Of a stretch of DNA of 64,000 bases, positions 1-64,000 are shown piece by piece; the stretch's first letter is position 1, and the number at the start of each line of letters is the position of its first letter. This DNA is from Aeromicrobium sp. Root495 (GTDB lineage: Bacteria > Actinomycetota > Actinomycetes > Propionibacteriales > Nocardioidaceae): contig NZ_LMFJ01000001.1 of assembly GCF_001426755.1 (NCBI RefSeq), positions 2,248,601 to 2,312,600 of the forward strand, read 5' to 3'. The notes beneath the pieces were generated by a model. The model ran no database searches and was not told the DNA's origin. It saw only the letters and a list, made by a program, of their open reading frames with translations. The translations under genes and the position numbers were made by a program.

Positions 1-26
1 ACGAGTCCCCGCCGGAGCACCGACCG

Positions 27-428
27 CTACTCGTCCTCGATGACGTGGATGGCGGCCTCCTCGGCGCTGGCGCCTGCACCGTCGATGCCGACGTCGTCGC
101 CCACGAGGTCCTTCTCGGTGTCCTCGCCCAGGCCCTGGTCGGGATCCACCAGACGACCGGCGCGCTCACCACCGACCTCGTCGTCGAGGTCGCCCACGTT
201 GCCCTCGAGCTCCTCGTCGGCGTACGGGTCGACGTCGGGCTCCTCCTGGGCGACGCGCTGCTCGAGGGTCTCGCCCTCGCGCTCCTCGTCGATCGTGGTC
301 CCGAAGCCCTCGCCCGGTCCGTAGTTCTCGGCCGGCGAGTAGCCCTCGTCGAGGACGTCGTCGACGCCGCGGTCGACGAGCGTGTCCTGGGGCTGCTTCT
401 GGTCGCTCTCGATGGGGTGATCCGTCAT
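27..428 (-). CDS. DUF5709 family acidic protein
   Basis: 133 residues, strongly acidic, with no signal peptide or membrane segment. The middle carries the family signature: a Tyr/Gly-Pro-rich stretch followed by EEREGETLEQRVAQEEPDV at about residues 48-66, which I recognise as DUF5709, a family of unknown function common in actinobacteria. The ATG overlaps the stop of the preceding membrane-protein gene by 4 bases (ATGA), so it is probably translationally coupled to it and belongs to the tsaB-rimI transcript. Its function is unknown; the composition suggests a soluble, largely disordered cytoplasmic protein. Confidence 0.85.
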   Translation of the reverse strand: MTDHPIESDQKQPQDTLVDRGVDDVLDEGYSPAENYGPGEGFGTTIDEEREGETLEQRVAQEEPDVDPYADEELEGNVGDLDDEVGGERAGRLVDPDQGLGEDTEKDLVGDDVGIDGAGASAEEAAIHVIEDE

Positions 429-907
429 GGCTCCAGCGTGTCACGCCGACGCCGACTCGCAACCACGGCGACGACCAGCACCACGGCCACGGTCAGGACG
501 AGCAGCACGACGGCCTCGGTGTGGTCGGCCCCCGCACTCGTGGCGGCCGCGACGACGCCGGCACCGAGGGACGTCCAGATCGTGGCCCAGATGGCGGCGC
601 CGGGCACCAGACCCATCGCGTAGCGGACCCAGCCCATCCGCGCCAGGCCCGCGGCGAGGTTGACGACCGTCTGCGCGCCGACCGTGAGGAAGCTCAGCGT
701 GACCACGGGAGGGCCCCACTGCTCGACCCGCTCCATCGCGCGCCGGACGCGGGGCGCGGACGCCCGCCCCTCGGCGTCGCGCCTGCGCAGGGCGCCTGCG
801 GCGATGGCCCGACCGATCCCCCACGTGGCGCCGGCCCGCAGCAGCACGATGACGAACAGCGTCAGCCAGGCCCACGCCCAGGGCCAGGACCGGATCTCCT
901 CGATCAT
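425..907 (-). CDS. Small DedA/VTT-like membrane protein
   Basis: 160 residues with about four hydrophobic segments (roughly residues 10-40, 65-90, 95-120 and 128-152) and a basic C-terminus. The central part (VVTLSFLTVGAQTVVNLAAG, then an aromatic/basic turn and another hydrophobic helix) resembles the VTT/SNARE-associated core of DedA proteins, which are membrane-homeostasis and lipid-scramblase relatives. It is shorter than typical DedA (about 200 residues). The ATG overlaps the rimI stop (ATGA), and its own stop overlaps the DUF5709 start, so it is embedded in the t6A operon. The family assignment is moderate. Confidence 0.75.
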   Translation of the reverse strand: MIEEIRSWPWAWAWLTLFVIVLLRAGATWGIGRAIAAGALRRRDAEGRASAPRVRRAMERVEQWGPPVVTLSFLTVGAQTVVNLAAGLARMGWVRYAMGLVPGAAIWATIWTSLGAGVVAAATSAGADHTEAVVLLVLTVAVVLVVAVVASRRRRDTLEP

Positions 908-1350
908 CGTTCGTCCTCCGCGACGAGCGACCTCTCCAGCACGAGGGCGTCGGAGCCGTCGCGGTAGTAGCGCTTCCTGCGGCTGATGGCCCCGTATCCC
1001 GCCGCGCGGTAGAGGCCGATCGCCGCCTCGTTGTCCGCGGCCACCTCCAGCAGGACGCGCTCTGCACCCGCGGCCGCTGCCCGATCGTGCGCGGCGTCGA
1101 GCAGCGCGGCCGCGCGGCCTCCGCGTCGGGCGCGTGGGAGGACCGCCACACGCAGGAGGTCCGCGACGTCTGCCACGACGCTCACGTCGACGTAGCCCAC
1201 GACCTCGCCGTCCAGCTCGCTCACGAGCAGCACGCGTCCCGCGCGCAGCTCGTCCTCGACGAGCGTCCTGCTCCAGGCCTCGGAACCGAAGCACACTGCC
1301 TCGATGCCGGTCACGGCGTCCACGTCACGGCCCTCGGCCGGGCGGTTCAT
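904..1350 (-). CDS. rimI: Ribosomal protein S18-alanine N-acetyltransferase (RimI)
   Basis: 148-residue GNAT acetyltransferase. The acetyl-CoA binding region is seen as LLRVAVLPRARRGGRAAALL at about residues 69-88, with the following LEVAADNEAAIGLYRAAGY, the N-A-x-LY-x-x-x-GF/Y signature typical of RimI, and the C-terminal R-x-x-YY motif. RimI acetylates the N-terminal alanine of ribosomal protein S18, and in actinobacteria it sits beside tsaB and tsaD. Here it overlaps tsaB upstream and the VTT protein downstream by 4 bases each. The ATG at 1350 is fixed by the tsaB overlap. Confidence 0.93.
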   Translation of the reverse strand: MNRPAEGRDVDAVTGIEAVCFGSEAWSRTLVEDELRAGRVLLVSELDGEVVGYVDVSVVADVADLLRVAVLPRARRGGRAAALLDAAHDRAAAAGAERVLLEVAADNEAAIGLYRAAGYGAISRRKRYYRDGSDALVLERSLVAEDER

Positions 1351-1973
1351 GCGCGCTTGACGGCGCCGGGCTCGACCGCGTCGGGGCGGCGCAGGTACAG
1401 CGGCTCGAGCGGCAGCTCCTCCACCGTGCCGGCCACGACCGCGCGGGCCAGGTCGGCGGCCTCCGCGTCCAGCGGGCCACCCCCGTCGACCAGGAGGTCG
1501 GGGTACAGCGCTGCGCCGCGTCCCACGACGGGGAGACCCGGGTGACGTTCGGCGAGCGTGGCGGGCCGGTCGACGTGGGGACCGTCGACGCGGCGTGCAT
1601 CGACGTACCGGGCCCAGTAGACCTCCTTGCGCCGGGCGTCGATGGCCACCAGCACCTCGCCCGTCGTGCCGACGGCCAGCGCGTCGAGCGAGCACACGCC
1701 GTGCGTCGTGAGCCCGAGGGTCTGGGCGAGCGTGAGTGCCGTGACCACGCCGACCCGCAGTCCCGTGTACGGGCCCGGGCCCACCCCGACGGCGACGTCG
1801 GTGAGGTCTGCGGCGGTCACACCGGCCTCGGCAAGGACGTCGCGGATGGCCGGGGCCAGGAGCTCGCCGTGCGCCATGGTGCCCACACCGCTCGCGGTGG
1901 CCACGACGTCGTGGCCGTCGTGGAGCGCGACGCTGACCGCGGGACCGGCGGTGTCGAGGGCGAGCAGGAGCAC
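1347..1973 (-). CDS. tsaB: tRNA N6-threonylcarbamoyladenosine (t6A) synthesis protein TsaB
   Basis: 208 residues, the usual TsaB length. The N-terminus LLLALDTAGPAVSVAL is the ASKHA-fold phosphate-1 loop, and GVGPGPYTGLRVGVVTA is the signature loop shared with TsaD. TsaB is the non-catalytic partner that dimerises with TsaD and, with TsaE, installs t6A at position 37 of ANN-decoding tRNAs. tsaE lies just upstream (as a fusion) and rimI just downstream; tsaD is presumably beyond the window edge. It starts with GTG at 1973, 6 bases after a TAGGCT -10 box, so the mRNA is probably leaderless. Confidence 0.95.
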   Translation of the reverse strand: MLLLALDTAGPAVSVALHDGHDVVATASGVGTMAHGELLAPAIRDVLAEAGVTAADLTDVAVGVGPGPYTGLRVGVVTALTLAQTLGLTTHGVCSLDALAVGTTGEVLVAIDARRKEVYWARYVDARRVDGPHVDRPATLAERHPGLPVVGRGAALYPDLLVDGGGPLDAEAADLARAVVAGTVEELPLEPLYLRRPDAVEPGAVKRA

Positions 1974-1985
1974 GCCCCGAGCCTA
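1974..1985 (-). promoter_or_regulatory. -10 element for leaderless tsaB mRNA
   Basis: On the minus strand TAGGCT (1985 to 1980) matches TAnnnT and is followed by 6 bases and then the tsaB GTG, placing the transcription start on the start codon. No Shine-Dalgarno sequence is present. No convincing -35 is seen because the palindrome at 2003-2067 occupies that region. Confidence 0.6.
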
Positions 1986-2002
1986 GGACACCCTCCCCCA
2001 CG

Positions 2003-2067
2003 CCGAGATTTGCGGCCCCATCCACCGTTCTCGTGCCCCATTCGGTGGATGGAGCCGCGAATCTCGG
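2003..2067. repeat. Large inverted repeat between tsaE and tsaB
   Basis: Two 25-base arms (2003-2027 and 2043-2067) are reverse complements except at two positions, and surround a 15-base loop. In RNA from one strand the two mismatches become G-U pairs. There is no T tract, so it is an atypical terminator. It separates the glmS-tsaE transcript from the tsaB promoter and could act as a terminator, an mRNA-end stabiliser, or be a dispersed palindromic element. Confidence 0.85.
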
Positions 2068-2075
2068 GGTCGGGG

Positions 2076-3068
2076 TCAGCCGAGGAGGGTGGAGCGGAGC
2101 GGGACGCCGACCCAGCGGGGGCCGTTGGGCTTGATGGTGACGACGCGGGGCTCGACGTCGTCGATCTCCTCGGCACCAGGGACCTCGCCGGCGTGCGGGG
2201 TGCCGAGGGGGTCGATGGGGCGGGGACCGCGGACCTCGATGGTGACGGAGAGCCAGCTGTCGTTCAGCTGCTCGGCGATGCCGGCGCCCCACTCGACGAC
2301 CGTGACCGCCTCGTCGGCCGTGGTGTCGAGGTCGAGGTCGTCGACCTCCTCGGCACCGCCCAGCCGGTAGGCGTCGACGTGGACGAGCGGCGGGCCCCCG
2401 ACGAGCGAGGGATGCGTCCGGGCCAGCACGAACGTGGGAGACGTGATGGGGCCGCGGACACCCAGGGCGTCGCCGAGGCCCTGGGTGAAGGTGGTCTTGC
2501 CGGCGCCCAGGTCGCCGGAGAGGACGAGCAGGTCGCCGGCGCGCACGAGCGAGGCGACGCGGTCGGCCAGGTGGTGCATGGCCTCCGGCGTGGGCACCTC
2601 GCGCGCGAGCCAGAGCGTCTTGCCGAACTCGATGAGCGGTCCGTCCTGGCGCAGGGGGTGGTACTTGCGGCGAGCCCAGAAGCGCACCGTCTCGGGCAGC
2701 TCCTCGCGCACGTGCAGCCAGATGCCGTCCTTGCCGCGCTCCTCGGCGGTGTCCTCGGCGACGCCCACCATGGCCGACGCGACGCCGCGGGCCTGAATGT
2801 CGGGGTCCACCGCCACCCGGCGCAGGCCGAGGGAACCGGGCCGCGACTCGTCGAACAGCAGGGCGCCCATGGGCTCGCCGCGTCGCTCCACCAGGAGCCC
2901 CCCGGGTCCGGCGAGGACCGCGGCGATGGACTCCTCGGTCTCCTCCAGCGCCGTGGACGGCGGGTCGAGCTGCTGGCGGGCACCGAACGAGCGTCGGATG
3001 ACGTCGAGGACGGCGGGCGCGTGCTCGGGCCCGGCGTCGATGACGTCGAGGGCGCGGATCCGACTCAT
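2076..3068 (-). CDS. tsaE: GNAT acetyltransferase fused to TsaE t6A-synthesis ATPase
   Basis: 330 residues with two domains. Residues 1 to about 152 are a GNAT N-acetyltransferase (RRVAVDPDIQARGVASAMV is the acetyl-CoA pyrophosphate-binding region). About 158-330 is TsaE: Walker A GDLGAGKTTF near 185-194, then SPTF, HVDAYRL near 229-235 and VVEWG near 257-261. TsaE is the ATPase that drives turnover of the TsaBD complex in t6A37 synthesis. The acetyltransferase substrate is unknown. This fusion recurs in actinobacteria. The ATG overlaps the stop of the upstream hydrolase gene by 4 bases. Confidence 0.92.
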   Translation of the reverse strand: MSRIRALDVIDAGPEHAPAVLDVIRRSFGARQQLDPPSTALEETEESIAAVLAGPGGLLVERRGEPMGALLFDESRPGSLGLRRVAVDPDIQARGVASAMVGVAEDTAEERGKDGIWLHVREELPETVRFWARRKYHPLRQDGPLIEFGKTLWLAREVPTPEAMHHLADRVASLVRAGDLLVLSGDLGAGKTTFTQGLGDALGVRGPITSPTFVLARTHPSLVGGPPLVHVDAYRLGGAEEVDDLDLDTTADEAVTVVEWGAGIAEQLNDSWLSVTIEVRGPRPIDPLGTPHAGEVPGAEEIDDVEPRVVTIKPNGPRWVGVPLRSTLLG

Positions 3069-4051
3069 GCAGCCCTCTCCAGGAGGCCCTGCAGCGCCTC
3101 GGTGACCCGGCCGGGCTGCTCGAGCATGACCATGTGGCCCGCTCCCTCGACCGCCACGAGCGTGGCGCCCGGGATGGTCTCGGCGAGCCGGCGGCTGTGC
3201 TTGAACGGGGTCAGCATGTCCTTGGTCCCGCAGAGCACCACGGTGGGCACCTGTCCCAGGTCGACGAGTCCGGCGGTCGTGTCGAGCGTGACGAAGTTGG
3301 GGTAGAAGTCGAGGAGCACCTGGGTGCGCGCCTGCCGGATCATGAGGTCGGTCATGTCGACGGCGGCGTCGCTCGCTCCGGGGCCGACGGCCCAGCGCTT
3401 CATGAGCGTGCGGCTGTTGAAGCCGCGACCCCAGTCGAGGACCGGGCTGGCCACCCGCAGGAGCGGGGCGAGCTTCGCGAGCGCCGGCGCCTCGTGGATG
3501 AGCCTGCCCGAGCTGGTGCCGATGAGCATGGTGGCCACGACGCGGGTGCCGAAGAGCTTGGGCTCGCGCCCGGCGAGCTCCATGAGGGTCATGCCGCCCA
3601 TGGAGTGGCCCACGAGCACCACCGGCCCGTCGGGCACGTGCGCGTCGAGCACCGCAGCGAGGTCCTGCGCCAGGTCGTCCAGGCCGGAGGAGTCGGCGTG
3701 CGAGCGACCCGACGCGCCGTGGGAGCGCTGGTCGTAGAAGACCATCCGGTAGCGACCCCGCAGCGCGAGCCGCTGGAAGTGCCAGGTGTCGAGGGTGCAG
3801 GTCCAGCCGTGGGCGAAGACGATCGTGGGAGCATCGGCCGGCGCATCGGGCGCCTCGTCGACCTCGACGTTGATTGACGTCCCGTCGTGGGCCACCACGG
3901 TCTGTGCGGGGCTGTGCACCGTGCCGAACGCCGTGGCGTCGGCCAGTTCGTCGCGCCGGGCCGACGTGCGCCTCACGTCGACGACCTTGGCGGTGACACC
4001 TGCAGCCACGAACGCTCCGGCGGTGACGCCGAGTGCCGTGAGTCGGTTCAT
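3065..4051 (-). CDS. Membrane-anchored alpha/beta hydrolase
   Basis: 328 residues. An N-terminal hydrophobic segment (about 5-24) suggests an anchor or uncleaved signal. The alpha/beta-hydrolase core shows the oxyanion-region HGW near 81-83, the nucleophile elbow GHSMGG with Ser near 150, an acidic residue in CGTKDMLTP near 278 and the catalytic His in GAGHMVMLEQP near 307. A hydrolase is commonly found between alr and tsaE in actinobacteria; its substrate is unknown. It overlaps alr upstream and the tsaE fusion downstream by 4 bases, so it is in the same polycistronic message. Confidence 0.88.
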   Translation of the reverse strand: MNRLTALGVTAGAFVAAGVTAKVVDVRRTSARRDELADATAFGTVHSPAQTVVAHDGTSINVEVDEAPDAPADAPTIVFAHGWTCTLDTWHFQRLALRGRYRMVFYDQRSHGASGRSHADSSGLDDLAQDLAAVLDAHVPDGPVVLVGHSMGGMTLMELAGREPKLFGTRVVATMLIGTSSGRLIHEAPALAKLAPLLRVASPVLDWGRGFNSRTLMKRWAVGPGASDAAVDMTDLMIRQARTQVLLDFYPNFVTLDTTAGLVDLGQVPTVVLCGTKDMLTPFKHSRRLAETIPGATLVAVEGAGHMVMLEQPGRVTEALQGLLERAA

Positions 4052-5169
4052 CGTTCTCCTCGATAGGTGCGGACGATGCGACCACCGAGCCGCGTGACGA
4101 CCTCGTACGCGATCGTACCGGCGGCCTCGGCCCAGTCCTGGGCGGTGGGCTCGCCGTCGTCGCCCGGGCCGAAGAGCGTGACGACGTCGCCCCGCGCGAC
4201 GGGGAGGTCGCCCACGTCGGCGACGAGCTGGTCCATGCAGATCCGCCCCGCCACCGGCACCTGGGCGCCGGCCACGCCGACCCGCGCCCGCCCCGAGGCG
4301 GTGCGCAGCACGCCCTCGGCATAGCCGAGCGGCACGTCGACGAGGGTGGTCTCGCGGTCCGTGACGTAGGTGTGGCCGTACGAGACGCCGCGGCCGGCCG
4401 GGACACGCTTGACGGAGACTGCGCGCCCGCGCAGCGTCATGACGGGCTGCAGCGCGACGCCGTGCTGCAGCCCGGCGTCGGGACTGATCCCGTACGAGGC
4501 GATCCCGACCCGCACGAGGTCGAGGTGGGACGAGGGACGCACGAGCGTGGCCGCGGAGTTGGCCAGGTGCCGGAGCCTCGGCGCGATCCCGGCCGCCTCG
4601 AGCTGCTCGACGGACTCGGTGAAGACCCGCTCCTGCTCGTCGTTGGCGGGGTGGTCCGGCTCGTCGGCGCACGCGAAGTGCGACCACACGCCCGTGACCT
4701 CGAGCCGCCCCGCGGACTGGGCTTGCACGGCGGCCTCGACGAGGAGGTCCCACTGGGGGCCGAAGGCGCCGTTGCGGAGCAGCCCGGTGTCGACCTTGAG
4801 CTGGACCTTGGGCCGACGCGTGCTGCCGGAAAGAATCTCGGCGAGCTGCTCGGCGGACGATGCCGTGACCTCGACGTCGGCCTCGGCGAGCGACGTGAAG
4901 TCGGCGCCGGGCGCAGCGAGCCAGCACAGCACGGGCCCGGTGTCGCCGGCCTCGCGCAGGGCGAGCGCCTCCGCCCCGGTGGCCACGCCCAGCCAGTCGG
5001 CACCCGCCTCGCGAGCGGCCCGGGCCACGGGCGCGAGACCGTGGCCGTAGGCGTCGGCCTTGACCACGGGCATCTGGAGAGCGCCGGGCGCCGCGGCACG
5101 CAGTGCCTCGAGGTTGGACCGGTAGGTGTCGAGGTCGATGACGGCCTCGGCCTGCGGTTCGCGGCTCAT
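4048..5169 (-). CDS. alr: Alanine racemase
   Basis: 373 residues, the normal length for this PLP enzyme, which interconverts L- and D-alanine for peptidoglycan. The PLP lysine lies in VVKADAYGHG (Lys near 37), the phosphate-binding region follows, and the second catalytic base is the Tyr in GVSYGHTYV. The substrate-loop motif VPVAGRICMDQ is present. Its ATG overlaps the nnrD stop, and its stop overlaps the next ATG, so it is tightly coupled in the glmS-acpS-nnrD-alr operon. Confidence 0.96.
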   Translation of the reverse strand: MSREPQAEAVIDLDTYRSNLEALRAAAPGALQMPVVKADAYGHGLAPVARAAREAGADWLGVATGAEALALREAGDTGPVLCWLAAPGADFTSLAEADVEVTASSAEQLAEILSGSTRRPKVQLKVDTGLLRNGAFGPQWDLLVEAAVQAQSAGRLEVTGVWSHFACADEPDHPANDEQERVFTESVEQLEAAGIAPRLRHLANSAATLVRPSSHLDLVRVGIASYGISPDAGLQHGVALQPVMTLRGRAVSVKRVPAGRGVSYGHTYVTDRETTLVDVPLGYAEGVLRTASGRARVGVAGAQVPVAGRICMDQLVADVGDLPVARGDVVTLFGPGDDGEPTAQDWAEAAGTIAYEVVTRLGGRIVRTYRGER

Positions 5170-6578
5170 GCGCCGTCTCCCCGCAGGAAGGCCGCGACGA
5201 CGGACGGCAGGCGCCGGGCGACGTCGGACGCGGTGAACGGCCCGCCGGGGTTGGCCAGCTGCCCGGCACGACCGTGCAGGAGCGCGGCCACCGAGCCAGC
5301 GTCCAACGGGTCGAGCCCAGCAGCGACCAGGGCGCCGGCGAACCCGGCGAGGACGTCGCCCGAGCCTGCTGTGCCGAGCCACGGGGTGGACACGAGGTTG
5401 ACCCGTGCCGGGGCACCGGTCCGGACCACGAGGGTTCGCTCGCCCTTGAGGAGCACCGTCGCGCCCGACTGCTCGGCCGCGCGCGTGGCGTGGGCGAGCG
5501 GCTCGGCCTCCACGTCGTCGCGCTCGACGCCGAGCATGCGGGCCAGCTCACCCGCGTGCGGCGTCAGGAGGGCCGGCACCTCGAAGCGGTCGGGCAGGTG
5601 CTGCAGCGCGTCGGCGTCGACGACGAGCGGGACTCCCTGCTCGAGCGCCCAGGCGAGACGTTCGCCGGCCTGGCTGCCGCCGCCCGGGCCGACGACCCAG
5701 GCCTGCACGCGCCCGGCCTCGTCGTAGGACGAGGCCACCACCTCGGGTGCTCGGTCGACCACCCGGTGCCGGAGGGACTCCTCGCCGACGAATCGGACCA
5801 TCCCCGCGGGTCCGGCCTGGGCGCCGGCCACACAGAGGTGCGCCGCGCCCGCGTACTCGTCGGAGCCGGCTGCGACCCCCACGACGCCGCGCGTGTACTT
5901 GTGGCTCACGGCGTCGGTGAACAGGTGCCGGGCGAGGACGTGACCGTCGGTCTCCTCGAGCGCCTCGACGGCCGGAGCGCCGAGGTACGGGCCGAGCCCG
6001 ATGTCCACCAGGACCGGTGTCCCTCCCCCAACCGCTGCCGCGGGGTCCACGAGCCCCGCCACCTTGTGCGTGCCGAACGTGACCGTGCGACGGGCCCGGA
6101 CGTGCGGCTCGCCGGTGGTGGCCTCGTCGACTCCCACGCCCGACGGCACGTCGACCGAGGTGACGTCGGCGCCCTGGAGCTGACGGACGACCTCGACGGC
6201 CTGCTCACGCAGACCGGGCCGACCCCCGATGCCGACGATCGCGTCGAGCACGAAGCGGTGCCCGCCGGCACGGTCGACCACCTGGGCCCCGGCCGTCAGC
6301 GCGGCCCGCAGCCCTGCGGCATGGACCTTCTCGGGCTCGAGCAGCAGGAGGTCGACGCGCACGCCGCGGTCCAGCAGATGCGCCGCGGCGAAGAGGGCGT
6401 CTCCACCGTTGGACCCCGAGCCCACCAGCACGAGGAGCACCTCGCCCGCCGGGACGTGGTGCATCGCCTCGGCCAGGCCACGGGCGGCCCGGGCCATCAG
6501 CTCGCCGTCGTCGTCGAGGGTCCCGAGCAGCGCCTGCTCGGCGGCGCGCACGTCGTCGGCGCGGTGGGCGCGCAGCAC
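5166..6578 (-). CDS. nnrD: Bifunctional NAD(P)H-hydrate epimerase / ADP-dependent dehydratase
   Basis: 470 residues with the usual two-domain arrangement. The N-terminal YjeF_N epimerase domain (about 1-210) has GSGSNGGDALFAA for nucleotide binding. The C-terminal ribokinase-like NnrD domain (about 225-470) has LTPHAGELARML and the ATP-site GTAGSGDVLAGFAGAL with the catalytic Asp. It repairs hydrated, damaged NAD(P)H. The start is GTG, one base after the acpS stop, and its stop overlaps the alr ATG. Confidence 0.94.
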   Translation of the reverse strand: MLRAHRADDVRAAEQALLGTLDDDGELMARAARGLAEAMHHVPAGEVLLVLVGSGSNGGDALFAAAHLLDRGVRVDLLLLEPEKVHAAGLRAALTAGAQVVDRAGGHRFVLDAIVGIGGRPGLREQAVEVVRQLQGADVTSVDVPSGVGVDEATTGEPHVRARRTVTFGTHKVAGLVDPAAAVGGGTPVLVDIGLGPYLGAPAVEALEETDGHVLARHLFTDAVSHKYTRGVVGVAAGSDEYAGAAHLCVAGAQAGPAGMVRFVGEESLRHRVVDRAPEVVASSYDEAGRVQAWVVGPGGGSQAGERLAWALEQGVPLVVDADALQHLPDRFEVPALLTPHAGELARMLGVERDDVEAEPLAHATRAAEQSGATVLLKGERTLVVRTGAPARVNLVSTPWLGTAGSGDVLAGFAGALVAAGLDPLDAGSVAALLHGRAGQLANPGGPFTASDVARRLPSVVAAFLRGDGA

Positions 6579-6579
6579 G

Positions 6580-6945
6580 TCAGGACTCCGCGACGACGAA
6601 CGCGGTGGCGACGCTGGTGTCGTGCGAGAGCGAGAGGTGGACGGCCGTGATGCCCAGCTCCTGGACCCGGGAGGCCGCCGCGCCGTGGAGCTCCAGCGAG
6701 GGTGCTCCCGCCGCGTCCTGCACGACCTCGATGTCCTGCCAGGACAGTCCGGCGGGCGAGCGGAGCGCCTTCACGAAGGCCTCCTTGGCGCCGAACCGAG
6801 CCGCGAGCGACTCCGTGGTGTGCCCCGCGGCCAGCTCCTCGGGCCGGAACAGCCGGCTGCGCAGGCCAGGCGTGCGCTCGAGCGACTTCTCGAACCGTGC
6901 CAGGTCGACGACGTCGACGCCCACTCCCCAGATGGCCACGGTCAC
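6580..6945 (-). CDS. acpS: Holo-[acyl-carrier-protein] synthase
   Basis: 121 residues. It transfers 4'-phosphopantetheine from CoA to acyl carrier proteins. The Mg/CoA site GVGVDVVDLARFE is at the N-terminus and the second motif FGAKEAFVKAL lies near the middle, followed by a conserved LSLSHD. I chose the GTG at 6945 because it overlaps the glmS stop as GTGA, the same coupling used across this operon; a second GTG two codons downstream (6939) is possible. Confidence 0.94.
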   Translation of the reverse strand: MTVAIWGVGVDVVDLARFEKSLERTPGLRSRLFRPEELAAGHTTESLAARFGAKEAFVKALRSPAGLSWQDIEVVQDAAGAPSLELHGAAASRVQELGITAVHLSLSHDTSVATAFVVAES

Positions 6946-8786
6946 TCCACGGTGACGGACTTGGCGAGGTTGCGCGGCTGGTCGACGTCGTGGCCCATGA
7001 TCTGCGCGAGCTCGCACGCGAAGATCTGCAACGGCACCGTGGCGACCAGCGGCTGAAGGAGCGTGGGCACCTTGGGCAGCCGGATCACCTCGTCGGCGTA
7101 CGGGACGACCGAGTCGTCGCCGTCCTCCACCAGCACGATGGTGCGGGCGCCGCGGGCGCGGACCTCCTGGATGTTGGAGACGACCTTCTCGTGCAGTTGG
7201 TCGCGCCCTCGCGGCGGGACGACCACGAAGACCGGTGTCCCGTCCTCCACGAGCGCGATGGGGCCGTGCTTCAGCTCTCCGGCAGCGAACCCCTCGGCGT
7301 GGACGTAGGCCAGCTCCTTGAGCTTGAGCGCGCCCTCCAGGGCCACGGGGTAGCCGACGTGCCGGCCGAGGAAGAGGAACGACCGTGAGGACTCGAGGTC
7401 GGCGGCCAGCTTCCGCACCTGTCCCGCGTCGTCGATGAGGCGTTGGATCCCGGCGGGGACTTCCTCCAGCTCGGCGATGATCGAGCTGATCTCGTCGCCG
7501 TACTTGGCCCCGGTGACCTGAGCCAGGTACAGGCCGAGCAGGTAGCACGCGACCACCTGGGACAGGAACCCCTTGGTGGAGGCGACGGCGATCTCGGGCC
7601 CCGCGTGCGTGTAGATGACGGCGTCGGACTCACGCGGGATGGTGGAGCCGTTGGTGTTGCAGATGCTCAGGACCCGTGCGCGCTGCTGGCGTGCGTACCT
7701 GATGGCCATGAGGGTGTCCATGGTCTCGCCGGACTGGCTGATGGAGACCACGAGCGTGGAGCGGTCGATGATGGGGTCGCGGTAGCGGAACTCGCTGGCC
7801 ACCTCGACCTCGCACGGGATGCGCGTCCAGTGCTCGATGGCGTACTTGGCCACGAGGCCCGCGTACATGGCGGTACCGCACGCGATGACGATGATCTTGT
7901 CGATGTCACGGAGCTCGTCGTCGGAGAGACGCATCTCGTCGAGCACGAGCCGTCCGTCGGGGTCACGACGACCCAGGAGCGTGTCGGCGACGGCCTGGGG
8001 CTGCTCGGCGATCTCCTTGAGCATGAACCACTCGTGACCACCTTTCTCGGCCGCCGAGACGTCCCAGTCGACGTGGTAGTCGCGGTGCTCGGCGGGCTCG
8101 CCGTCGAAGGTGACGACGTCTATCCCGTCGGCCGTGATGGTGACGACCTGGTCCTGGCCCAGCTCCACCGCGTCGCGCGTGTAGTCGATGAACGCCGCGA
8201 CGTCGGAGCCCAGGAAGTTCTCACCGTCGCCGCGCCCCACGACGAGCGGGGAGTTGCGGCGCGCGCCCACGACGACGTCGGGCTGCTCGGCATCGGTGAT
8301 CACGAGGGTGAAGGCGCCCTCGAGCCGGGCGCAGACCGCGCGCACGGCGTCGGTCAGGTTCGGGGTGACGTCGAGCTGGTCGCGGACGAGGTGCGCCACG
8401 ATCTCGCTGTCGGTCTCGGAGACCATCTCGCGTCCCGAGCTCTCCAGCTCGGCCCGGAGCTCGGCGAAGTTCTCGATGATGCCGTTGTGGACGATGGCCA
8501 CCCGCTCCGAGGAGTCCAGGTGGGGGTGGGCGTTGACGTCGGTGGGGCCGCCGTGGGTGGCCCAGCGCGTGTGCCCGATCCCGGTGGTGGACGCGGGCAT
8601 GCTTCGCTCCTTGAGCGCGCCCTCGAGGTTGGAGAGCTTGCCCGCCTTCTTGGCCCACGTGATGTGGTCGCCGTCGACCAGCGCGACGCCGCCCGAGTCG
8701 TAGCCGCGGTACTCAAGCCGCTTCAGACCCCCCATGACGACGTCGAGTGCCTGGCGATGACCCACGTACCCGACGATTCCGCACAT
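6942..8786 (-). CDS. glmS: Glutamine--fructose-6-phosphate aminotransferase (isomerizing)
   Basis: 614 residues. It makes glucosamine-6-phosphate for peptidoglycan and UDP-GlcNAc. It begins [10 protein letters not shown], so after Met removal Cys is the Ntn glutaminase nucleophile; this forces the start at 8786 even though the frame stays open further upstream. The C-terminal half has two SIS sugar-isomerase domains ([11 protein letters not shown]; the CNTNGSTI region) and the C-terminal [13 protein letters not shown] tail that shapes the active site. glmM lies at 15328-16674. The ATG follows a -10 box by 7 bases, so the mRNA is probably leaderless. Confidence 0.97.
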
Positions 8787-8799
8787 GCTGTCCAGGGTA
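8787..8799 (-). promoter_or_regulatory. -10 element for leaderless glmS operon mRNA
   Basis: On the minus strand TACCCT (8799 to 8794) is followed by 7 bases and then the glmS ATG, so transcription should begin at the start codon. No Shine-Dalgarno sequence precedes the ATG. It drives the glmS-acpS-nnrD-alr-hydrolase-tsaE series and lies in the 47-base divergent gap with coaA. Confidence 0.6.
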
Positions 8800-8833
8800 C
8801 CGAGTGCATGGCACGGAAGGTGGTACGGGAACA

Positions 8834-9784
8834 ATGGCGCGCATGAGTCGGGAGCGGTCTCCGTACGTGGAGATGGATCGCGCGGCGTGGGCGGCCCTGG
8901 CGGGCGACGCGCCGCTGCCCTTGTCGGCGCAGGAGATCGACCAGGTCAAGGGCCTCGGAGACCAGCTCGACCTCGAGGAGGTGCGCCAGGTCTACCTGCC
9001 GCTCACCGAGCTGATCGCCCTGCGCCTGCGGGCCGCCACGGGCCTCTACCGCGCCACCGAGAAGTTCCTCGGCAACCCGCAGCCCCAGCGCACGCCCTTC
9101 GTGATCGGCATCGCCGGCTCGGTGGCGGTGGGCAAGTCCACGACGGCCCGCATCGTGCGCGACCTCCTCGCCCACGGACCCGGCCACCCGAGCGTCTCGC
9201 TCGTGACCACCGACGGGTTCCTGCTCCCCAACTCAGAGCTCGAGCGTCGCGGCATCCTGCAGCGCAAGGGCTTCCCGGAGTCCTACGACCGCAAGGCCCT
9301 GCTGCGGTTCGTCATCGACGTGAAGTCAGGCGTCGACCGCGTCGAGGCGCCGGTGTACTCGCACCTCACCTACGACCGCACCGACGACGTCGTGGCCGTC
9401 GAGCACCCCGACATCGTCATCATCGAGGGCCTCAACGTGCTGGCCCCCGCCAAGGATCGCGGCGACGGCAGCCCCGGCGCGGCCGTGAGCGACTACTTCG
9501 ACTTCGGCATCTACGTCGACGCCTCGAGCCGCGACATCCGACGCTGGTACGTCGACCGGTTCCTCGCCCTGCGGAAGACGGCGTTCACCGACCCCGCCTC
9601 GTACTTCCACCGCTACAGCTCCCTCACCGACGACGAGGCCGTGGCGCGCGCGAGCGAGCTGTGGGACACGATCAACTGGCCCAACCTGCGCGAGAACGTG
9701 CAGACCACGCGTGGACGGGCCGACCTCATCCTGCGCAAGGACGCCGACCACTCCGTCAAGTGGGTGCGCTTCCGCAAGATGTGA
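8834..9784 (+). CDS. coaA: Pantothenate kinase type I
   Basis: 316 residues. The first, committed step of CoA synthesis, phosphorylating pantothenate. The P-loop [16 protein letters not shown] is near residues 93-108, followed by the type I signature TTDGFLLPN and RKGFPESYD, and the closing motif KWVRFRKM as in E. coli CoaA. It is divergent from glmS. ATG 8834 is used; an in-frame ATG at 8843 is an alternative, since the Shine-Dalgarno match (GGAAGG at 8815-8820) is poorly spaced for either. Confidence 0.95.
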
Positions 9785-9817
9785 CCGGCCCGCCACGGGC
9801 TCCGACCAGACTTCCGG

Positions 9818-10483
9818 TCAGAGCGGGGTGAAGGTGCAGGACGTGGTGGCGTACGTGTAGCCGTTCGACGTCTTGGCCGCCGCGCCGTTGCGCTCCGCCG
9901 CGATGGCGAAGGCCTTGTAGCTGAAGACGGAGCTGCCGGCCGGGATGGTCACCGCGACGTTGCCGCGACCGTCCTGGTACCCGACGATCGAGCCGACGTT
10001 GGTCTGGAACGTGACCTTGCGTCCCGGGCGGGCCGGTGTGAACGAGGCGACCGCGGTCCGGTCGGTCGCGAAGAACGTGCACTGCGAGTCCGGCGTCACG
10101 AGGAGCTTGCCCGTCTGGGCGACGATCGTGACGGTCCGCACGGTGCCCGTGATCGTGGCGTGCGACGGGTACTTGGGAGCGAGGAACCGCAGCGCCTTGG
10201 TGCCCTGGAGCCGGAACGCGAACTGGAAGGTCCCGTCCGACGCGCTCGTGGTGCTCTTGAGCGTCTTCCAGGTGGTCCCGCTCCGGTACTGGAGCTTCAC
10301 GGTGCGCTCGACCGGTGTCGTGAGCGTCCCGCGGGCGTTGTTGAGCTCGTTCTTCATGGCCTTGGTGTACGTGAGGGTGAGGTGGGTGGAGCCGGCGGCC
10401 TGGGCGGCCGGTGCCACGAGGAGTGTGGTGCTGAGTCCTGCGACGGCGAGGGCCGTGACGAGCAGGATCCGGGGTGACTTCAT
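9818..10483 (-). CDS. Secreted protein of unknown function with a beta-sandwich-like module
   Basis: 221 residues. The N-terminal signal peptide (MKSPRILLVTALAVAGLS, then a hydrophobic stretch ending VAPAAQAA) predicts Sec export with cleavage after about residue 30. The mature part has a module RTVKLQYRSGTTWKTL...GTFQF near 60-90 that is repeated in the GH16-like protein at 31610-33118. The C-terminal half contains two Cys residues (in SQCTFFAT and TTSCTFTP) that could form a disulfide. The start is set by the signal peptide and by GGAGCTCC upstream. Its role is not known; cell-wall or polymer binding is a guess. Confidence 0.8.
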   Translation of the reverse strand: MKSPRILLVTALAVAGLSTTLLVAPAAQAAGSTHLTLTYTKAMKNELNNARGTLTTPVERTVKLQYRSGTTWKTLKSTTSASDGTFQFAFRLQGTKALRFLAPKYPSHATITGTVRTVTIVAQTGKLLVTPDSQCTFFATDRTAVASFTPARPGRKVTFQTNVGSIVGYQDGRGNVAVTIPAGSSVFSYKAFAIAAERNGAAAKTSNGYTYATTSCTFTPL

Positions 10484-10766
10484 GAGGAGCTCCGTCTCGG
10501 GAGGGGGATCCTTCGCACGGTAGGACACCATCTGCTCGCAGCAGCCGGGATCACAGTGATTACGACCCTTCCCTACCCTCAGGCCCTCGGCCCTTCACTC
10601 GTCAATCTTTTCGACACGTGGCTGCCGCCCGGTCGTCACGAACGCTGCCGCACCCTGCGTGTGACGTGATGCTGTCGGTGTTTTCGACAAGTGGCTGCCG
10701 CCTCGTCGTCACGGACGCTACATTTCGACCCATCTGCGCCCGGTCGAGCGGGCACACCGAAGCGAA
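10484..10766. other. Divergent intergenic region between secreted protein and kinase
   Basis: 283 bases without a credible gene. It contains a short palindrome ATCACAGTGAT (10550-10560), a TACCGT hexamer (10522 to 10517, minus) that could be the -10 of the secreted-protein gene, the two imperfect 40-base direct repeats at 10608 and 10681, and a TACATT hexamer (10719-10724) that could be the -10 of the kinase gene. Confidence 0.6.
10608..10720. repeat. Pair of imperfect ~40-base direct repeats upstream of the kinase gene
   Basis: Copy 1 (about 10608-10646) and copy 2 (about 10681-10719) both read TTTTCGACA(C/A)GTGGCTG, then CCGCC, a 2-base variable part, GTCGTCACG and ACGCT, with only a handful of differences and a 73-base period. 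Copy 2 runs straight into the candidate -10 TACATT; copy 1 does not carry a -10. The arrangement suggests two binding sites for a regulator or a local duplication. Confidence 0.85.
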
Positions 10767-12998
10767 GTGGGGCATGCCGTGGTCGACCTGGGGATCCCGG
10801 GCCTGGAGGACGCCGAGCTCATCGGCCGTGGCGGTTTCGGCCAGGTCTACAAGGCCCGACAGCCCGCCCTCAACCGCACCGTGGCCGTCAAGGTCCTGCG
10901 CGTCGCCGAGGTCACCGACGAAGAGCTCAGACTCTTCGAACGCGAGTGCGCCGCCGTCGGAAGCCTCGACTGGTGCCCCGACATCGTCTCCGTCTTCGCC
11001 GCCGGCACCACCCCCGACGGCGACCCCTACATGGTCATGGAGTTCGCCCCCGGCGGGACCCTGCGCGACCGCATGCGCTCCACCGGACACATCGACGAGA
11101 CCCAGGCACGCGACGTCGCCCTCCACATCGGCACCGCCCTCGCCCACGCCCACGACGCCGGACTCCTGCACCGCGACGTCAAGCCAGCCAACATCCTCTA
11201 CTCCCGCAACGGCAACCCCATCCTCGCCGACTTCGGCATCGCCAAGGTCACCGCACGCACCGGCGCCACCTCCACCGCAGCCATGTCCGGCACGATCGCC
11301 TACCTGGCTCCGGAGGTGCTGCTCGACTCCCAGGCCTCGCCCGCCTCGGACATCTTCTCCCTCGGCGCGACGCTCCTCGAGGCCCTGACCGGCGCCACGC
11401 CGTTCCGCTCCAGCTCGTCCGACACCGCAGCCACCATCATGCGGCGCGCGTTCTCGCACGAGGACGTCGATCTCACTGGCGTCCCGGTGAGCACCGACCT
11501 TGCCGCGATCCTCGGCCGTTGCCTCGCGGTGGATCCGGCCCGCCGCTACTCGAGCGCCCACGAGCTCCTGCACGACCTGGCCACCGGGGCCGGCACCGTG
11601 CCGACACCGGACGAGCCCACCGTCATCCGAACCCCCCGCCCCTCGGCGGCGCCGGTCGATCTGCCGGACGACTCGACCCAGATCAGGCGTCGCCCGGCGG
11701 CCGGCGCTCCTCCGCTCCCTCCGGGCTCCGCGCCCCTCGAGGAGGCCGCCACCTCCGAGGCCCGGAGGCGCAGCACGGTCCTCGCCGTTGCTGCGACGAG
11801 CCTCGTGCTCGCCGCCACCCTGGTCGCGGGCGTCGTGTGGGCCGTCAGCCGCTCCGGTTCCGACGACCAGCAGCCGGTCGCTGCCGACGCCAAGAAGTCC
11901 GGCGCAGCGAAGCCCTCGGCGTCGGTCAACCCCGAGGCCGCACCGCAGGCACCCACCTTCGGCCGGCGTCCTGCCGGCCTCCCCTCCACGGTGTCGATCG
12001 CGTCAGCGCCCCCGGAGGAGCACGTCCAGGGCATCGTCGTCGACCGTGAGAACAAGTTCATCTACTGGTCCTTCAAGGACTGGCTCTACAAGACCAACTT
12101 CTCCGGCGACGTCGTCGCCAGCGTGACGGGACTCGGCGGCCACCTCGGCGACCTGACCTTGGACGCCGAGAGCGGGAAGATCTACGGATCGCTCACCCGC
12201 AAGGACATCAACGGCTTCTTCCTGGCCGTCATCGACGGCAAGGACCTGACGGGCCTCGGACAGCGGGCCGACGAGACCGACGGCGTCTCCATGGTCTACA
12301 TGCCCGACGTCACGAACGACTACCTCGAGGACGTCAACGGCGACGGGACGTTCGACGGCGACGTCGCGGAGACGCCCGACCACCGCTACGGGACGAGTGG
12401 CATCGACGGCATCGCCCTCGGACCGGCCCTCGACGGCTCCGACGAGGAGATGGTGACCGTCGCCTACGGCATCTTCGAGAACGAGGCCCGCTCCGACAAC
12501 GACTACCAGGTGCTGCTCCAGTTCACGCCCGCGACGCTGGCCGAGTACGCCCAGCCCGTGAGCAGCTCGCCGGCCTCGGACGGTCCGGAGAGCCCCGCGG
12601 GCAAGTACTTCGTCTACACCGGCAACACCCGGTACGGCGTGCAGAACCTCGCGTTCGACCCGTGGCTGGACCGGTACCTCCTGGCCGTCTACGAGGGCCC
12701 CAAGCCGTCGTTCCCCAACTACACGTTGTTCAGCATCCCGGCGCGCACGCCGGCCACCACGCAGAAGCTCCGTGGCCTGGGCGGCGAGACCGGCTCCGTC
12801 GTGAAGCTGGCGCCGGACGGTCTGCGCGACGGTGGCACCGGCGTCCGCGGCTGGCGCTTCGACGCCGCCCTGGGGCTCGAGTCGCTCGGCGGTGGCTACT
12901 TCTACACGGCCACGGGTGAGACGGCCGAGGGCGCGGCGACGCTCACGCTCCGCCGCTGGGCCTTCGACGCGCAGGACCCCTTCACCGGCAAGCGCTGA
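10767..12998 (+). CDS. Receptor-type Ser/Thr protein kinase (PknF-like) with large ectodomain
   Basis: 743 residues. The N-terminal Hanks kinase domain (about 15-270) is complete: Gly loop IGRGGFGQVY near 19-28, Lys near 42 in AVKVL, HRDVKPAN near 135-142, DFG near 155-157 and SGTIAYLAPE. A disordered juxtamembrane stretch follows, then one transmembrane helix near 337-360, then about 380 extracellular residues with repeated blade-like strands (a probable beta-propeller) and a DVNGDGTFDGD loop near 522-532 resembling a calcium-binding loop. No PASTA repeats. It lies 3 bases before the FHA-ABC exporter gene. The start is GTG 10767 or GTG 10779; both lack a strong Shine-Dalgarno. Confidence 0.92.
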   Translation: MGHAVVDLGIPGLEDAELIGRGGFGQVYKARQPALNRTVAVKVLRVAEVTDEELRLFERECAAVGSLDWCPDIVSVFAAGTTPDGDPYMVMEFAPGGTLRDRMRSTGHIDETQARDVALHIGTALAHAHDAGLLHRDVKPANILYSRNGNPILADFGIAKVTARTGATSTAAMSGTIAYLAPEVLLDSQASPASDIFSLGATLLEALTGATPFRSSSSDTAATIMRRAFSHEDVDLTGVPVSTDLAAILGRCLAVDPARRYSSAHELLHDLATGAGTVPTPDEPTVIRTPRPSAAPVDLPDDSTQIRRRPAAGAPPLPPGSAPLEEAATSEARRRSTVLAVAATSLVLAATLVAGVVWAVSRSGSDDQQPVAADAKKSGAAKPSASVNPEAAPQAPTFGRRPAGLPSTVSIASAPPEEHVQGIVVDRENKFIYWSFKDWLYKTNFSGDVVASVTGLGGHLGDLTLDAESGKIYGSLTRKDINGFFLAVIDGKDLTGLGQRADETDGVSMVYMPDVTNDYLEDVNGDGTFDGDVAETPDHRYGTSGIDGIALGPALDGSDEEMVTVAYGIFENEARSDNDYQVLLQFTPATLAEYAQPVSSSPASDGPESPAGKYFVYTGNTRYGVQNLAFDPWLDRYLLAVYEGPKPSFPNYTLFSIPARTPATTQKLRGLGGETGSVVKLAPDGLRDGGTGVRGWRFDAALGLESLGGGYFYTATGETAEGAATLTLRRWAFDAQDPFTGKR

Positions 12999-13001
12999 CC
13001 C

Positions 13002-15272
13002 ATGACCGACCCCAGGGCCGTCCGCATCACGGTCGATGGCGCCGTCGTCCTGGAGGTGACGCCCGGCCAGGAGGTCGTGATCGGCCGCGACCCCGCCGGC
13101 CACGTGGTGGTCCCTGACCACCTCGTGTCGCGCCGGCACGCGCGAGTCGTCCACGAGGGGGTGTGGGTGCTCGAGGACCTCGGCAGCGCCAACGGCACCT
13201 GGATCCATGGGCAGGAGATCCAGCGCGTCAGTCTCGTCGACGCCCACGACGTCCTGCTCGGCGACCCGGCCGACGCCCCGCTCATCCGTCTCGACCTCGT
13301 GGACCCGCTGGCGAGCCACACCCTGGACCGGCGGACCCTGGTCCCGGCCGACGAGTCCTTCCGGGCGCCGTCGTCAGCGCTGCCGGGCACGACCAGCGGG
13401 ACGGTGACGATCGGTCGGCACGTCTCGAACGACCTGAGTCTCGAGGACCCGATGGTCTCGACCCGGCACGCCCGCGTCGAGACCCGGCACGGGGAACGCT
13501 GGATCATCGACCTGGGCAGCACCAACCAGACGATCGTCAACGGCTCGGCCGTCGCGCAGCAGCGGATCGTCGACGGCGACAAGGTCCTCATCGGGAACAC
13601 GCACTTCCGGGTGCAGCGCGGCGGGCTCGTGCCCGAGTCAGCCGGCGGCCTCGTGGTGCGCGACGCCGTGCTCGCCATCCGCTCCGGCCGACGCATCGTC
13701 GACCAGGTCTCCTTCGCCGTCGAGGAGCCGTCGGTCGTGGCCGTCATCGGCCCCTCCGGCGCAGGCAAGTCCAGCCTGCTCCGACTCCTGACCGGGCAGG
13801 TGCGCCCCACCTCGGGCTCGGTCGACTTCCGCGAGGCCAGCATGGCGAGCCAGCGCCAGGCGTTCCGCGGCGACATCGGCGTCGTTCCCCAGCACACGAT
13901 CGCCCACGGCAAGCTCACCGCACGCCAGGCCCTCGACTACACCGCGCGGCTGCGGTTCGCCGACGACGTCACCGTGACGGGACGCCACGCCCGGGTCGAC
14001 GAGGTGCTGGACCAGCTCGGGCTCACGCAGCACGCAGAGACGCCCGTGGACCGGCTCTCCGGTGGGCAGCAACGCCGCGTCGCCATCGCCATGGAGCTCC
14101 TCACCGAGCCAACCATGCTGATCCTCGACGAGCCCACCTCCGGCCTCGATCCCTCGCTGGTCCTGCAGATCATGCAGCTCCTGCGCCAGTTCGCCGACGA
14201 CGGCAAGCAGGTCCTCGTCGTGACGCACGACCTCGACCACCTCGACCTCGTCGACGAGGTGATCGTCCTGCGCGCCGGTGGCACCGTCGCGTTCCGCGGC
14301 CCGCCGTCCGAGGTGTTCGGACACTTCGGCCGCGCGTCGTGGGCCGAGGTCTTCACCGACCTCGCGGTCCCGACGCCGGCGACCCCCGGCCGGGACCGGA
14401 TCGACCGACCGGCGTCCACGGCGTCGTTCGACGTGCCCGCTCCGCCGCTCGACGCGGGCCAGATCACCCGTCGTGCACTCACCGTCGCCAGTCGTCACGT
14501 CCGGCTCATCCTGGCCGACAAGCCTCTGGTCGCCCTGACGCTCGGCATGCCCGTGCTGCTCGCGGTCCTGGCGCTGGCCGTCCCGGGCTCGCACGGCCTC
14601 GCGCCGCTGGGCACCGAGCCCGACCCGAATCCCGGACGCTTGCTCGCCATCCTCACGATCGGAGCGGCCTTCCTCGGCCTGGCCGGCTCCATCCGTGAGC
14701 TCGTCGGGGAGCGTGCCATCTTCCTGCACGAGCGGGACGCCGGCCTTCCCCCGTTGTCGTACCTGATCGCCAAGACCGCGGTGCTGGCCGCCGTCGTCGT
14801 GGTCCAGTCGATCCTGCTCGTCGCGGTCGTGCTCCTGTTCAAGAAGGACCCGTCGGACAGCATCTTCTTCATGCCGGCGGCCGCGGAGATCCTCGTCGCG
14901 GTCTCGGCCACGTCGGTGTGCTGCATGCTCCTGGGGCTCGCTGTCTCCGCCCGGCTCGGCAACCCGGAGCAGTCCACGCCGCCGCTCGTGCTGCTGGTGA
15001 TGGCGCAGCTCGTCCTGTGCGGCGGCCTCTTCCCCATCGCCGGACGACTGGGGCTCGAGCAGCTGGCCTGGCTGGCCCCGGGACGGTGGGGATACGCAGC
15101 AGCGGCGGCGACGACGGACCTGAACCGGGCCCTGCCGCCTGAGCAGCACGACGCGTTGTGGAACCACGAGGTCGGCATCTGGATCGCCTGCCTCGTGATG
15201 CTGGTGATCTTGTCCACGGTCCTGTGGCTCATCAGCTTCACGGGCGTCCGCCGCCGCGCCGCCTTCTCCTGA
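13002..15272 (+). CDS. FHA-domain ABC transporter (Rv1747-like), ATPase and permease in one chain
   Basis: 756 residues. There are two N-terminal FHA phosphothreonine-binding domains (about 20-95, GRDPAGH...SRRHAR...LGSANGTW; and 130-205, GRHVSND...STRHAR...LGSTNQT). An ABC ATPase follows (Walker A GPSGAGKSS near 250-258, signature LSGGQQRR near 352-359, Walker B LILDEP near 373-378), then a six-helix ABC-2 permease (about 500-750). The architecture matches M. tuberculosis Rv1747, an exporter phosphorylated by the adjacent kinase PknF; here too the kinase gene is immediately upstream. The cargo is unknown, with cell-envelope lipid or glycan as the likely class. Confidence 0.94.
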   Translation: MTDPRAVRITVDGAVVLEVTPGQEVVIGRDPAGHVVVPDHLVSRRHARVVHEGVWVLEDLGSANGTWIHGQEIQRVSLVDAHDVLLGDPADAPLIRLDLVDPLASHTLDRRTLVPADESFRAPSSALPGTTSGTVTIGRHVSNDLSLEDPMVSTRHARVETRHGERWIIDLGSTNQTIVNGSAVAQQRIVDGDKVLIGNTHFRVQRGGLVPESAGGLVVRDAVLAIRSGRRIVDQVSFAVEEPSVVAVIGPSGAGKSSLLRLLTGQVRPTSGSVDFREASMASQRQAFRGDIGVVPQHTIAHGKLTARQALDYTARLRFADDVTVTGRHARVDEVLDQLGLTQHAETPVDRLSGGQQRRVAIAMELLTEPTMLILDEPTSGLDPSLVLQIMQLLRQFADDGKQVLVVTHDLDHLDLVDEVIVLRAGGTVAFRGPPSEVFGHFGRASWAEVFTDLAVPTPATPGRDRIDRPASTASFDVPAPPLDAGQITRRALTVASRHVRLILADKPLVALTLGMPVLLAVLALAVPGSHGLAPLGTEPDPNPGRLLAILTIGAAFLGLAGSIRELVGERAIFLHERDAGLPPLSYLIAKTAVLAAVVVVQSILLVAVVLLFKKDPSDSIFFMPAAAEILVAVSATSVCCMLLGLAVSARLGNPEQSTPPLVLLVMAQLVLCGGLFPIAGRLGLEQLAWLAPGRWGYAAAAATTDLNRALPPEQHDALWNHEVGIWIACLVMLVILSTVLWLISFTGVRRRAAFS

Positions 15273-15327
15273 CGCCGCCTCGCACCGTCCGGGCCCCGCA
15301 GAACGACCGACGTGAGTGGGGGCTGAG

Positions 15328-16674
15328 TCAGAGTGCGAGCGAGGTGCGGACGACGCCGGCCAGCTGGTCGGCGACCTCGGCGGCCCGCTCCAGGGTGGCG
15401 GCCTCCACCATGACCCGCACGAGCGGCTCGGTGCCCGACTGACGCAGCAGCACCCGCCCCTCGACTCCGAGATGCGCCTCGGCGTCCTTCACCGCGGCCA
15501 GCAGGACGGGGTCGGTGTCGGCGCGGGACTTGTCGACGTCGGGCACGTTCACGAGCACCTGCGGCATGCGGGTGACGACCGACGCGAGCCGCGCCAACGT
15601 CTGACCCGTGGCTGCCATGCGCGCCGCCACGTGCGCGGCCGTGAGCACGCCGTCGCCGGTGGTGGCGAAGTCGTTCATGATGACGTGACCGGACTGCTCC
15701 CCACCGAGGGAGAATCCGCCACGGCGCATCGCCTCCAGCACGTAGCGGTCGCCGACCGCCGTCTGCATCACCGTGAGGCCCTCGGCCTCGAGCGCGCGAA
15801 GGAAGCCCAGGTTGCTCATGACGGTGGCGACGACGGTGTCGTCGACGAGTCGCCCGGCGTCGCGGAAGGCGAGGGCCAGCATCGCGAGGATCTGGTCTCC
15901 GTCTACCACCTGCCCCGTGGCGTCGACGGCCAGGCAGCGGTCGGCGTCGCCGTCGAAGGCGAAGCCGGCGTCGGCCCGGTGCTCCACGACGGCACGCTGG
16001 AGATCGCCGAGGTGGGTGGAGCCGCAGTCGGCGTTGATGTTGATGCCGTCGGGCTCGGCGTGGATCGTGACCACCTGCGCGCCCAGCTGACGGAACACCT
16101 CGGGACCCACCTCGTAGGCGGCCCCGTTGGCGCAGTCGAGCACGATCGTCAGGCCGTCCAGGCGGACGGGAACCGTGCTCACGAGGTGCTTGACATACAC
16201 CTCGACGCCCACGTGACTGTCGCCGATGCGACCGACCGCACCCCCGACGGGACGGTCCCAGGGCTCCTCGAGCCGGTCCTCGATGGCTTCCTCGATCGCG
16301 TCGTCGAGCTTGAGCCCGCCGCGCGAGAGGAACTTGATGCCGTTGTCGGGCATCGCGTTGTGGCTGGCCGAGATCATGACGCCCAGGTCGGCCTTGAGCT
16401 CGGCCGTCAGGAACGCAGCGCCCGGCGTGGGCACCACGCCCAGGCGATGCACGTCGACGCCGGCCGAGGCCAGGCCGGCCACGACCGCGGCCTCGAGGAA
16501 CTCGCCCGAGGCCCGCGGGTCGCGCGCCACGACCGCCGTGGGTCGCTGGTCGGCGAACACGCCGACCTCGCCCAGCACGTGGGCCGCTGCCACGGCGAGG
16601 TCGAGCGCGAGCTCGGCCGTGAGATCACGGTTGGCGAGCCCACGGACCCCGTCGGTGCCGAAGATCCGCCCCAC
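15328..16674 (-). CDS. glmM: Phosphoglucosamine mutase
   Basis: 448 residues. It converts glucosamine-6-phosphate to glucosamine-1-phosphate, the step after GlmS. N-terminal [11 protein letters not shown]; the phosphoserine loop [15 protein letters not shown] with the catalytic Ser; the metal-binding [12 protein letters not shown]; and the sugar-binding GGEQSGH are all visible. It starts with GTG at 16674, 18 bases after the rpsI stop, the same order as other actinobacteria. It converges on the FHA-ABC gene. Confidence 0.96.
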
Positions 16675-16692
16675 GACGTCAGCAGCTGCTGA

Positions 16693-17187
16693 TCAGCGCT
16701 TGCTGTACTGAGGAGCCTTGCGGGCCTTCTTGAGACCGGCCTTCTTGCGCTCCTTGATGCGCGAGTCGCGCGTGAGGAGTCCGGCCTTCTTCAGGACGGG
16801 GCGGTTGGTCTCCTCGTCGATCGCGTTGAGCGAGCGGGCCACACCGAGGCGCAGCGCGCCGGCCTGGCCGGTCATGCCGCCACCGGTGACGCGGGCGACG
16901 ACGTCGAAGCGGTCCGTCAGGCCGAGGGCCTCGAGGCCCTCCTTGGCGATCTGCTGGTGCAGCTTGTTGGGGAGGTACTCCTCCAGCGGCTTGCCGTTGA
17001 CGACCCACTGGCCGGTCCCGGGGACGATGCGCACGCGGGCGATCGCCTCCTTGCGGCGGCCGGTGGCCGCACCGGGAGCGATCGTCGCGGGCGCCAGGGG
17101 CGCGTCAGCGGACGGGCTGCTCTCGGAGGTGTAGGCCACGCCCTCGGCGTTGGTCTCGAAGTCGGCGTTCTCGGTGGTGTCGGCCAC
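16693..17187 (-). CDS. rpsI: 30S ribosomal protein S9
   Basis: 164 residues, with an acidic N-terminal extension of about 35 residues before the conserved core, which begins [15 protein letters not shown] and ends in the conserved [12 protein letters not shown] tail that reaches the P-site tRNA. GTG 17187 is preceded by AGAGAAG at suitable distance. An in-frame GTG at 17220 overlaps the rplM stop (GTGA) and would add 11 residues, so the start is not certain. It is the second gene of the rplM-rpsI-glmM transcript. Confidence 0.93.
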
Positions 17188-17216
17188 GGTGCTGCTCTTC
17201 TCTGGAATCTGGTTGG

Positions 17217-17660
17217 TCACTGGGAGATCTGCGTGATCTCGAAAGGCTGGGGGTTCTGCGCGGCGTGCGGGTGCTCGGGGCCCGAGTAGACCTTGAGCTT
17301 CTTGATGAGGGCGTCGCCCAGACGGTTCTTGGGAAGCATGCCGCGGACCGACTTCTCGATGGCCTTGCGGGCGTCCTTGTCGAGCAGGTCGCCGTACGCG
17401 ATGGACTTGAGTCCGCCCGGGTAGCCGCTGTGACGGTAGGCCAGCTTGTCGGTGCGCTTGTTGCCCGAGAGGGCGACCTTCTCCGCGTTGACGATGACGA
17501 CGAAGTCGCCGCCGTCGACGTGCGGGGCGAAGGTGGCCTTGTGCTTGCCACGCAGGAGCGTCGCAGCCTGGACCGACAGGCGTCCGAGGACGACGTCTTC
17601 GGCGTCGATGACGTGCCACTGACGCGTGATGTCGGCGGGCTTGGGGCTGTACGTGGGCAC
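17217..17660 (-). CDS. rplM: 50S ribosomal protein L13
   Basis: 147 residues, the typical length. [19 protein letters not shown] and the [10 protein letters not shown] signature identify L13, a 23S rRNA-binding early assembly protein. It starts with GTG at 17660 behind AGAAGG, and its stop touches the extended rpsI start. First gene of the operon, with a clear promoter about 80 bases upstream. Confidence 0.97.
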
Positions 17661-17738
17661 GGCAGACCTTCTCGTGTTTCGGAACTGTGGCTTGGGGCAG
17701 TCGGGTCCGCGTGAAGACGCAGGACACAACGACGTTCA

Positions 17739-17768
17739 AGAGTAACGGGCGGGAAGGTGTCGGGTCAA
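17739..17768 (-). promoter_or_regulatory. Promoter of rplM-rpsI-glmM
   Basis: On the minus strand, -35 TTGACC (17768 to 17763), an 18-base spacer and -10 TACTCT (17744 to 17739). This is close to the SigA-type consensus and leaves a leader of about 75 bases before the rplM GTG. Confidence 0.7.
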
Positions 17769-17840
17769 AACGGGGCTGCTGCGCTTCTGCTGCACCGCCG
17801 CTGTGACGGCCCCCACTGAGCATGTCCTCACTACCGGGGA

Positions 17841-17846
17841 TAGGTT
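17841..17846 (+). promoter_or_regulatory. Candidate -10 box of gltA
   Basis: TAGGTT fits TAnnnT and would start transcription about 55 bases before the gltA GTG. No good -35 is seen, so this is tentative. Confidence 0.4.
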
Positions 17847-17906
17847 GAACATGAGGTCCGCACACCATCGCGGGCCTCAGAAATCAGCCGGCACAGGAGA
17901 CCCATC

Positions 17907-19199
<1,293 letters not shown>

Positions 19200-19208
19200 T
19201 CCCGGACC

Positions 19209-19263
19209 TGCGCCGCCCTCGACCCCGACCGCACCGTCGGAAGGTCGAAGGCGGCGCATTTCT
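19209..19263 (+). terminator. gltA terminator
   Basis: Arms TGCGCCGCCCTCGAC and GTCGAAGGCGGCGCA form a 15-base stem with one mismatch around a 20-base loop, followed by TTTCT. It sits 10 bases after the gltA stop and immediately before the truA promoter. Confidence 0.8.
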
Positions 19264-19279
19264 CGTTCGTCCCGACGAC

Positions 19280-19292
19280 TAAACTCCCCACC
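19280..19292 (+). promoter_or_regulatory. -10 element for leaderless truA mRNA
   Basis: TAAACT (19280-19285) is followed by 7 bases and then the truA GTG at 19293, so the message should begin at the start codon. No Shine-Dalgarno sequence is present. Confidence 0.65.
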
Positions 19293-20090
19293 GTGCGACT
19301 CCGGATCGACCTCTCCTACGACGGCCTCGGCTTCCGCGGCTGGGCCACGCAACCCGGCCACCGCACGGTCCAGGAGACCGTCGAGCAGGCCATCGCCAAG
19401 ATCCTGCGCCTCCCGACCCCGCCGATGGTCCAGTGCGCCGGTCGCACCGACGCCGGGGTGCACGCGCGGGCCCAGGTGGCCCACGTCGACCTCCCCGACC
19501 ACGTCGTCCCCCGCGAGCTGGGCCGACGGCTGCGCAGCCTCCTGCCGGAGGACCTGACGATCCATTCCGTCACGCAGGCACCGCCTGGCTTCGACGCACG
19601 GTTCGCCGCCCTCGAGCGCCGCTACGCCTACCGGATCAGTGACGACCCCGCCGGGATCGACCCGATCGTGCGCAACCACGTCGTGCCCTGGGGCAAGACC
19701 CTCGACGTCGATCGCATGAACGTGACCGGCGAGCTGCTGCTCGGTCAGCACGACTTCGCCGCCTTCTGCCGCAGGCGCGACGGTGCCACCACCATCCGCA
19801 CGCTCCTCGAGCTCTCCACCGTCCGCGAGGGCGGACTCGTCACCACGACGGTCCGCGCGGACGCCTTCTGCCACTCCATGGTGCGAGCGCTCATGGGCGC
19901 CCTCACGGCCGTCGGCGACGGCCGTGACGAGCCCGCCTGGGCCCTCGGAGTCCTCCAGGGGAGGGAGCGCGACTCCCGCGTCCGGGTCATGCCGGCCCAC
20001 GGGCTCGTGCTCGAGGAGGTCGTCTATCCCGACGACGCCGGCATCGCGGACCGGGTGCTCGCCTCACGCCGCCGCCGCGACGAGGCCTGA
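19293..20090 (+). CDS. truA: tRNA pseudouridine(38-40) synthase TruA
   Basis: 265 residues. N-terminal RIDLSYDGLGFRGWATQPG and the catalytic Asp in CAGRTDAGVHA define TruA; the later FCHSMVRALMGAL region is also conserved. It isomerises uridines 38-40 in the tRNA anticodon arm. In many actinobacteria truA follows rplQ on the same strand; here it is separated from rplQ by about 18 kb and lies on the opposite strand. Confidence 0.96.
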   Translation: MRLRIDLSYDGLGFRGWATQPGHRTVQETVEQAIAKILRLPTPPMVQCAGRTDAGVHARAQVAHVDLPDHVVPRELGRRLRSLLPEDLTIHSVTQAPPGFDARFAALERRYAYRISDDPAGIDPIVRNHVVPWGKTLDVDRMNVTGELLLGQHDFAAFCRRRDGATTIRTLLELSTVREGGLVTTTVRADAFCHSMVRALMGALTAVGDGRDEPAWALGVLQGRERDSRVRVMPAHGLVLEEVVYPDDAGIADRVLASRRRRDEA

Positions 20091-20134
20091 GCCGACCGGA
20101 GGACCGCGCTCCCCATGGGTGGGAGGATGTGCCC

Positions 20135-20491
20135 ATGGAGTGGGACGAGCTGGTCAGCTGGGCGGGGAGCACCTTCCCCGACACCGAGGAGTCCACGTCG
20201 TACGGGACACCGGCACTCAAGGTCAAGGGCAAGCTCGTGGGGCGGCTGCGGACCGACGCCGAGGGCGCACTGGCGCTGCGCTGCTCCGCCGACGACAAGG
20301 TCGCACTCGTCGAGGGCGACGACCCCGCCTACTTCACCACCCCGCACTACGACGGCTACGACTACGTGCTGGTCCACCTCCACCGCGCCGACGCCGCCGA
20401 GCTGCGCGAGCTCGTGACCGACGCGTGGCTCCTCGTCGCCCCCACCCGCGTCCGCCAGTCCTGGACACCGCCCTCGGAGCGCTCCTCGTGA
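20135..20491 (+). CDS. MmcQ/YjbR family protein
   Basis: 118 residues. The pattern (WDELVSWAGSTFPDTEEST near the start, a Y-G-T-P-A-x-K-V-K-G-K segment, LALRC...ADDKVALVEGDD, then a tyrosine-rich YDGYDYVLVHL and a C-terminal L-R-E-L-V-T-D-A-W motif) matches the MmcQ/YjbR fold, a small CyaY-like DNA-binding-type fold with no established function. ATG 20135 is chosen because GGGAGG lies 8 bases upstream; a GTG two codons earlier is possible. Its stop overlaps the next gene (GTGA). Confidence 0.85.
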   Translation: MEWDELVSWAGSTFPDTEESTSYGTPALKVKGKLVGRLRTDAEGALALRCSADDKVALVEGDDPAYFTTPHYDGYDYVLVHLHRADAAELRELVTDAWLLVAPTRVRQSWTPPSERSS

Positions 20492-21282
20492 CCCGCCTGC
20501 TCGCCGCTCTCGCCCTGCTCCTCACGGTCCTCACCGGCTCGGCCGCCCAGGCCGCCGGCCCCACGGTGCAGCCGCTTCCCGACGGCGCCGTCGTCGACTA
20601 CCAGCTGGGCGGCAGCTACAGGCCGGCCGACGACGTCACCGTCGTCGTCCGGGACCGCACCACGAAGGCCGCCGGACGGTACTCGATCTGCTACGTCAAC
20701 TCCTTCCAGACCCAGCCCGGCACGCTCAGCTGGTGGAAGAAGCACCACCCCAGGCTCCTGCTGAGGAAGGGCTCGACGCTCGTCCACGACCCGGGCTGGC
20801 CCGACGAGGTGCTGATGGACCTGCGCACCGCCGACCGGCGCCGCGAGCTGCAGCGGGTCAACCGCCGATGGTTCGCCGGGTGCGCCCGCGACGGCTACGA
20901 GGCGGTCGAGGCCGACAACCTCGACTCCTGGACCCGCTCCTCGAAGCTCATGACGAAGGCGCAGGCCGCCGACATGGCTCGCCGACTGGCCACCGAGGCC
21001 CACGCCGCAGGACTCGCCCTCGGCCAGAAGAACACCCCCGAGCTCGACGGCAAGGCCCTCGGCCTCGACTTCGCGGTGGCCGAGGAGTGCCAGGTCTACC
21101 GGGAGTGCGGCGCGTACACGAAGCTCTACGGCTCGAGGCTCGTGGAGATCGAGTACACCGACAACGGGAAGGCCGCCTACAGGACGGCCTGCGCCGACCG
21201 CGGCGGCCGGCATGCCATCCTCCTGCGGGACCGTGACGTGGTGCCGCGCGGCACGAAGGGCTACGTCTTCCGGCACTGCTGA
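20488..21282 (+). CDS. Secreted GH114-like endo-alpha-1,4-polygalactosaminidase family protein
   Basis: 264 residues. The signal peptide (TRLLAALALLLTVLTGSAAQ) ends near residue 23. The mature chain has the features of a GH114-type TIM barrel: an early VDYQLGG, a YSICYVNSF strand, DPGWPDEVLMDLR, and GYEAVEADNLDSW with acidic residues at a barrel strand end. Characterised relatives cleave galactosamine-containing polymers such as Pel. The GTG overlaps the YjbR stop. A role in trimming a galactosamine-type exopolymer made nearby is attractive but inferred. Confidence 0.85.
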   Translation: MTRLLAALALLLTVLTGSAAQAAGPTVQPLPDGAVVDYQLGGSYRPADDVTVVVRDRTTKAAGRYSICYVNSFQTQPGTLSWWKKHHPRLLLRKGSTLVHDPGWPDEVLMDLRTADRRRELQRVNRRWFAGCARDGYEAVEADNLDSWTRSSKLMTKAQAADMARRLATEAHAAGLALGQKNTPELDGKALGLDFAVAEECQVYRECGAYTKLYGSRLVEIEYTDNGKAAYRTACADRGGRHAILLRDRDVVPRGTKGYVFRHC

Positions 21283-21327
21283 AGCCGGCCGGGACCCTGC
21301 GCACCCCGGGACGCCACAATGGGTCCC

Positions 21328-21930
21328 ATGAGCGGCCACTACTTCGACCGTGACCCGTCGGCCGACGACCGCCGACGCGAGGTGCGCGTCCAGGTGCTGG
21401 GTCGCGACCTGTCGTTCACCACGAGCACGGGCGTCTTCTCGGCCGAGCACCTCGACCACGCGACCCGGCTCCTGCTGGAGTCGTGCGACGTGCCCGCCGG
21501 TCCCGTCACCCTGCTCGACCTCGGCTGCGGGTGGGGTCCGGTCGCCGTCATGCTGGCGCTCCAGAACCCGGACGCCACCGTCTGGGCCGTCGACGTCAAC
21601 GAGCGCGCGCTCGAGCTCACCCGGACCAACGCCGCGCGGCACGGCGTCACGGTGCACGTGGCGCTCCCCCACGACGTCCCGGCCGACCTCGCGTTCGACG
21701 AGATCTGGTCCAACCCACCGGTCCGCATCGGCAAGCAGGCTCTTCATGAGCTCCTGCTCACCTGGCTCCCCCGGCTCGGCCCCACAGGCCTGGCACGCAT
21801 GGTGGTGGGCAAGAACCTCGGCGCCGACTCGTTGCAGCGCTGGCTCGGCGAGCAGGGCTGGCCCACGCGACGCGCGGCGTCCGCGAAGGGCTTCCGCGTG
21901 CTGGAGGCCGCGCGCGGGCCGGCGTCCTGA
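21328..21930 (+). CDS. RsmC-like class I SAM-dependent methyltransferase
   Basis: 200 residues. Motif I LLDLGCGWGPVAVML, motif II VWAVDVNERALELTRTNA and the catalytic N-P-P-x (WSNPPVRIGK) that marks small-subunit rRNA guanine-N2 methyltransferases (RsmC/RlmG type). It is a single-domain protein, shorter than E. coli RsmC, as is usual in actinobacteria. Start ATG 21328 is favoured: a CACAAT hexamer ends 7 bases before it, in the leaderless arrangement seen for other genes here. An in-frame ATG at 21319 is the alternative. Confidence 0.9.
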   Translation: MSGHYFDRDPSADDRRREVRVQVLGRDLSFTTSTGVFSAEHLDHATRLLLESCDVPAGPVTLLDLGCGWGPVAVMLALQNPDATVWAVDVNERALELTRTNAARHGVTVHVALPHDVPADLAFDEIWSNPPVRIGKQALHELLLTWLPRLGPTGLARMVVGKNLGADSLQRWLGEQGWPTRRAASAKGFRVLEAARGPAS

Positions 21931-22008
21931 CCGTTCGTGCGCTCTCCTCATCGGTGCGCGAGCAGACGACGCGCACCACCGCGGGGTCTCGACGGGTTGG
22001 GGCTGGCC

Positions 22009-22014
22009 TAGGGT
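22009..22014 (+). promoter_or_regulatory. Candidate -10 box of the polysaccharide operon
   Basis: TAGGGT fits TAnnnT and would start transcription about 20 bases before the ATG at 22041, which has GGAGG at 22032-22036. The -35 is not clear. Confidence 0.45.
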
Positions 22015-22040
22015 GTTCCAGTACTCACGACGGAGGATCA

Positions 22041-23546
22041 ATGGAACTCAAGGACCTGACCCGCGCCCTGCGGCGCCGCTGGCGCCGGGTCGCCGCGCTG
22101 CTCGTCGTCGCGATCGCGATCGGCGTCGCCGCCCTGTTCCTGCTCCCCCGCCAGTACGAGTCGACGGTCCGCCTGTACGTGGAGCCCAGCCAGAACGCGG
22201 CCGGCGCCACCACCAGCTCGGCCGAGACCCAAGCGGCGTCCTACCAGGCCCTCGCCAGCACCGACGTGCTGGTCCGTCAGGTCATCGACTCGCTGGAGCT
22301 CGACGTCTCGCCGCGCGCCTTCCTCTCTGCCACCTCCACGACGGTCGAGCCGGGAACCGCGGTCATCCGGATGTCCGTGCGCGACCGGTCGCCCGAGAAC
22401 GCGCGCAAGGTCGCGCAGACCTACGCCGACACCTTCGTCCGCTATCTCGCTCTCGTCACCGGCGGCGACGCCATCACCGCGGCCGCGCTGTCCGACCCTG
22501 ACGCCGAAACAGACTCGGCGCCGGCCCAGGTGGTCCAGCCGGCCGATGAGCCGGGCCCACCCGTGTCACCGTCCACGTCCTCCATCATCGCGCTCAGCAT
22601 CCTGATCGGCCTGGCCCTCGGGGCGGCGTCCGTCTTCTTCACCGAGCTGCGCGGGCGGCGCCTGCAGGATCTCGACGACCTCGACCGCTTCGACGACCGC
22701 GTCACGGTGCTGGGTGTCGTGCCGACCGACCCTCGGGCCGCGACCGCTCAGGCCGATCCCCGGACGAGCGACGCCTGGCGCCGGGTGGCCGCCAGCCTTC
22801 AGCACATGCCTGTGCGTGACGGTGTGGCCAGCATCGTCATGACCGGGGCCGGCGACCTGTCGTCGGCTGTCGTCGTCGCTCAGCTCGGCCAGGCCACCGC
22901 CGAGGCCGGCCGCTCCACCGTCCTCGTGGACGCGGACCTTCGGTCCGGACGGCTCACCAGCCTCCTGCACCACTCCGGTCCGGGCCTGGCGGAAGCCTTG
23001 AGCGACCCTGAGCCCGGGCCTGCGCCGAGCGTGGAGCTGACGCCCGGCCTCGTCCTCCTCCCCGCGGGAGCCTTGAGTCCCGATGCCGGAGGCCTCACCG
23101 CCTCACCGCGTCTCAGCACGCTGCTGCGCGACGCGATGCGAGATCATGGGCTCGGGATCATCTCGACCGCCCCCGTGGCCGACTTCGCCGATGCGACGCT
23201 CCTGGCTCGTGGCGCAGGGCTCTTCGTCATCGTGGTCGAGCTGGGTCGTACCCGGGTCTCTGACCTGCGCAGCGCTGTCGACTCGGCTCTCGCCGTCGGT
23301 GTCACCGAGCCGGCCGTCCTGGTCGTGCGTGCTCTCGCGGACCAGCCGGGTCCACGAGCCGAGACGACTGCTCCCGACGAGGCTCCGGACACGAACACGG
23401 ACGTGGAGACAGTCACAGTCACAGTCACGGACACGGACGCGGACACGGACGCGGACGCGGACCCGGCCACCGACACGGCCCCGGTCGTGGAGGAGGCTCC
23501 CGAGCCTCCGCGCAGAAGTAGGGCAAAGGCACGAAGAAAGGCTTGA
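22041..23546 (+). CDS. Wzz-type chain-length protein with degenerate BY-kinase domain
   Basis: 501 residues. Residues 1-180: polysaccharide co-polymerase (Wzz) domain with a first transmembrane helix near 16-37 and a periplasmic part; the second helix is near 182-202. Residues about 205-435 resemble the bacterial tyrosine-kinase/ParA fold, with the Walker A' strand VLVDADLRSGRLTSLLH intact, but the P-loop position reads MTGAGDLSSAVVV with no GK(S/T), so ATP binding is doubtful. The tail (about 445-501) has no Tyr cluster but a T/V/D repeat and ends in a basic patch. First gene of a likely operon with the four Pgl-like genes. Confidence 0.88.
   Translation: MELKDLTRALRRRWRRVAALLVVAIAIGVAALFLLPRQYESTVRLYVEPSQNAAGATTSSAETQAASYQALASTDVLVRQVIDSLELDVSPRAFLSATSTTVEPGTAVIRMSVRDRSPENARKVAQTYADTFVRYLALVTGGDAITAAALSDPDAETDSAPAQVVQPADEPGPPVSPSTSSIIALSILIGLALGAASVFFTELRGRRLQDLDDLDRFDDRVTVLGVVPTDPRAATAQADPRTSDAWRRVAASLQHMPVRDGVASIVMTGAGDLSSAVVVAQLGQATAEAGRSTVLVDADLRSGRLTSLLHHSGPGLAEALSDPEPGPAPSVELTPGLVLLPAGALSPDAGGLTASPRLSTLLRDAMRDHGLGIISTAPVADFADATLLARGAGLFVIVVELGRTRVSDLRSAVDSALAVGVTEPAVLVVRALADQPGPRAETTAPDEAPDTNTDVETVTVTVTDTDADTDADADPATDTAPVVEEAPEPPRRSRAKARRKA
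23386..23481 (+). repeat. Hexanucleotide-type tandem repeats inside the Wzz-like gene
   Basis: Three AGTCAC units are followed by alternating ACGGAC/GCGGAC units, encoding Val-Thr then Asp-Thr/Asp-Ala repeats. The unit length of 6 keeps frame, so slippage would change the tail length without disrupting the gene. Confidence 0.85.
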
Positions 23547-23639
23547 GGCTTTACGATGGTCCAATGCCCTGCATGGACGATGACACCTGCCGGGAGCACC
23601 CCGTTCATGTCGACGAAATGAAAGTGCGGTAGTCAGCTC

Positions 23640-25493
23640 GTGCGAGCCAGCCTGATCGAGATCCTTCGCAACCGGCGACTCGTGAGCCTGGGCGTGCTGG
23701 ACGTCTCGGCCTGGATGGTGGCGCTGTACTTCGCCACCGCGCTCCGCCTGGAGGACCTGGCTGTCGTCGCCGGGTCGACGCTGTCAGCCGGAGACGCCGT
23801 GCCCTTGTTCGGCGTCCTGGCTGTGGGGGCAGTGGCAGGGGCGGCCCACCTCCTGACCGCCTGGCTCTTCCGCCTCCATCACGGCCGATCCGCCATGGCG
23901 TCGATCGACGAGCTCTTCCTGCTCGGCACCGTCGTCGCCGTGGCCGGTGTCGTCTCCACCGTCTTCAACCTGGTGTCCCCTGCGGTCGGGGTGCCTCACT
24001 CGGCGCCGATCATCGCTGCGTTCCTGACCTTCTGCCTCACCGCCTGGGTTCGAGGCCTGTGGCGTCTCGTCACCCGTGAACGGGCCGGGATGTCCCGGGC
24101 CACTGCGCCTCGCGTCGTCATCGTGGGTGCAGGCGAAGGCGGGCGACAGCTCATCGCCTCCATGCTGAACGACCCCAAGGAGCGATGGAATCCCGTCGCC
24201 CTCGTCGATGACGATCCCCGCAAGAAGCACTTCCGGTTCCGCGGCCTGTCCGTCCTCGGACGGATCGAGGACGTCGCGCAGGTCGCCACCGACGTCAGGG
24301 CCAGCGGCGTCGTCCTGGCCATCCCCAGTGCCAGCACCGAGCTCGTGAACCGCATCACCTCCGACGCCCTGGCCCATGGGCTCGACGTCAAGATCCTTCC
24401 GGGGGTCGACCAGCTGCTGGACGGCGTCACCGTGCGCTCGGTCCGGAGCCTCGAGCCCGGCGACCTGCTGGGTCGTCACCAGATCGAGACCGACCTCGAG
24501 TCGATCGCCGCCTACCTGTCCGGCAAGCGCGTCCTGGTCACGGGAGCCGGCGGGTCCATCGGGTCGGAGCTGTGCCGCCAGATCGTCCGGTTCAGTCCGT
24601 CGGCCGTCGCCTTCCTGGACCGCGACGAGTCCGCGCTGCACACCCTGGCCCTGTCCATCGACGGCCGGGCGGACCTCGAGTCCGACCACATCGTCCTGGC
24701 CGACATCCGCGACTCCCAACGCCTCGAAGAGGTGTTCTCGGAGTTCCGTCCTGAGATCGTCTTCCACTCCGCCGCGCTGAAACACGTGAACGTCCTGGAG
24801 CGCCATGCCTCGGAGGCTCTCCAGACCAACGTCTGGGGGACGCTCAACCTCTTGGACGCCGCCGAGCGGCACCACGTCGAACGCTTCGTCAACATCTCCA
24901 CCGACAAGGCGGCCGATCCGGTCAACGTCCTGGGCTACAGCAAGCGCATCGCAGAGCGACTGACCGCGGAACGCTCCGAGCGGGCCTCCGGCACCTACCT
25001 CAGTGTGCGGTTCGGCAACGTGTTCGGCACCAACGGCTCGGTCATCAAGACCTTCGCCGCCCAGATCGAGGCCGGAGGCCCGGTCACGGTCACGGACCCT
25101 CAGGTGACTCGGTACTTCATGACGGTGCACGAGGCCGTCGAGCTCGTCGTCCAGGCTGCGGCCATCGGCCGTGACGGCGAGGCCCTCGTGCTCGACATGG
25201 GCGAACCGGTGAGCATCCTGGAGCTCGCCCAACGCATGATCAGCCTCAGCCAGGAGGACGTCCGCGTCGTCTTCACCGGTCTGAAGACCGGCGAGAAGCT
25301 GCACGAGGACCTCTTCGGCATCGACGAGATCGGCACACCCGCCGTCCACGGACTCATCTCGCACGTCACGGTCCCACCGATCCGCCCCCACGAGGCGCTG
25401 CGCGTGGATCGCAGCCAGAGCAACGACGTCGTCACCGCCGGTCTCGCGGAGCTGGCCCTTCGCCACAACACGATCCCGAGCGCTGTCCAGTGA
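23640..25493 (+). CDS. Membrane-bound UDP-sugar 4,6-dehydratase, PglF/CapD type
   Basis: 617 residues. About four N-terminal transmembrane helices (18-145), a CoA-binding-like Rossmann domain (VVIVGAGEGGRQL near 159-171) and an extended SDR dehydratase domain (VLVTGAGGSIGSELC near 298-312; DxRD-like ADIRDSQRL; NISTDKAADPVNVLGYSK with the catalytic region; RFGNVFGTNGSVI). The family (PglF, WbpM, CapD) makes UDP-4-keto-6-deoxy-HexNAc from UDP-GlcNAc. It starts with GTG at 23640. It overlaps the aminotransferase gene (GTGA), which would use its product. Confidence 0.93.
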   Translation: MRASLIEILRNRRLVSLGVLDVSAWMVALYFATALRLEDLAVVAGSTLSAGDAVPLFGVLAVGAVAGAAHLLTAWLFRLHHGRSAMASIDELFLLGTVVAVAGVVSTVFNLVSPAVGVPHSAPIIAAFLTFCLTAWVRGLWRLVTRERAGMSRATAPRVVIVGAGEGGRQLIASMLNDPKERWNPVALVDDDPRKKHFRFRGLSVLGRIEDVAQVATDVRASGVVLAIPSASTELVNRITSDALAHGLDVKILPGVDQLLDGVTVRSVRSLEPGDLLGRHQIETDLESIAAYLSGKRVLVTGAGGSIGSELCRQIVRFSPSAVAFLDRDESALHTLALSIDGRADLESDHIVLADIRDSQRLEEVFSEFRPEIVFHSAALKHVNVLERHASEALQTNVWGTLNLLDAAERHHVERFVNISTDKAADPVNVLGYSKRIAERLTAERSERASGTYLSVRFGNVFGTNGSVIKTFAAQIEAGGPVTVTDPQVTRYFMTVHEAVELVVQAAAIGRDGEALVLDMGEPVSILELAQRMISLSQEDVRVVFTGLKTGEKLHEDLFGIDEIGTPAVHGLISHVTVPPIRPHEALRVDRSQSNDVVTAGLAELALRHNTIPSAVQ

Positions 25494-26617
25494 GCCGCAT
25501 CTATCTCTCCGCGCCGGACGTCGGCGAGGCCGAGGAACAGCTCGTCGTCGATGCGATCCGCTCCGGCTGGGTAGCCCCGCTCGGAGAGCACGTCGACAAG
25601 TTCGAGGCCGAGGTCGCGGCGCGTGTCGGCGCCCGGAACGCGGTCGCGCTCTCCTCCGGCACGTCCGCCCTCCACCTGGCCCTGGTGTCCTGGGGTGTCG
25701 GCCCAGGCGACCACGTGCCCACCTCCTCCTTGACCTTCGTCGCCACGGCCAACGCCATCAGCTACACCGGCGCCACACCGGTCTTCGTCGACAGCGAGCC
25801 GACGTCGGGCAACATCGACGTCGATCTGCTCGAGGAGACCATCCTCCGGCTCAGGGCAGAGGGCAAGAACGTCCCGGCCATCGTGCCCGTCGACCTGCTC
25901 GGCACGTGCGTCGACTACGCGCGCATCGGCGACCTGGCCGACCGGCTCGACGTCAAGATCCTCTCCGACGCGGCCGAGTCGTTCGGGTCCCGGAGCGGAG
26001 ACCTCGAGGCCGGCGCGTTCGGCGATGCCGCCGTCCTGTCCTTCAACGGCAACAAGATCATGACCACGTCAGGTGGCGGCATGCTTGTCACCGACGACGC
26101 CGCCCTGGCCGACCACGCCCGGTTCCTGGCCACGCAGGCCCGGGAGCCGGTCCCCCACTACGAGCACGAGGAACGCGGCTACAACTACCGGCTCTCGAAC
26201 CTGCTTGCAGCCCTGGGCCGCGGCCAGCTGGCCCGGCTCGACGAGATGATCGCGCGGCGCAGGTCGCTCCGCCAGAAGTACGCCGCCCGCCTCGGGTCGC
26301 TCGACGGCGTCCGGCTCCTCGGCGACCCCGCCGGCACGGACGACAACTGCTGGCTCACCGCCATCGTGGTCGACCCGGGCGTCGCCGGGTGGAACGTCAC
26401 GGACCTCGGTGCAGCTCTGGGCCGCCAGGACATCGAGTCCCGCCCTCTCTGGAAGCCCATGCACCGTCAGCCTCTCTACGCCGACCACCCGTCGGCCCTC
26501 AACGGAGTGAGCGACCGACTCTTCGAGCAGGGACTCTCCCTGCCGAGCGGCTCGGTCATGACCGACGACGACGTCGCGCGAGTCATGGACACCGTCGACG
26601 CGTTCCTGCAAGGCTGA
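25490..26617 (+). CDS. DegT/DnrJ/EryC1/StrS aminotransferase, PglE-like
   Basis: 375 residues. PLP-dependent sugar aminotransferase: ALSSGTSALHLAL (phosphate pocket), SDAAESFGS and the PLP lysine in SFNGNKIMTTSGGGM (Lys near 189), then YNYRLSN. The position between a PglF-like dehydratase and PglC/PglD-like genes points to 4-amination of UDP-4-keto-6-deoxy-GlcNAc, as PglE does. The GTG overlaps the dehydratase stop. Confidence 0.93.
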   Translation: MSRIYLSAPDVGEAEEQLVVDAIRSGWVAPLGEHVDKFEAEVAARVGARNAVALSSGTSALHLALVSWGVGPGDHVPTSSLTFVATANAISYTGATPVFVDSEPTSGNIDVDLLEETILRLRAEGKNVPAIVPVDLLGTCVDYARIGDLADRLDVKILSDAAESFGSRSGDLEAGAFGDAAVLSFNGNKIMTTSGGGMLVTDDAALADHARFLATQAREPVPHYEHEERGYNYRLSNLLAALGRGQLARLDEMIARRRSLRQKYAARLGSLDGVRLLGDPAGTDDNCWLTAIVVDPGVAGWNVTDLGAALGRQDIESRPLWKPMHRQPLYADHPSALNGVSDRLFEQGLSLPSGSVMTDDDVARVMDTVDAFLQG

Positions 26618-26621
26618 CGGC

Positions 26622-27248
26622 ATGACACGAGCCGGTGACGCGGTCAAGCGCGCTCTCGACGTCGTCGTGAGCGCGCTCGGCCTCGTGGTCGCCAGCCCCG
26701 TCATCCTGGTGACGGCCATCCTCGTGCGACGACGGCTCGGAACGCCGGTCCTGTTCCGCCAGGTGCGCCCGGGCCGTCACGGGCAGCCCTTCACCCTCGT
26801 GAAGTTCCGCACGATGCTCGATCCCGCCGAAGGTCTGACGTCGGACGAGGACCGACTCACGCCCTTCGGGCGGCGCCTGCGATCGCTGAGCCTCGACGAG
26901 CTTCCGAGCCTGGTCAACGTGCTGCGCGGCGACATGTCCCTCGTGGGACCGCGGCCGCTCCTCCTGAGCTACCTCGCGCGGTACACGCCCGAGCAGGCGC
27001 GCAGGCACGAGGTCCGACCTGGTATCACCGGGCTCGCCCAGGTCTCGGGCCGCAACGAGGTGCCGTGGGAGCGGCGCTTCGAGCTCGACGTGCAGTACGT
27101 CGATCGCCGTTCACTCCGGCTCGACCTCCGCATCCTCGCGGCGACAGCACTGCCCGTGCTGGCCAGACGTGGCATCAGCGACGGCGGTTCGTCCACGATG
27201 ACGGAGTTCCTCGGGTCCCCCGGACCCGACGAGACCCGCCATGCGTGA
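26622..27248 (+). CDS. Initiating sugar-phosphate transferase, PglC-like
   Basis: 208 residues. Monotopic phosphoglycosyltransferase: one N-terminal re-entrant hydrophobic segment (about 10-33), then PVLFRQVRPGRHGQPFTLVK, FRTM, a D-E-L-P motif in SLDELPSLVNVLRGDMSLVG, PRP and RPGITGLAQVSGRN. The small size without extra helices is PglC-like rather than WbaP-like. It loads the first sugar phosphate on undecaprenyl phosphate. ATG 26622 lies 4 bases after the aminotransferase stop. Confidence 0.94.
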   Translation: MTRAGDAVKRALDVVVSALGLVVASPVILVTAILVRRRLGTPVLFRQVRPGRHGQPFTLVKFRTMLDPAEGLTSDEDRLTPFGRRLRSLSLDELPSLVNVLRGDMSLVGPRPLLLSYLARYTPEQARRHEVRPGITGLAQVSGRNEVPWERRFELDVQYVDRRSLRLDLRILAATALPVLARRGISDGGSSTMTEFLGSPGPDETRHA

Positions 27249-27873
27249 CCTGGTCATCATCGGGTGCGGTGGCTTCGGCCGGGAGACCTCCGACGTCGTC
27301 GCCGCCGTCAACGCCTCGTCACCCCGGTGGAACCTGCTCGGCTTCCTCGACGACACGCCCAGCGAGGAGAACCTCGCACGAGTGCGCCGGCTCGGTCTCG
27401 AGGTCATCGGGACCGTGGCCGACGCCCACACCCTGACGGGTGCTGCCTACGTCATCGGCGTCGGCTCGGGGCGCGCTCGCGAGAGCATCGCGTCGCAGCT
27501 GGACGATGCAGGCCTCGAGGCGGTGACGCTGATCCATCCGAGCGCCACGATCGGGAGCGACACCTCCGTGGGACCCGGGGCCGTGGTGTGCGCCCAGGCC
27601 TCCATCACCACCAATGTCGTCATCGGACGCCATGTGCACGTCGATCGCGGATCGACGGTCGGGCACGACTCGACCCTCGACGACTACGCCACCATGCACC
27701 CCCTCTCCTGCCTGTCGGGCTCGGTGCGCCTCGGCGCACGGGTGCAGCTGGGCACTCATGCGGTCGTCCTGCCGGGGAGGTCGGTGGGCGACGACTCCGT
27801 CGTCGGCGCCGCAGCCTGCGTGGTCCACGACGTCCCTGCCGGTGCCACCGTCAAGGGCGTCCCGGCCCGGTGA
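27241..27873 (+). CDS. Sugar O/N-acyltransferase, PglD/NeuD-like
   Basis: 210 residues. N-terminal Rossmann-like region LVIIGCGGFGRETSDVV binds the nucleotide sugar; the C-terminal half is a left-handed beta helix of hexapeptide repeats (ATIGSDTSVGPGAVV and following) with the catalytic His in DRGSTVGHDSTL and the closing VPAR. PglD acetylates the 4-amino group to give UDP-diNAc-bacillosamine. It overlaps the transferase gene by 8 bases and the flippase gene by 4. Confidence 0.93.
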   Translation: MRDLVIIGCGGFGRETSDVVAAVNASSPRWNLLGFLDDTPSEENLARVRRLGLEVIGTVADAHTLTGAAYVIGVGSGRARESIASQLDDAGLEAVTLIHPSATIGSDTSVGPGAVVCAQASITTNVVIGRHVHVDRGSTVGHDSTLDDYATMHPLSCLSGSVRLGARVQLGTHAVVLPGRSVGDDSVVGAAACVVHDVPAGATVKGVPAR

Positions 27874-29090
27874 GCAGACGTAGCCCCACCGGCCGTCACG
27901 TCGCACAGCGGACCCGGAAGGTCGTCGACCCGCGGGCCGTGGCGGTCGTCTCGACCACGGGAGTGTCCCTGGCCGCGGCCGGCGTGGCCTTCGTGGTCAA
28001 CATCCTGATGGCGCGTCAGCTCGGCCCGTCGAGCCGGGGCGAGGTCGCGCTCGTGCTGCAGTCCGCCTACGTGCTGGCGCCGGTCCTGGCGCTCGGCCTG
28101 GACCGCCAGGCCCTGCGTGGCGCGGACTCCATGGGCGGGACGCCCCGCGTCCGGCACGTCTGGATCACTGCCGCCGTGCTCGCTGTTGCAGCAGCACTCG
28201 CCGGATCCCTGACGGCTCTCGCCTGCGTGGGCATCGCCGCGTGCACCGCCTACGTGAGCATCGAGCGCGGGGTCGGGATGGCACGTCGCTCGCTCGTGAG
28301 GTTCGTCGTCGTCGCCCTGGGACTTCAGGCCTGGATCCTCGGAGCCTCCGTCGCACTGTTCCTCGCGGAGGTCGACGACGTCCGCTGGTGGCTGGGGGTC
28401 TACGTGGCGCCTGCCGTCGCGCTCCTCCTGCTCACCCTCGCGTCTCGTCGACACCCCGACCAGCTCGTCGGCCCCAGCCGAACCTCGCTCGTGTACATGG
28501 CGGGAGGCCTCGCCGCGCTCCTTGCCGGTCGAGTCGAACGACTCCTCCTCCCGGTCCTCTCCTCGTCACGACAGCTCGGCCTGTACATGGCCATCGCGAC
28601 CACGAGCGAGATGATCGCCTGGGCCGCTCGCGGACTCGGGGAGAGCCGCGTCAAGGACTTCGTGGAGAACCGTCCGAACCGGCGGTCCATGGCCCGGCTG
28701 GCGGCACGTGACGCAGCCATCTTCGTGGCCGCGGCCATCCCGGTGGCCCTCGGACTCTTCTACGTCGTGATCCCGCTGCTCGGACCGGGCTTCGACTCGT
28801 CCCGGCCCCTGGTGATCCCGCTGTGCGCCGCCTCGGTGGCGTGGTGCGTCTACCTGCAGATGTCCTCGCGCTGGCTGGGGAGCGCGTCGTCGCTCCACAG
28901 TCTCGGGCTCGACGCCACCACGACCGTGGTGACGGCCGGACTCGTCGTGGCCCTGGTGCCGTCGCACGGGGCGCTCGGCGCGGCCTATGCCTGCCTCGGC
29001 TCCTACGTGGTCATGTCCACTGCCGCGGTGGCCTTCTTCCCGCGTCCGACTGCGCCCACCAGCGAATACTCGGGCCCTGGGCCGTCGTGA
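27870..29090 (+). CDS. Polysaccharide flippase (Wzx/MATE-like)
   Basis: 406 residues of almost continuous hydrophobic segments (about 11-12 predicted helices) with an early GVSLAAAGVAFVVNILMARQ, typical of Wzx/MurJ-MATE oligosaccharide flippases. It would move the lipid-linked repeat unit outward. The frame stays open far upstream, but the GTG at 27870 overlaps the PglD-like stop as GTGA and begins just before the first helix. Its last 80 bases overlap the convergent ligase/polymerase gene. Confidence 0.88.
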   Translation: MSRRSPTGRHVAQRTRKVVDPRAVAVVSTTGVSLAAAGVAFVVNILMARQLGPSSRGEVALVLQSAYVLAPVLALGLDRQALRGADSMGGTPRVRHVWITAAVLAVAAALAGSLTALACVGIAACTAYVSIERGVGMARRSLVRFVVVALGLQAWILGASVALFLAEVDDVRWWLGVYVAPAVALLLLTLASRRHPDQLVGPSRTSLVYMAGGLAALLAGRVERLLLPVLSSSRQLGLYMAIATTSEMIAWAARGLGESRVKDFVENRPNRRSMARLAARDAAIFVAAAIPVALGLFYVVIPLLGPGFDSSRPLVIPLCAASVAWCVYLQMSSRWLGSASSLHSLGLDATTTVVTAGLVVALVPSHGALGAAYACLGSYVVMSTAAVAFFPRPTAPTSEYSGPGPS

Positions 29091-30288
29091 CGACGCCGTG
29101 GTGGTGCTCCTGCCGCTGGGCGCAGACCGCGGCGAGGCCCAGGAAGAACCAGGCGAACCGTGAGTCGTAGTAGGACCCCGAGAACATCGAGGCCAGGAGG
29201 ACGAACCATCCGGTGGCCAGGAGCATGAGCACGGGGAGCTCGAGGGGCCGGTGCCGGAGCGCAGCGGCGGTCAGGGACCCGACCGCGAGGACCAGGAGCA
29301 CCAGACCGATGAGCCCGCCGTCGGCCGTGGTGGCGAGCACCAGGTTGTGCGGGTGCTCGAAGTCGACGAAGCGGCCGACCAACGCGTAGTAGCTGTCCAG
29401 GCCGGCACCCGTCAGGGGGTGCTGCACGGCGATCTCGAAGACGTCGTGATAGATCGACCCGCGACCCGCGTCGTTCTGCTGCTCAGCGGTCTGGTCCACG
29501 AAGCGCTCCACGAGAAAGTCTCGCACCGAGGGCAGCGCGACGACAGCAGTGGCAGCCGCGGCCAGGACCGCAAGGGTCGAGCGGATCACGATGCGCCGAG
29601 GCAGCAGCCGCACCAGAGGAAGCGCCAGTGCAGCGGCAACCACCAGGGCCGCCAGAAGGCCGCCGCGGGAGCCCGAGAGGACAGCGCCGAGCACGAACCC
29701 CGGAGCGAGGCAGAGAGCGAGCCGGCGCCCGTACCAGGCGAGCACCACCGAGGCCACCAGCCCGAAGACCATCACCCGGACGAAGACATTGGGACCTCCA
29801 CCGAACGCGGAGTAGCGGCCCTGGATCCCTGGGCCCGCGGCGAGCGCCGCCACGAGGTACAGCGCAGCGACCCCGTAGAACCACGTCCACAGCCGCTCGA
29901 GCACGAGCGGAAGCCCTCTCGTGTAGGTGATCACGAACCACACGAGAAGCGCCGCTGCGGCCATGACGACCAGGCTGGTCACGTTGTCGGCGACCCGCGC
30001 CTGGTCCGGGGACCACACGGCCGAGATGGACAACCAGGCCGCCCAGGCGAGGAAGAGCGTGCGTGCGACGTGCACGTCGACGTCCGTCGACCGCTCCTGG
30101 CGCCGACGGCTCCCCGAGAAGAGAGCCACGGGGATCGCTGCGGCGGCCAGCCCCACCCACCGCAGGTCGAGAGCAGGCAGGCCCGGACTGATGCGGTCGA
30201 GCGTGAATCCACCGGCCAGGAACAGCACCAGGAGCACCGCCACCGACGGAAGCGCCCACGGGGAGGGAAGATGGGCCGGCCGTCTCAC
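29011..30288 (-). CDS. O-antigen ligase / Wzy polymerase-like membrane protein
   Basis: 425 residues, about 11-12 transmembrane helices and a large extracytoplasmic loop near 280-350 with GRGSIYHDVFEIAVQHPLTG followed by AGLDSYY and FEHPHNLVL, the H-P-H-N pattern of the Wzy_C/WaaL family. It probably polymerises the lipid-linked repeats. The GTG at 30288 overlaps the glycosyltransferase stop. The 3' end overlaps the flippase gene tail to tail. Confidence 0.9.
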   Translation of the reverse strand: MRRPAHLPSPWALPSVAVLLVLFLAGGFTLDRISPGLPALDLRWVGLAAAAIPVALFSGSRRRQERSTDVDVHVARTLFLAWAAWLSISAVWSPDQARVADNVTSLVVMAAAALLVWFVITYTRGLPLVLERLWTWFYGVAALYLVAALAAGPGIQGRYSAFGGGPNVFVRVMVFGLVASVVLAWYGRRLALCLAPGFVLGAVLSGSRGGLLAALVVAAALALPLVRLLPRRIVIRSTLAVLAAAATAVVALPSVRDFLVERFVDQTAEQQNDAGRGSIYHDVFEIAVQHPLTGAGLDSYYALVGRFVDFEHPHNLVLATTADGGLIGLVLLVLAVGSLTAAALRHRPLELPVLMLLATGWFVLLASMFSGSYYDSRFAWFFLGLAAVCAQRQEHHHGVVTTAQGPSIRWWAQSDAGRRPPRQWT

Positions 30289-31499
30289 GGGCGACTCTCT
30301 GCGGCACTCACGAGCACGTCGAGCAGCTCCTGGGCGAGGGCGTCGCGATCGAACGTCGTTCGTCCCAGCTCTCCCGCGGCCCGGGCCGCCGACGTCGTCG
30401 CCTCGCTCGAGCCCAGGAAGTCGACCAGGAGGCGGGCTGCCTCGTCGAGGTCTCCGTGCGGCAGCACGAGACCTGCGCCCGACGACTCGATGAGCTCGGC
30501 GAGCCAACCGCGATGATTGATCATGACCGGTCGACCGGCCGCGAAGGTGTCGAACACCTTGTTGGCGCTGTTGGCCTCGAGTGCCGGCAGCGGCGCGACG
30601 AGGGAGCACGAGACGGAGGATGCGCTGAGCAGCGCCGGCATCTCTCGCTTGGGAACGGGCGGTCGCATGAGGAAGTTCTTCTCCCAGACCCCCAGCTCCC
30701 GGGCGCGGGCCTCGATGAGGGGCGCCTCGACCCCCGCACCGACGACGAGGTAGCGGATCGGCGACTGGTCCATGGTTCGTGCGGCGAGCTCGGCCAACCA
30801 GCCCACGCTGTTGACGTGTCCGAGCGTCCCTCCGTACAGGACGATGGGGTCCTCGGCGGGCCAGGGCAGGCCTGATCGCCAGGCCGCGCCCACGGCCGGG
30901 TCCACAGCGAAGTCCTGGACGTCGCTCGAGTTGGGGATCACCCGGATGCGCTCACGCGGGTACCCGGCGTCCACCACGCCGTCGGCCATGTCGGGCGAGA
31001 GGGCCACGACCCTCTGCGAGCTCCGATAGGCGAACCGTTCCAGCCGACGGGCGAGCCACCGGAGGACCGGGTTGCCCAGGGCACCGAGCGCGATAGGGGT
31101 CTCCGGCCACAGGTCCCGCACCTCGAAGACCAGCGGCTTGCGTCGTCCACGAGCGGCGACGACCGCCGGCACGATGATGGTGAGGGGGGTGCTCGTGGCG
31201 AGGACGACATCCGGGCGCAACGACCACGCCTTGGGTCCCGCGAGGAGCGCGAAGTGGAAGAAGGCCCACAACCGGCGGGCGAAGCTCATGGTGTTGTCGT
31301 ACGGGACTGCGAGCGAGACCACGGTGATCCCGTCGATCTCCCACGTGCGCCAGCCGCGGCCGGCCGCTGGGTCCTGGTCCGAGGTCACCATGACGACCTC
31401 ATGACCGGCCTCGACGAACCGTCGAGCCATCTCGTACGACCGCGTCCCGCCCGACTGGGACGGCGTGCGGAAGTACTGATGGAGGTAGACGATCCGCAC
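30285..31499 (-). CDS. GT4 family glycosyltransferase
   Basis: 404 residues. Typical GT-B glycosyltransferase related to WbuB/PglA types: IVYLHQYFRTPSQSGGTRSYE at the N-terminus (acceptor side), EVRDLWPE, and in the C-terminal half LYGGTLGHVN and an E-A-N-S-A-N-K-V-F-D donor-binding segment near 310. It is the only sugar-adding glycosyltransferase recognisable in the island. The start is GTG at 31499 behind GGAAGG. It is divergent from the GH16-like gene. Confidence 0.92.
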   Translation of the reverse strand: MRIVYLHQYFRTPSQSGGTRSYEMARRFVEAGHEVVMVTSDQDPAAGRGWRTWEIDGITVVSLAVPYDNTMSFARRLWAFFHFALLAGPKAWSLRPDVVLATSTPLTIIVPAVVAARGRRKPLVFEVRDLWPETPIALGALGNPVLRWLARRLERFAYRSSQRVVALSPDMADGVVDAGYPRERIRVIPNSSDVQDFAVDPAVGAAWRSGLPWPAEDPIVLYGGTLGHVNSVGWLAELAARTMDQSPIRYLVVGAGVEAPLIEARARELGVWEKNFLMRPPVPKREMPALLSASSVSCSLVAPLPALEANSANKVFDTFAAGRPVMINHRGWLAELIESSGAGLVLPHGDLDEAARLLVDFLGSSEATTSAARAAGELGRTTFDRDALAQELLDVLVSAAESRP

Positions 31500-31568
31500 G
31501 TGTGACCTTCCCGTTGCGCCCTCGCGACGACCCGTTTCAGCAACCGGTCAGGCTCTTGGTGCCCGTGT

Positions 31569-31574
31569 TAGTGT
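31569..31574 (+). promoter_or_regulatory. -10 box of first GH16-like gene, in a motif shared with the second
   Basis: TAGTGT lies inside CGTGTTAGTGT, 35 bases before the ATG at 31610. The second GH16-like gene has CGTGTTAGCGT with its TAGCGT 36 bases before the ATG. Confidence 0.55.
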
Positions 31575-31609
31575 ACTCGCGTCCGGCGCTCCCCGATCTC
31601 AAGGTCCGC

Positions 31610-33118
31610 ATGAATCGACTGACCCAAGCGGCCCTGATGTCGCTGTGCGGCCTCGTGGCTGCGACGGCTTGCGCCGGCCCATCACTGACGCCGGGTGCCC
31701 AGACCGGACCCGATGTGGGTGCCGTCCTGCGGTCAGAGGTCTCCGAGCCACTGCAGGGCGAGGAGCTCGACCTCACCGGTTCCACGGGAACCTCAGGGCG
31801 GCGTACCGTCGAGCTGCAGCGCTTCACGTCCGGAAGCTGGACCTCCGCCGTGGCCAAGGTCCGCTCCAGCGCGTCGGGTCGCTTCCAGTTCTCCGCACTG
31901 AGGGTCGATCAGGACCAGGTCTACCGCGCTCGTACCGCTGGCAGCTCACCGATCGTGACCAACGCCCTGAAGCTGGAGGTCCAGCCGGCGAGGCAGGACG
32001 CGGCCGTCAAGACCATGCCCCTCCTGGCCGGACGTGCCACCGAGGCCACCGGCGACGTCAAGCGAGGCCTCGGCCTGGTGCAGGCCGGGTTCGAGCCCGC
32101 CCGCCGAGGTCGAACCGTGGAGTTCGAGGCTCGAGGCGACGACGGCACCTGGCGTTCCATGGGCCGGACCGCCCAGGACGAGAACGGCCGTGCCGCGCTC
32201 ATCACGAAGGACCCGCAGCAGTACGACCGTTGGCGCGTCACGACCGCCGCCTACCACGGACTCCCCGAGGCCACGGCCGAGAAGGCGCCGGTGCGGTGGA
32301 AGGAGACGTTCGAGTCCGACTTCACCGAGTCGGGCTCCTCCGACCAGTGGAAGAACCGTCTGGTGCGGACCTGGCTGCCCGACCGGACCTGCAGCTTCAT
32401 CTCCGCCGACCAGGTCTCGTACCCGGGCGGAGTGGCCACCCTCTCCACCGAGGCGCTGTCCAAGGAGCCCCGCGGCATGGAGGGCACAGCACCGGGAAAC
32501 CAGGTCCACGAGCAGCTGTGCACGGACGCCACCGACCAGGCGCGGTACTACGCGAGCAGCATGATCGTCTCCCAGAAGGACGGTCAGCTGTACTCCTTCG
32601 TCCATGGGGTCGCCGCCGCCCGGATCAAGTTCGATCCCAAGGCTGGCCAGCACGCCGCCTTCTGGCTGCAGACCAACCAGGACCAGGACACCGAGGTCGA
32701 CGTCGTGGAGTCCTACGGCCGGGGCGTCCGCCCGTTGTCCAGCGGTCTTCACGTCACGCAGAAGGACGGCACCACTCGTCCGTTCCAGATCAGGCTCCAC
32801 GAGGTCCTTCCCCCCGACATCGACGACGACTGGTACACCAAGTTCCACACCTTCTCGGTGGAGTGGACCCCCCGTCAGCTCGTGTTCCGGGTGGACGGCA
32901 TCGAGACCTTCCGCACCTCCAGGGGAGCGACGAGCTCCCCGCACTTCGTCCTCCTCAGCAACTTCGCCGCCGACTACGAGGTTCGCTACAACACGGGCGA
33001 ACGGGCCTCCATGGAGGTCGACTGGGTCCGCGTGTGGCAAGAGCCCGACGACGTCCCGGCCGAGGAGGGTCCTGCCACCACCGAGGATGAGCCGGACCTC
33101 GTGGCTCCGCCTTCCTGA
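31610..33118 (+). CDS. GH16-like secreted (probable lipo-) protein with two N-terminal modules
   Basis: 502 residues. The N-terminus has a signal with a possible lipobox (VAATAC, Cys near 23). Two beta-sandwich-like modules follow (RRTVELQRFTSGSW... near 65-105 and RGRTVEFEARGDDGTW... near 165-210). The C-terminal GH16 laminarinase-type domain (about 255-480) has the catalytic EVDVVE (E-x-D-x-x-E) pattern preceded by AAFWLQTNQDQDT. An acidic, Pro-rich tail follows. ATG 31610 is chosen over an upstream in-frame ATG because it begins the signal peptide. The substrate may be the polymer made by this island. Confidence 0.88.
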   Translation: MNRLTQAALMSLCGLVAATACAGPSLTPGAQTGPDVGAVLRSEVSEPLQGEELDLTGSTGTSGRRTVELQRFTSGSWTSAVAKVRSSASGRFQFSALRVDQDQVYRARTAGSSPIVTNALKLEVQPARQDAAVKTMPLLAGRATEATGDVKRGLGLVQAGFEPARRGRTVEFEARGDDGTWRSMGRTAQDENGRAALITKDPQQYDRWRVTTAAYHGLPEATAEKAPVRWKETFESDFTESGSSDQWKNRLVRTWLPDRTCSFISADQVSYPGGVATLSTEALSKEPRGMEGTAPGNQVHEQLCTDATDQARYYASSMIVSQKDGQLYSFVHGVAAARIKFDPKAGQHAAFWLQTNQDQDTEVDVVESYGRGVRPLSSGLHVTQKDGTTRPFQIRLHEVLPPDIDDDWYTKFHTFSVEWTPRQLVFRVDGIETFRTSRGATSSPHFVLLSNFAADYEVRYNTGERASMEVDWVRVWQEPDDVPAEEGPATTEDEPDLVAPPS

Positions 33119-33220
33119 GCCGCGCGCGGACATCCACTCCCCCTGCGAGACCCGAGGGCTGTGCCTGCAGACTCCTCTGAGACGATGACCGTCGATCATG
33201 ACGCGACCAGGAGTACATCT

Positions 33221-34480
33221 GTGACGCACGACTTCGCCATCATCGGTCTTGGCTATGTCGGCCTGCCCTTGGCCCAGCAGGCCACTCGGTCAGGTCTGGA
33301 CATCCTGGGCTTCGACATCAATGACGGTGTCGTGGCTGCCCTCAACGATGGACGCAGTCACATCGACGACCTCAGCGACGCCGACGTCGCAGCGATGCGG
33401 GACAACGGGTTCGAGGCCACGACCGACGCCCAGCGTCTGGCCGACGCCGACGCGATCATCATCTGCGTGCCCACGCCGCTGTCGGTCGACGGCGACCCCG
33501 ACCTGAGCCCTGTGGTCTCGGCCTGCGCCACCATCGCCCAGCAGCTCCGCGCCGGCCAGCTCGTGGTCCTGGAGTCCACCACCTACCCCGGCACCACCGA
33601 CGAGGTCGTGCGACCCATCCTCGAGAGGAGTGGGCTCACCGCCGGCGTCGACTTCCACCTCGCGTTCAGCCCCGAGCGCGTCGATCCGGGCAACCCGGTC
33701 TACGGCATCGCCAACACCCCCAAGGTCGTGGGCGGGTTCACCCCGCGCTGCACGGAGGTCGCAGCCGAGCTCTACGGCCGCTTCATCGAGACCATCGTGC
33801 CCTCGAGCGGGACCCGCGAGGCCGAGATGACCAAGCTCCTCGAGAACACGTACCGCCACATCAACATCGCCCTCGTCAACGAGATGGCGCAGTTCTGCCA
33901 CGAGATGGACATCGACCTCTGGGAAGTCATCCGGAACGCGTCCACCAAGCCCTTCGGGTTCCAGGCCTTCTACCCGGGCCCGGGCGTGGGCGGACACTGC
34001 ATCCCGATCGATCCCAACTACCTCTCGTACAAGGTCCGCACGACGTTGGGCTACCCGTTCCGGTTCGTCGAGCTCGCCCAGTCCATCAATCTGCAGATGC
34101 CCCACTACGTGGTCCAGCGCATCGGCGACCTCCTCAACGACAAGAACCAGGCGATCAGCGGGGCGCGGGTCCTCCTTCTCGGCGTCACGTACAAGCCAGA
34201 CATCGCCGACCAGCGCGAGTCGCCGGCCACGCCCATCGCCGAGCTCCTCCTGTCCAAGGGCGCCGGCCTGACCTTCCACGATCCCCTCGTCCAGACCTGG
34301 ACGCCCGGCGGTACCGCAGTCCCGCGGGCCGACGACCTCGACGCCGAGCTGGCCCGGGCCGACCTGGTGGTGCTGCTGCAGAACCACCGGTCCTACGATC
34401 TCGACCACCTGGTCGCCACGGCCCCCTTGCTCTTCGACACCAAGGGGAGCACCACCCAGCCCGGCGTCGTCCGGCTCTGA
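33221..34480 (+). CDS. Nucleotide-sugar dehydrogenase (UDP-HexNAc type)
   Basis: 419 residues. Rossmann motif FAIIGLGYVGLPLA, the ESTTYPGTT segment, and the catalytic Cys in PGPGVGGHCIPIDPNYL, which is closer to WbpA/WbpO/TviB (UDP-HexNAc 6-dehydrogenases) than to UDP-glucose dehydrogenase. The C-terminal LGVTYKPDIADQRESPA is also typical. It would provide a UDP-uronic acid for the repeat unit. I use GTG 33221 because AGGAG lies 7 bases upstream; ATG 33185 and GTG 33161 are in-frame alternatives. Confidence 0.92.
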   Translation: MTHDFAIIGLGYVGLPLAQQATRSGLDILGFDINDGVVAALNDGRSHIDDLSDADVAAMRDNGFEATTDAQRLADADAIIICVPTPLSVDGDPDLSPVVSACATIAQQLRAGQLVVLESTTYPGTTDEVVRPILERSGLTAGVDFHLAFSPERVDPGNPVYGIANTPKVVGGFTPRCTEVAAELYGRFIETIVPSSGTREAEMTKLLENTYRHINIALVNEMAQFCHEMDIDLWEVIRNASTKPFGFQAFYPGPGVGGHCIPIDPNYLSYKVRTTLGYPFRFVELAQSINLQMPHYVVQRIGDLLNDKNQAISGARVLLLGVTYKPDIADQRESPATPIAELLLSKGAGLTFHDPLVQTWTPGGTAVPRADDLDAELARADLVVLLQNHRSYDLDHLVATAPLLFDTKGSTTQPGVVRL

Positions 34481-34525
34481 CGGAGCGCTTCGCCTGACCG
34501 TCCACGCGGTGGACCGGCACCGTGT

Positions 34526-34531
34526 TAGCGT
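34526..34531 (+). promoter_or_regulatory. -10 box of second GH16-like gene
   Basis: TAGCGT within CGTGTTAGCGT, 36 bases before the ATG at 34568; it matches the element upstream of the first GH16-like gene in sequence and position. Confidence 0.55.
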
Positions 34532-34567
34532 GAGGCGCCTCACTCACCTCCATCTCGGGACAACCGC

Positions 34568-35749
34568 ATGCCTTCTCGTCGTCTGACCACCCTCACCGTG
34601 AGCGGGCTCGCCTCGGTGGCCCTCCTCGGATCCGTGCTGAGCGGCGGCCCTTCTGTCGCCGCCACCTCCTCGACGACGGTCCTCGTCAGGACCCTTCCGG
34701 GCAACGCCGGTGACAGCGGCAGCAGCACCACCGCCAGCACCGGGTCCACCAAGAACCGCGACCTCGTCGTGGCCTGGACCAACCACAAGCTGGCGGGCCG
34801 CTACATCTCGTTCTACGCCCTGAACCCTTCCACCAGGAAGTTCGTCTACAAGAAGCGCATCCGGACCAACAGCGTCGGCGAGGCCAACTTCTCAGGCGCC
34901 GGACTCGCCAAGCTCCGGTGGAAGGTCGTGGCAGCCAAGACCAGCCGGACCCGGGCGGACAGCTACACCATGCCGCGGACCACGGTGTGGAAGCAGGCCT
35001 TCTTCGACGACTTCTCCGGCTCGGCGCTCGGCGCGAAGTGGCGTCAGCGCTACCCCAACACCTGGCTGCCCGGTCGCACCTGCACGTTCAGCAGCCCCGA
35101 CATGGTGAAGGTCGGCTACGGGCGAGCGGCTCTCTCCACCCAGCGGTACGGGTCCTCCCGGCCCTCCGGGATCAAGGGTCCGATGCCCAGCTCGTCGAAG
35201 TTCGCCTCCACGTGCAAGGACAAGTCCGGGCGGCCCTCGGTGTACAAGTCGGCTGCCATCGACACGGCCACGGCTGACCGGAACCAGTTCACGATGCTGC
35301 ACGGTGTCGTGGCAGCACGGGTCAAGTTCTCCCCTCGCCCCGGACAGCACGCTGCGGTGTGGTTGCCGGCCAACGGCGCGGGCGACACCGAGATCGACGT
35401 CGTGGAGTCCAACGGGAACTACTACGACAGCCGCAAGCGCCGTCGTGCCATGGTCGCCGGTGTCTACTACGGAAGCTCGAGCAAGGTCCAGACCGTCGTG
35501 CCCGACTCCTACAAGACCTGGTCGAGCAAGTACCACACCTTCTCGGTCGAGTGGACTGCCAGCCAGTACATCTTCCGCATCGGCTCGCGCGTCATCCTGC
35601 GCACCACCAAGGGCCGGACGTCGCACGACCACTACCTGTCGCTCACCAACTTCGTGGCCGACTGGGCCATCAAGAACAACGCCGGGAACGACAGCTCCAA
35701 GCTCGCCTCGTCGATGTACGTCGACTGGGTGAAGGCCTGGACGAAGTAG
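34568..35749 (+). CDS. Secreted GH16-like protein
   Basis: 393 residues. The signal peptide (basic N-terminus, then SGLASVALLGSVLSG and a cleavage near SVAA) is followed by one beta module (about 60-125) and a GH16-like domain (about 140-393) with EIDVVE. It shares TWLPxRTCxF, GQHAAxWL and TFSVEWT with the gene at 31610, so the two are paralogues with different N-terminal module numbers. Probably secreted rather than lipid-anchored. It ends 22 bases before a strong hairpin terminator. Confidence 0.88.
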   Translation: MPSRRLTTLTVSGLASVALLGSVLSGGPSVAATSSTTVLVRTLPGNAGDSGSSTTASTGSTKNRDLVVAWTNHKLAGRYISFYALNPSTRKFVYKKRIRTNSVGEANFSGAGLAKLRWKVVAAKTSRTRADSYTMPRTTVWKQAFFDDFSGSALGAKWRQRYPNTWLPGRTCTFSSPDMVKVGYGRAALSTQRYGSSRPSGIKGPMPSSSKFASTCKDKSGRPSVYKSAAIDTATADRNQFTMLHGVVAARVKFSPRPGQHAAVWLPANGAGDTEIDVVESNGNYYDSRKRRRAMVAGVYYGSSSKVQTVVPDSYKTWSSKYHTFSVEWTASQYIFRIGSRVILRTTKGRTSHDHYLSLTNFVADWAIKNNAGNDSSKLASSMYVDWVKAWTK

Positions 35750-35770
35750 TCCACCGTCCCTGAGCGATCA

Positions 35771-35807
35771 CGAAGGCCCCGGCAGCACCACGCTGCCGGG
35801 GCCTTCG
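35771..35807. terminator. Bidirectional hairpin terminator
   Basis: A perfect 16-base stem (CGAAGGCCCCGGCAGC and its complement) with a 5-base loop lies between the convergent GH16-like and S8 protease genes. The T tracts are weak on both sides. Confidence 0.85.
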
Positions 35808-35871
35808 TCGTCCACACCGTCACAGCGCTGCTCCGCCCACGTCGCACGGGCTCGCCCCCCGTGGGTCCGGG

Positions 35872-38274
35872 CTACCTCGACGTGACCGTCTTGCGGGCCG
35901 ACGTCTTGGGCGCGACGACGCTCGTGCCCAGGAACTTCACCCGCAGCGTGTGCGTGCCCCTGGCCAGCCTCGGCAGGGTGATCTTCTTGATGCCGTGGGC
36001 GTCGGCCGCGATGGTGGCTGTCTGGATCCGCCGCGAGCCGTCGTAGACCCCGAACGTGCCCCGCGGGTGCGTGACGCCCGGGACGTAGACGCGGGCCCAC
36101 AGCGTGCCGTTGGACGTGTCGTTCACGACGGACCCCATCGTGAGCCTCGTCAGCGTCGGCACGGCGCGGTAGACCGTCACGGTCCTCGTCACCGACGAGC
36201 CGCGCGGCGCCTCCGAGGAACCTGCGTAGGCCACGCGCAGCGCATTGGCACCGGCCAACCAGCGCGTGGGGCTGATGGTGAACGACGCAGTGCCCCCGGC
36301 GGTGAGCGTCGCCGTGTCGAGGACCTCCGAGGCTCCACGCACGAGCCTCACGGTCCCGGCAGCCGGCACCCCGCCGAGCGCTGCGGTGACGTCGACCGTG
36401 GCCGGCACCCCGTACCGCAACGACGTCGGCAGTCCGCTCGTGGTCACGGTGGTGGCCTCGGGAACCACGCCGCTCGAGGTCGAGGTCCGCTCGATGAGCT
36501 CGTACGCCTGCGCGGCCGGGTGGACCGTGTAGGAGAGCCGGTGCCCGATGTCGTCGGGCCTGACGATGTACGAGGCCGACGTCGCCCCCTTGACGGGTTC
36601 ACCGTCCCGCATCCACTGGTAGGCCATCGCGGTCGTGCGGGTCCACCTGCTGCTGGCCGAGACGGGCTCACCCACCACCAGGTCCCCCGACACCGTGGGG
36701 GTCCCGATCGGGGCGGGCAGCCTGGACAGGTCGAGGATCCCGCTTCCACATCGCGTCCTGGCGCAGTTGAGGTTGAGGAGGTACTCCCTGGTGCCGTCGG
36801 ACAGCGAGACGGCGGAGTACTTGGAGGAGGAGCGGAACCCAGAGACCGTGGCCCGCAGGGCTTCCTCGACCCGGTTCCCGTCGGTGATGCCGAGGGAGTA
36901 CATCAGGGCTGCAGCCCCGGAGACGGCCGGCGCAGCCATGCTCGTTCCCATGTACTCGGCGTAGCCGGTCCCGGTGGGGCCCCTCGACCCCGTGCCGACC
37001 GTCGAGAGGATGCCGTTCCTGGCGATGACGTCGTCGCCGCCGGCGGCGGACAGGTCGACCGTCGACCCCACGTTGGAGTAGAAGGCCCGGAAGCCCCACT
37101 CGCTGGTGGCAGCGACCGACACGGCTCCGCTGCACGAGGCCGGGACCTCGAGGTTGGCGTTGCCGAGACCGTTCCCCGCCGCGGCGACGACCACGGCCGG
37201 GATGGACCTGAAGATCCTGGAGTAGGGCACGCAGGCCTCGGCCCGTTCCTGGGACGTGGCGGCAGCCGTGCCCAACGAGACGTTGATGACGTCGGCCGGC
37301 GTGGCGTTGACCGGCACGCCCGAGACCTTCGCTCCGGAGGCCCAGGCGATGGCCGCCATGATGTCGGAGTCCCAGCCGCCGCACCTGCCCACCGCGCGCA
37401 CCGGCTGGACCTTGACGCCTGGGGCGATGCCGCTGATGCCGATCCCGTTGTCGGCCTGCGCCGCGACGATGCCTGCCACGTGGGTGCCGTGCCAGGAGCT
37501 CCGCTCGAAGTCGTTGCCGCCGGTGGGGTAGCAGTACCGGTCGTTCGCGTTGATCCAGTCGCCGGGGTCGCTGGGGTCGCTGTCACGACCGTCGCCGTCG
37601 TTGGCGGTGTAGAAGCGGTGCGGATCGCCCTCCGGCAGCGGCTGGGCATCGTCTCCCTGGTCCGCCCCGATCATGTCGTAGCCCTCGACGAGCTGGTTCT
37701 TCAGGTCGGGGTGCTCCTTGCGGATCCCCGTGTCCACGACGGCCACGACCACCGCGGGGTCGCCCTGGGTGGATCGCCACACCGAGGGCGCCTTGGTGGA
37801 GTAGCCGCCAGCCGGACTGGCGTAGGCGGTGTCCCAGACGCCCTTCTGCCGTGGGAAGGAGGGGTCGTCGGGGGTCACCGGGGAGGCGACGGAGGCCTTG
37901 CGGCGGGCGTCGGGCACCGCCCACACCACGTCGTCGCGCTGCTCCACCTCGGCTGCGAGGTCCGCTGCGTCGTCGTAGCCGACCGGCTCCTCGAAGCCCA
38001 CGGTGGAGATCGCGCCCGTGAGACGCTCAGCATCCACGACCTCGACCTCGGAGCCTGCGGCGGCGTCGGCGGCCCGTTCCAGCGTGGCGGACGACGTCCC
38101 GCTCGTGGTCTGCACGATGAGTCCGCGCGCCACGGGCGACGCCGCCTGCGTCAGGCCTGCGACCTTCTCCTCGGTGGACGGCAGCGTCGCGTCGGTGGCG
38201 GCCACCGCGACGGCCGGAACGGTCGTGAGGACCAGGACGCTGCAGGCGGACAGGACGAGACGACGACCGGACAT
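35872..38274 (-). CDS. Secreted subtilisin-like S8 serine protease with Ig-like C-terminal modules
   Basis: 800 residues. A signal peptide (1 to about 27), a propeptide-like region (about 30-130) and the S8 catalytic domain (about 165-500). The triad is Asp in VVAVVDTGI (about 181), His in HGTHVAGI (about 262) and Ser in GTSMAAPAVSG (about 445). A YQWMRDG module (about 530-600), the same type as in the CHAP protein at 45274, and two Ig-like domains follow. The ATG at 38274 is behind GAGGAGCTCC. It converges on the GH16-like gene. Several Cys pairs suggest disulfides. Confidence 0.93.
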   Translation of the reverse strand: MSGRRLVLSACSVLVLTTVPAVAVAATDATLPSTEEKVAGLTQAASPVARGLIVQTTSGTSSATLERAADAAAGSEVEVVDAERLTGAISTVGFEEPVGYDDAADLAAEVEQRDDVVWAVPDARRKASVASPVTPDDPSFPRQKGVWDTAYASPAGGYSTKAPSVWRSTQGDPAVVVAVVDTGIRKEHPDLKNQLVEGYDMIGADQGDDAQPLPEGDPHRFYTANDGDGRDSDPSDPGDWINANDRYCYPTGGNDFERSSWHGTHVAGIVAAQADNGIGISGIAPGVKVQPVRAVGRCGGWDSDIMAAIAWASGAKVSGVPVNATPADVINVSLGTAAATSQERAEACVPYSRIFRSIPAVVVAAAGNGLGNANLEVPASCSGAVSVAATSEWGFRAFYSNVGSTVDLSAAGGDDVIARNGILSTVGTGSRGPTGTGYAEYMGTSMAAPAVSGAAALMYSLGITDGNRVEEALRATVSGFRSSSKYSAVSLSDGTREYLLNLNCARTRCGSGILDLSRLPAPIGTPTVSGDLVVGEPVSASSRWTRTTAMAYQWMRDGEPVKGATSASYIVRPDDIGHRLSYTVHPAAQAYELIERTSTSSGVVPEATTVTTSGLPTSLRYGVPATVDVTAALGGVPAAGTVRLVRGASEVLDTATLTAGGTASFTISPTRWLAGANALRVAYAGSSEAPRGSSVTRTVTVYRAVPTLTRLTMGSVVNDTSNGTLWARVYVPGVTHPRGTFGVYDGSRRIQTATIAADAHGIKKITLPRLARGTHTLRVKFLGTSVVAPKTSARKTVTSR

Positions 38275-38319
38275 GGAGCTCCTCGCGTGGGTGCGACGCA
38301 CTCCCGCGTCGCTCCGGAC

Positions 38320-38325
38320 ATCCTA
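38320..38325 (-). promoter_or_regulatory. Candidate -10 box of the S8 protease gene
   Basis: TAGGAT on the minus strand, about 45 bases before the ATG. No clear -35. Confidence 0.4.
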
Positions 38326-38360
38326 GACGTCGGACCGGGGAGCCCCGGCCCGGGCGAACG

Positions 38361-38407
38361 ACGAGGCCCCCGCCACCACCTCGTGAGAGGGGCGACGGGG
38401 GCCTCGT
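38361..38407 (-). terminator. Terminator of the alpha operon (after rplQ)
   Basis: A 12-base perfect stem (ACGAGGCCCCCG/CGGGGGCCTCGT) with a 23-base loop begins 15 bases after the rplQ stop. Confidence 0.75.
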
Positions 38408-38422
38408 GCGAAGCGACCTGGC

Positions 38423-39007
38423 TCAGGCGTCCTTGGACTCGGAGTCAGCCTCGGGATCGGCGACGGCCTCGGCCGCAGCCTCGACCTCCTCCGTGGTGGC
38501 GGGCTCGGCCTCGGCGTTGCCATCCGGCGTGCCGGCGACGACGTCGGTCTCGACGTCTCCGGGCTCACCCTCGGCGTTCACCGCGGGCGTCTCGTCCTCG
38601 ACGACGGGCGCCGGAGCAGCAGCCTTGGGAGCGGCCTGCGCGGCGAAGGACTTCTCCTCCACGATCTCGATGACGGCCATGGGGGCGTTGTCGCCCTTGC
38701 GCGGCGCGATCTTCGTGATGCGCGTGTAGCCGCCCGGACGGGTGGCCATGGCCGGACCGATCTCCGTGAAGAGGGTGTGCAGGACACCCTTGTCGCGGAT
38801 GACCTTGACGACCTGGCGGCGGTTGGCCACCGTGTCGTTCTTGGCCTTGGTGATGAGGTGCTCGGCGTACGGACGCAGACGGCGGGCCTTGGCCTCGGTC
38901 GTCGTGATGCGGCCGTGCTCGAACAGCGACTGAGCCAGGTTGGCCAGGATCAGACGCTGGTGCGCGGGGCTACCGCCGAGGCGGGCTCCCTTGGTGGGTG
39001 TGGGCAT
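38423..39007 (-). CDS. rplQ: 50S ribosomal protein L17
   Basis: 194 residues. The core (1 to about 120; [38 protein letters not shown]) is standard L17, at the end of the alpha operon. About 75 residues of acidic Ala/Glu/Asp-rich sequence follow, a disordered extension common in actinobacterial L17. It lies 53 bases after rpoA and is followed by a hairpin terminator. Confidence 0.96.
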
Positions 39008-39060
39008 CGTGTTTCTCCGGATTCAGAAGGTGTGACCGGGCGATCAGTCCGAGCCGAGGC

Positions 39061-40071
39061 TCAGTACTGCTCGTCCTCGGCGAAGCTGGCGTCGTCGTCG
39101 TAGTCCGCGAGAGCAGCGGCCGGGTCGAAGCCGGCGGGGCTGTCCTTGAGACCGAGGCCCATCTCCTGCAGCTTCAGCTTGACCTCGTCGATCGACTTGG
39201 AGCCGAAGTTGCGGATGTCGAGCAGGTCCTGCTCCGAGCGCGTGATGAGCTCACCCACGGTGTGGATGCCCTCGCGCTTGAGGCAGTTGTAGGAGCGGAC
39301 CGTGAAGTTCAGGTCCTCGATCGGCAGGGCCAGGTCGGCAGCGAGCTGCTCGTCGACGGGCGACGGGCCGATGTCGATGCCCTCGGCCTCGACGTTGAGC
39401 TCACGAGCCAGTCCGAACAGCTCCACCAGGGTGGAGCCGGCCGACGCGATGGCGTCGCGCGGCAGGAGCGACTTCTTGGTCTCGACGTCGATGACGAGCT
39501 TGTCGAAGTCGGTGCGCTGCTCGACACGGGTGGCCTCGACCTTGTAGGTCACCTTGAGCACCGGGCTGTAGATCGAGTCGACGGGCATGCGCCCGATCTC
39601 CTCGTCGCCGGTCTTGTTCTGCACGGCCGAGACGTAGCCGCGGCCACGCTCGACGACGAGCTCGATCTCGAGGTTGCCCTTGTCGTTGAGCGTCGCGACG
39701 TGGAGGTCGGGGTTGTGCACCTCGACACCTGCCGGCGGCTCGATGTCGGCGGCGGTGGCGACGCCGGCACCGGACTTGCGCAGGTACATCACGACGGGCT
39801 CGTCGATGGTGGACGAGACGACGAGGTTCTTCAGGTTGAGGATGATCTCGGTGACGTCCTCGGTGACTCCGGGGACGGTCGAGAACTCGTGCAGGACACC
39901 GTCGACCTTGATCGACGTGACGGCTGCACCGGGGATCGACGACAGCAGCGTGCGACGCAGCGAGTTGCCGAGGGTGTAGCCGAAGCCGGGCTCCAGGGGC
40001 TCGATGACGAACCGCGAGCGGAACTCGTCGACGACCTCTTCGGACAGGACAGGGCGCTGGGCGATCAGCAT
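39061..40071 (-). CDS. rpoA: DNA-directed RNA polymerase subunit alpha
   Basis: 336 residues. The N-terminal dimerisation domain has [20 protein letters not shown] and the GxxL/SSIPG region; a flexible linker leads to the C-terminal DNA/activator-binding domain ([20 protein letters not shown] and [16 protein letters not shown]). An acidic tail [14 protein letters not shown] closes it. It is located between rpsD and rplQ as in all actinobacterial alpha operons. Confidence 0.98.
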
Positions 40072-40131
40072 GTATTTCTTCCTTTCCGGCCCACCACTAT
40101 TTGAGGACCGGTCTGAGGGATGAGGGGTAGA

Positions 40132-40740
40132 TCAGATCTTCGAGTAGAACTCGACGATCAGCTGCTCCTGGATGGGAACGGTGATCTGGGCGCGGACGGG
40201 CTTCTCGTGCACGAGGATCCGGCCACGCTCGGGGTCGACGCTGAGCCACGCCGGGACGGTGTCCGAGTCGTGGGTCTCGCGCGTGACGATGAACGGCGTC
40301 GTCTCGAGGCTCTTGGGCCGGACATCGATGATGTCGTGCTTGGAGACCTGGAAGGACGGGATGTTGGTCTTCACGCCGTTGACGATGAAGTGACCGTGCG
40401 TGACGAGCTGACGGGCGTGGCGACGCGTGCGGGCCAGGCCCGCGCGGTAGACCACGTTGTCGAGACGGCACTCGAGCAGGGCCAGCAGGTTGTCGCCGGT
40501 CTTGCCGGGCTTGCGGTGAGCAGTCTCGTAGTACTTGCGGAACTGCTTCTCGAGCACGCCGTAGGTGTAACGCGCCTTCTGCTTCTCCTGCAGCTGGGTG
40601 CGGTACTCCGACTCCTTGATGCGTGCGCGTCCGTGCATGCCGGGCGGGTAGGGGCGACGCTCGAATGCGGCGTCACCACCGACGAGGTCGACGCCGAGGC
40701 GGCGCGACTTCTTCGTGAGAGGTCCGGTGTAACGGGCCAT
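40132..40740 (-). CDS. rpsD: 30S ribosomal protein S4
   Basis: 202 residues. ARYTGPLTKKSRRLGVDLVG at the N-terminus and an S4 RNA-binding domain in the middle (LECRLDNVVYRAG, HARQLVTHGHFIVNG). No N-terminal Cys4 zinc cluster, so it is the zinc-free form. Primary 16S rRNA binder and possible translational regulator of this operon. It is 38 bases downstream of rpsK. Confidence 0.97.
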   Translation of the reverse strand: MARYTGPLTKKSRRLGVDLVGGDAAFERRPYPPGMHGRARIKESEYRTQLQEKQKARYTYGVLEKQFRKYYETAHRKPGKTGDNLLALLECRLDNVVYRAGLARTRRHARQLVTHGHFIVNGVKTNIPSFQVSKHDIIDVRPKSLETTPFIVTRETHDSDTVPAWLSVDPERGRILVHEKPVRAQITVPIQEQLIVEFYSKI

Positions 40741-40778
40741 GGGTATCTAGCTCCTGGGAATCTGGGTTCAGGCAGTCG

Positions 40779-41177
40779 TCAGAGACGACGGTGCTTGGGA
40801 GGACGGCAGCCGTTGTGGGGGCTGGGGGTCACGTCGGAGATGGTGCCGACCTCGAGGCCGACCGCGCTCAGCGACCGGATCGCCGTCTCGCGACCCGAGC
40901 CCGGGCCCTTCACGAAGACGTCGACCTTCTTCATCCCGTGCTCCTGCGCCTGACGGCCAGCGGCCTCGGCAGCCATGCCGGCTGCGAACGGCGTGGACTT
41001 GCGCGAGCCCTTGAAACCGACGGTTCCGCCGGAGGCCCACGCGATGACGGCGCCCGAGGGATCCGTGATCGTCACGTGCGTGTTGTTGAACGTGCTCTTG
41101 ATGTGGGCTTCGCCCTGAACGACGTTCTTCTTCTCCTTGCGGCGGACCTTCTTGGCGCCAGCGGTCTTGGGAGGCAT
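40779..41177 (-). CDS. rpsK: 30S ribosomal protein S11
   Basis: 132 residues. [20 protein letters not shown], the glycine-rich [20 protein letters not shown] and the C-terminal [18 protein letters not shown] identify S11, a platform protein near the mRNA exit. The ATG at 41177 begins 4 bases after the rpsM stop. Confidence 0.97.
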
Positions 41178-41181
41178 GAAC

Positions 41182-41550
41182 TCACTTCTTCTTTCCGGCG
41201 ACGGTGCGCTTGGGACCCTTGCGGGTACGCGCGTTGGTCTTGGTGCGCTGGCCACGGACGGGCAGGTGCGCACGGTGACGGCGGCCCTGGTACGAGCCGA
41301 TCTCCATCTTGCGGCGGATGTCCGCGGTGACCTCGCGGCGCAGGTCACCCTCGACCTGGAAGTTGCCTTCGATGTGGTCACGCAGGGCGACGAGCTGGGT
41401 GTCGTCGAGCTCGTGGACGCGCAGGTTGGGGTCGATGCCGGTGGCGGCGAGGGTCTCCTGTGCGCGGGTGCGACCCACGCCGAAGATGTAGGTGAGAGCG
41501 ATCTCGATGCGCTTGTCGCGCGGGAGATCAACTCCTACGAGGCGTGCCAT
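41182..41550 (-). CDS. rpsM: 30S ribosomal protein S13
   Basis: 122 residues. [20 protein letters not shown] and the C-terminal [17 protein letters not shown] motif that contacts tRNA in the P site. It is preceded by a long, structured 176-base gap after rpmJ. Confidence 0.97.
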
Positions 41551-41726
41551 GAATGGCGTTCCTTCCGTTCGACACAGGTGTGGTCGTCCGCGGCGTCCCC
41601 GCTGCCTCCAGAGATCTCATGTGTCTCTGAGCAGGGCCCCGGCCTGTGTTCCGGGGGTGACCCATCGGCGTGAGCCGGTGGGAGCCGTCAGACGTTCAGT
41701 ACTGCTTCGTGAAAGAAGACTCTGCT
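41551..41726 (-). other. Structured gap between rpmJ and rpsM
   Basis: 176 bases, unusually long inside this operon. It contains two hairpins: CAGAGA/TCTCTG (41609-41629) and CCCATCGGC/GCCGGTGGG (41661-41682, one mismatch, GTGA loop). It could be a leader for S13/S4-type autoregulation or an internal promoter/terminator. Confidence 0.5.
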
Positions 41727-41840
41727 TCAGCCCTGGCGCTGCTTGTGGCGCGGGTTCTCGCAGATGACCATGACGCGTCCGTGGCGACGGATCACCTTGC
41801 ACTTGTCACAGATCTTCTTCACGCTCGGGTTGACCTTCAT
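41727..41840 (-). CDS. rpmJ: 50S ribosomal protein L36
   Basis: 37 residues. [19 protein letters not shown] with the zinc ligands (Cys-x2-Cys, then Cys and His in [13 protein letters not shown]) intact, so it is the zinc-containing form. It lies between infA and rpsM, the standard order. Confidence 0.97.
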
Positions 41841-41910
41841 GGATCTGAAGCTCTCTTCTGATTGAACGTGAATGTCGGTTTTCAGTTGTGGGCCGTGCAG
41901 CGAGCCGGGC

Positions 41911-42132
41911 TCACTTGTAGCGGTAGACGATCCGCCCTCGGCTGAGGTCGTACGGCGAGAGCTCCACCACGACCCGGTCCTCGGGGAGGATCCGGATGTA
42001 GTGCTGACGCATCTTGCCGCTGATGTGCGCGAGGACCTTGTGACCGTTGGCCAGCTCGACCCGGAACATCGCGTTCGGGAGCGCCTCAACGACTGCGCCC
42101 TCCATCTCGATGACGCCTTCTTTTTTCGCCAT
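41911..42132 (-). CDS. infA: Translation initiation factor IF-1
   Basis: 73 residues, an S1/OB-fold protein ([36 protein letters not shown], and the end RGRIVYRYK). First gene of the alpha operon, with a good promoter upstream. In most actinobacteria it directly follows map; here map is 5.6 kb away. Confidence 0.98.
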
Positions 42133-42435
42133 GAACCCCAGCTTCTTCGGTTGCTTCGTCTGATGGCCGGTGACACGCGCGCAAGCCCTGCTCCTTGGGA
42201 CCGAGGTCCCGACGAAGAAGCCCAGTGAAGGGCATGGGTGTACGCGCCTGACAAGGCCGACAGGTCAGTCTAGGCCGTGAGGGCGGTCTAACTCAAATCG
42301 GAGCGGGACCGCTCGCTCGTCTGCTCGTGACCGGCCACCGCCGGTCACCCTTCCGGCTGACACTTCACCCGCCGGCCACCTCATGGTCGTCCAGCGCTGG
42401 GACCGTGGGCCGACCCGACCCCGACAGGAGCTCCC
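42133..42435. other. Divergent intergenic region between infA and the histidine phosphatase gene
   Basis: 303 bases. The infA side carries a palindrome GGGACCGAGGTCCC (42197-42210) in the leader and the promoter at 42267-42296. On the phosphatase side only AGGAG at 42429-42433 is seen; I found no clear promoter there. Confidence 0.6.
42267..42296 (-). promoter_or_regulatory. Promoter of the infA-rplQ (alpha) operon
   Basis: On the minus strand, -35 TTGAGT (42296 to 42291), an 18-base spacer and -10 TAGACT (42272 to 42267), about 130 bases upstream of infA. Confidence 0.7.
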
Positions 42436-43704
42436 GTGCTCTCCGCCGTCCTCGCCGTGCTGGCTGCCATGACGAGCCTGCTGCCCCTCCCGGCCGGTCC
42501 GGCGCACGCCGACCCGTCGCTCGCGTCGCTCAGCCCGTACCCCGCCTCCGCACCGCGCACGGCACCTGTTCCCTCCGGGTACGAGCCCGTCTTCACGGAG
42601 TCCCTCGATCGTCACGGCTCCCGCACCACTGCGTCGCGCACCGACATGACCTTGACGCTCGCGCGGATCGCCGAGGCCCGTGCCGCCGGCGGGCTCCGGG
42701 ACGACGCCGACGAGCTCGAGCGTCAGGTGAGGACGCTCCAGGCCGACGTCCGGCGGATCGGGGTGGGCGAGCTGACCCCGGTCGGCGAGGCCGAGCTCCG
42801 AGGCATCGGCGCCCGGGTGGGCCTCCGGCTGCCCGGGCTGCTCGGGCCGGCGACGCGCGTCGAGATCTGGTCCTCGGGCGTGCAGCGCGCCTCGGACAGC
42901 GCCGAGGCCTTCCGCGGCGGGCTCGCCGCCGGCGCTCCGTCCACGTCGATCGGGGAGGTCGAGGCCGATCCGCGGCTCCTGCGCTTCGACAAGACCGACG
43001 CGGAGTACGCCCGCTTCCTGGCCGACGACGTCGCCGCCACGCAGGCCATCCGCCGGGTCGCGGAGTCCGCGCCGGTGCAGGCGGCCGCGACCGACGTGCT
43101 GGAGCGGGTCTTCACCCCGGCGTACGTGTCCACGCTCGACGACCCGGCCGCAGCGGCACTCTCCCTCTGGAACCTCTATGCCATCGTGCCCGGCATGGGC
43201 GACGCGACGTCGGCAGACTTCTCGGCCTTCGTCAGTCACTCCGACGCCGTGGCCCTCGGCACGCTCCACGACGCCGACTACTTCTACCGCCGAGGACCGT
43301 CCTTCTCGGGCCAGGACGACACGTACCGTGCCGCCCGGGTCCTCCTCGACGACTTCTTCGCCGCGGTCCACCGCAGGTTGAAGGGCGGCGCCACGGCCGG
43401 GGTGTTCCGGTTCGCGCACGCCGAGCAGCTCATCCCGTTCTCGGCGCTCGTCGGCCTCCCGGGCAGCACGCAGCAGGTCACGCCCGGGCGGCCGTACAGC
43501 GCGGCCGACAACCCGTGGCGCGGCGGCCTGGTGTCCCCGCTCGGTGGCAACGTGCAGTGGGACGTCTTCCGGGACGACCGCGGCCGGGTGCTCGTGCGGG
43601 TCCTGCAGAACGAGCGCCAGGTTCCAGTGGCGGAGCGCTGCCGCCCGGCGCCCGGCACGCGCCTCTACTACCGCCTCACCGAGCTGAGGCGGTGCCTCCG
43701 CTAG
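42436..43704 (+). CDS. Secreted histidine-type phosphatase (MINPP/phytase-like)
   Basis: 422 residues. The signal peptide (SAVLAVLAAMTSLLPLPAGPA) ends near Ala 25. The histidine-phosphatase RHG motif is ESLDRHGSRT (His near 60), and the acid/base motif is FAHAEQ (His-Ala-Glu near 328-330). HAE rather than HD is characteristic of multiple inositol polyphosphate phosphatases, so extracellular phosphate release from inositol phosphates is a reasonable prediction. Further Cys near the C-terminus. The start is GTG at 42436 behind AGGAG. Confidence 0.88.
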   Translation: MLSAVLAVLAAMTSLLPLPAGPAHADPSLASLSPYPASAPRTAPVPSGYEPVFTESLDRHGSRTTASRTDMTLTLARIAEARAAGGLRDDADELERQVRTLQADVRRIGVGELTPVGEAELRGIGARVGLRLPGLLGPATRVEIWSSGVQRASDSAEAFRGGLAAGAPSTSIGEVEADPRLLRFDKTDAEYARFLADDVAATQAIRRVAESAPVQAAATDVLERVFTPAYVSTLDDPAAAALSLWNLYAIVPGMGDATSADFSAFVSHSDAVALGTLHDADYFYRRGPSFSGQDDTYRAARVLLDDFFAAVHRRLKGGATAGVFRFAHAEQLIPFSALVGLPGSTQQVTPGRPYSAADNPWRGGLVSPLGGNVQWDVFRDDRGRVLVRVLQNERQVPVAERCRPAPGTRLYYRLTELRRCLR

Positions 43705-44150
43705 ACCGCGGTGGCCCCCGGCCGGTCGATCAGGCGCGACAGCACGATCGCCGTCTCGGTGTGGTCGACGTTGGCCGTCTCGATGCGGACGCGCTCCAGG
43801 GCTCGCTCCAGGTCACGCACGTCGCGCGCCACGATGTGCAGGAGCGCGTCGGCCTGACCCGAGACCGTGGCGGCCGCCCTCACCTCGGGCACGCGGCTGA
43901 AGGCGGCGCGCAGCTCGTCGGGCGAGATGGTCCCTTGGCAGTGGACCTCGACGTACGCCTCGGTGGTCCAGCCCATGTGGTGCGGGTCCACGACGGCCGT
44001 GAACCCGGCGATCACGCCGTCGCCGACGAGGCGGTCCATCCGACGCTTCACCGCCGAGGCCGAGAGGCCCACCCGGTCCCCGACCGTGGCGTACGGGGCG
44101 CGACCGTCCTCCATGAGGACGTCGATGATCTGGCGGTCCACGGGGTCCAT
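43701..44150 (-). CDS. Lrp/AsnC family transcriptional regulator
   Basis: 149 residues. N-terminal winged helix-turn-helix (DRQIIDVLMEDGRAPYATVG, then LSASAVKRRMDRL) and a C-terminal RAM ligand-binding domain (AYVEVHC..., VSGQADALLHIVARDV). It is divergent from the dimethylargininase-like gene, which it probably regulates; a perfect 14-base palindrome lies just upstream of its ATG. A longer in-frame start is open, but homology begins at this ATG. It ends 4 bases into the phosphatase gene tail (convergent). Confidence 0.93.
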   Translation of the reverse strand: MDPVDRQIIDVLMEDGRAPYATVGDRVGLSASAVKRRMDRLVGDGVIAGFTAVVDPHHMGWTTEAYVEVHCQGTISPDELRAAFSRVPEVRAAATVSGQADALLHIVARDVRDLERALERVRIETANVDHTETAIVLSRLIDRPGATAV

Positions 44151-44156
44151 GAATCC

Positions 44157-44170
44157 ATTCTTGCAAGAAT
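44157..44170. promoter_or_regulatory. Palindromic candidate operator for the Lrp/AsnC regulator
   Basis: ATTCTTGCAAGAAT is a perfect palindrome 6 bases upstream of the regulator ATG. Its size and symmetry fit an Lrp/AsnC site and its position would allow autorepression. Confidence 0.65.
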
Positions 44171-44261
44171 CCTTCACACAAGCGGCATCGACGCGGGATT
44201 CCTGATCGTCGACACCACTTTTCGGCTTCGTCGTATCGGCGCGGCGGCTCCTAGCATGGAT

Positions 44262-44267
44262 TCGTTG
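44262..44267 (+). promoter_or_regulatory. Candidate -10 box of the dimethylargininase-like gene
   Basis: TAGCAT, 35 bases before the ATG at 44303, which has AGGAGG 5 bases upstream. Confidence 0.45.
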
Positions 44268-44302
44268 CGCCGAACGTCCTCGATCGACGGCCAGGAGGCC
44301 CC

Positions 44303-45181
44303 ATGACCCTGCTCGACTCCCCGTCGTACGTCGTCTCCCCCGACACCTCGCGCGCGCCGCTACGCACGGCCCGGACCCGCAGCTACGCGATGTGCGCACC
44401 CGAGCACTTCGCGGTCGAGTACGCCATCAACCCCTGGATGCATCCCGGCATCGCCGTCGACCGCGACCGCGCCCTCGAGCAGTGGGCCACCCTCGTGCAG
44501 ACGTACCGGACCCTCGGCCACCGGGTCGACGTCGCGCCTGCCCTGCCAGGACAGCCCGACATGGTGTTCGCGGCCAACGGCGCCACCACGGTGGGGGATC
44601 GGACGTACGGCGCGATGTTCCGTCACGAGGAACGTCGCGCCGAGGCAGGCGCCTGGGCCGAGTGGCTCACCGAACGAGGGCACGACGTCACCCGCCCGGT
44701 CCAGACCAACGAGGGCGAGGGCGACTTCCTCGTCCTGGGATCCATGGTCCTGGCGGGCACGGGGTTCCGCACGAGCATCGCCGCCCACGTCGAGGCCCAG
44801 CAGGTGCTCGACCGCCCCGTCGTCTCGCTCGAGCTCGTGGACCCCCGCTTCTACCACCTCGACACCGCCCTCGCGGTGCTCGACGACGGCAACGGGGAGG
44901 CGCCCGCCGACGTCGCCTACGTCCGCCGCGCCTTCAGCCGCCACAGCCTCCGCACGTTGCGCCAGCTCTTCCCCGACGCACTCGAGGTCGACGAGGCGGA
45001 CGCGCTGGCGCTCGGCCTCAACGCGGTGAGCGACGGCCGCCACGTGGTGCTCCCCGTCCAGGCCCGGGGCCTCGCGGAGCAGCTCGACACCCGGGGCTAC
45101 GTGCCCGTCCCCCTCGACGTCAGCGAGCTGCTCAAGGCCGGCGGGAGCGTCAAGTGCTGCACGATGGAGCTGCACGCCTGA
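44303..45181 (+). CDS. Dimethylargininase-like amidinotransferase/hydrolase
   Basis: 292 residues of the pentein (guanidino-modifying) fold: an early Asn-rich region (DMVFAANGA), NEGEGDFLVLG, a catalytic His in DPRFYHLDTAL and the catalytic Cys in GGSVKCCTMEL at the very end. Members are annotated as dimethylargininases or arginine-deiminase-like enzymes; next to Lrp/AsnC regulators they usually serve arginine catabolism. No rocD partner is seen nearby. The exact substrate is not settled. Confidence 0.88.
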   Translation: MTLLDSPSYVVSPDTSRAPLRTARTRSYAMCAPEHFAVEYAINPWMHPGIAVDRDRALEQWATLVQTYRTLGHRVDVAPALPGQPDMVFAANGATTVGDRTYGAMFRHEERRAEAGAWAEWLTERGHDVTRPVQTNEGEGDFLVLGSMVLAGTGFRTSIAAHVEAQQVLDRPVVSLELVDPRFYHLDTALAVLDDGNGEAPADVAYVRRAFSRHSLRTLRQLFPDALEVDEADALALGLNAVSDGRHVVLPVQARGLAEQLDTRGYVPVPLDVSELLKAGGSVKCCTMELHA

Positions 45182-45260
45182 ACCGCTTGATTTCGCGGTG
45201 GAATGCGAGCCCCAGACACCACTTCTGACCTTCCCTGCCCCACGAGTCACATTTTTCACG

Positions 45261-45273
45261 TAGTCTGCTCGGC
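45261..45273 (+). promoter_or_regulatory. -10 element for leaderless CHAP-protein mRNA
   Basis: TAGTCT (45261-45266) is followed by 7 bases and then the GTG at 45274. No Shine-Dalgarno sequence is present. Confidence 0.65.
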
Positions 45274-47382
45274 GTGTCGTGGAAGAGTCTCGGGCTCGCA
45301 AGCGTAGTCTTCGCCGCCCTCCTGGTGCCGTTCAGCTCTGCTGACGGATCCACCCTGGTGTGCACCAGCTACTCGTCGTGCCGTGGGGCGGGCTACTCCG
45401 ACTACGGCTACCAGAAGAACCAGGGCACCATGTACTGGCGGATGTACACGGGCACCAACTGCACCAACTACGTCGCCTACCGCCTCGTCACCACCAACGG
45501 CATGCCCAACACCCGCCCCAAGTCCGGGGTCGGCAACGCCCGCGACTGGGGCAAGGCCATGTCGTCCATCACCGACTCGACCCCCGTGGTGGGCTCCGTC
45601 GCCTGGTGGGGCAGGACCGGCAACCACGTGGCGTACGTGGAGAAGGTCGTCTCCTCGTCGGAGATCATCGTCTCGGAGTCCAACTACGGGCGAGCCTTCG
45701 ACTGGCGCCGCGTCACCAAGGGATCGGGCTGGCCCGACGGCTTCATCCACTTCGCAGACCCGACGCTCGCCAACACCGCCAAGCCTGCGCTGTCGGGCTC
45801 CAAGCGCGTCGGCGCCACCCTCACCACCTCCTCCGGCACGTGGAAGCCGGCCGCCGCCGGCACCTCGTACCAGTGGCTCCTGGACGGCGCGGCCATCAAG
45901 GGCGCCACCTCCTCGTCGTACAAGCCGCTGGCCACCCAGGTGGGACACCAGCTCAGCGCCCGGATCACTGCCGTCCGCGGCAGCTACTCCAAGGCGACCG
46001 CCACCTCCTCCCACGTCACCGTGGCGCGCGGCGTGTTCGTCGCCTCCCAGAAGCCCCAGGTCGTCGGAACGGCCAAGGTCGACGTCCCGCTCACCGTCTC
46101 GAGCGGCACCTTCAGCCCGGCCCCCAGCACGAGGACCTACCAGTGGCTCGCCGACGGCGTCCCCGTCGCCGGAGCCACCTCCTCCACCTTCACGCCCGGC
46201 CCCGAGCTCGTCGACAGGACCATCACGGCGACGGTGGGCGTGCAGCGCACGGGCTACGTCAGCTCGTCGGTCACCACCGGGGCCACGGCCGAGGTCGCCG
46301 CCGGCGCCATGTCGAGCACCACGGCACCCACCGTCAACGGCACCCTTCGCGTCGACGGCACCGTGAGGGCCGCCGGAGGCGCCTGGTCCCAGACCGGCGT
46401 CACCACGGCCTGGCAGTGGCTGCGCGACGGCAAGGCCATCCCCGGCGCCACCGAGTCCACCTACTCCCCCGCGCTGGCCGACCGTGGCACGACGCTCGCC
46501 GTCAGCGCCAGCGCCTCCAAGCCCGGCTACGCCTCCGCCACCCGCACCGTGACCGCCGGCACGGTCGGCGACGGCATCTTCACCAGCACCCCCCGACCCC
46601 GCCTCAGCACCACGCCGCGGGTCTCGGCACCGGTGTCGGCCGAGCCCGGGTCCTGGGCCCCCGATGCCGCGCTCTCGTACCAGTGGCTGCGCGACGGCAA
46701 GGTCGTCAAGGGCGCCACCCGCTCCACCTACACGCCGGTCGTGGCCGATCGCGGGCACCGCCTCTCGGTCACCGTGACGGGTCGCCGCGCCGGCTACACC
46801 AGCGCCAGCAGCACGTCCGCCTCGGCACCTGTCGGCGAGGGCGTCGTGAGCTTCCGTCGCCAGCCCTCCGTCGTGGGCACGCCTCGCCTCGGCAGCAGGC
46901 TCGTGGCCGACTTCAGCGTCGCCTCGCCGTCGAGCTTCCGCGTCCACTACCAGTGGCTCCGCGACGGCGTCGCCATCACGGGTGCCACCGCCCACTCCTA
47001 CGTCCAGTCGTCCGACGACCTCGGACACCGGCTCGACGTCCGCGTGCGGGTGGCGGCCGGCGGCCACACCACGGCGGGCGGCACGGGCACCGGGTCCGGA
47101 CCCACACTGTCCACCCCGGCCCTGCAGGCCACCGTGACCGGCGGTCAGGGCCAGGCCGACGTCGTCGTCTCGGTCAAGGCGCCCGGGGTCTCCCCCGTCA
47201 CCGGTCGCGTCCGGGTCACGATCGGCGAGCAGGCCACCACCATCGTGCTCAAGAACGGCCGAGGCCGAGCCGTCGTGACCGGGCTCGAGGCCTCCAGCAA
47301 GGCCCAGCAGGTGGGGGTCCGCTACGGCGGCAGCGCCACCGTGGCAGCCGCCCGGACCACTCGGACCACGGTCGTCCGCTGA
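45274..47382 (+). CDS. Secreted CHAP-domain protein with five Ig-like YQWLRDG repeats
   Basis: 702 residues. The signal peptide covers about 1-26. The CHAP amidase/endopeptidase domain (about 30-162) has its Cys nucleophile in TNCTNYVAY (Cys near 63) and His in GNHVAYVEKV (near 118). Five repeats of about 85-90 residues follow (about 170-605), each with a (Y/W)QWLxDGxxIxGAT core, and then one Ig-like domain (615-702). The CHAP domain suggests peptidoglycan cleavage; the repeats probably bind wall or polymer. A GTG start and leaderless promoter set the N-terminus. It ends 7 bases from the convergent lipoprotein gene. Confidence 0.9.
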   Translation: MSWKSLGLASVVFAALLVPFSSADGSTLVCTSYSSCRGAGYSDYGYQKNQGTMYWRMYTGTNCTNYVAYRLVTTNGMPNTRPKSGVGNARDWGKAMSSITDSTPVVGSVAWWGRTGNHVAYVEKVVSSSEIIVSESNYGRAFDWRRVTKGSGWPDGFIHFADPTLANTAKPALSGSKRVGATLTTSSGTWKPAAAGTSYQWLLDGAAIKGATSSSYKPLATQVGHQLSARITAVRGSYSKATATSSHVTVARGVFVASQKPQVVGTAKVDVPLTVSSGTFSPAPSTRTYQWLADGVPVAGATSSTFTPGPELVDRTITATVGVQRTGYVSSSVTTGATAEVAAGAMSSTTAPTVNGTLRVDGTVRAAGGAWSQTGVTTAWQWLRDGKAIPGATESTYSPALADRGTTLAVSASASKPGYASATRTVTAGTVGDGIFTSTPRPRLSTTPRVSAPVSAEPGSWAPDAALSYQWLRDGKVVKGATRSTYTPVVADRGHRLSVTVTGRRAGYTSASSTSASAPVGEGVVSFRRQPSVVGTPRLGSRLVADFSVASPSSFRVHYQWLRDGVAITGATAHSYVQSSDDLGHRLDVRVRVAAGGHTTAGGTGTGSGPTLSTPALQATVTGGQGQADVVVSVKAPGVSPVTGRVRVTIGEQATTIVLKNGRGRAVVTGLEASSKAQQVGVRYGGSATVAAARTTRTTVVR

Positions 47383-47389
47383 TCGCCGT

Positions 47390-47752
47390 CTAGGCCGACG
47401 TGTCCAGCTCCACGAGCCACTCGCCGTCGATCTTCACGACGTCGTAGGGCGCGGGGCCCTCGCCGTCACCGAGGTCGACGTCGACGGCCGCCGACTCGCC
47501 ACCCTCGTCCGTCACGGTGAACGTCGCGTCCTCGAGCGACAGCCTGCCGGTCTCGAAGAGCCGTGCGATCGAGTCGACCTGCTCGCACGGGAGGTCGTCC
47601 GGACGGGTCACGAGGCTCTTGGCCTGCGTGCAGTCGCCCGACTCGTAGGCGCGGAACAGCGACTCGACCCGGTCGGCGGGTCCGGGCGCGGGGGCTTTGT
47701 CGGGTCCGCACGCGGTCAGCACCACGATCAGCCCTGCGACGAGTCGCCTCAT
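47390..47752 (-). CDS. Small lipoprotein of unknown function
   Basis: 120 residues. A short signal with a good lipobox (VVLTAC, Cys 15), then a Pro-rich linker and an alpha+beta domain with paired Cys residues (SGDCTQ and DLPCEQ), resembling small DUF4878/NTF2-like lipoproteins. The ATG overlaps the map stop (ATGA), so it is the last gene of the secY-adk-map transcript. Confidence 0.85.
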   Translation of the reverse strand: MRRLVAGLIVVLTACGPDKAPAPGPADRVESLFRAYESGDCTQAKSLVTRPDDLPCEQVDSIARLFETGRLSLEDATFTVTDEGGESAAVDVDLGDGEGPAPYDVVKIDGEWLVELDTSA

Positions 47753-48570
47753 GCCTCCAGTGTGCCGCCGAAGGGGACACCGAGCGAGGCCAGCTCGGCC
47801 GCTCCCCCGTCCTCGGCGGTGAGCACCCAGACGCCGGTGGCGGTCAGCGCGCACGAGTGCTCCCAGTGGGCAGCCCAGGAGCCGTCCGCCGTGACCACCG
47901 TCCAGTCGTCGTCGAGCGTGACGGTATCGGGCGAGCCGGCGCTCACCATGGGCTCGATCGCGAGGACCATGCCCTCGACGAGGCGCAGGCCCTTGCCCGG
48001 CCGGCCCACGTTGGGGACGTCGGGCTCCTGGTGCATCTCGGTGCCGATGCCGTGGCCCGTGAAGCCCTCGACCACGCCGTAGGGACCCGCTTCGTGGACG
48101 AAGGACGAGACCGCGTGGCCGATGTCGCCCAGGCGGTTCCCGACCTTCAGTGCGGCGATGCCCGCCCACATGGAGCCACGCGTGACCTCGCTGAGCGCCA
48201 GCGCCGCCGGGTCGACGTCGCCGACCGGCACCGTGATGGCGGAGTCGCCGTGCCAGCCGTCCACCACGGCCCCGCAGTCGATGGAGATGATGTCGCCGTC
48301 GCGCAGCACCCGCGAGCCGGGGATGCCGTGCACGACCTCCTCGCTCACCGACGCGCAGATGACGCCGGGGAAGCCGTGGTAGCCCAGGAAGTTGGAGGTG
48401 GCACCTTGCGACGCGATGAGGTCGCGGGCCAGGGCGTCGAGCTCACCCGTGGTGACGCCGGGCGCGACGGCCTGCCGCACGCCGTCCAGGGTGTGGGCGA
48501 CGACCAGGCCGGCCTCACGCATGACCGCGACCTGGGCGGGCGTCTTGAGCTGCGCTCCCCGGCCGAACAT
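47749..48570 (-). CDS. map: Methionine aminopeptidase type I
   Basis: 273 residues. Metal ligands: Asp in IISIDCGAVVDGWHGDSAIT (two Asp), His in FTGHGIGTEMH, Glu in LAIEPM and Glu in HWEHSCAL. Removes the N-terminal Met. ATG 48570 is used; the frame is open upstream but no GTG or ATG there agrees with the adk stop. It overlaps the lipoprotein gene. Confidence 0.96.
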   Translation of the reverse strand: MFGRGAQLKTPAQVAVMREAGLVVAHTLDGVRQAVAPGVTTGELDALARDLIASQGATSNFLGYHGFPGVICASVSEEVVHGIPGSRVLRDGDIISIDCGAVVDGWHGDSAITVPVGDVDPAALALSEVTRGSMWAGIAALKVGNRLGDIGHAVSSFVHEAGPYGVVEGFTGHGIGTEMHQEPDVPNVGRPGKGLRLVEGMVLAIEPMVSAGSPDTVTLDDDWTVVTADGSWAAHWEHSCALTATGVWVLTAEDGGAAELASLGVPFGGTLEA

Positions 48571-48589
48571 CAGGTGGTCCGGTGCTCGG

Positions 48590-49156
48590 TCAGAGACCGA
48601 GCGCGGCGTCGATGCGCGACTGGATCTCGTCGATCGAACCCATGCCGTCGACCTCACGCAGGAGTCCGCGCTCGCGGTAGACCGGCAGCAGGGGTGCGGT
48701 CTCCGCGATGTAGACCTCCTGGCGGTGCCGGATGACCTCTTCGGTGTCGTCGGCGCGGCCACTCGTCTCGGCCCGCTTGAGCAGCCGGGCGATGAGCTCC
48801 TCGTGGTCGACCGTGAGCACGAGCACGTGGTCCAGGCCCGAGTCGAGCTCGGCCAGGATCGTGTCGAGCGTGGAGACCTGCTCGAGGGTGCGGGGGTAGC
48901 CGTCGAGGATGAAGGACTCGCGCGCGTCGTCCTGCGAGAGGCGGTCCTTCACCATGGCGTTGGTGACCTCGTCGGGGACGTACTCGCCGGCGTCCATGTA
49001 CCGCTGCGCCGTCTTGCCCAGCTCGGTCTGCTCCGAGACGTTGGCCCGGAAGATGTCGCCGGTGGAGATGTGAGCTCCCTGGATCCGAGCAGCCAGCGTC
49101 GCGGCCTGCGTGCCCTTGCCCGCGCCGGGCGGGCCCATGATCAGGAGTCGGGTCAC
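48590..49156 (-). CDS. adk: Adenylate kinase
   Basis: 188 residues, the short form without the Cys4 zinc lid. P-loop MGPPGAGKGTQA, AMP-binding STGDIFRANV, and the LDGYPRTLEQ motif. Interconverts ATP, AMP and ADP. The GTG at 49156 overlaps the secY stop (GTGA), and the start TRLLIMGPPG keeps the first strand. Confidence 0.97.
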   Translation of the reverse strand: MTRLLIMGPPGAGKGTQAATLAARIQGAHISTGDIFRANVSEQTELGKTAQRYMDAGEYVPDEVTNAMVKDRLSQDDARESFILDGYPRTLEQVSTLDTILAELDSGLDHVLVLTVDHEELIARLLKRAETSGRADDTEEVIRHRQEVYIAETAPLLPVYRERGLLREVDGMGSIDEIQSRIDAALGL

Positions 49157-50457
49157 CGCAGGAATCCTTCGTAGTTGCGCTGCTGGAGCTGGCTCTCGAT
49201 CTGCTTCACCGTGTCGAGACCGACGCCGACGATGATGAGGATCGTGGTTCCGCCGAACGGGAAGTTCTGGTTGGCGTTGAGCAACGCCACGGCGATCATC
49301 GGGATGAGCGCGATGAGACCGAGGTACAGCGCGCCCGGAGCGGTGATGCGGCTCAGGACGTACGCGAGGTAGTCCTGAGTGGGCCGGCCCGCCCGGATGC
49401 CGGGGATGAAGCCGCCGTACTTCTTCATGTTGTCGGCGACCTCCTCCGGGTTGAAGGTGATGGCCACGTAGAAGTACGTGAAGAACACGACCAGCGCGAA
49501 GAACGTGATCATGTAGTACGGGTGGTCGCCCTTGACGAAGTGCGTCTGGATCCACGCCGAGAACTGCGACTCGGGCTGGAACTGCGAGTACAGCGCAGGC
49601 AGGTACAGCAGGCTCGAGGCGAAGATGACCGGGATGATGCCGGCCTGGTTGACCTTGAGCGGGATGTACGTGGACGAGCCGCCGAACATGCGGCGTCCCA
49701 CCATCCGCTTGGCGTACTGCACCGGGATGCGGCGCTGGGCCTGCTCCATGAAGATGACGCCGACGACGACCACGAGGCCGATCATCAGGACGATGAGGAA
49801 CGTCGTCCAGCCCTTCTGCTGCTTGATGAGCCACATGGCGCCGGGGAAGGTGGCGACGACCTGCGTGAAGATCAGGATCGACATGCCGTTGCCGATGCCC
49901 CGGTCGGTGATGAGCTCGCCGAGCCACATGATCACGGCCGTGCCGGCCACCATGGTGAGCACGATGAGCAGGAAGGACAGGATGCTGTCGTTGTCGTAGA
50001 GCAGCTCACCCGAGGTCTGGCCGCCGAAGAGGTTGCCGGAGCGGGCGAGGGCCACGATGCCCGAGGCCTGCAGGATGGCGAGGCCGAGCGTGAGGTACCG
50101 GGTGTACTGCGTGATCTTGGCCTGTCCGGCCTGACCCTCCTTCTTGAGGGCCTCCAGACGAGGGATGACGACCACGAGGAGCTGCAGGATGATGCTCGCG
50201 GTGATGTACGGCATGATGCCGAGCGCGAAGACCGTCAGCTGGAGCAGCGCGCCACCGGAGAAGACGTTGATGAGGGCGAACAGGCTGGCGTTGTCGCCCG
50301 TGGAGGCGGCCTCGACGCTGTTGCGCACGTTCTCGACGTTGATGCCCGGGGCCGGCAGCGTGGAGCCGAGCCGGAACAGGACGACGATGGCCAGCACGAA
50401 CAGGAGCTTGCGCCGCAGGTCAGGTGTTCTGAACGCGTTGGCGAAGGCGCTGAGCAC
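49153..50457 (-). CDS. secY: Protein translocase subunit SecY
   Basis: 434 residues and 10 transmembrane helices; LGIMPYITASIILQLL, the pore and lateral-gate helices and the cytoplasmic loop with GxG-type basic residues identify the Sec61 alpha/SecY channel. It starts with GTG at 50457, behind GGAGG. It is separated from rplO by a 171-base gap that holds a hairpin and a candidate promoter. Confidence 0.97.
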   Translation of the reverse strand: MLSAFANAFRTPDLRRKLLFVLAIVVLFRLGSTLPAPGINVENVRNSVEAASTGDNASLFALINVFSGGALLQLTVFALGIMPYITASIILQLLVVVIPRLEALKKEGQAGQAKITQYTRYLTLGLAILQASGIVALARSGNLFGGQTSGELLYDNDSILSFLLIVLTMVAGTAVIMWLGELITDRGIGNGMSILIFTQVVATFPGAMWLIKQQKGWTTFLIVLMIGLVVVVGVIFMEQAQRRIPVQYAKRMVGRRMFGGSSTYIPLKVNQAGIIPVIFASSLLYLPALYSQFQPESQFSAWIQTHFVKGDHPYYMITFFALVVFFTYFYVAITFNPEEVADNMKKYGGFIPGIRAGRPTQDYLAYVLSRITAPGALYLGLIALIPMIAVALLNANQNFPFGGTTILIIVGVGLDTVKQIESQLQQRNYEGFLR

Positions 50458-50499
50458 GATCGATCCTCCTCGGTCTGGGGCTCTGGAGGAGCCCCGGCG

Positions 50500-50505
50500 A
50501 CTCTA
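50500..50505 (-). promoter_or_regulatory. Candidate -10 box of secY-adk-map
   Basis: TAGAGT on the minus strand, about 43 bases before the secY GTG, suggests an internal promoter. No clear -35. Confidence 0.4.
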
Positions 50506-50572
50506 ACAGTCAGTTCTTGCATGGATGCGGTTGCGTCCGGGTTGGGACTCCCCCGCCGGGGCCGTGAACCAC

Positions 50573-50617
50573 GACGTGGCGCCCCACCCACCGCACTGGT
50601 GGTTGAGACGCCACGTC
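50573..50617. terminator. Nested hairpin after rplO
   Basis: GACGTGGCG pairs with CGCCACGTC, and inside it CCACC with GGTGG around GCACT. It begins 12 bases after the rplO stop. It may reduce read-through into secY. Confidence 0.55.
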
Positions 50618-50628
50618 CCGGCTGGAGC

Positions 50629-51069
50629 TCAGAGCTCCGTGACGCTTCCGCCGGCTGCCTCGATCTTGGTGCGAGCCGAGCCGGAGAACTTGTGAGCGGT
50701 GACCTGGACGGCCACGCCCAGGTCGCCCTCGCCGAGGACCTTGACGAGCTGGCCCTTGCGGACCGCACCGTTGGCGACGAGCGACTCGACGTCGACGACA
50801 CCACCCTCGGGGTAGAGAGCGCCGATGCGCTCGACGTTGACGACCTGGTACTCCTCGCGGAACGGGTTCTTGAACCCCTTCAGCTTGGGCAGGCGCATGT
50901 GGAGGGGGACCTGTCCACCCTCGAAGCCCTGGGACACCTGGTAGCGGGCCTTGGTGCCCTTGGTGCCTCGTCCGGCCGTCTTGCCCTTGGAGCCCTCACC
51001 GCGACCCACACGGGTCTTGGCAGTCTTGGCTCCCGGGGCGGGGCGCAGGTGATGCAGCTTGAGCGCCAT
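50629..51069 (-). CDS. rplO: 50S ribosomal protein L15
   Basis: 146 residues. [20 protein letters not shown], the [10 protein letters not shown] basic region and the C-terminal [14 protein letters not shown] define L15. The ATG at 51069 follows the rpmD stop by one base. Confidence 0.97.
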
Positions 51070-51070
51070 G

Positions 51071-51253
51071 TCAGTCAACCTCCTTGAAGGTCACGAGGTG
51101 CGGGATGGTCTCGGCCATGCCACGGATCTCGGGACGGTCTTCCTTGACGACGGTGTCGCCGATGCGCTTCAGACCGAGCGAACGCAGCGTGTTGCGCTGG
51201 TTCTGCTTGCGGCCGATGCCGGAACGGATCTGGGTGATCTCGAGCTTGGCCAT
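51071..51253 (-). CDS. rpmD: 50S ribosomal protein L30
   Basis: 60 residues. [20 protein letters not shown] and the [14 protein letters not shown] core. The ATG shares one base with the rpsE stop (TGATG). Confidence 0.96.
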
Positions 51254-51870
51254 CACACACCCGCCTCGGCGGTCGCGTTCTGCGCCTCCTTGATGCCCTC
51301 GGCCGCAGCCTTGAGCATGGCGGCGGGGGCGATGTCCTCGACGCGCAGGCCGCGGCGCGCGGCCACTGCCTCCGGCGACTCGAGGGAGCGCAGGGCCTCC
51401 ACCGTCGCGTGGACGATGTTGATGGCGTTCGACGAGCCGAGCGACTTGCTCAGGACGTCGTGGATGCCGGCAGCCTCGAGCACGGCGCGGACCGGGCCAC
51501 CGGCGATGACGCCGGTACCGGGGGACGCGGGGCGCAGGAAGACGACGCCGGCCGCCTTCTCACCCGTGACGGGGTGCGGGATGGTGCCCTGGATGCGGGG
51601 CACGCGGAAGAAGCTCTTCTTGGCCTCCTCGACACCCTTGGCGATGGCCGTGGGAACTTCCTTGGCCTTGCCGTACCCGACGCCGACCTGTCCGTCACCG
51701 TCGCCGACGATCACGAGAGCGGTGAAGCTGAAGCGACGACCACCCTTGACCACCTTGGCGACACGGTTGATCGTGACGACCTTCTCGATGTAGTTGGACT
51801 TGTCGCCGCCGCGGTCGTTGCCCCGGCCGCCACGACGATCGCCGCCTCCGCGACGCTGCTGGCCGCTCAT
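51253..51870 (-). CDS. rpsE: 30S ribosomal protein S5
   Basis: 205 residues. An N-terminal Arg/Gly-rich extension ([17 protein letters not shown]), then the double-stranded-RNA-binding-like N domain ([19 protein letters not shown]) and the C domain ([20 protein letters not shown]). Decoding-fidelity protein. Confidence 0.97.
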
Positions 51871-51910
51871 GCGACACTCCCCATCTTGGTGTTGACGTAG
51901 TTGTTGGTCA

Positions 51911-52294
51911 TCAGAACTCCAGTCCGCCCTCGCGGGCGCCGTCGGCGAGGGCTGCGATGCGTCCGGCGTAGCGGTTGCCCGCACGGTCGAACACGACAGC
52001 CTCGATGCCCGCGGCCTTGGCACGGTCGGCGACGAGTGCGCCGACCTGCTTGGCCTTGGCGGTCTTGTCGCCACCGTCGGCACGCAGGTCCGCCTCCATC
52101 GTCGAGGCCGACACCAGGGTGCGGCCCTCCAGGTCGTTCACGACCTGGGCGACGATGTGCTTGCTCGAGCGGGTGACCACGAGACGCGGACGCTCGGCGG
52201 AGCCGTAGAGCTTCTTGCGGCCACGGATCTGACGGCGAGCACGCGACGCCTGACGCGCAGCGGTGCCCTTCGTGTGCTTGATCGAGATCGCCAT
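51911..52294 (-). CDS. rplR: 50S ribosomal protein L18
   Basis: 127 residues, binds 5S rRNA. Contains [18 protein letters not shown] and the C-terminal [20 protein letters not shown]. Confidence 0.97.
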
Positions 52295-52296
52295 GG

Positions 52297-52839
52297 TTAC
52301 TTACCAGCCTTTCCGGCCTTGCGCAGGACGCGCTCGCCGGCGTAGCGCACGCCCTTGCCCTTGTAGGGCTCGGGCTTGCGGATCTTGCGGATGTTGGCAG
52401 CCACCTCGCCGACCTTCTGCTTGTCGATGCCGATGACCGCGAACTTCGTCGCGGACTCGACGGCGAACGTGATGCCCTCGGGGGCATCGAAGGGGACCGG
52501 GTGGCTGAAGCCCAGGTTGAGCTCGATCGCGTTGGGGCCCTTGGCCAGCACGCGGTAGCCGACGCCCACGATCTCGAGCTTCTTCTCATAGCCCTCGGTG
52601 ACACCGATGACCATGTTGTTGATGAGCGTGCGGCTCAGGCCGTGCAGGGCCTTGCTGCGACGCTCCTCGTCGGGACGCTTGACCTCGAGGACGCCGTCCT
52701 CACCGCGCTCGACGGTGATGGGCTCGGCGACCGTGTGGCTGAGCTGACCCTTGGGGCCCTTGACGCTGACGTCCTGGCCCTCGATGGTGACCTCGACGCC
52801 GGACGGAACGGCGACGGGAAGCTTGCCGATGCGAGACAT
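52297..52839 (-). CDS. rplF: 50S ribosomal protein L6
   Basis: 180 residues. [20 protein letters not shown], two L6 domains and the C-terminal [17 protein letters not shown] signature. It lies 2 bases upstream of rplR. Confidence 0.97.
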
Positions 52840-52857
52840 GTCTTCTCCCCTCCGCTC

Positions 52858-53265
52858 TTACCAGACGTAGGCGAGGACTTCCCCACCTACGCCCTTCGTG
52901 TTGGCCTGACGGTCCGTCAGGAGGCCCTGGCTCGTCGAGATGATCGCGACGCCGAGGCCGCCGAGCACCTTGGGCAGGTTGGTGGACTTGGCGTAGACGC
53001 GCAGCCCGGGCTTGCTGATGCGGCGGATGCCGGCGATCGAGCGCTCGCGGGAGGGGCCGTACTTGAGCGTGACGGTCAGCGTCTTGCCGACCTCGCCCTC
53101 AGCGGGCTCGGCCACGGAGAAGTCCGTGATGTAGCCCTCCTGCTTCAGCAGGGTGACAACACCCTCCTTGAGCTTGCTGTAGGGCGCGTCCACGCTGTCG
53201 TGGTACGCCTGGTTGCCGTTGCGGATCCGCGTGAGCAGATCCGCGACCGGGTCAGTCATCGTCAT
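52858..53265 (-). CDS. rpsH: 30S ribosomal protein S8
   Basis: 135 residues (ATG 53265, behind GGAA; an ATG two codons later is possible). [19 protein letters not shown] and the C-terminal [19 protein letters not shown] motif. Central 16S binder and, in other bacteria, the repressor of the spc operon. Confidence 0.97.
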
Positions 53266-53361
53266 GTGATGTGTTCCGTTTCTCGCCGTGGTTTCCCTGC
53301 TCGTGCTCCCAGCCGGGGCTGGGGGTCGGAGCGGACCTTCGACGCCTATGGGGGTGGTGGA

Positions 53362-53547
53362 TTACCAGCTGCTCTTGGTGATGCCGGGGAGCTCGCCGCG
53401 GTGTGCCATCTCGCGGAAGCAGATACGGCACAGGCCGAACTTCCGGTAGACGGCCTGCGAGCGGCCGCACCGCTGGCAGCGCGTGTAGCCGCGGACGGCG
53501 AACTTCGGCTTGCGAGCCGCCTTGATCTTCAGACCGGTCTTCGCCAT
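53362..53547 (-). CDS. rpsZ: 30S ribosomal protein S14 type Z (zinc-binding)
   Basis: 61 residues with both Cys pairs (CQRCGRS and CRICFRE), so it is the zinc-containing S14. Start at the ATG 1 base after the rplE stop. Confidence 0.96.
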
Positions 53548-53548
53548 G

Positions 53549-54109
53549 TCAGTTCTCCTTGTACGGGAAGCCGAGCAGCTTGAGCAGCGCGCGACCCTCG
53601 TCGTCGTTCGTGGCCGTCGTGACGACGGTGATGTCCATGCCGCGGGACCGATCGATCTTGTCCTGGTCGATCTCGTGGAACATGACCTGCTCGGTGAGAC
53701 CGAAGGTGTAGTTGCCACGGCCGTCGAACTGCCGCGGGCTCAGGCCACGGAAGTCACGGATACGCGGGAGCGCGAGCGTCAGGAGACGGTCGAGGAACTC
53801 CCACATGCGGTCGCCCCGCAGCGTGACGTGCGCGCCGATCGGCATGCCCTCACGCAGCTTGAACTGGGCGATGGACTTGCGGGCCTTGGTGACCTGCGGC
53901 TTCTGACCCGTGATGGCGGTGAGGTCGCGCAGGGCGCCCTCGATCAGCTTGCCGTCACGAGCGGCCTCGCCGACGCCCATGTTGACGACGATCTTGGTGA
54001 GGCCGGGGACCTGCATGACGTTGGCGTACTCGAACTGCTCGCGCAGCGCGGGTGCGATCTCGTCCTGGTACCGGGCCTTGAGCCGCGGTGCGGTGGAGAC
54101 GTCGCTCAT
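53549..54109 (-). CDS. rplE: 50S ribosomal protein L5
   Basis: 186 residues. Binds 5S rRNA. Contains [19 protein letters not shown], the [20 protein letters not shown] segment and the C-terminal [18 protein letters not shown]. The ATG at 54109 follows the rplX stop by one base. Confidence 0.97.
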
Positions 54110-54110
54110 G

Positions 54111-54482
54111 TCAGATCTCCTTTCCGGTCTTGGTGGAGACGCGCACGCTGCGGTGCGCTGCGTAGGAGGAACCGTCGGGACGGTTCTTGGTGACCTCGTC
54201 ACGGCGGAAGCCGATGCGCGAGGTGGTCTTGTCACCGTCGGCGTCGACGACGAGCATGACGTTGGAGATGTGGATGGGGGCCTCGCGGGTGATGATGCCG
54301 CCCGTGCCCTCGCCGCCGGCCTGCGCCGACTTGGTGTGCCGCTTGATGCGGTTCACGCCCTCGACGATGACGCGGTCCTGCTCGGTGAGGACGTCGATGA
54401 CCTTGCCCTCGACGCCCTTGTCGGCACCAGCGATGACCTTGACCTGGTCACCCTTCTTGATGTTGACGATCTTCTTCGCCAT
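54111..54482 (-). CDS. rplX: 50S ribosomal protein L24
   Basis: 123 residues. KOW motif [23 protein letters not shown] 54482 is used (GGAGGT 9 bases upstream); the GTG at 54488 that overlaps the rplN stop is too close to the Shine-Dalgarno. Confidence 0.96.
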
Positions 54483-54484
54483 GT

Positions 54485-54853
54485 TCACAGCACCTCCGGC
54501 GCGAGCGAGATGATCCGCATGAACTTCTTGTCGCGCAGCTCGCGGCCCACGGGGCCGAAGATGCGCGTTCCACGCGGGTCGCCGTCAGCCTTGAGGATGA
54601 CAGCGGCGTTCTCGTCGAACTTGATGTACGAGCCGTCCGGACGACGGCGCTCCTTGACGGTGCGCACGACGACCGCCTTGACGACGTCGCCCTTCTTGAC
54701 GTTGCCTCCGGGGATGGCGTCCTTCACGGTGGCGACGATCGTGTCGCCGATCCCCGCGTAGCGCCGTCCCGAGCCGCCGAGCACACGGATGCAGAGAATC
54801 TCCTTGGCACCCGTGTTGTCGGCGATCTTGAGTCGCGACTCCTGCTGAATCAT
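54485..54853 (-). CDS. rplN: 50S ribosomal protein L14
   Basis: 122 residues. [20 protein letters not shown], the [11 protein letters not shown] segment and the conserved [14 protein letters not shown]. Confidence 0.98.
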
Positions 54854-54860
54854 TGGTCTC

Positions 54861-55139
54861 TCACTTCGCCTTCTCGAGAACCTCGACCAGGCGCCAGCGC
54901 TTCGTGGCTGACAGCGGTCGGGTCTCCATGATCAGGACGCGGTCGCCGGTGCCGGCCTCGTTCTGCTCGTCGTGGGCCTGGAGCTTCACGTTGCGACGCA
55001 GGACCTTGCCGTAGCGGCCGTGCTTGACACGGTCCTCGACGTTGACCACGACGGTCTTGTCCATCTTGTCGCTCACGACGAGGCCCTCACGGACCTTGCG
55101 CGCGGTACGTTCCGTCACGTTCTCTTCCTTCTCGCTCAT
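54861..55139 (-). CDS. rpsQ: 30S ribosomal protein S17
   Basis: 92 residues. An N-terminal extension, then the OB-fold core [18 protein letters not shown] and [15 protein letters not shown]. The ATG overlaps the rpmC stop. Confidence 0.97.
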
Positions 55140-55357
55140 GCGTCCGCCTCGACGATCCCGAGCTCGCGCTCACGGAGGACCGTGTAGATGCGAGCGATCT
55201 CGCGGCGGACCGTCTTCAGACGGGCCGTGTTGTCGAGCTGTCCGGTCGCGTTCTGGAAACGCAGGTTGAACAGCTCTTCCTTGGCCTCGCGCAGCTTCTC
55301 CTCGAGCGCCTCGGCGCCCAGTCCTCGCAGCTCTGCGGCAGTTTCAGTGGCAGCCAT
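55136..55357 (-). CDS. rpmC: 50S ribosomal protein L29
   Basis: 73 residues, helical hairpin; [20 protein letters not shown] is diagnostic. The start is 2 bases after the rplP stop. Confidence 0.97.
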
Positions 55358-55359
55358 GA

Positions 55360-55782
55360 TCAGATGCCCCCCTCAGTCTCGCGCGAGATGAAGCGCGCCT
55401 TCATGGGCAGCTTGTGGATCGCGAGGCGCATGGCCTCGCGGGCCACCTCCTCGGTCACACCGGACAGCTCGAACATGACGCGTCCGGGCTTGACGTTGGC
55501 GACCCACCACTCGGGCGAGCCCTTGCCTGAACCCATGCGGGTCTCGGCGGGCTTCTTGGTGAGGGGGCGGTCCGGGTAGATGTTGATCCAGACCTTGCCG
55601 CCACGCTTCATGTGACGCGTCATGGCGATACGAGCGGACTCGATCTGTCGGTTGGTCACGTAGTGACCCTCGACAGCCTGGAGACCGAAGTCGCCGAAGG
55701 CGAGCGTCGTGCCGCCCTTGGCCATGCCACGGCGGTTGGGGTGGTGCTGCTTGCGGTACTTGACCCTTCGCGGCATCAGCAT
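55360..55782 (-). CDS. rplP: 50S ribosomal protein L16
   Basis: 140 residues. [19 protein letters not shown] and the [19 protein letters not shown] motif. The ATG shares one base with the rpsC stop. Confidence 0.98.
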
Positions 55783-56606
55783 CAGTTCTCGCCTCCTTCG
55801 GCGGGAGCAGCAGCTGCGACGGCCTCGGCGGGCGCCTCAGCGGCAGGTGCGGTGGCCTGCTCGGCCGCGGGAGCGGCGTCGCGGGCGGGACGACGGGCGC
55901 CGTCACGGCCCCCGCGCTGGGGACGACGGGCGCCGGGAGCCGCCGCACGCTTGGCCGCCTCGGCCTCGCGCTCGGCGCGGGTGCCCGCGACCTCGCCCTT
56001 GTAGATCCAGACCTTCACGCCGATGCGGCCGAAGGTGGTCTTGGCCTCGTAGAAGCCGTAGTCGACGTCGGCGCGCAGCGTGTGCAGCGGGACGCGACCC
56101 TCGCGGTAGAACTCCGAGCGGCTCATCTCGGCGCCACCGAGGCGGCCCGAGCACTGGATCCGGATGCCCTTGGCACCGGAACGCATCGTCGTCTGCATGG
56201 CCTTGCGCATGGCGCGGCGGAACTGCACACGACCGCTGAGCTGCTCGGCGACACCCTGGGCGACGAGCTGGGCATCCATCTCGGGCTGCTTGACCTCGAG
56301 GATGTTGAGCTGCACCTGCTTGCCGGTGAGCTTCTCGAGGTCGCCGCGGATGCGGTCGGCCTCGGCGCCACGGCGGCCGATGACGATGCCCGGACGCGCG
56401 GTGTGGATGTCGACGCGGACGCGGTCACGCGTGCGCTCGATCTCCACGCGGCTGATGCCGGCGCGGTCCATGCCCTTGGTCAGGAGCTTGCGGATCTTGA
56501 CGTCCTCACCGACGTAGCTGCTGTACAGCTTGTCCGCGTACCAGCGGCTCTTGTGATCGGTGGAGATGCCGAGTCGGAAGCCGTGCGGGTTGATCTTCTG
56601 ACCCAT
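55782..56606 (-). CDS. rpsC: 30S ribosomal protein S3
   Basis: 274 residues. [20 protein letters not shown], the KH domain ([20 protein letters not shown]) and the C-terminal S3 domain. The last 60 residues form an Ala/Arg/Pro-rich tail, common in actinobacteria. Confidence 0.98.
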
Positions 56607-56608
56607 GT

Positions 56609-57025
56609 TCAGTTCCCGCCCTTCGCGGTGTTGGCGACCGGCTCGACGACGACGGTCAGGTGGCTGCTGCGCTTGAGGATGCGGTTGGCCGCACCCTTGG
56701 CGCGGGGGCGCCAACGCTTCATGGTCGGTCCCTCGTCGACCTGGACGGTCGTGATGACGAGGCTGCTGCGGTCGAGACCCTCGGTGACCTCGGCGTTGGA
56801 CGCCGCGGAGTCGACGAGCTTGTAAAAGTTCTCGGCGACGGCCTGCGGCGCGAACTGCAGGATCGCGAGGGCTTCCTCGACGCTGCGGCCACGGACCAGG
56901 TCGCCGACGCGGCGCGACTTCTGCGGCGTGACGCGCACGAAGCGCGCCACGGCGAAGGAGCCGGGACGGTCGCCGAGCAGGCGCTCGCGGCGCGCGCTGA
57001 CGTTCTCACGGGTGGTGGCGCTCAT
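56609..57025 (-). CDS. rplV: 50S ribosomal protein L22
   Basis: 138 residues. [19 protein letters not shown] and the beta-hairpin region [20 protein letters not shown] that lines the exit tunnel. The ATG overlaps the rpsS stop. Confidence 0.97.
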
Positions 57026-57303
57026 CGACGCTTCGCCTTTCGATCGTCCTTCTCGTGACCACGGAAGGTGCGGGTCGGGGCGAACTCGCCCAGCTTGTGA
57101 CCCACCATCGCGTCGGTGACGAACACCGGCACGTGCTTGCGGCCGTCGTGCACGGCGATCGTGTGTCCGATGAAGGACGGCAGGATCATCGAGCGACGCG
57201 ACCACGTCTTGATCACGGTGTGGGTCTCGGCGGCGTTCTGCGCGTCGACCTTCTTCTCGAGGTGCCCGTCGACGAACGGGCCCTTCTTCAAACTACGAGG
57301 CAT
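57022..57303 (-). CDS. rpsS: 30S ribosomal protein S19
   Basis: 93 residues. [19 protein letters not shown] and the [20 protein letters not shown] segment. Confidence 0.98.
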
Positions 57304-57324
57304 ATTCTAGATTCCTTCGAGGAC

Positions 57325-58152
<828 letters not shown>

Positions 58153-58166
58153 GTCTAGTCAGTCCC

Positions 58167-58469
58167 TCAGCTCGGGCTCGAGAAGATGTCGATGCTCTGG
58201 CCGGCCGCCACGCTCACGATGGCGCGCTTGGTGTCCTTGCGCTTGCCCAGGCCATTACGCGTGCGACGCGTCTTGCCCTTGCGGTTCATCGTGTTCACAG
58301 CGGTGACCTTGACGCCGAAGATGTTCTCGACGGCGATCTTGATCTCCGTCTTGTTGGCGTCGGGGTGCACCACGAAGGTGTACTTGTTGTCGTCGAGGAG
58401 GCTGTAGCTCTTCTCGCTCACGACCGGCGCGATCAGGATGTCGCGCGGGTCCTTCTGCAGGGTGCTCAT
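58167..58469 (-). CDS. rplW: 50S ribosomal protein L23
   Basis: 100 residues. [20 protein letters not shown], the tunnel-exit docking protein. The ATG overlaps the rplD stop. Confidence 0.97.
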
Positions 58470-59452
58470 GCGCCCTCTCCTGCCTTCTCGAAGCCGGCAG
58501 CCTGCGCCGACTCCTCGGTGTCGAACCAGACCTCGGCGACCGTCTGGTCGTACCAGGGGCTGTCGGGCGTGTGGAACTTCATGGAGTCCTCGTTGCCCTT
58601 GATCTCGTGGCCCTTGGGAGCGTTGCCGCTCTTGAGCGGGGCCTTGGACCCGGGGCCGTAGGGCTGCGTCGCGGTGGCCTTGGGGGCCTCCGCGGCGGGA
58701 GCAGCCTCGACCGGAGCGGCCTCGGCCTTCTCGGCCTTGGGCGCAGCAGCCTTCTTGGCCGGGGCCTTCTTGGCTGCGGGCGCCTTCTTGGCGGCCTTGG
58801 CCGGAGCCTCGTCCGCCTCGGTGACGGCCTTGCTGAGCGCGACCGTGGCGGTGCCCTCGGCGGAGCGCGCGGCGACGAACGCGTCGAACGCGGCCTGCGT
58901 GAAGACCACGTCGTCGGCCTTGACGACGTCGTAGGTGTTCAGCTGGTCGAACGTCAGCAGGACGAGCTCGGGGATGTTGCGCAGGCTCTTGACCGTGTTG
59001 TCGTCACCGCGGTCGATGACCACGAGGATGCGACGACGGGTCGTGACCTGGGCGAGCGACTCGATGGCCGTCCGGGTGGACGGGGCCGAGCCGACGAGCG
59101 TGTCGACGACGTGCAGGCGACCCGTGCGGGCCCGGTCCGACAGGGCACCGCGCAGGGCGGCAGCCTTCATCTTCTTGGGCGTGCGCTGGTCGTAGCTGCG
59201 CGGCGTGGGGCCGTGGACGACGCCACCACCGTTGTACTGGGGTGCGCGGATGGAGCCCTGGCGGGCGCGGCCGGTGCCCTTCTGGCGGTACGGCTTCTTG
59301 CCGCCACCGCGGACCTCGCCGCGCGACTTGGTGTCGTGCGTGCCCTGGCGGGCAGCAGCGAGCTGGGCCGTGACGACCTGGTGGATCAGGGGGATGTTCG
59401 TCTGCACGTCGAAGATGTCGACGGGCAGCGCAGCATCGATGGTCTTCACCAT
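58466..59452 (-). CDS. rplD: 50S ribosomal protein L4 with C-terminal extra domain
   Basis: 328 residues, against about 210-225 for most L4. Residues 1-212 are a standard L4 ([20 protein letters not shown]). A Lys/Ala/Pro-rich linker (about 213-262) leads to a small terminal module (about 263-328) with [20 protein letters not shown] and [17 protein letters not shown], a pattern of the H-x-P...Y...W-F-x-S/T-E-E-x-A-x-x-A-G-F type I have seen in nuclease and competence proteins and at the end of other actinobacterial L4 proteins. Its job on the ribosome is unknown. Confidence 0.95.
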
Positions 59453-59457
59453 GGTGC

Positions 59458-60117
59458 TCAGGCTCCCTTCTTGGAAGCGCTACGGACGACCACGAGGGCG
59501 CCCTTAGGGCCGGGGACGGCGCCCTTGACGAGGATGACTCCCTTGTCGAGGTCGACGGCGTGGACACGGACGTTCTGGGTGGTGACGGTCTCAGCACCCA
59601 TGTGGCCTGCCATGCGCAGACCCTTGAAGACGCGACCCGGGGTGGCGCAGCCACCGATCGAGCCGGGCTTGCGGTGGTTGCGGTGGGCGCCGTGCGAGGC
59701 GCCGACGCCGGCGAAGCCGTGACGCTTCATGACGCCGGCGAAGCCCTTGCCCTTGCTGGTCGCAGTGACGTCGACGATGTCGCCGGCGGCGAAGATGTCG
59801 GGCGAGATCTCCTGGCCGAGCGTGAAGTCGGCGACGGCCTCGGTGCGGATCTCCACGACGTGACGACGCGGCGTGGTGCCGGCCTTCGCGAAGTGACCCG
59901 TCTGGGGCTTGTTGACCTTGCGGCCCTCGATCTCGCCGAAGCCGATCTGGACGGCGCTGTAGCCGTCGGTCTCACGCGTGCGGATCTGCGTGACGACGTT
60001 GGTGCCGGCCGCCAGGACGGTGACGGGGACGATCTTGCCGTCCGCGTCCCAGACCTGGGTCATGCCGAGCTTGCGACCGAGGAGGCCGCGCGTGGTGGCG
60101 TTGGTGACGGTGCTCAT
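59458..60117 (-). CDS. rplC: 50S ribosomal protein L3
   Basis: 219 residues. [20 protein letters not shown], the GTSKGKGF-type motif ([18 protein letters not shown]) and the [16 protein letters not shown] segment near the peptidyl-transferase centre. Confidence 0.98.
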
Positions 60118-60134
60118 GCTGCGGGACTCCTCTC

Positions 60135-60443
60135 TCAGAGCTTGATCTCGATGTCGACGCCAGCCGGCAGGTCGAGTCGCATGAGCGAGTCGACCGTCTT
60201 CGGCGTGGGATCGATGATGTCGATGAGCCGCTTGTGGGTGCGCATCTCGAAGTGCTCGCGGCTGTCCTTGTACTTGTGGGGCGAACGGATGACGCAGTAC
60301 ACGTTCTTCTCCGTCGGCAGGGGCACAGGACCGGCGACCGAGGCACCCGTACGGGTGACGGTGTCGACGATCTTGCGCGCCGAGGTGTCAATGACCTCGT
60401 GGTCGTAGGCCTTGAGCCGGATACGGATCTTCTGTCCCGCCAT
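60135..60443 (-). CDS. rpsJ: 30S ribosomal protein S10
   Basis: 102 residues. [20 protein letters not shown] and the [19 protein letters not shown] motif. First gene of the S10 operon, also NusE in antitermination. It is separated from tuf by the metal-exporter gene. Confidence 0.98.
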
Positions 60444-60751
60444 GCTCTGCTCGTCCTTCTCTCGTCTGCTTCTGTGACCGGAAGCGGTCAGCCGCTCCAG
60501 CTCGCTCCACCACCGAGCCCCGAGGTCGGGCGTGTCGCGGTCAGGACCGCGCGCATGCGTCAACACTTCTCAAGTTGGGTGGTTGGACCGCGGCGCCCCA
60601 GCGGGGTTCCAGCAGTCAGGCCAGCGCACGTGACGCGTTCGTTTGACCCGGCGTGAGTTCCGGACGAATCGCGCCCCAGCAAACCGGCCGGAGCAACCGC
60701 ACTAGTCTGACAGACATCGCGGCCCAAACACAAATCGGCTCCGGCGGCGTC
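60444..60751. other. Leader of the S10 operon
   Basis: 308 bases without a gene. The minus strand carries the candidate promoter at 60699-60727 and then a leader of about 250 bases before rpsJ; I did not find an L4-type leader hairpin. Confidence 0.5.
60699..60727 (-). promoter_or_regulatory. Candidate S10 operon promoter
   Basis: On the minus strand TTGGGC (60727 to 60722), a 17-base spacer and TAGTGC (60704 to 60699). The -10 lacks the final T, so this is tentative. Confidence 0.4.
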
Positions 60752-61666
60752 TCAGTGGTGCAGGTGCTGCTCGCTCGTGGCGTGACCGAGGGGCTCCAGC
60801 TGGAGCGTCGAGTGCTCCACGTCGAAGTGGTCTGCGAGGCACGAACGCAGACGGTCGAGGACGGCGTGGGCCTCCCCCATGCCCTCGACCGAGTCGTCCA
60901 CCACGATGTGGGCACTCATCACCGGCATGCCCGACGTGATGGTCCAGACGTGCAGGTCGTGGACGTCGACCACGCCGTCGGCCCGGAGCAGGTGCTCGCG
61001 CAGCTGCGCGAGGTCGACGTCCTTGGGCGTGGACTCCAGCAGCACCTCCACGACCTCACGCAGCAGGGAGACGGCTCGCGGGACGATCATCGCGGCGATC
61101 ACGAGCGACGCGACGGCGTCGGCCTGGTGCCAGCCCGTGACCAGCACGACCCCGGCCGCCACGAGCACCGCGACGGACCCGAGCGCATCCCCCACCACCT
61201 CGAGGTAGGCGCCCCGGACGTTGAGGCTCTCCTGCGCACCGTCGCGCAAGATGACCAGTCCGGCCACGTTCGCCGCAAGTCCCACGAGGCCGGCCACGAG
61301 GACCGGCAGACCCTCGAGGTCGACGGGCTCGCCGAGTCGACCGACGGCCGTCCAGACGATCCACCCGCACAGGCCGAGCAGGAGCAGGCCGTTCAGGCCG
61401 GCCGCGAGCACCTCGGTGCGGTGGTACCCGAAGCTGCGGCGTGAGCCGGGCCGACCGCCGCGCTGGGCGACGGTGATGGCGGCCAGCGCGAGGACGATCC
61501 CGACCGAGTCGCCCAGCACGTGACCGGCGTCGGCCAGCAGCGCCAGGCTCCCGGTGCTGAGCGCCACGACGATCTCGACCACGAAGACCGTGGCGGCGAG
61601 TCCCAGCACCACGAGGAGACGGCCCCGGTGCTGGGCCCCCGTCCCGTGTGCGTGGTCGTGGCCCAT
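60752..61666 (-). CDS. Cation diffusion facilitator (CzcD-type) metal exporter
   Basis: 304 residues. His-rich ends (MGHDHAHG at the start; EQHLHH at the end), six transmembrane helices and a C-terminal cytoplasmic domain. The helix-2 metal site is ADAGHVLGDSVG (Asp 46, His 49, Asp 53). Helix 5 has EVVGDALGS, with Glu in place of the usual His of HxxxD, so the metal may not be the typical zinc. It begins at an ATG 6 bases after a TAGGTT -10, so it is probably leaderless. It separates tuf from rpsJ. Confidence 0.92.
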   Translation of the reverse strand: MGHDHAHGTGAQHRGRLLVVLGLAATVFVVEIVVALSTGSLALLADAGHVLGDSVGIVLALAAITVAQRGGRPGSRRSFGYHRTEVLAAGLNGLLLLGLCGWIVWTAVGRLGEPVDLEGLPVLVAGLVGLAANVAGLVILRDGAQESLNVRGAYLEVVGDALGSVAVLVAAGVVLVTGWHQADAVASLVIAAMIVPRAVSLLREVVEVLLESTPKDVDLAQLREHLLRADGVVDVHDLHVWTITSGMPVMSAHIVVDDSVEGMGEAHAVLDRLRSCLADHFDVEHSTLQLEPLGHATSEQHLHH

Positions 61667-61678
61667 GGGAAGAACCTA
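61667..61678 (-). promoter_or_regulatory. -10 element for leaderless CDF exporter mRNA
   Basis: TAGGTT (61678 to 61673, minus strand) followed by 6 bases and then the ATG. No Shine-Dalgarno sequence is present. Confidence 0.6.
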
Positions 61679-61762
61679 ACCTCTGCGCCCCACGCGGGCG
61701 AGCGTCGTGTCCAGCAGGAGGACGCCCACGACAACCATTCGCACGAGCGGTCCCACCGACGA

Positions 61763-61798
61763 CAAGACCCCCCGGACCCGAAGGTCCGAGGGGTCTTG
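61763..61798 (-). terminator. tuf terminator
   Basis: CAAGACCCC-C-CGGACC pairs with GGTCCG-AGGGGTCTTG around a CGAA loop, one bulge. It begins 29 bases after the tuf stop. Confidence 0.8.
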
Positions 61799-61826
61799 CT
61801 CAGCAGGTCTGCTGTGTCAGGTCAGA

Positions 61827-63020
<1,194 letters not shown>

Positions 63021-63119
63021 TGGGGCTCCTTCTGGGTTGTGAGTTGCTGTGTCTGTGTGTGAAAGCCGTGTGGGCTCCGCTGGGGAGACCGCAGGCCACC
63101 TTACCGATGACTCCGACGG

Positions 63120-64000
63120 TTACTCGCCGCGGGCCTTCTTGATGATCTCTTCCGCCACGGCCTTGGGGACCTCGGCGTAAGAGTCGAACTGCATCGAGTA
63201 TGACGCACGGCCTGAGGTCTTGGACCGCAGGTCGCCCACGTACCCGAACATCTCGGAGAGCGGCACGATCGCCTTGATCAGCTTCGAGCCACCGTATCCC
63301 TCCTCCATGGCCTGGACCTGGCCACGACGGGAGTTGAGGTCGCCGATCACGTCGCCCATGTAGTCCTCGGGCGTGGTGACGTCGACGGCGAAGACAGGCT
63401 CGAGCAGGACCGGGTCGGCCTTGCGCACTGCCTCCTTGAACGCCATCGAGCCGGCGAGCTTGAACGCGAGCTCGGAGGAGTCGACGTCGTGGTACGCGCC
63501 GTCCTCGAGCGTGACCTTGACGTCGACCATCTGGTAGCCGGCGAGGATGCCGAACTGCATGGCGTCCTGGGCTCCGGCGTCGACCGACGGGATGTACTCG
63601 CGGGGCACGCGGCCACCGGAGACGGCGTTGTCGAACTCGTAGCCACCCTCGCCACCGGTCAGCGGGCCCGTGGGCTCGACGCTGATGATGACCTTGGCGA
63701 ACTGGCCGGAGCCACCCGTCTGCTTCTTGTGGGTGTAGCTGACGTTCTCGACCTTGCGCTTGATGGTCTCGCGGTACGCGACCTGCGGCTTGCCGACGTT
63801 GGCCTCGACGTTGAACTCGCGCTTCATGCGGTCCACGAGGATGTCGAGGTGCAGCTCGCCCATGCCGGCGATGATGGTCTGACCCGTCTCCTCGTCGGTG
63901 TGGACCTGGAACGTCGGGTCCTCCTCGGCGAGACGCTGGATGGCGACGCCGAGCTTCTCCTGGTCGCTCTTGGTCTTGGGCTCGATGGCGACCTGGATGA
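63120..64000 (-). CDS. fusA: Elongation factor G, C-terminal part (truncated by window edge)
   Basis: About 293 C-terminal residues, open to the window edge. Domains III-V are visible ([60 protein letters not shown]). The stop is TAA. The N-terminal GTPase domain lies beyond 64000. Confidence 0.97.

Follow-up and report, generated by a model that had tools for sequence, protein, structure and literature searches.

The island of genes at positions 22041–34480 of the window (the whole 64,000-nucleotide stretch analysed, G000:C1:2248601-2312600, in a 3.58 Mb genome that is 99.94% complete) probably encodes a bacillosamine-initiated Wzx/Wzy pathway leading to an acidic surface polysaccharide. This reading draws on gene presence, homology, two protein folds, tree placement and the absence of particular families from the genome.

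Family profile searches together with the reading frames located Wzz, PglF, PglE, PglC, PglD, Wzx, Wzy and dehydrogenase genes in the island, confirming as real the bacillosamine and exopolysaccharide gene set that a first-pass annotation of this DNA had listed (Table 1). The genes from Wzz through PglF, PglE, PglC and PglD to Wzx form a tightly packed set on the plus strand. The single operon proposed by the annotation stands for this set and not for the PF04932 gene, which is located, together with the GT4 gene, on the minus strand, tail to tail with Wzx; one operon covering everything was rejected, as the strands differ. The minus-strand pair is followed by a GH16 gene, the dehydrogenase gene and a second GH16 gene, all on the plus strand. 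By eye, the likelier start of the first GH16 gene is an ATG near 31610. It is possible but unproven that the GH114 gene upstream belongs to the island. The flanks, judged by eye rather than by family search, carry citrate synthase/truA-like and rplQ/rpoA-like genes.

Table 1. Features of the island and its immediate surroundings (window coordinates).
Feature	Position	Strand	Evidence and remarks
GH114 hydrolase	20488..21282	+	PF03537 3.2e-46; upstream of island
Wzz-type co-polymerase fused to degenerate BY-kinase (pseudokinase) domain	22041..23546	+	PF02706
PglF-type UDP-GlcNAc 4,6-dehydratase, membrane N-terminus	23640..25493	+	PF02719 1.4e-96
PglE-type UDP-4-keto-sugar 4-aminotransferase	25490..26617	+	PF01041
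PglC-type small monotopic phosphoglycosyl transferase	26622..27248	+	PF02397
NeuD/PglD/VioB-family sugar N-acetyltransferase	27241..27873	+	TIGR03570
Wzx flippase	27870..29090	+	MOP fold; without Pfam match
Wzy_C protein, presumed polymerase	29011..30288	-	PF04932
GT4 glycosyltransferase	30285..31499	-	PF13579, PF13439, PF13692
Exported GH16 hydrolase	31502..33118	+	PF00722 3.8e-15; ExDxxE stretch
Nucleotide-sugar 6-dehydrogenase	33161..34480	+	PF03721/00984/03720; TIGR03026 over cut-off; Cys motif
Second exported GH16 hydrolase	34568..35749	+	PF00722 4.3e-11

In the proposed pathway, PglF would convert UDP-GlcNAc into a 4-keto-6-deoxy sugar, PglE would aminate it at C4 and the PglD-like enzyme would acetylate the 4-amino sugar to UDP-diNAc-bacillosamine (UDP-diNAcBac). 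PglC would transfer diNAcBac-phosphate to undecaprenyl phosphate, and the single GT4 enzyme would attach the next residue, which may be a uronic acid produced by the island dehydrogenase. The lipid-linked unit would be flipped by Wzx and polymerised by the PF04932 protein into an acidic polymer, possibly with a disaccharide repeat, while the Wzz co-polymerase, its kinase domain catalytically degenerate, would serve as a scaffold. The GH16 (perhaps also GH114) enzymes may trim or release the polymer outside the cell. Being so compact, the island would offer a short route whose individual sugars could each be assigned.

The top PDB match of the PglC homologue was C. concisus PglC (8g1n; 186 bits, 48% identity), the next match scoring 115 bits. 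The protein carries the DE dyad, the PRP motif and the PglC-like C-terminal tail of a PglC-type small monotopic phosphoglycosyl transferase (PGT), and the PDB match and the tail together uphold the predicted initiating transferase. The tail resembles those of C. concisus PglC and of two loci described below, L150 and L054, and is absent from three Actinoplanes PGTs. A profile search of the genome for further initiating transferases found PF02397 at four places in all, and so PglC is not the sole member of its family there.

Fold comparisons performed with VIA-align identified the Wzx flippase of a Wzx/Wzy pathway and a WaaL-like fold in the PF04932 protein; the nearest named homologues of both the Wzy and the Wzx proteins are from Aeromicrobium. 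Wzy polymerases share a superfamily with PglL/WaaL-like enzymes, within which the fold does not discriminate, and the fold and the profile of the PF04932 protein fit a polymerase, a ligase or an O-oligosaccharyltransferase alike. It is presumed to be the polymerase by its gene context. An action as a PglL/WaaL-like O-oligosaccharyltransferase or ligase, passing the bacillosamine glycan unpolymerised to proteins or another envelope acceptor, suits the same structural data but seems unlikely, as the island genes scanned offer no other polymerase candidate and include a Wzz gene; three Actinoplanes loci, too, have one immediately upstream of Wzx-Wzy. N-glycosylation was rejected, since no match to the STT3/PglB oligosaccharyltransferase family (PF02516) was found in the genome (4 of 14 controls were positive, all archaea); the lack of an N-glycosylation ligase, claimed by the annotation for the DNA in view, thus extends genome-wide. 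A scan of the genes between 20129 and 38301 showed no glycosyltransferase other than the GT4 enzyme, and sugar transferases encoded elsewhere in the genome could add further residues to the repeat.

Family profiles, PDB matches and the aminotransferase tree argue for sugar enzymes of the bacillosamine type proposed by the annotation. Among solved relatives, the dehydratase is nearest PglF: the PDB sequence search gave WlaL (C. jejuni PglF) as the top match with 239 bits, followed by the CapD-named 6bwc (143 bits), CapE (138 bits) and 2gn4 (109 bits), which we take to be PseB/FlaA1. A leucine at the position of a methionine in C. jejuni PglF was dropped as a special trait, since Leu also occurs in the family's long rows of PglF type, and likewise as a marker of retaining versus inverting enzymes, for which this residue is, to our knowledge, not diagnostic.

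The top match of the PglE homologue was 1o61 (239 bits, 38% identity), presumably C. jejuni PglE, with perosamine synthetase (Per) close to it (217 bits, 36% identity). The acetyltransferase fell into the NeuD/PglD/VioB family (TIGR03570, 183 bits against a cut-off of 160.8) and matched VioB (100 bits) better than the pilin glycosylation protein 4m98 (80 bits) or PglD (3bss, 53 bits). Because VioB outscored both PglD-type structures, the acyl group and the substrate are not fixed to the PglD type, and in the comparison with the Campylobacter Pgl enzymes the best matches of PglF, PglE and PglC were Campylobacter proteins and that of the acetyltransferase was VioB. The proximity of Per and the VioB match would also suit the synthesis of another 4-amino sugar, of the dTDP-Qui4NAc, perosamine or FucNAc4N type, but this appears improbable given that the dehydratase is PglF-like and that the scan of ten island proteins turned up no dTDP- or GDP-sugar dehydratase besides it. 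In addition, pairwise alignments showed the stretches TTSGGGML and HYEH..GYNYRLSN to be common to the window PglE and 1o61 and absent from Per. In a tree of 25 hand-picked rows (12 of alignment A2, 10 of 80 genome loci and three PDB stretches, the last being the only rows of known function; long branches were flagged), Per and 7b0m were split (100/99) from the 23 rows holding the window and C. jejuni PglE proteins, with PseC, ArnB, WbpE and fucosamine-type aminotransferases lying outside the set compared. Perosamine was rejected on this basis, and the grouping with perosamine or fucosamine enzymes that the annotation had named as contrary to its idea did not appear for perosamine synthase in this small form of the phylogeny.

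A supply of UDP-diNAcBac to a nonulosonic (legionaminic) acid pathway was rejected as highly improbable: PglE scored 354 bits against a LegC-family model (below the cut-off of 420) and the genome has one NeuB with an adjoining cytidylyltransferase gene, but NeuB is located about 1.5 Mb from the island, no match to the island proteins was found at 1e-6 in its 20-kb surroundings (L147), a family search for UDP-GlcNAc 2-epimerase (PF02350) gave 0 matches in the genome (11 of 14 controls were positive) and PglC sits in the operon.

The second sugar of a bacillosamine-initiated repeat may come from the dehydrogenase, whose assignment as a nucleotide-sugar enzyme was corroborated by Pfam and NCBIfam models and by PDB matches. 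The latter were headed by 4r16, named as a UDP-ManNAcA dehydrogenase (225 bits), and Cap5O (219 bits), and two NCBIfam ManNAc-dehydrogenase models, including WecC, scored 263 each versus 203 for TviB, all under the cut-off. In the tree (built on 10 rows, with one mis-cut row removed and the PGAP-labelled TviB being long-branched), E. coli WecC, Cap5O, 4r16 (P. horikoshii) and a Bacillota protein (L116) formed a 100/99 set without the window enzyme, in which the KPFG....PGPGVGGHC stretch is longer than its WecC counterpart. The tree and the absence of the epimerase speak against ManNAcA as the uronic acid, the PDB and NCBIfam scores for it. Our guess is that the product would be UDP-GlcNAcA or UDP-GalNAcA instead, a guess weakened by the same PDB and NCBIfam ranks.

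The Wzz co-polymerase was recognised by PF02706 (7.1e-10, 39.5 bits against a cut-off of 25.5), and its second half is BY-kinase-like, with NCBIfam kinase-region matches all under their cut-offs. The P-loop reads GAGDLSSA, the GK[ST] being lost and the Walker A' kept, and no Tyr occurs within the last 90 residues, so that the protein is without the Walker A lysine and Tyr-rich tail of a PCP-2a tyrosine autokinase of the Wzc type. As the catalytic motifs are lost, the kinase domain would act as a scaffold. The GK[ST] loop and 2–7 Tyr in the last 90 residues were kept in all nine other family rows (those with coverage above 0.7, one of which, L013, comes from the same genome as the window). In the Actinoplanes rows adjoining a matching Wzx-Wzy, both the lysine and the C-terminal Tyr were missing in 3 of 3, and two further Actinoplanes copies (L161 and L164) have Arg in place of Lys; the L150 co-polymerase looks canonical. 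Pseudokinase PCP-2 proteins, phosphorylation-independent, have been described for Myxococcus and Caulobacter, and single-chain cases were named for Gram-negatives in the discussion (PMC12004946). EcpK/EpsV of Myxococcus and HfsB/HfsA, as presented there (PMC12004946), are alike in combining a Wzz part with a kinase-like domain without the P-loop and Tyr tail; the window protein differs in being one polypeptide, actinobacterial and with a still recognisable Walker A'. With it, control of chain length by a phosphorylation-independent, single-chain protein would have a Gram-positive example.

Several known systems resemble the island. The Bacillus teichuronic acid (tua) operon encodes a PGT, a flippase, a GT4 enzyme, a sugar dehydrogenase, a PF04932 polymerase and a Wzz-like protein, and its product is a uronic acid/amino sugar polymer with an initiating sugar different from the one predicted here. 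The C. jejuni pgl N-glycosylation system shares homologues of PglF, PglE and PglC and a PglD-family acetyltransferase, whereas the window genome is without an STT3/PglB match and has Wzx, Wzz and Wzy_C proteins instead. Compared with B. subtilis epsA-O, whose EpsA is presumably Wzz-like, the island adds the dehydrogenase, the GH16 genes and the fused pseudokinase co-polymerase. Each is a single locus with UDP-diNAcBac enzymes, a small PGT, a flippase and a GT4 enzyme to add the second sugar, epsA-O having five glycosyltransferases versus one in the island (PMC10653937). According to that paper, the first exopolysaccharide steps were demonstrated experimentally for EpsCNM, EpsL and the GT4 enzyme EpsD, a B. 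subtilis epsL deletion was complemented with Campylobacter pglC, and bacillosamine in a Gram-positive exopolysaccharide was, per its authors, first shown in 2023 in B. subtilis (PMC10653937). A bacillosamine-initiated exopolysaccharide is therefore of a known kind, and the idea of the annotation was mostly right but its combination not new in kind. To this kind the island adds an actinobacterial setting, a layout with one glycosyltransferase, a dehydrogenase and a pseudokinase. Among the matches listed in the open-licence literature, none dealt with a diNAcBac polymer of actinobacteria, which does not imply absence from print; actinobacterial Bac2Ac4Ac pathways may already be listed in the figure data or supplement of a genome survey of monosaccharide pathways (PMC7725333).

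The distribution of homologues likewise speaks against novelty of the combination. At 1e-60, PglE had matches in 32 of the 197 genomes of the family, the own genome among them. Of the 31 other matching genomes, 18 loci were sampled (two on short contigs), with PglF present in 14/18, PglC in 16/18, PglD in 11/18, PglF and PglC in 12/18 and all three in 8/18. A wider set, a top slice comprising the best 80 of at least 588 stretches, had PglF and PglC near PglE in 19 of the 33 loci counted by title as actinobacterial (10/33 with PglD) and in 14 of the 47 others (7/47 with PglD). The PglF-PglE-PglC-(PglD) cassette is thus common. Wzy matched only the own genome at 1e-40, and GT4 the own and one other at 1e-80, among 294 family genomes (own included). 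Given so few matches, the assembly genes are patchy in the family, and conservation of the whole island among close relatives was rejected.

By homology, three Actinoplanes (or Paractinoplanes) genomes, L117, L128 and L131, carry nearly the whole island set: PglE, GT4, Wzz, Wzx and Wzy genes are contiguous, and PglF, dehydrogenase (48–49%) and PGT genes lie on these contigs at 4.5, 14 and 9 kb from Wzy. No PglD match occurred in the Actinoplanes stretches fetched (2.1 kb between L128 and L162 lay outside them), and since the PGTs also have no PglC-type tail, this module need not start with diNAcBac. P0013, a Wzy protein of Aeromicrobium with matches in 2 of 293 genomes of the order (own included), led to L150, which combines PglF, PglE, PglC and PglD with GT4, Wzy and Wzx, with no dehydrogenase match within 20 kb. 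These counterparts and the island together suggest that actinobacteria, too, use this strategy. A broader proposal can be put forward only tentatively: minimal Wzx/Wzy glycopolymers built from two sugars may form a family in actinobacteria, as teichuronic-acid-like uronic acid/diNAcBac chains assembled with one initiating transferase, one GT4 enzyme and a single-chain pseudokinase co-polymerase, which would need no tyrosine phosphorylation.

The closest GT4 homologue (53%) is encoded in L054, where it adjoins, along with a 59% dehydrogenase, the PglF, PglE, PglC and PglD genes, and further glycosyltransferase genes are present. In Actinoplanes, a second GT4-family gene stands beside PglF in L163 and a similar-looking gene was seen in L165, from which repeats longer than two sugars may result. 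One glycosyltransferase per locus is thus not the rule, as the additional genes of L163 and L054 indicate.

The island is located between a truA-like gene (+) and an rplQ-like gene (-) on opposite strands; truA and rplQ are usually neighbours. With the GH114-family gene upstream and two GH16 genes, three likely secreted hydrolases lie in or beside the island. A subtilase with Ig-like domains adjoins the second GH16 gene. Two GH16-like genes, 30-31% identical to those of the window, were also found close to dehydrogenase-like genes in a further locus with PglF-, PglE- and PglC-type genes (L053, genome G004).

No match to PglD was seen in the Actinoplanes counterpart cluster (L131 and L163), which also encodes GNAT/FemAB-like proteins, an FAD-binding hydroxylase-like protein and a polysaccharide deacetylase.

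No PF02350 epimerase was found in the window's own genome (G000), which carries the NeuB set of L147; as a guess, this set may perhaps serve another nonulosonic acid, e.g., Kdn.

Coordinates of the features discussed
Feature	Location	Remark
truA-like to rplQ-like	19293-39007	
GH114-family gene	20488-21282	a short way upstream of island
Subtilase	35872-38301	
Cytidylyltransferase, NeuB, DUF6716 glycosyltransferase genes	L147 8441-11961	G000:C1:741441-744961
Further PglF/E/C-type locus	L053 8709-19995	
Actinoplanes counterpart cluster	L131 8039-19947; L163 784-11357
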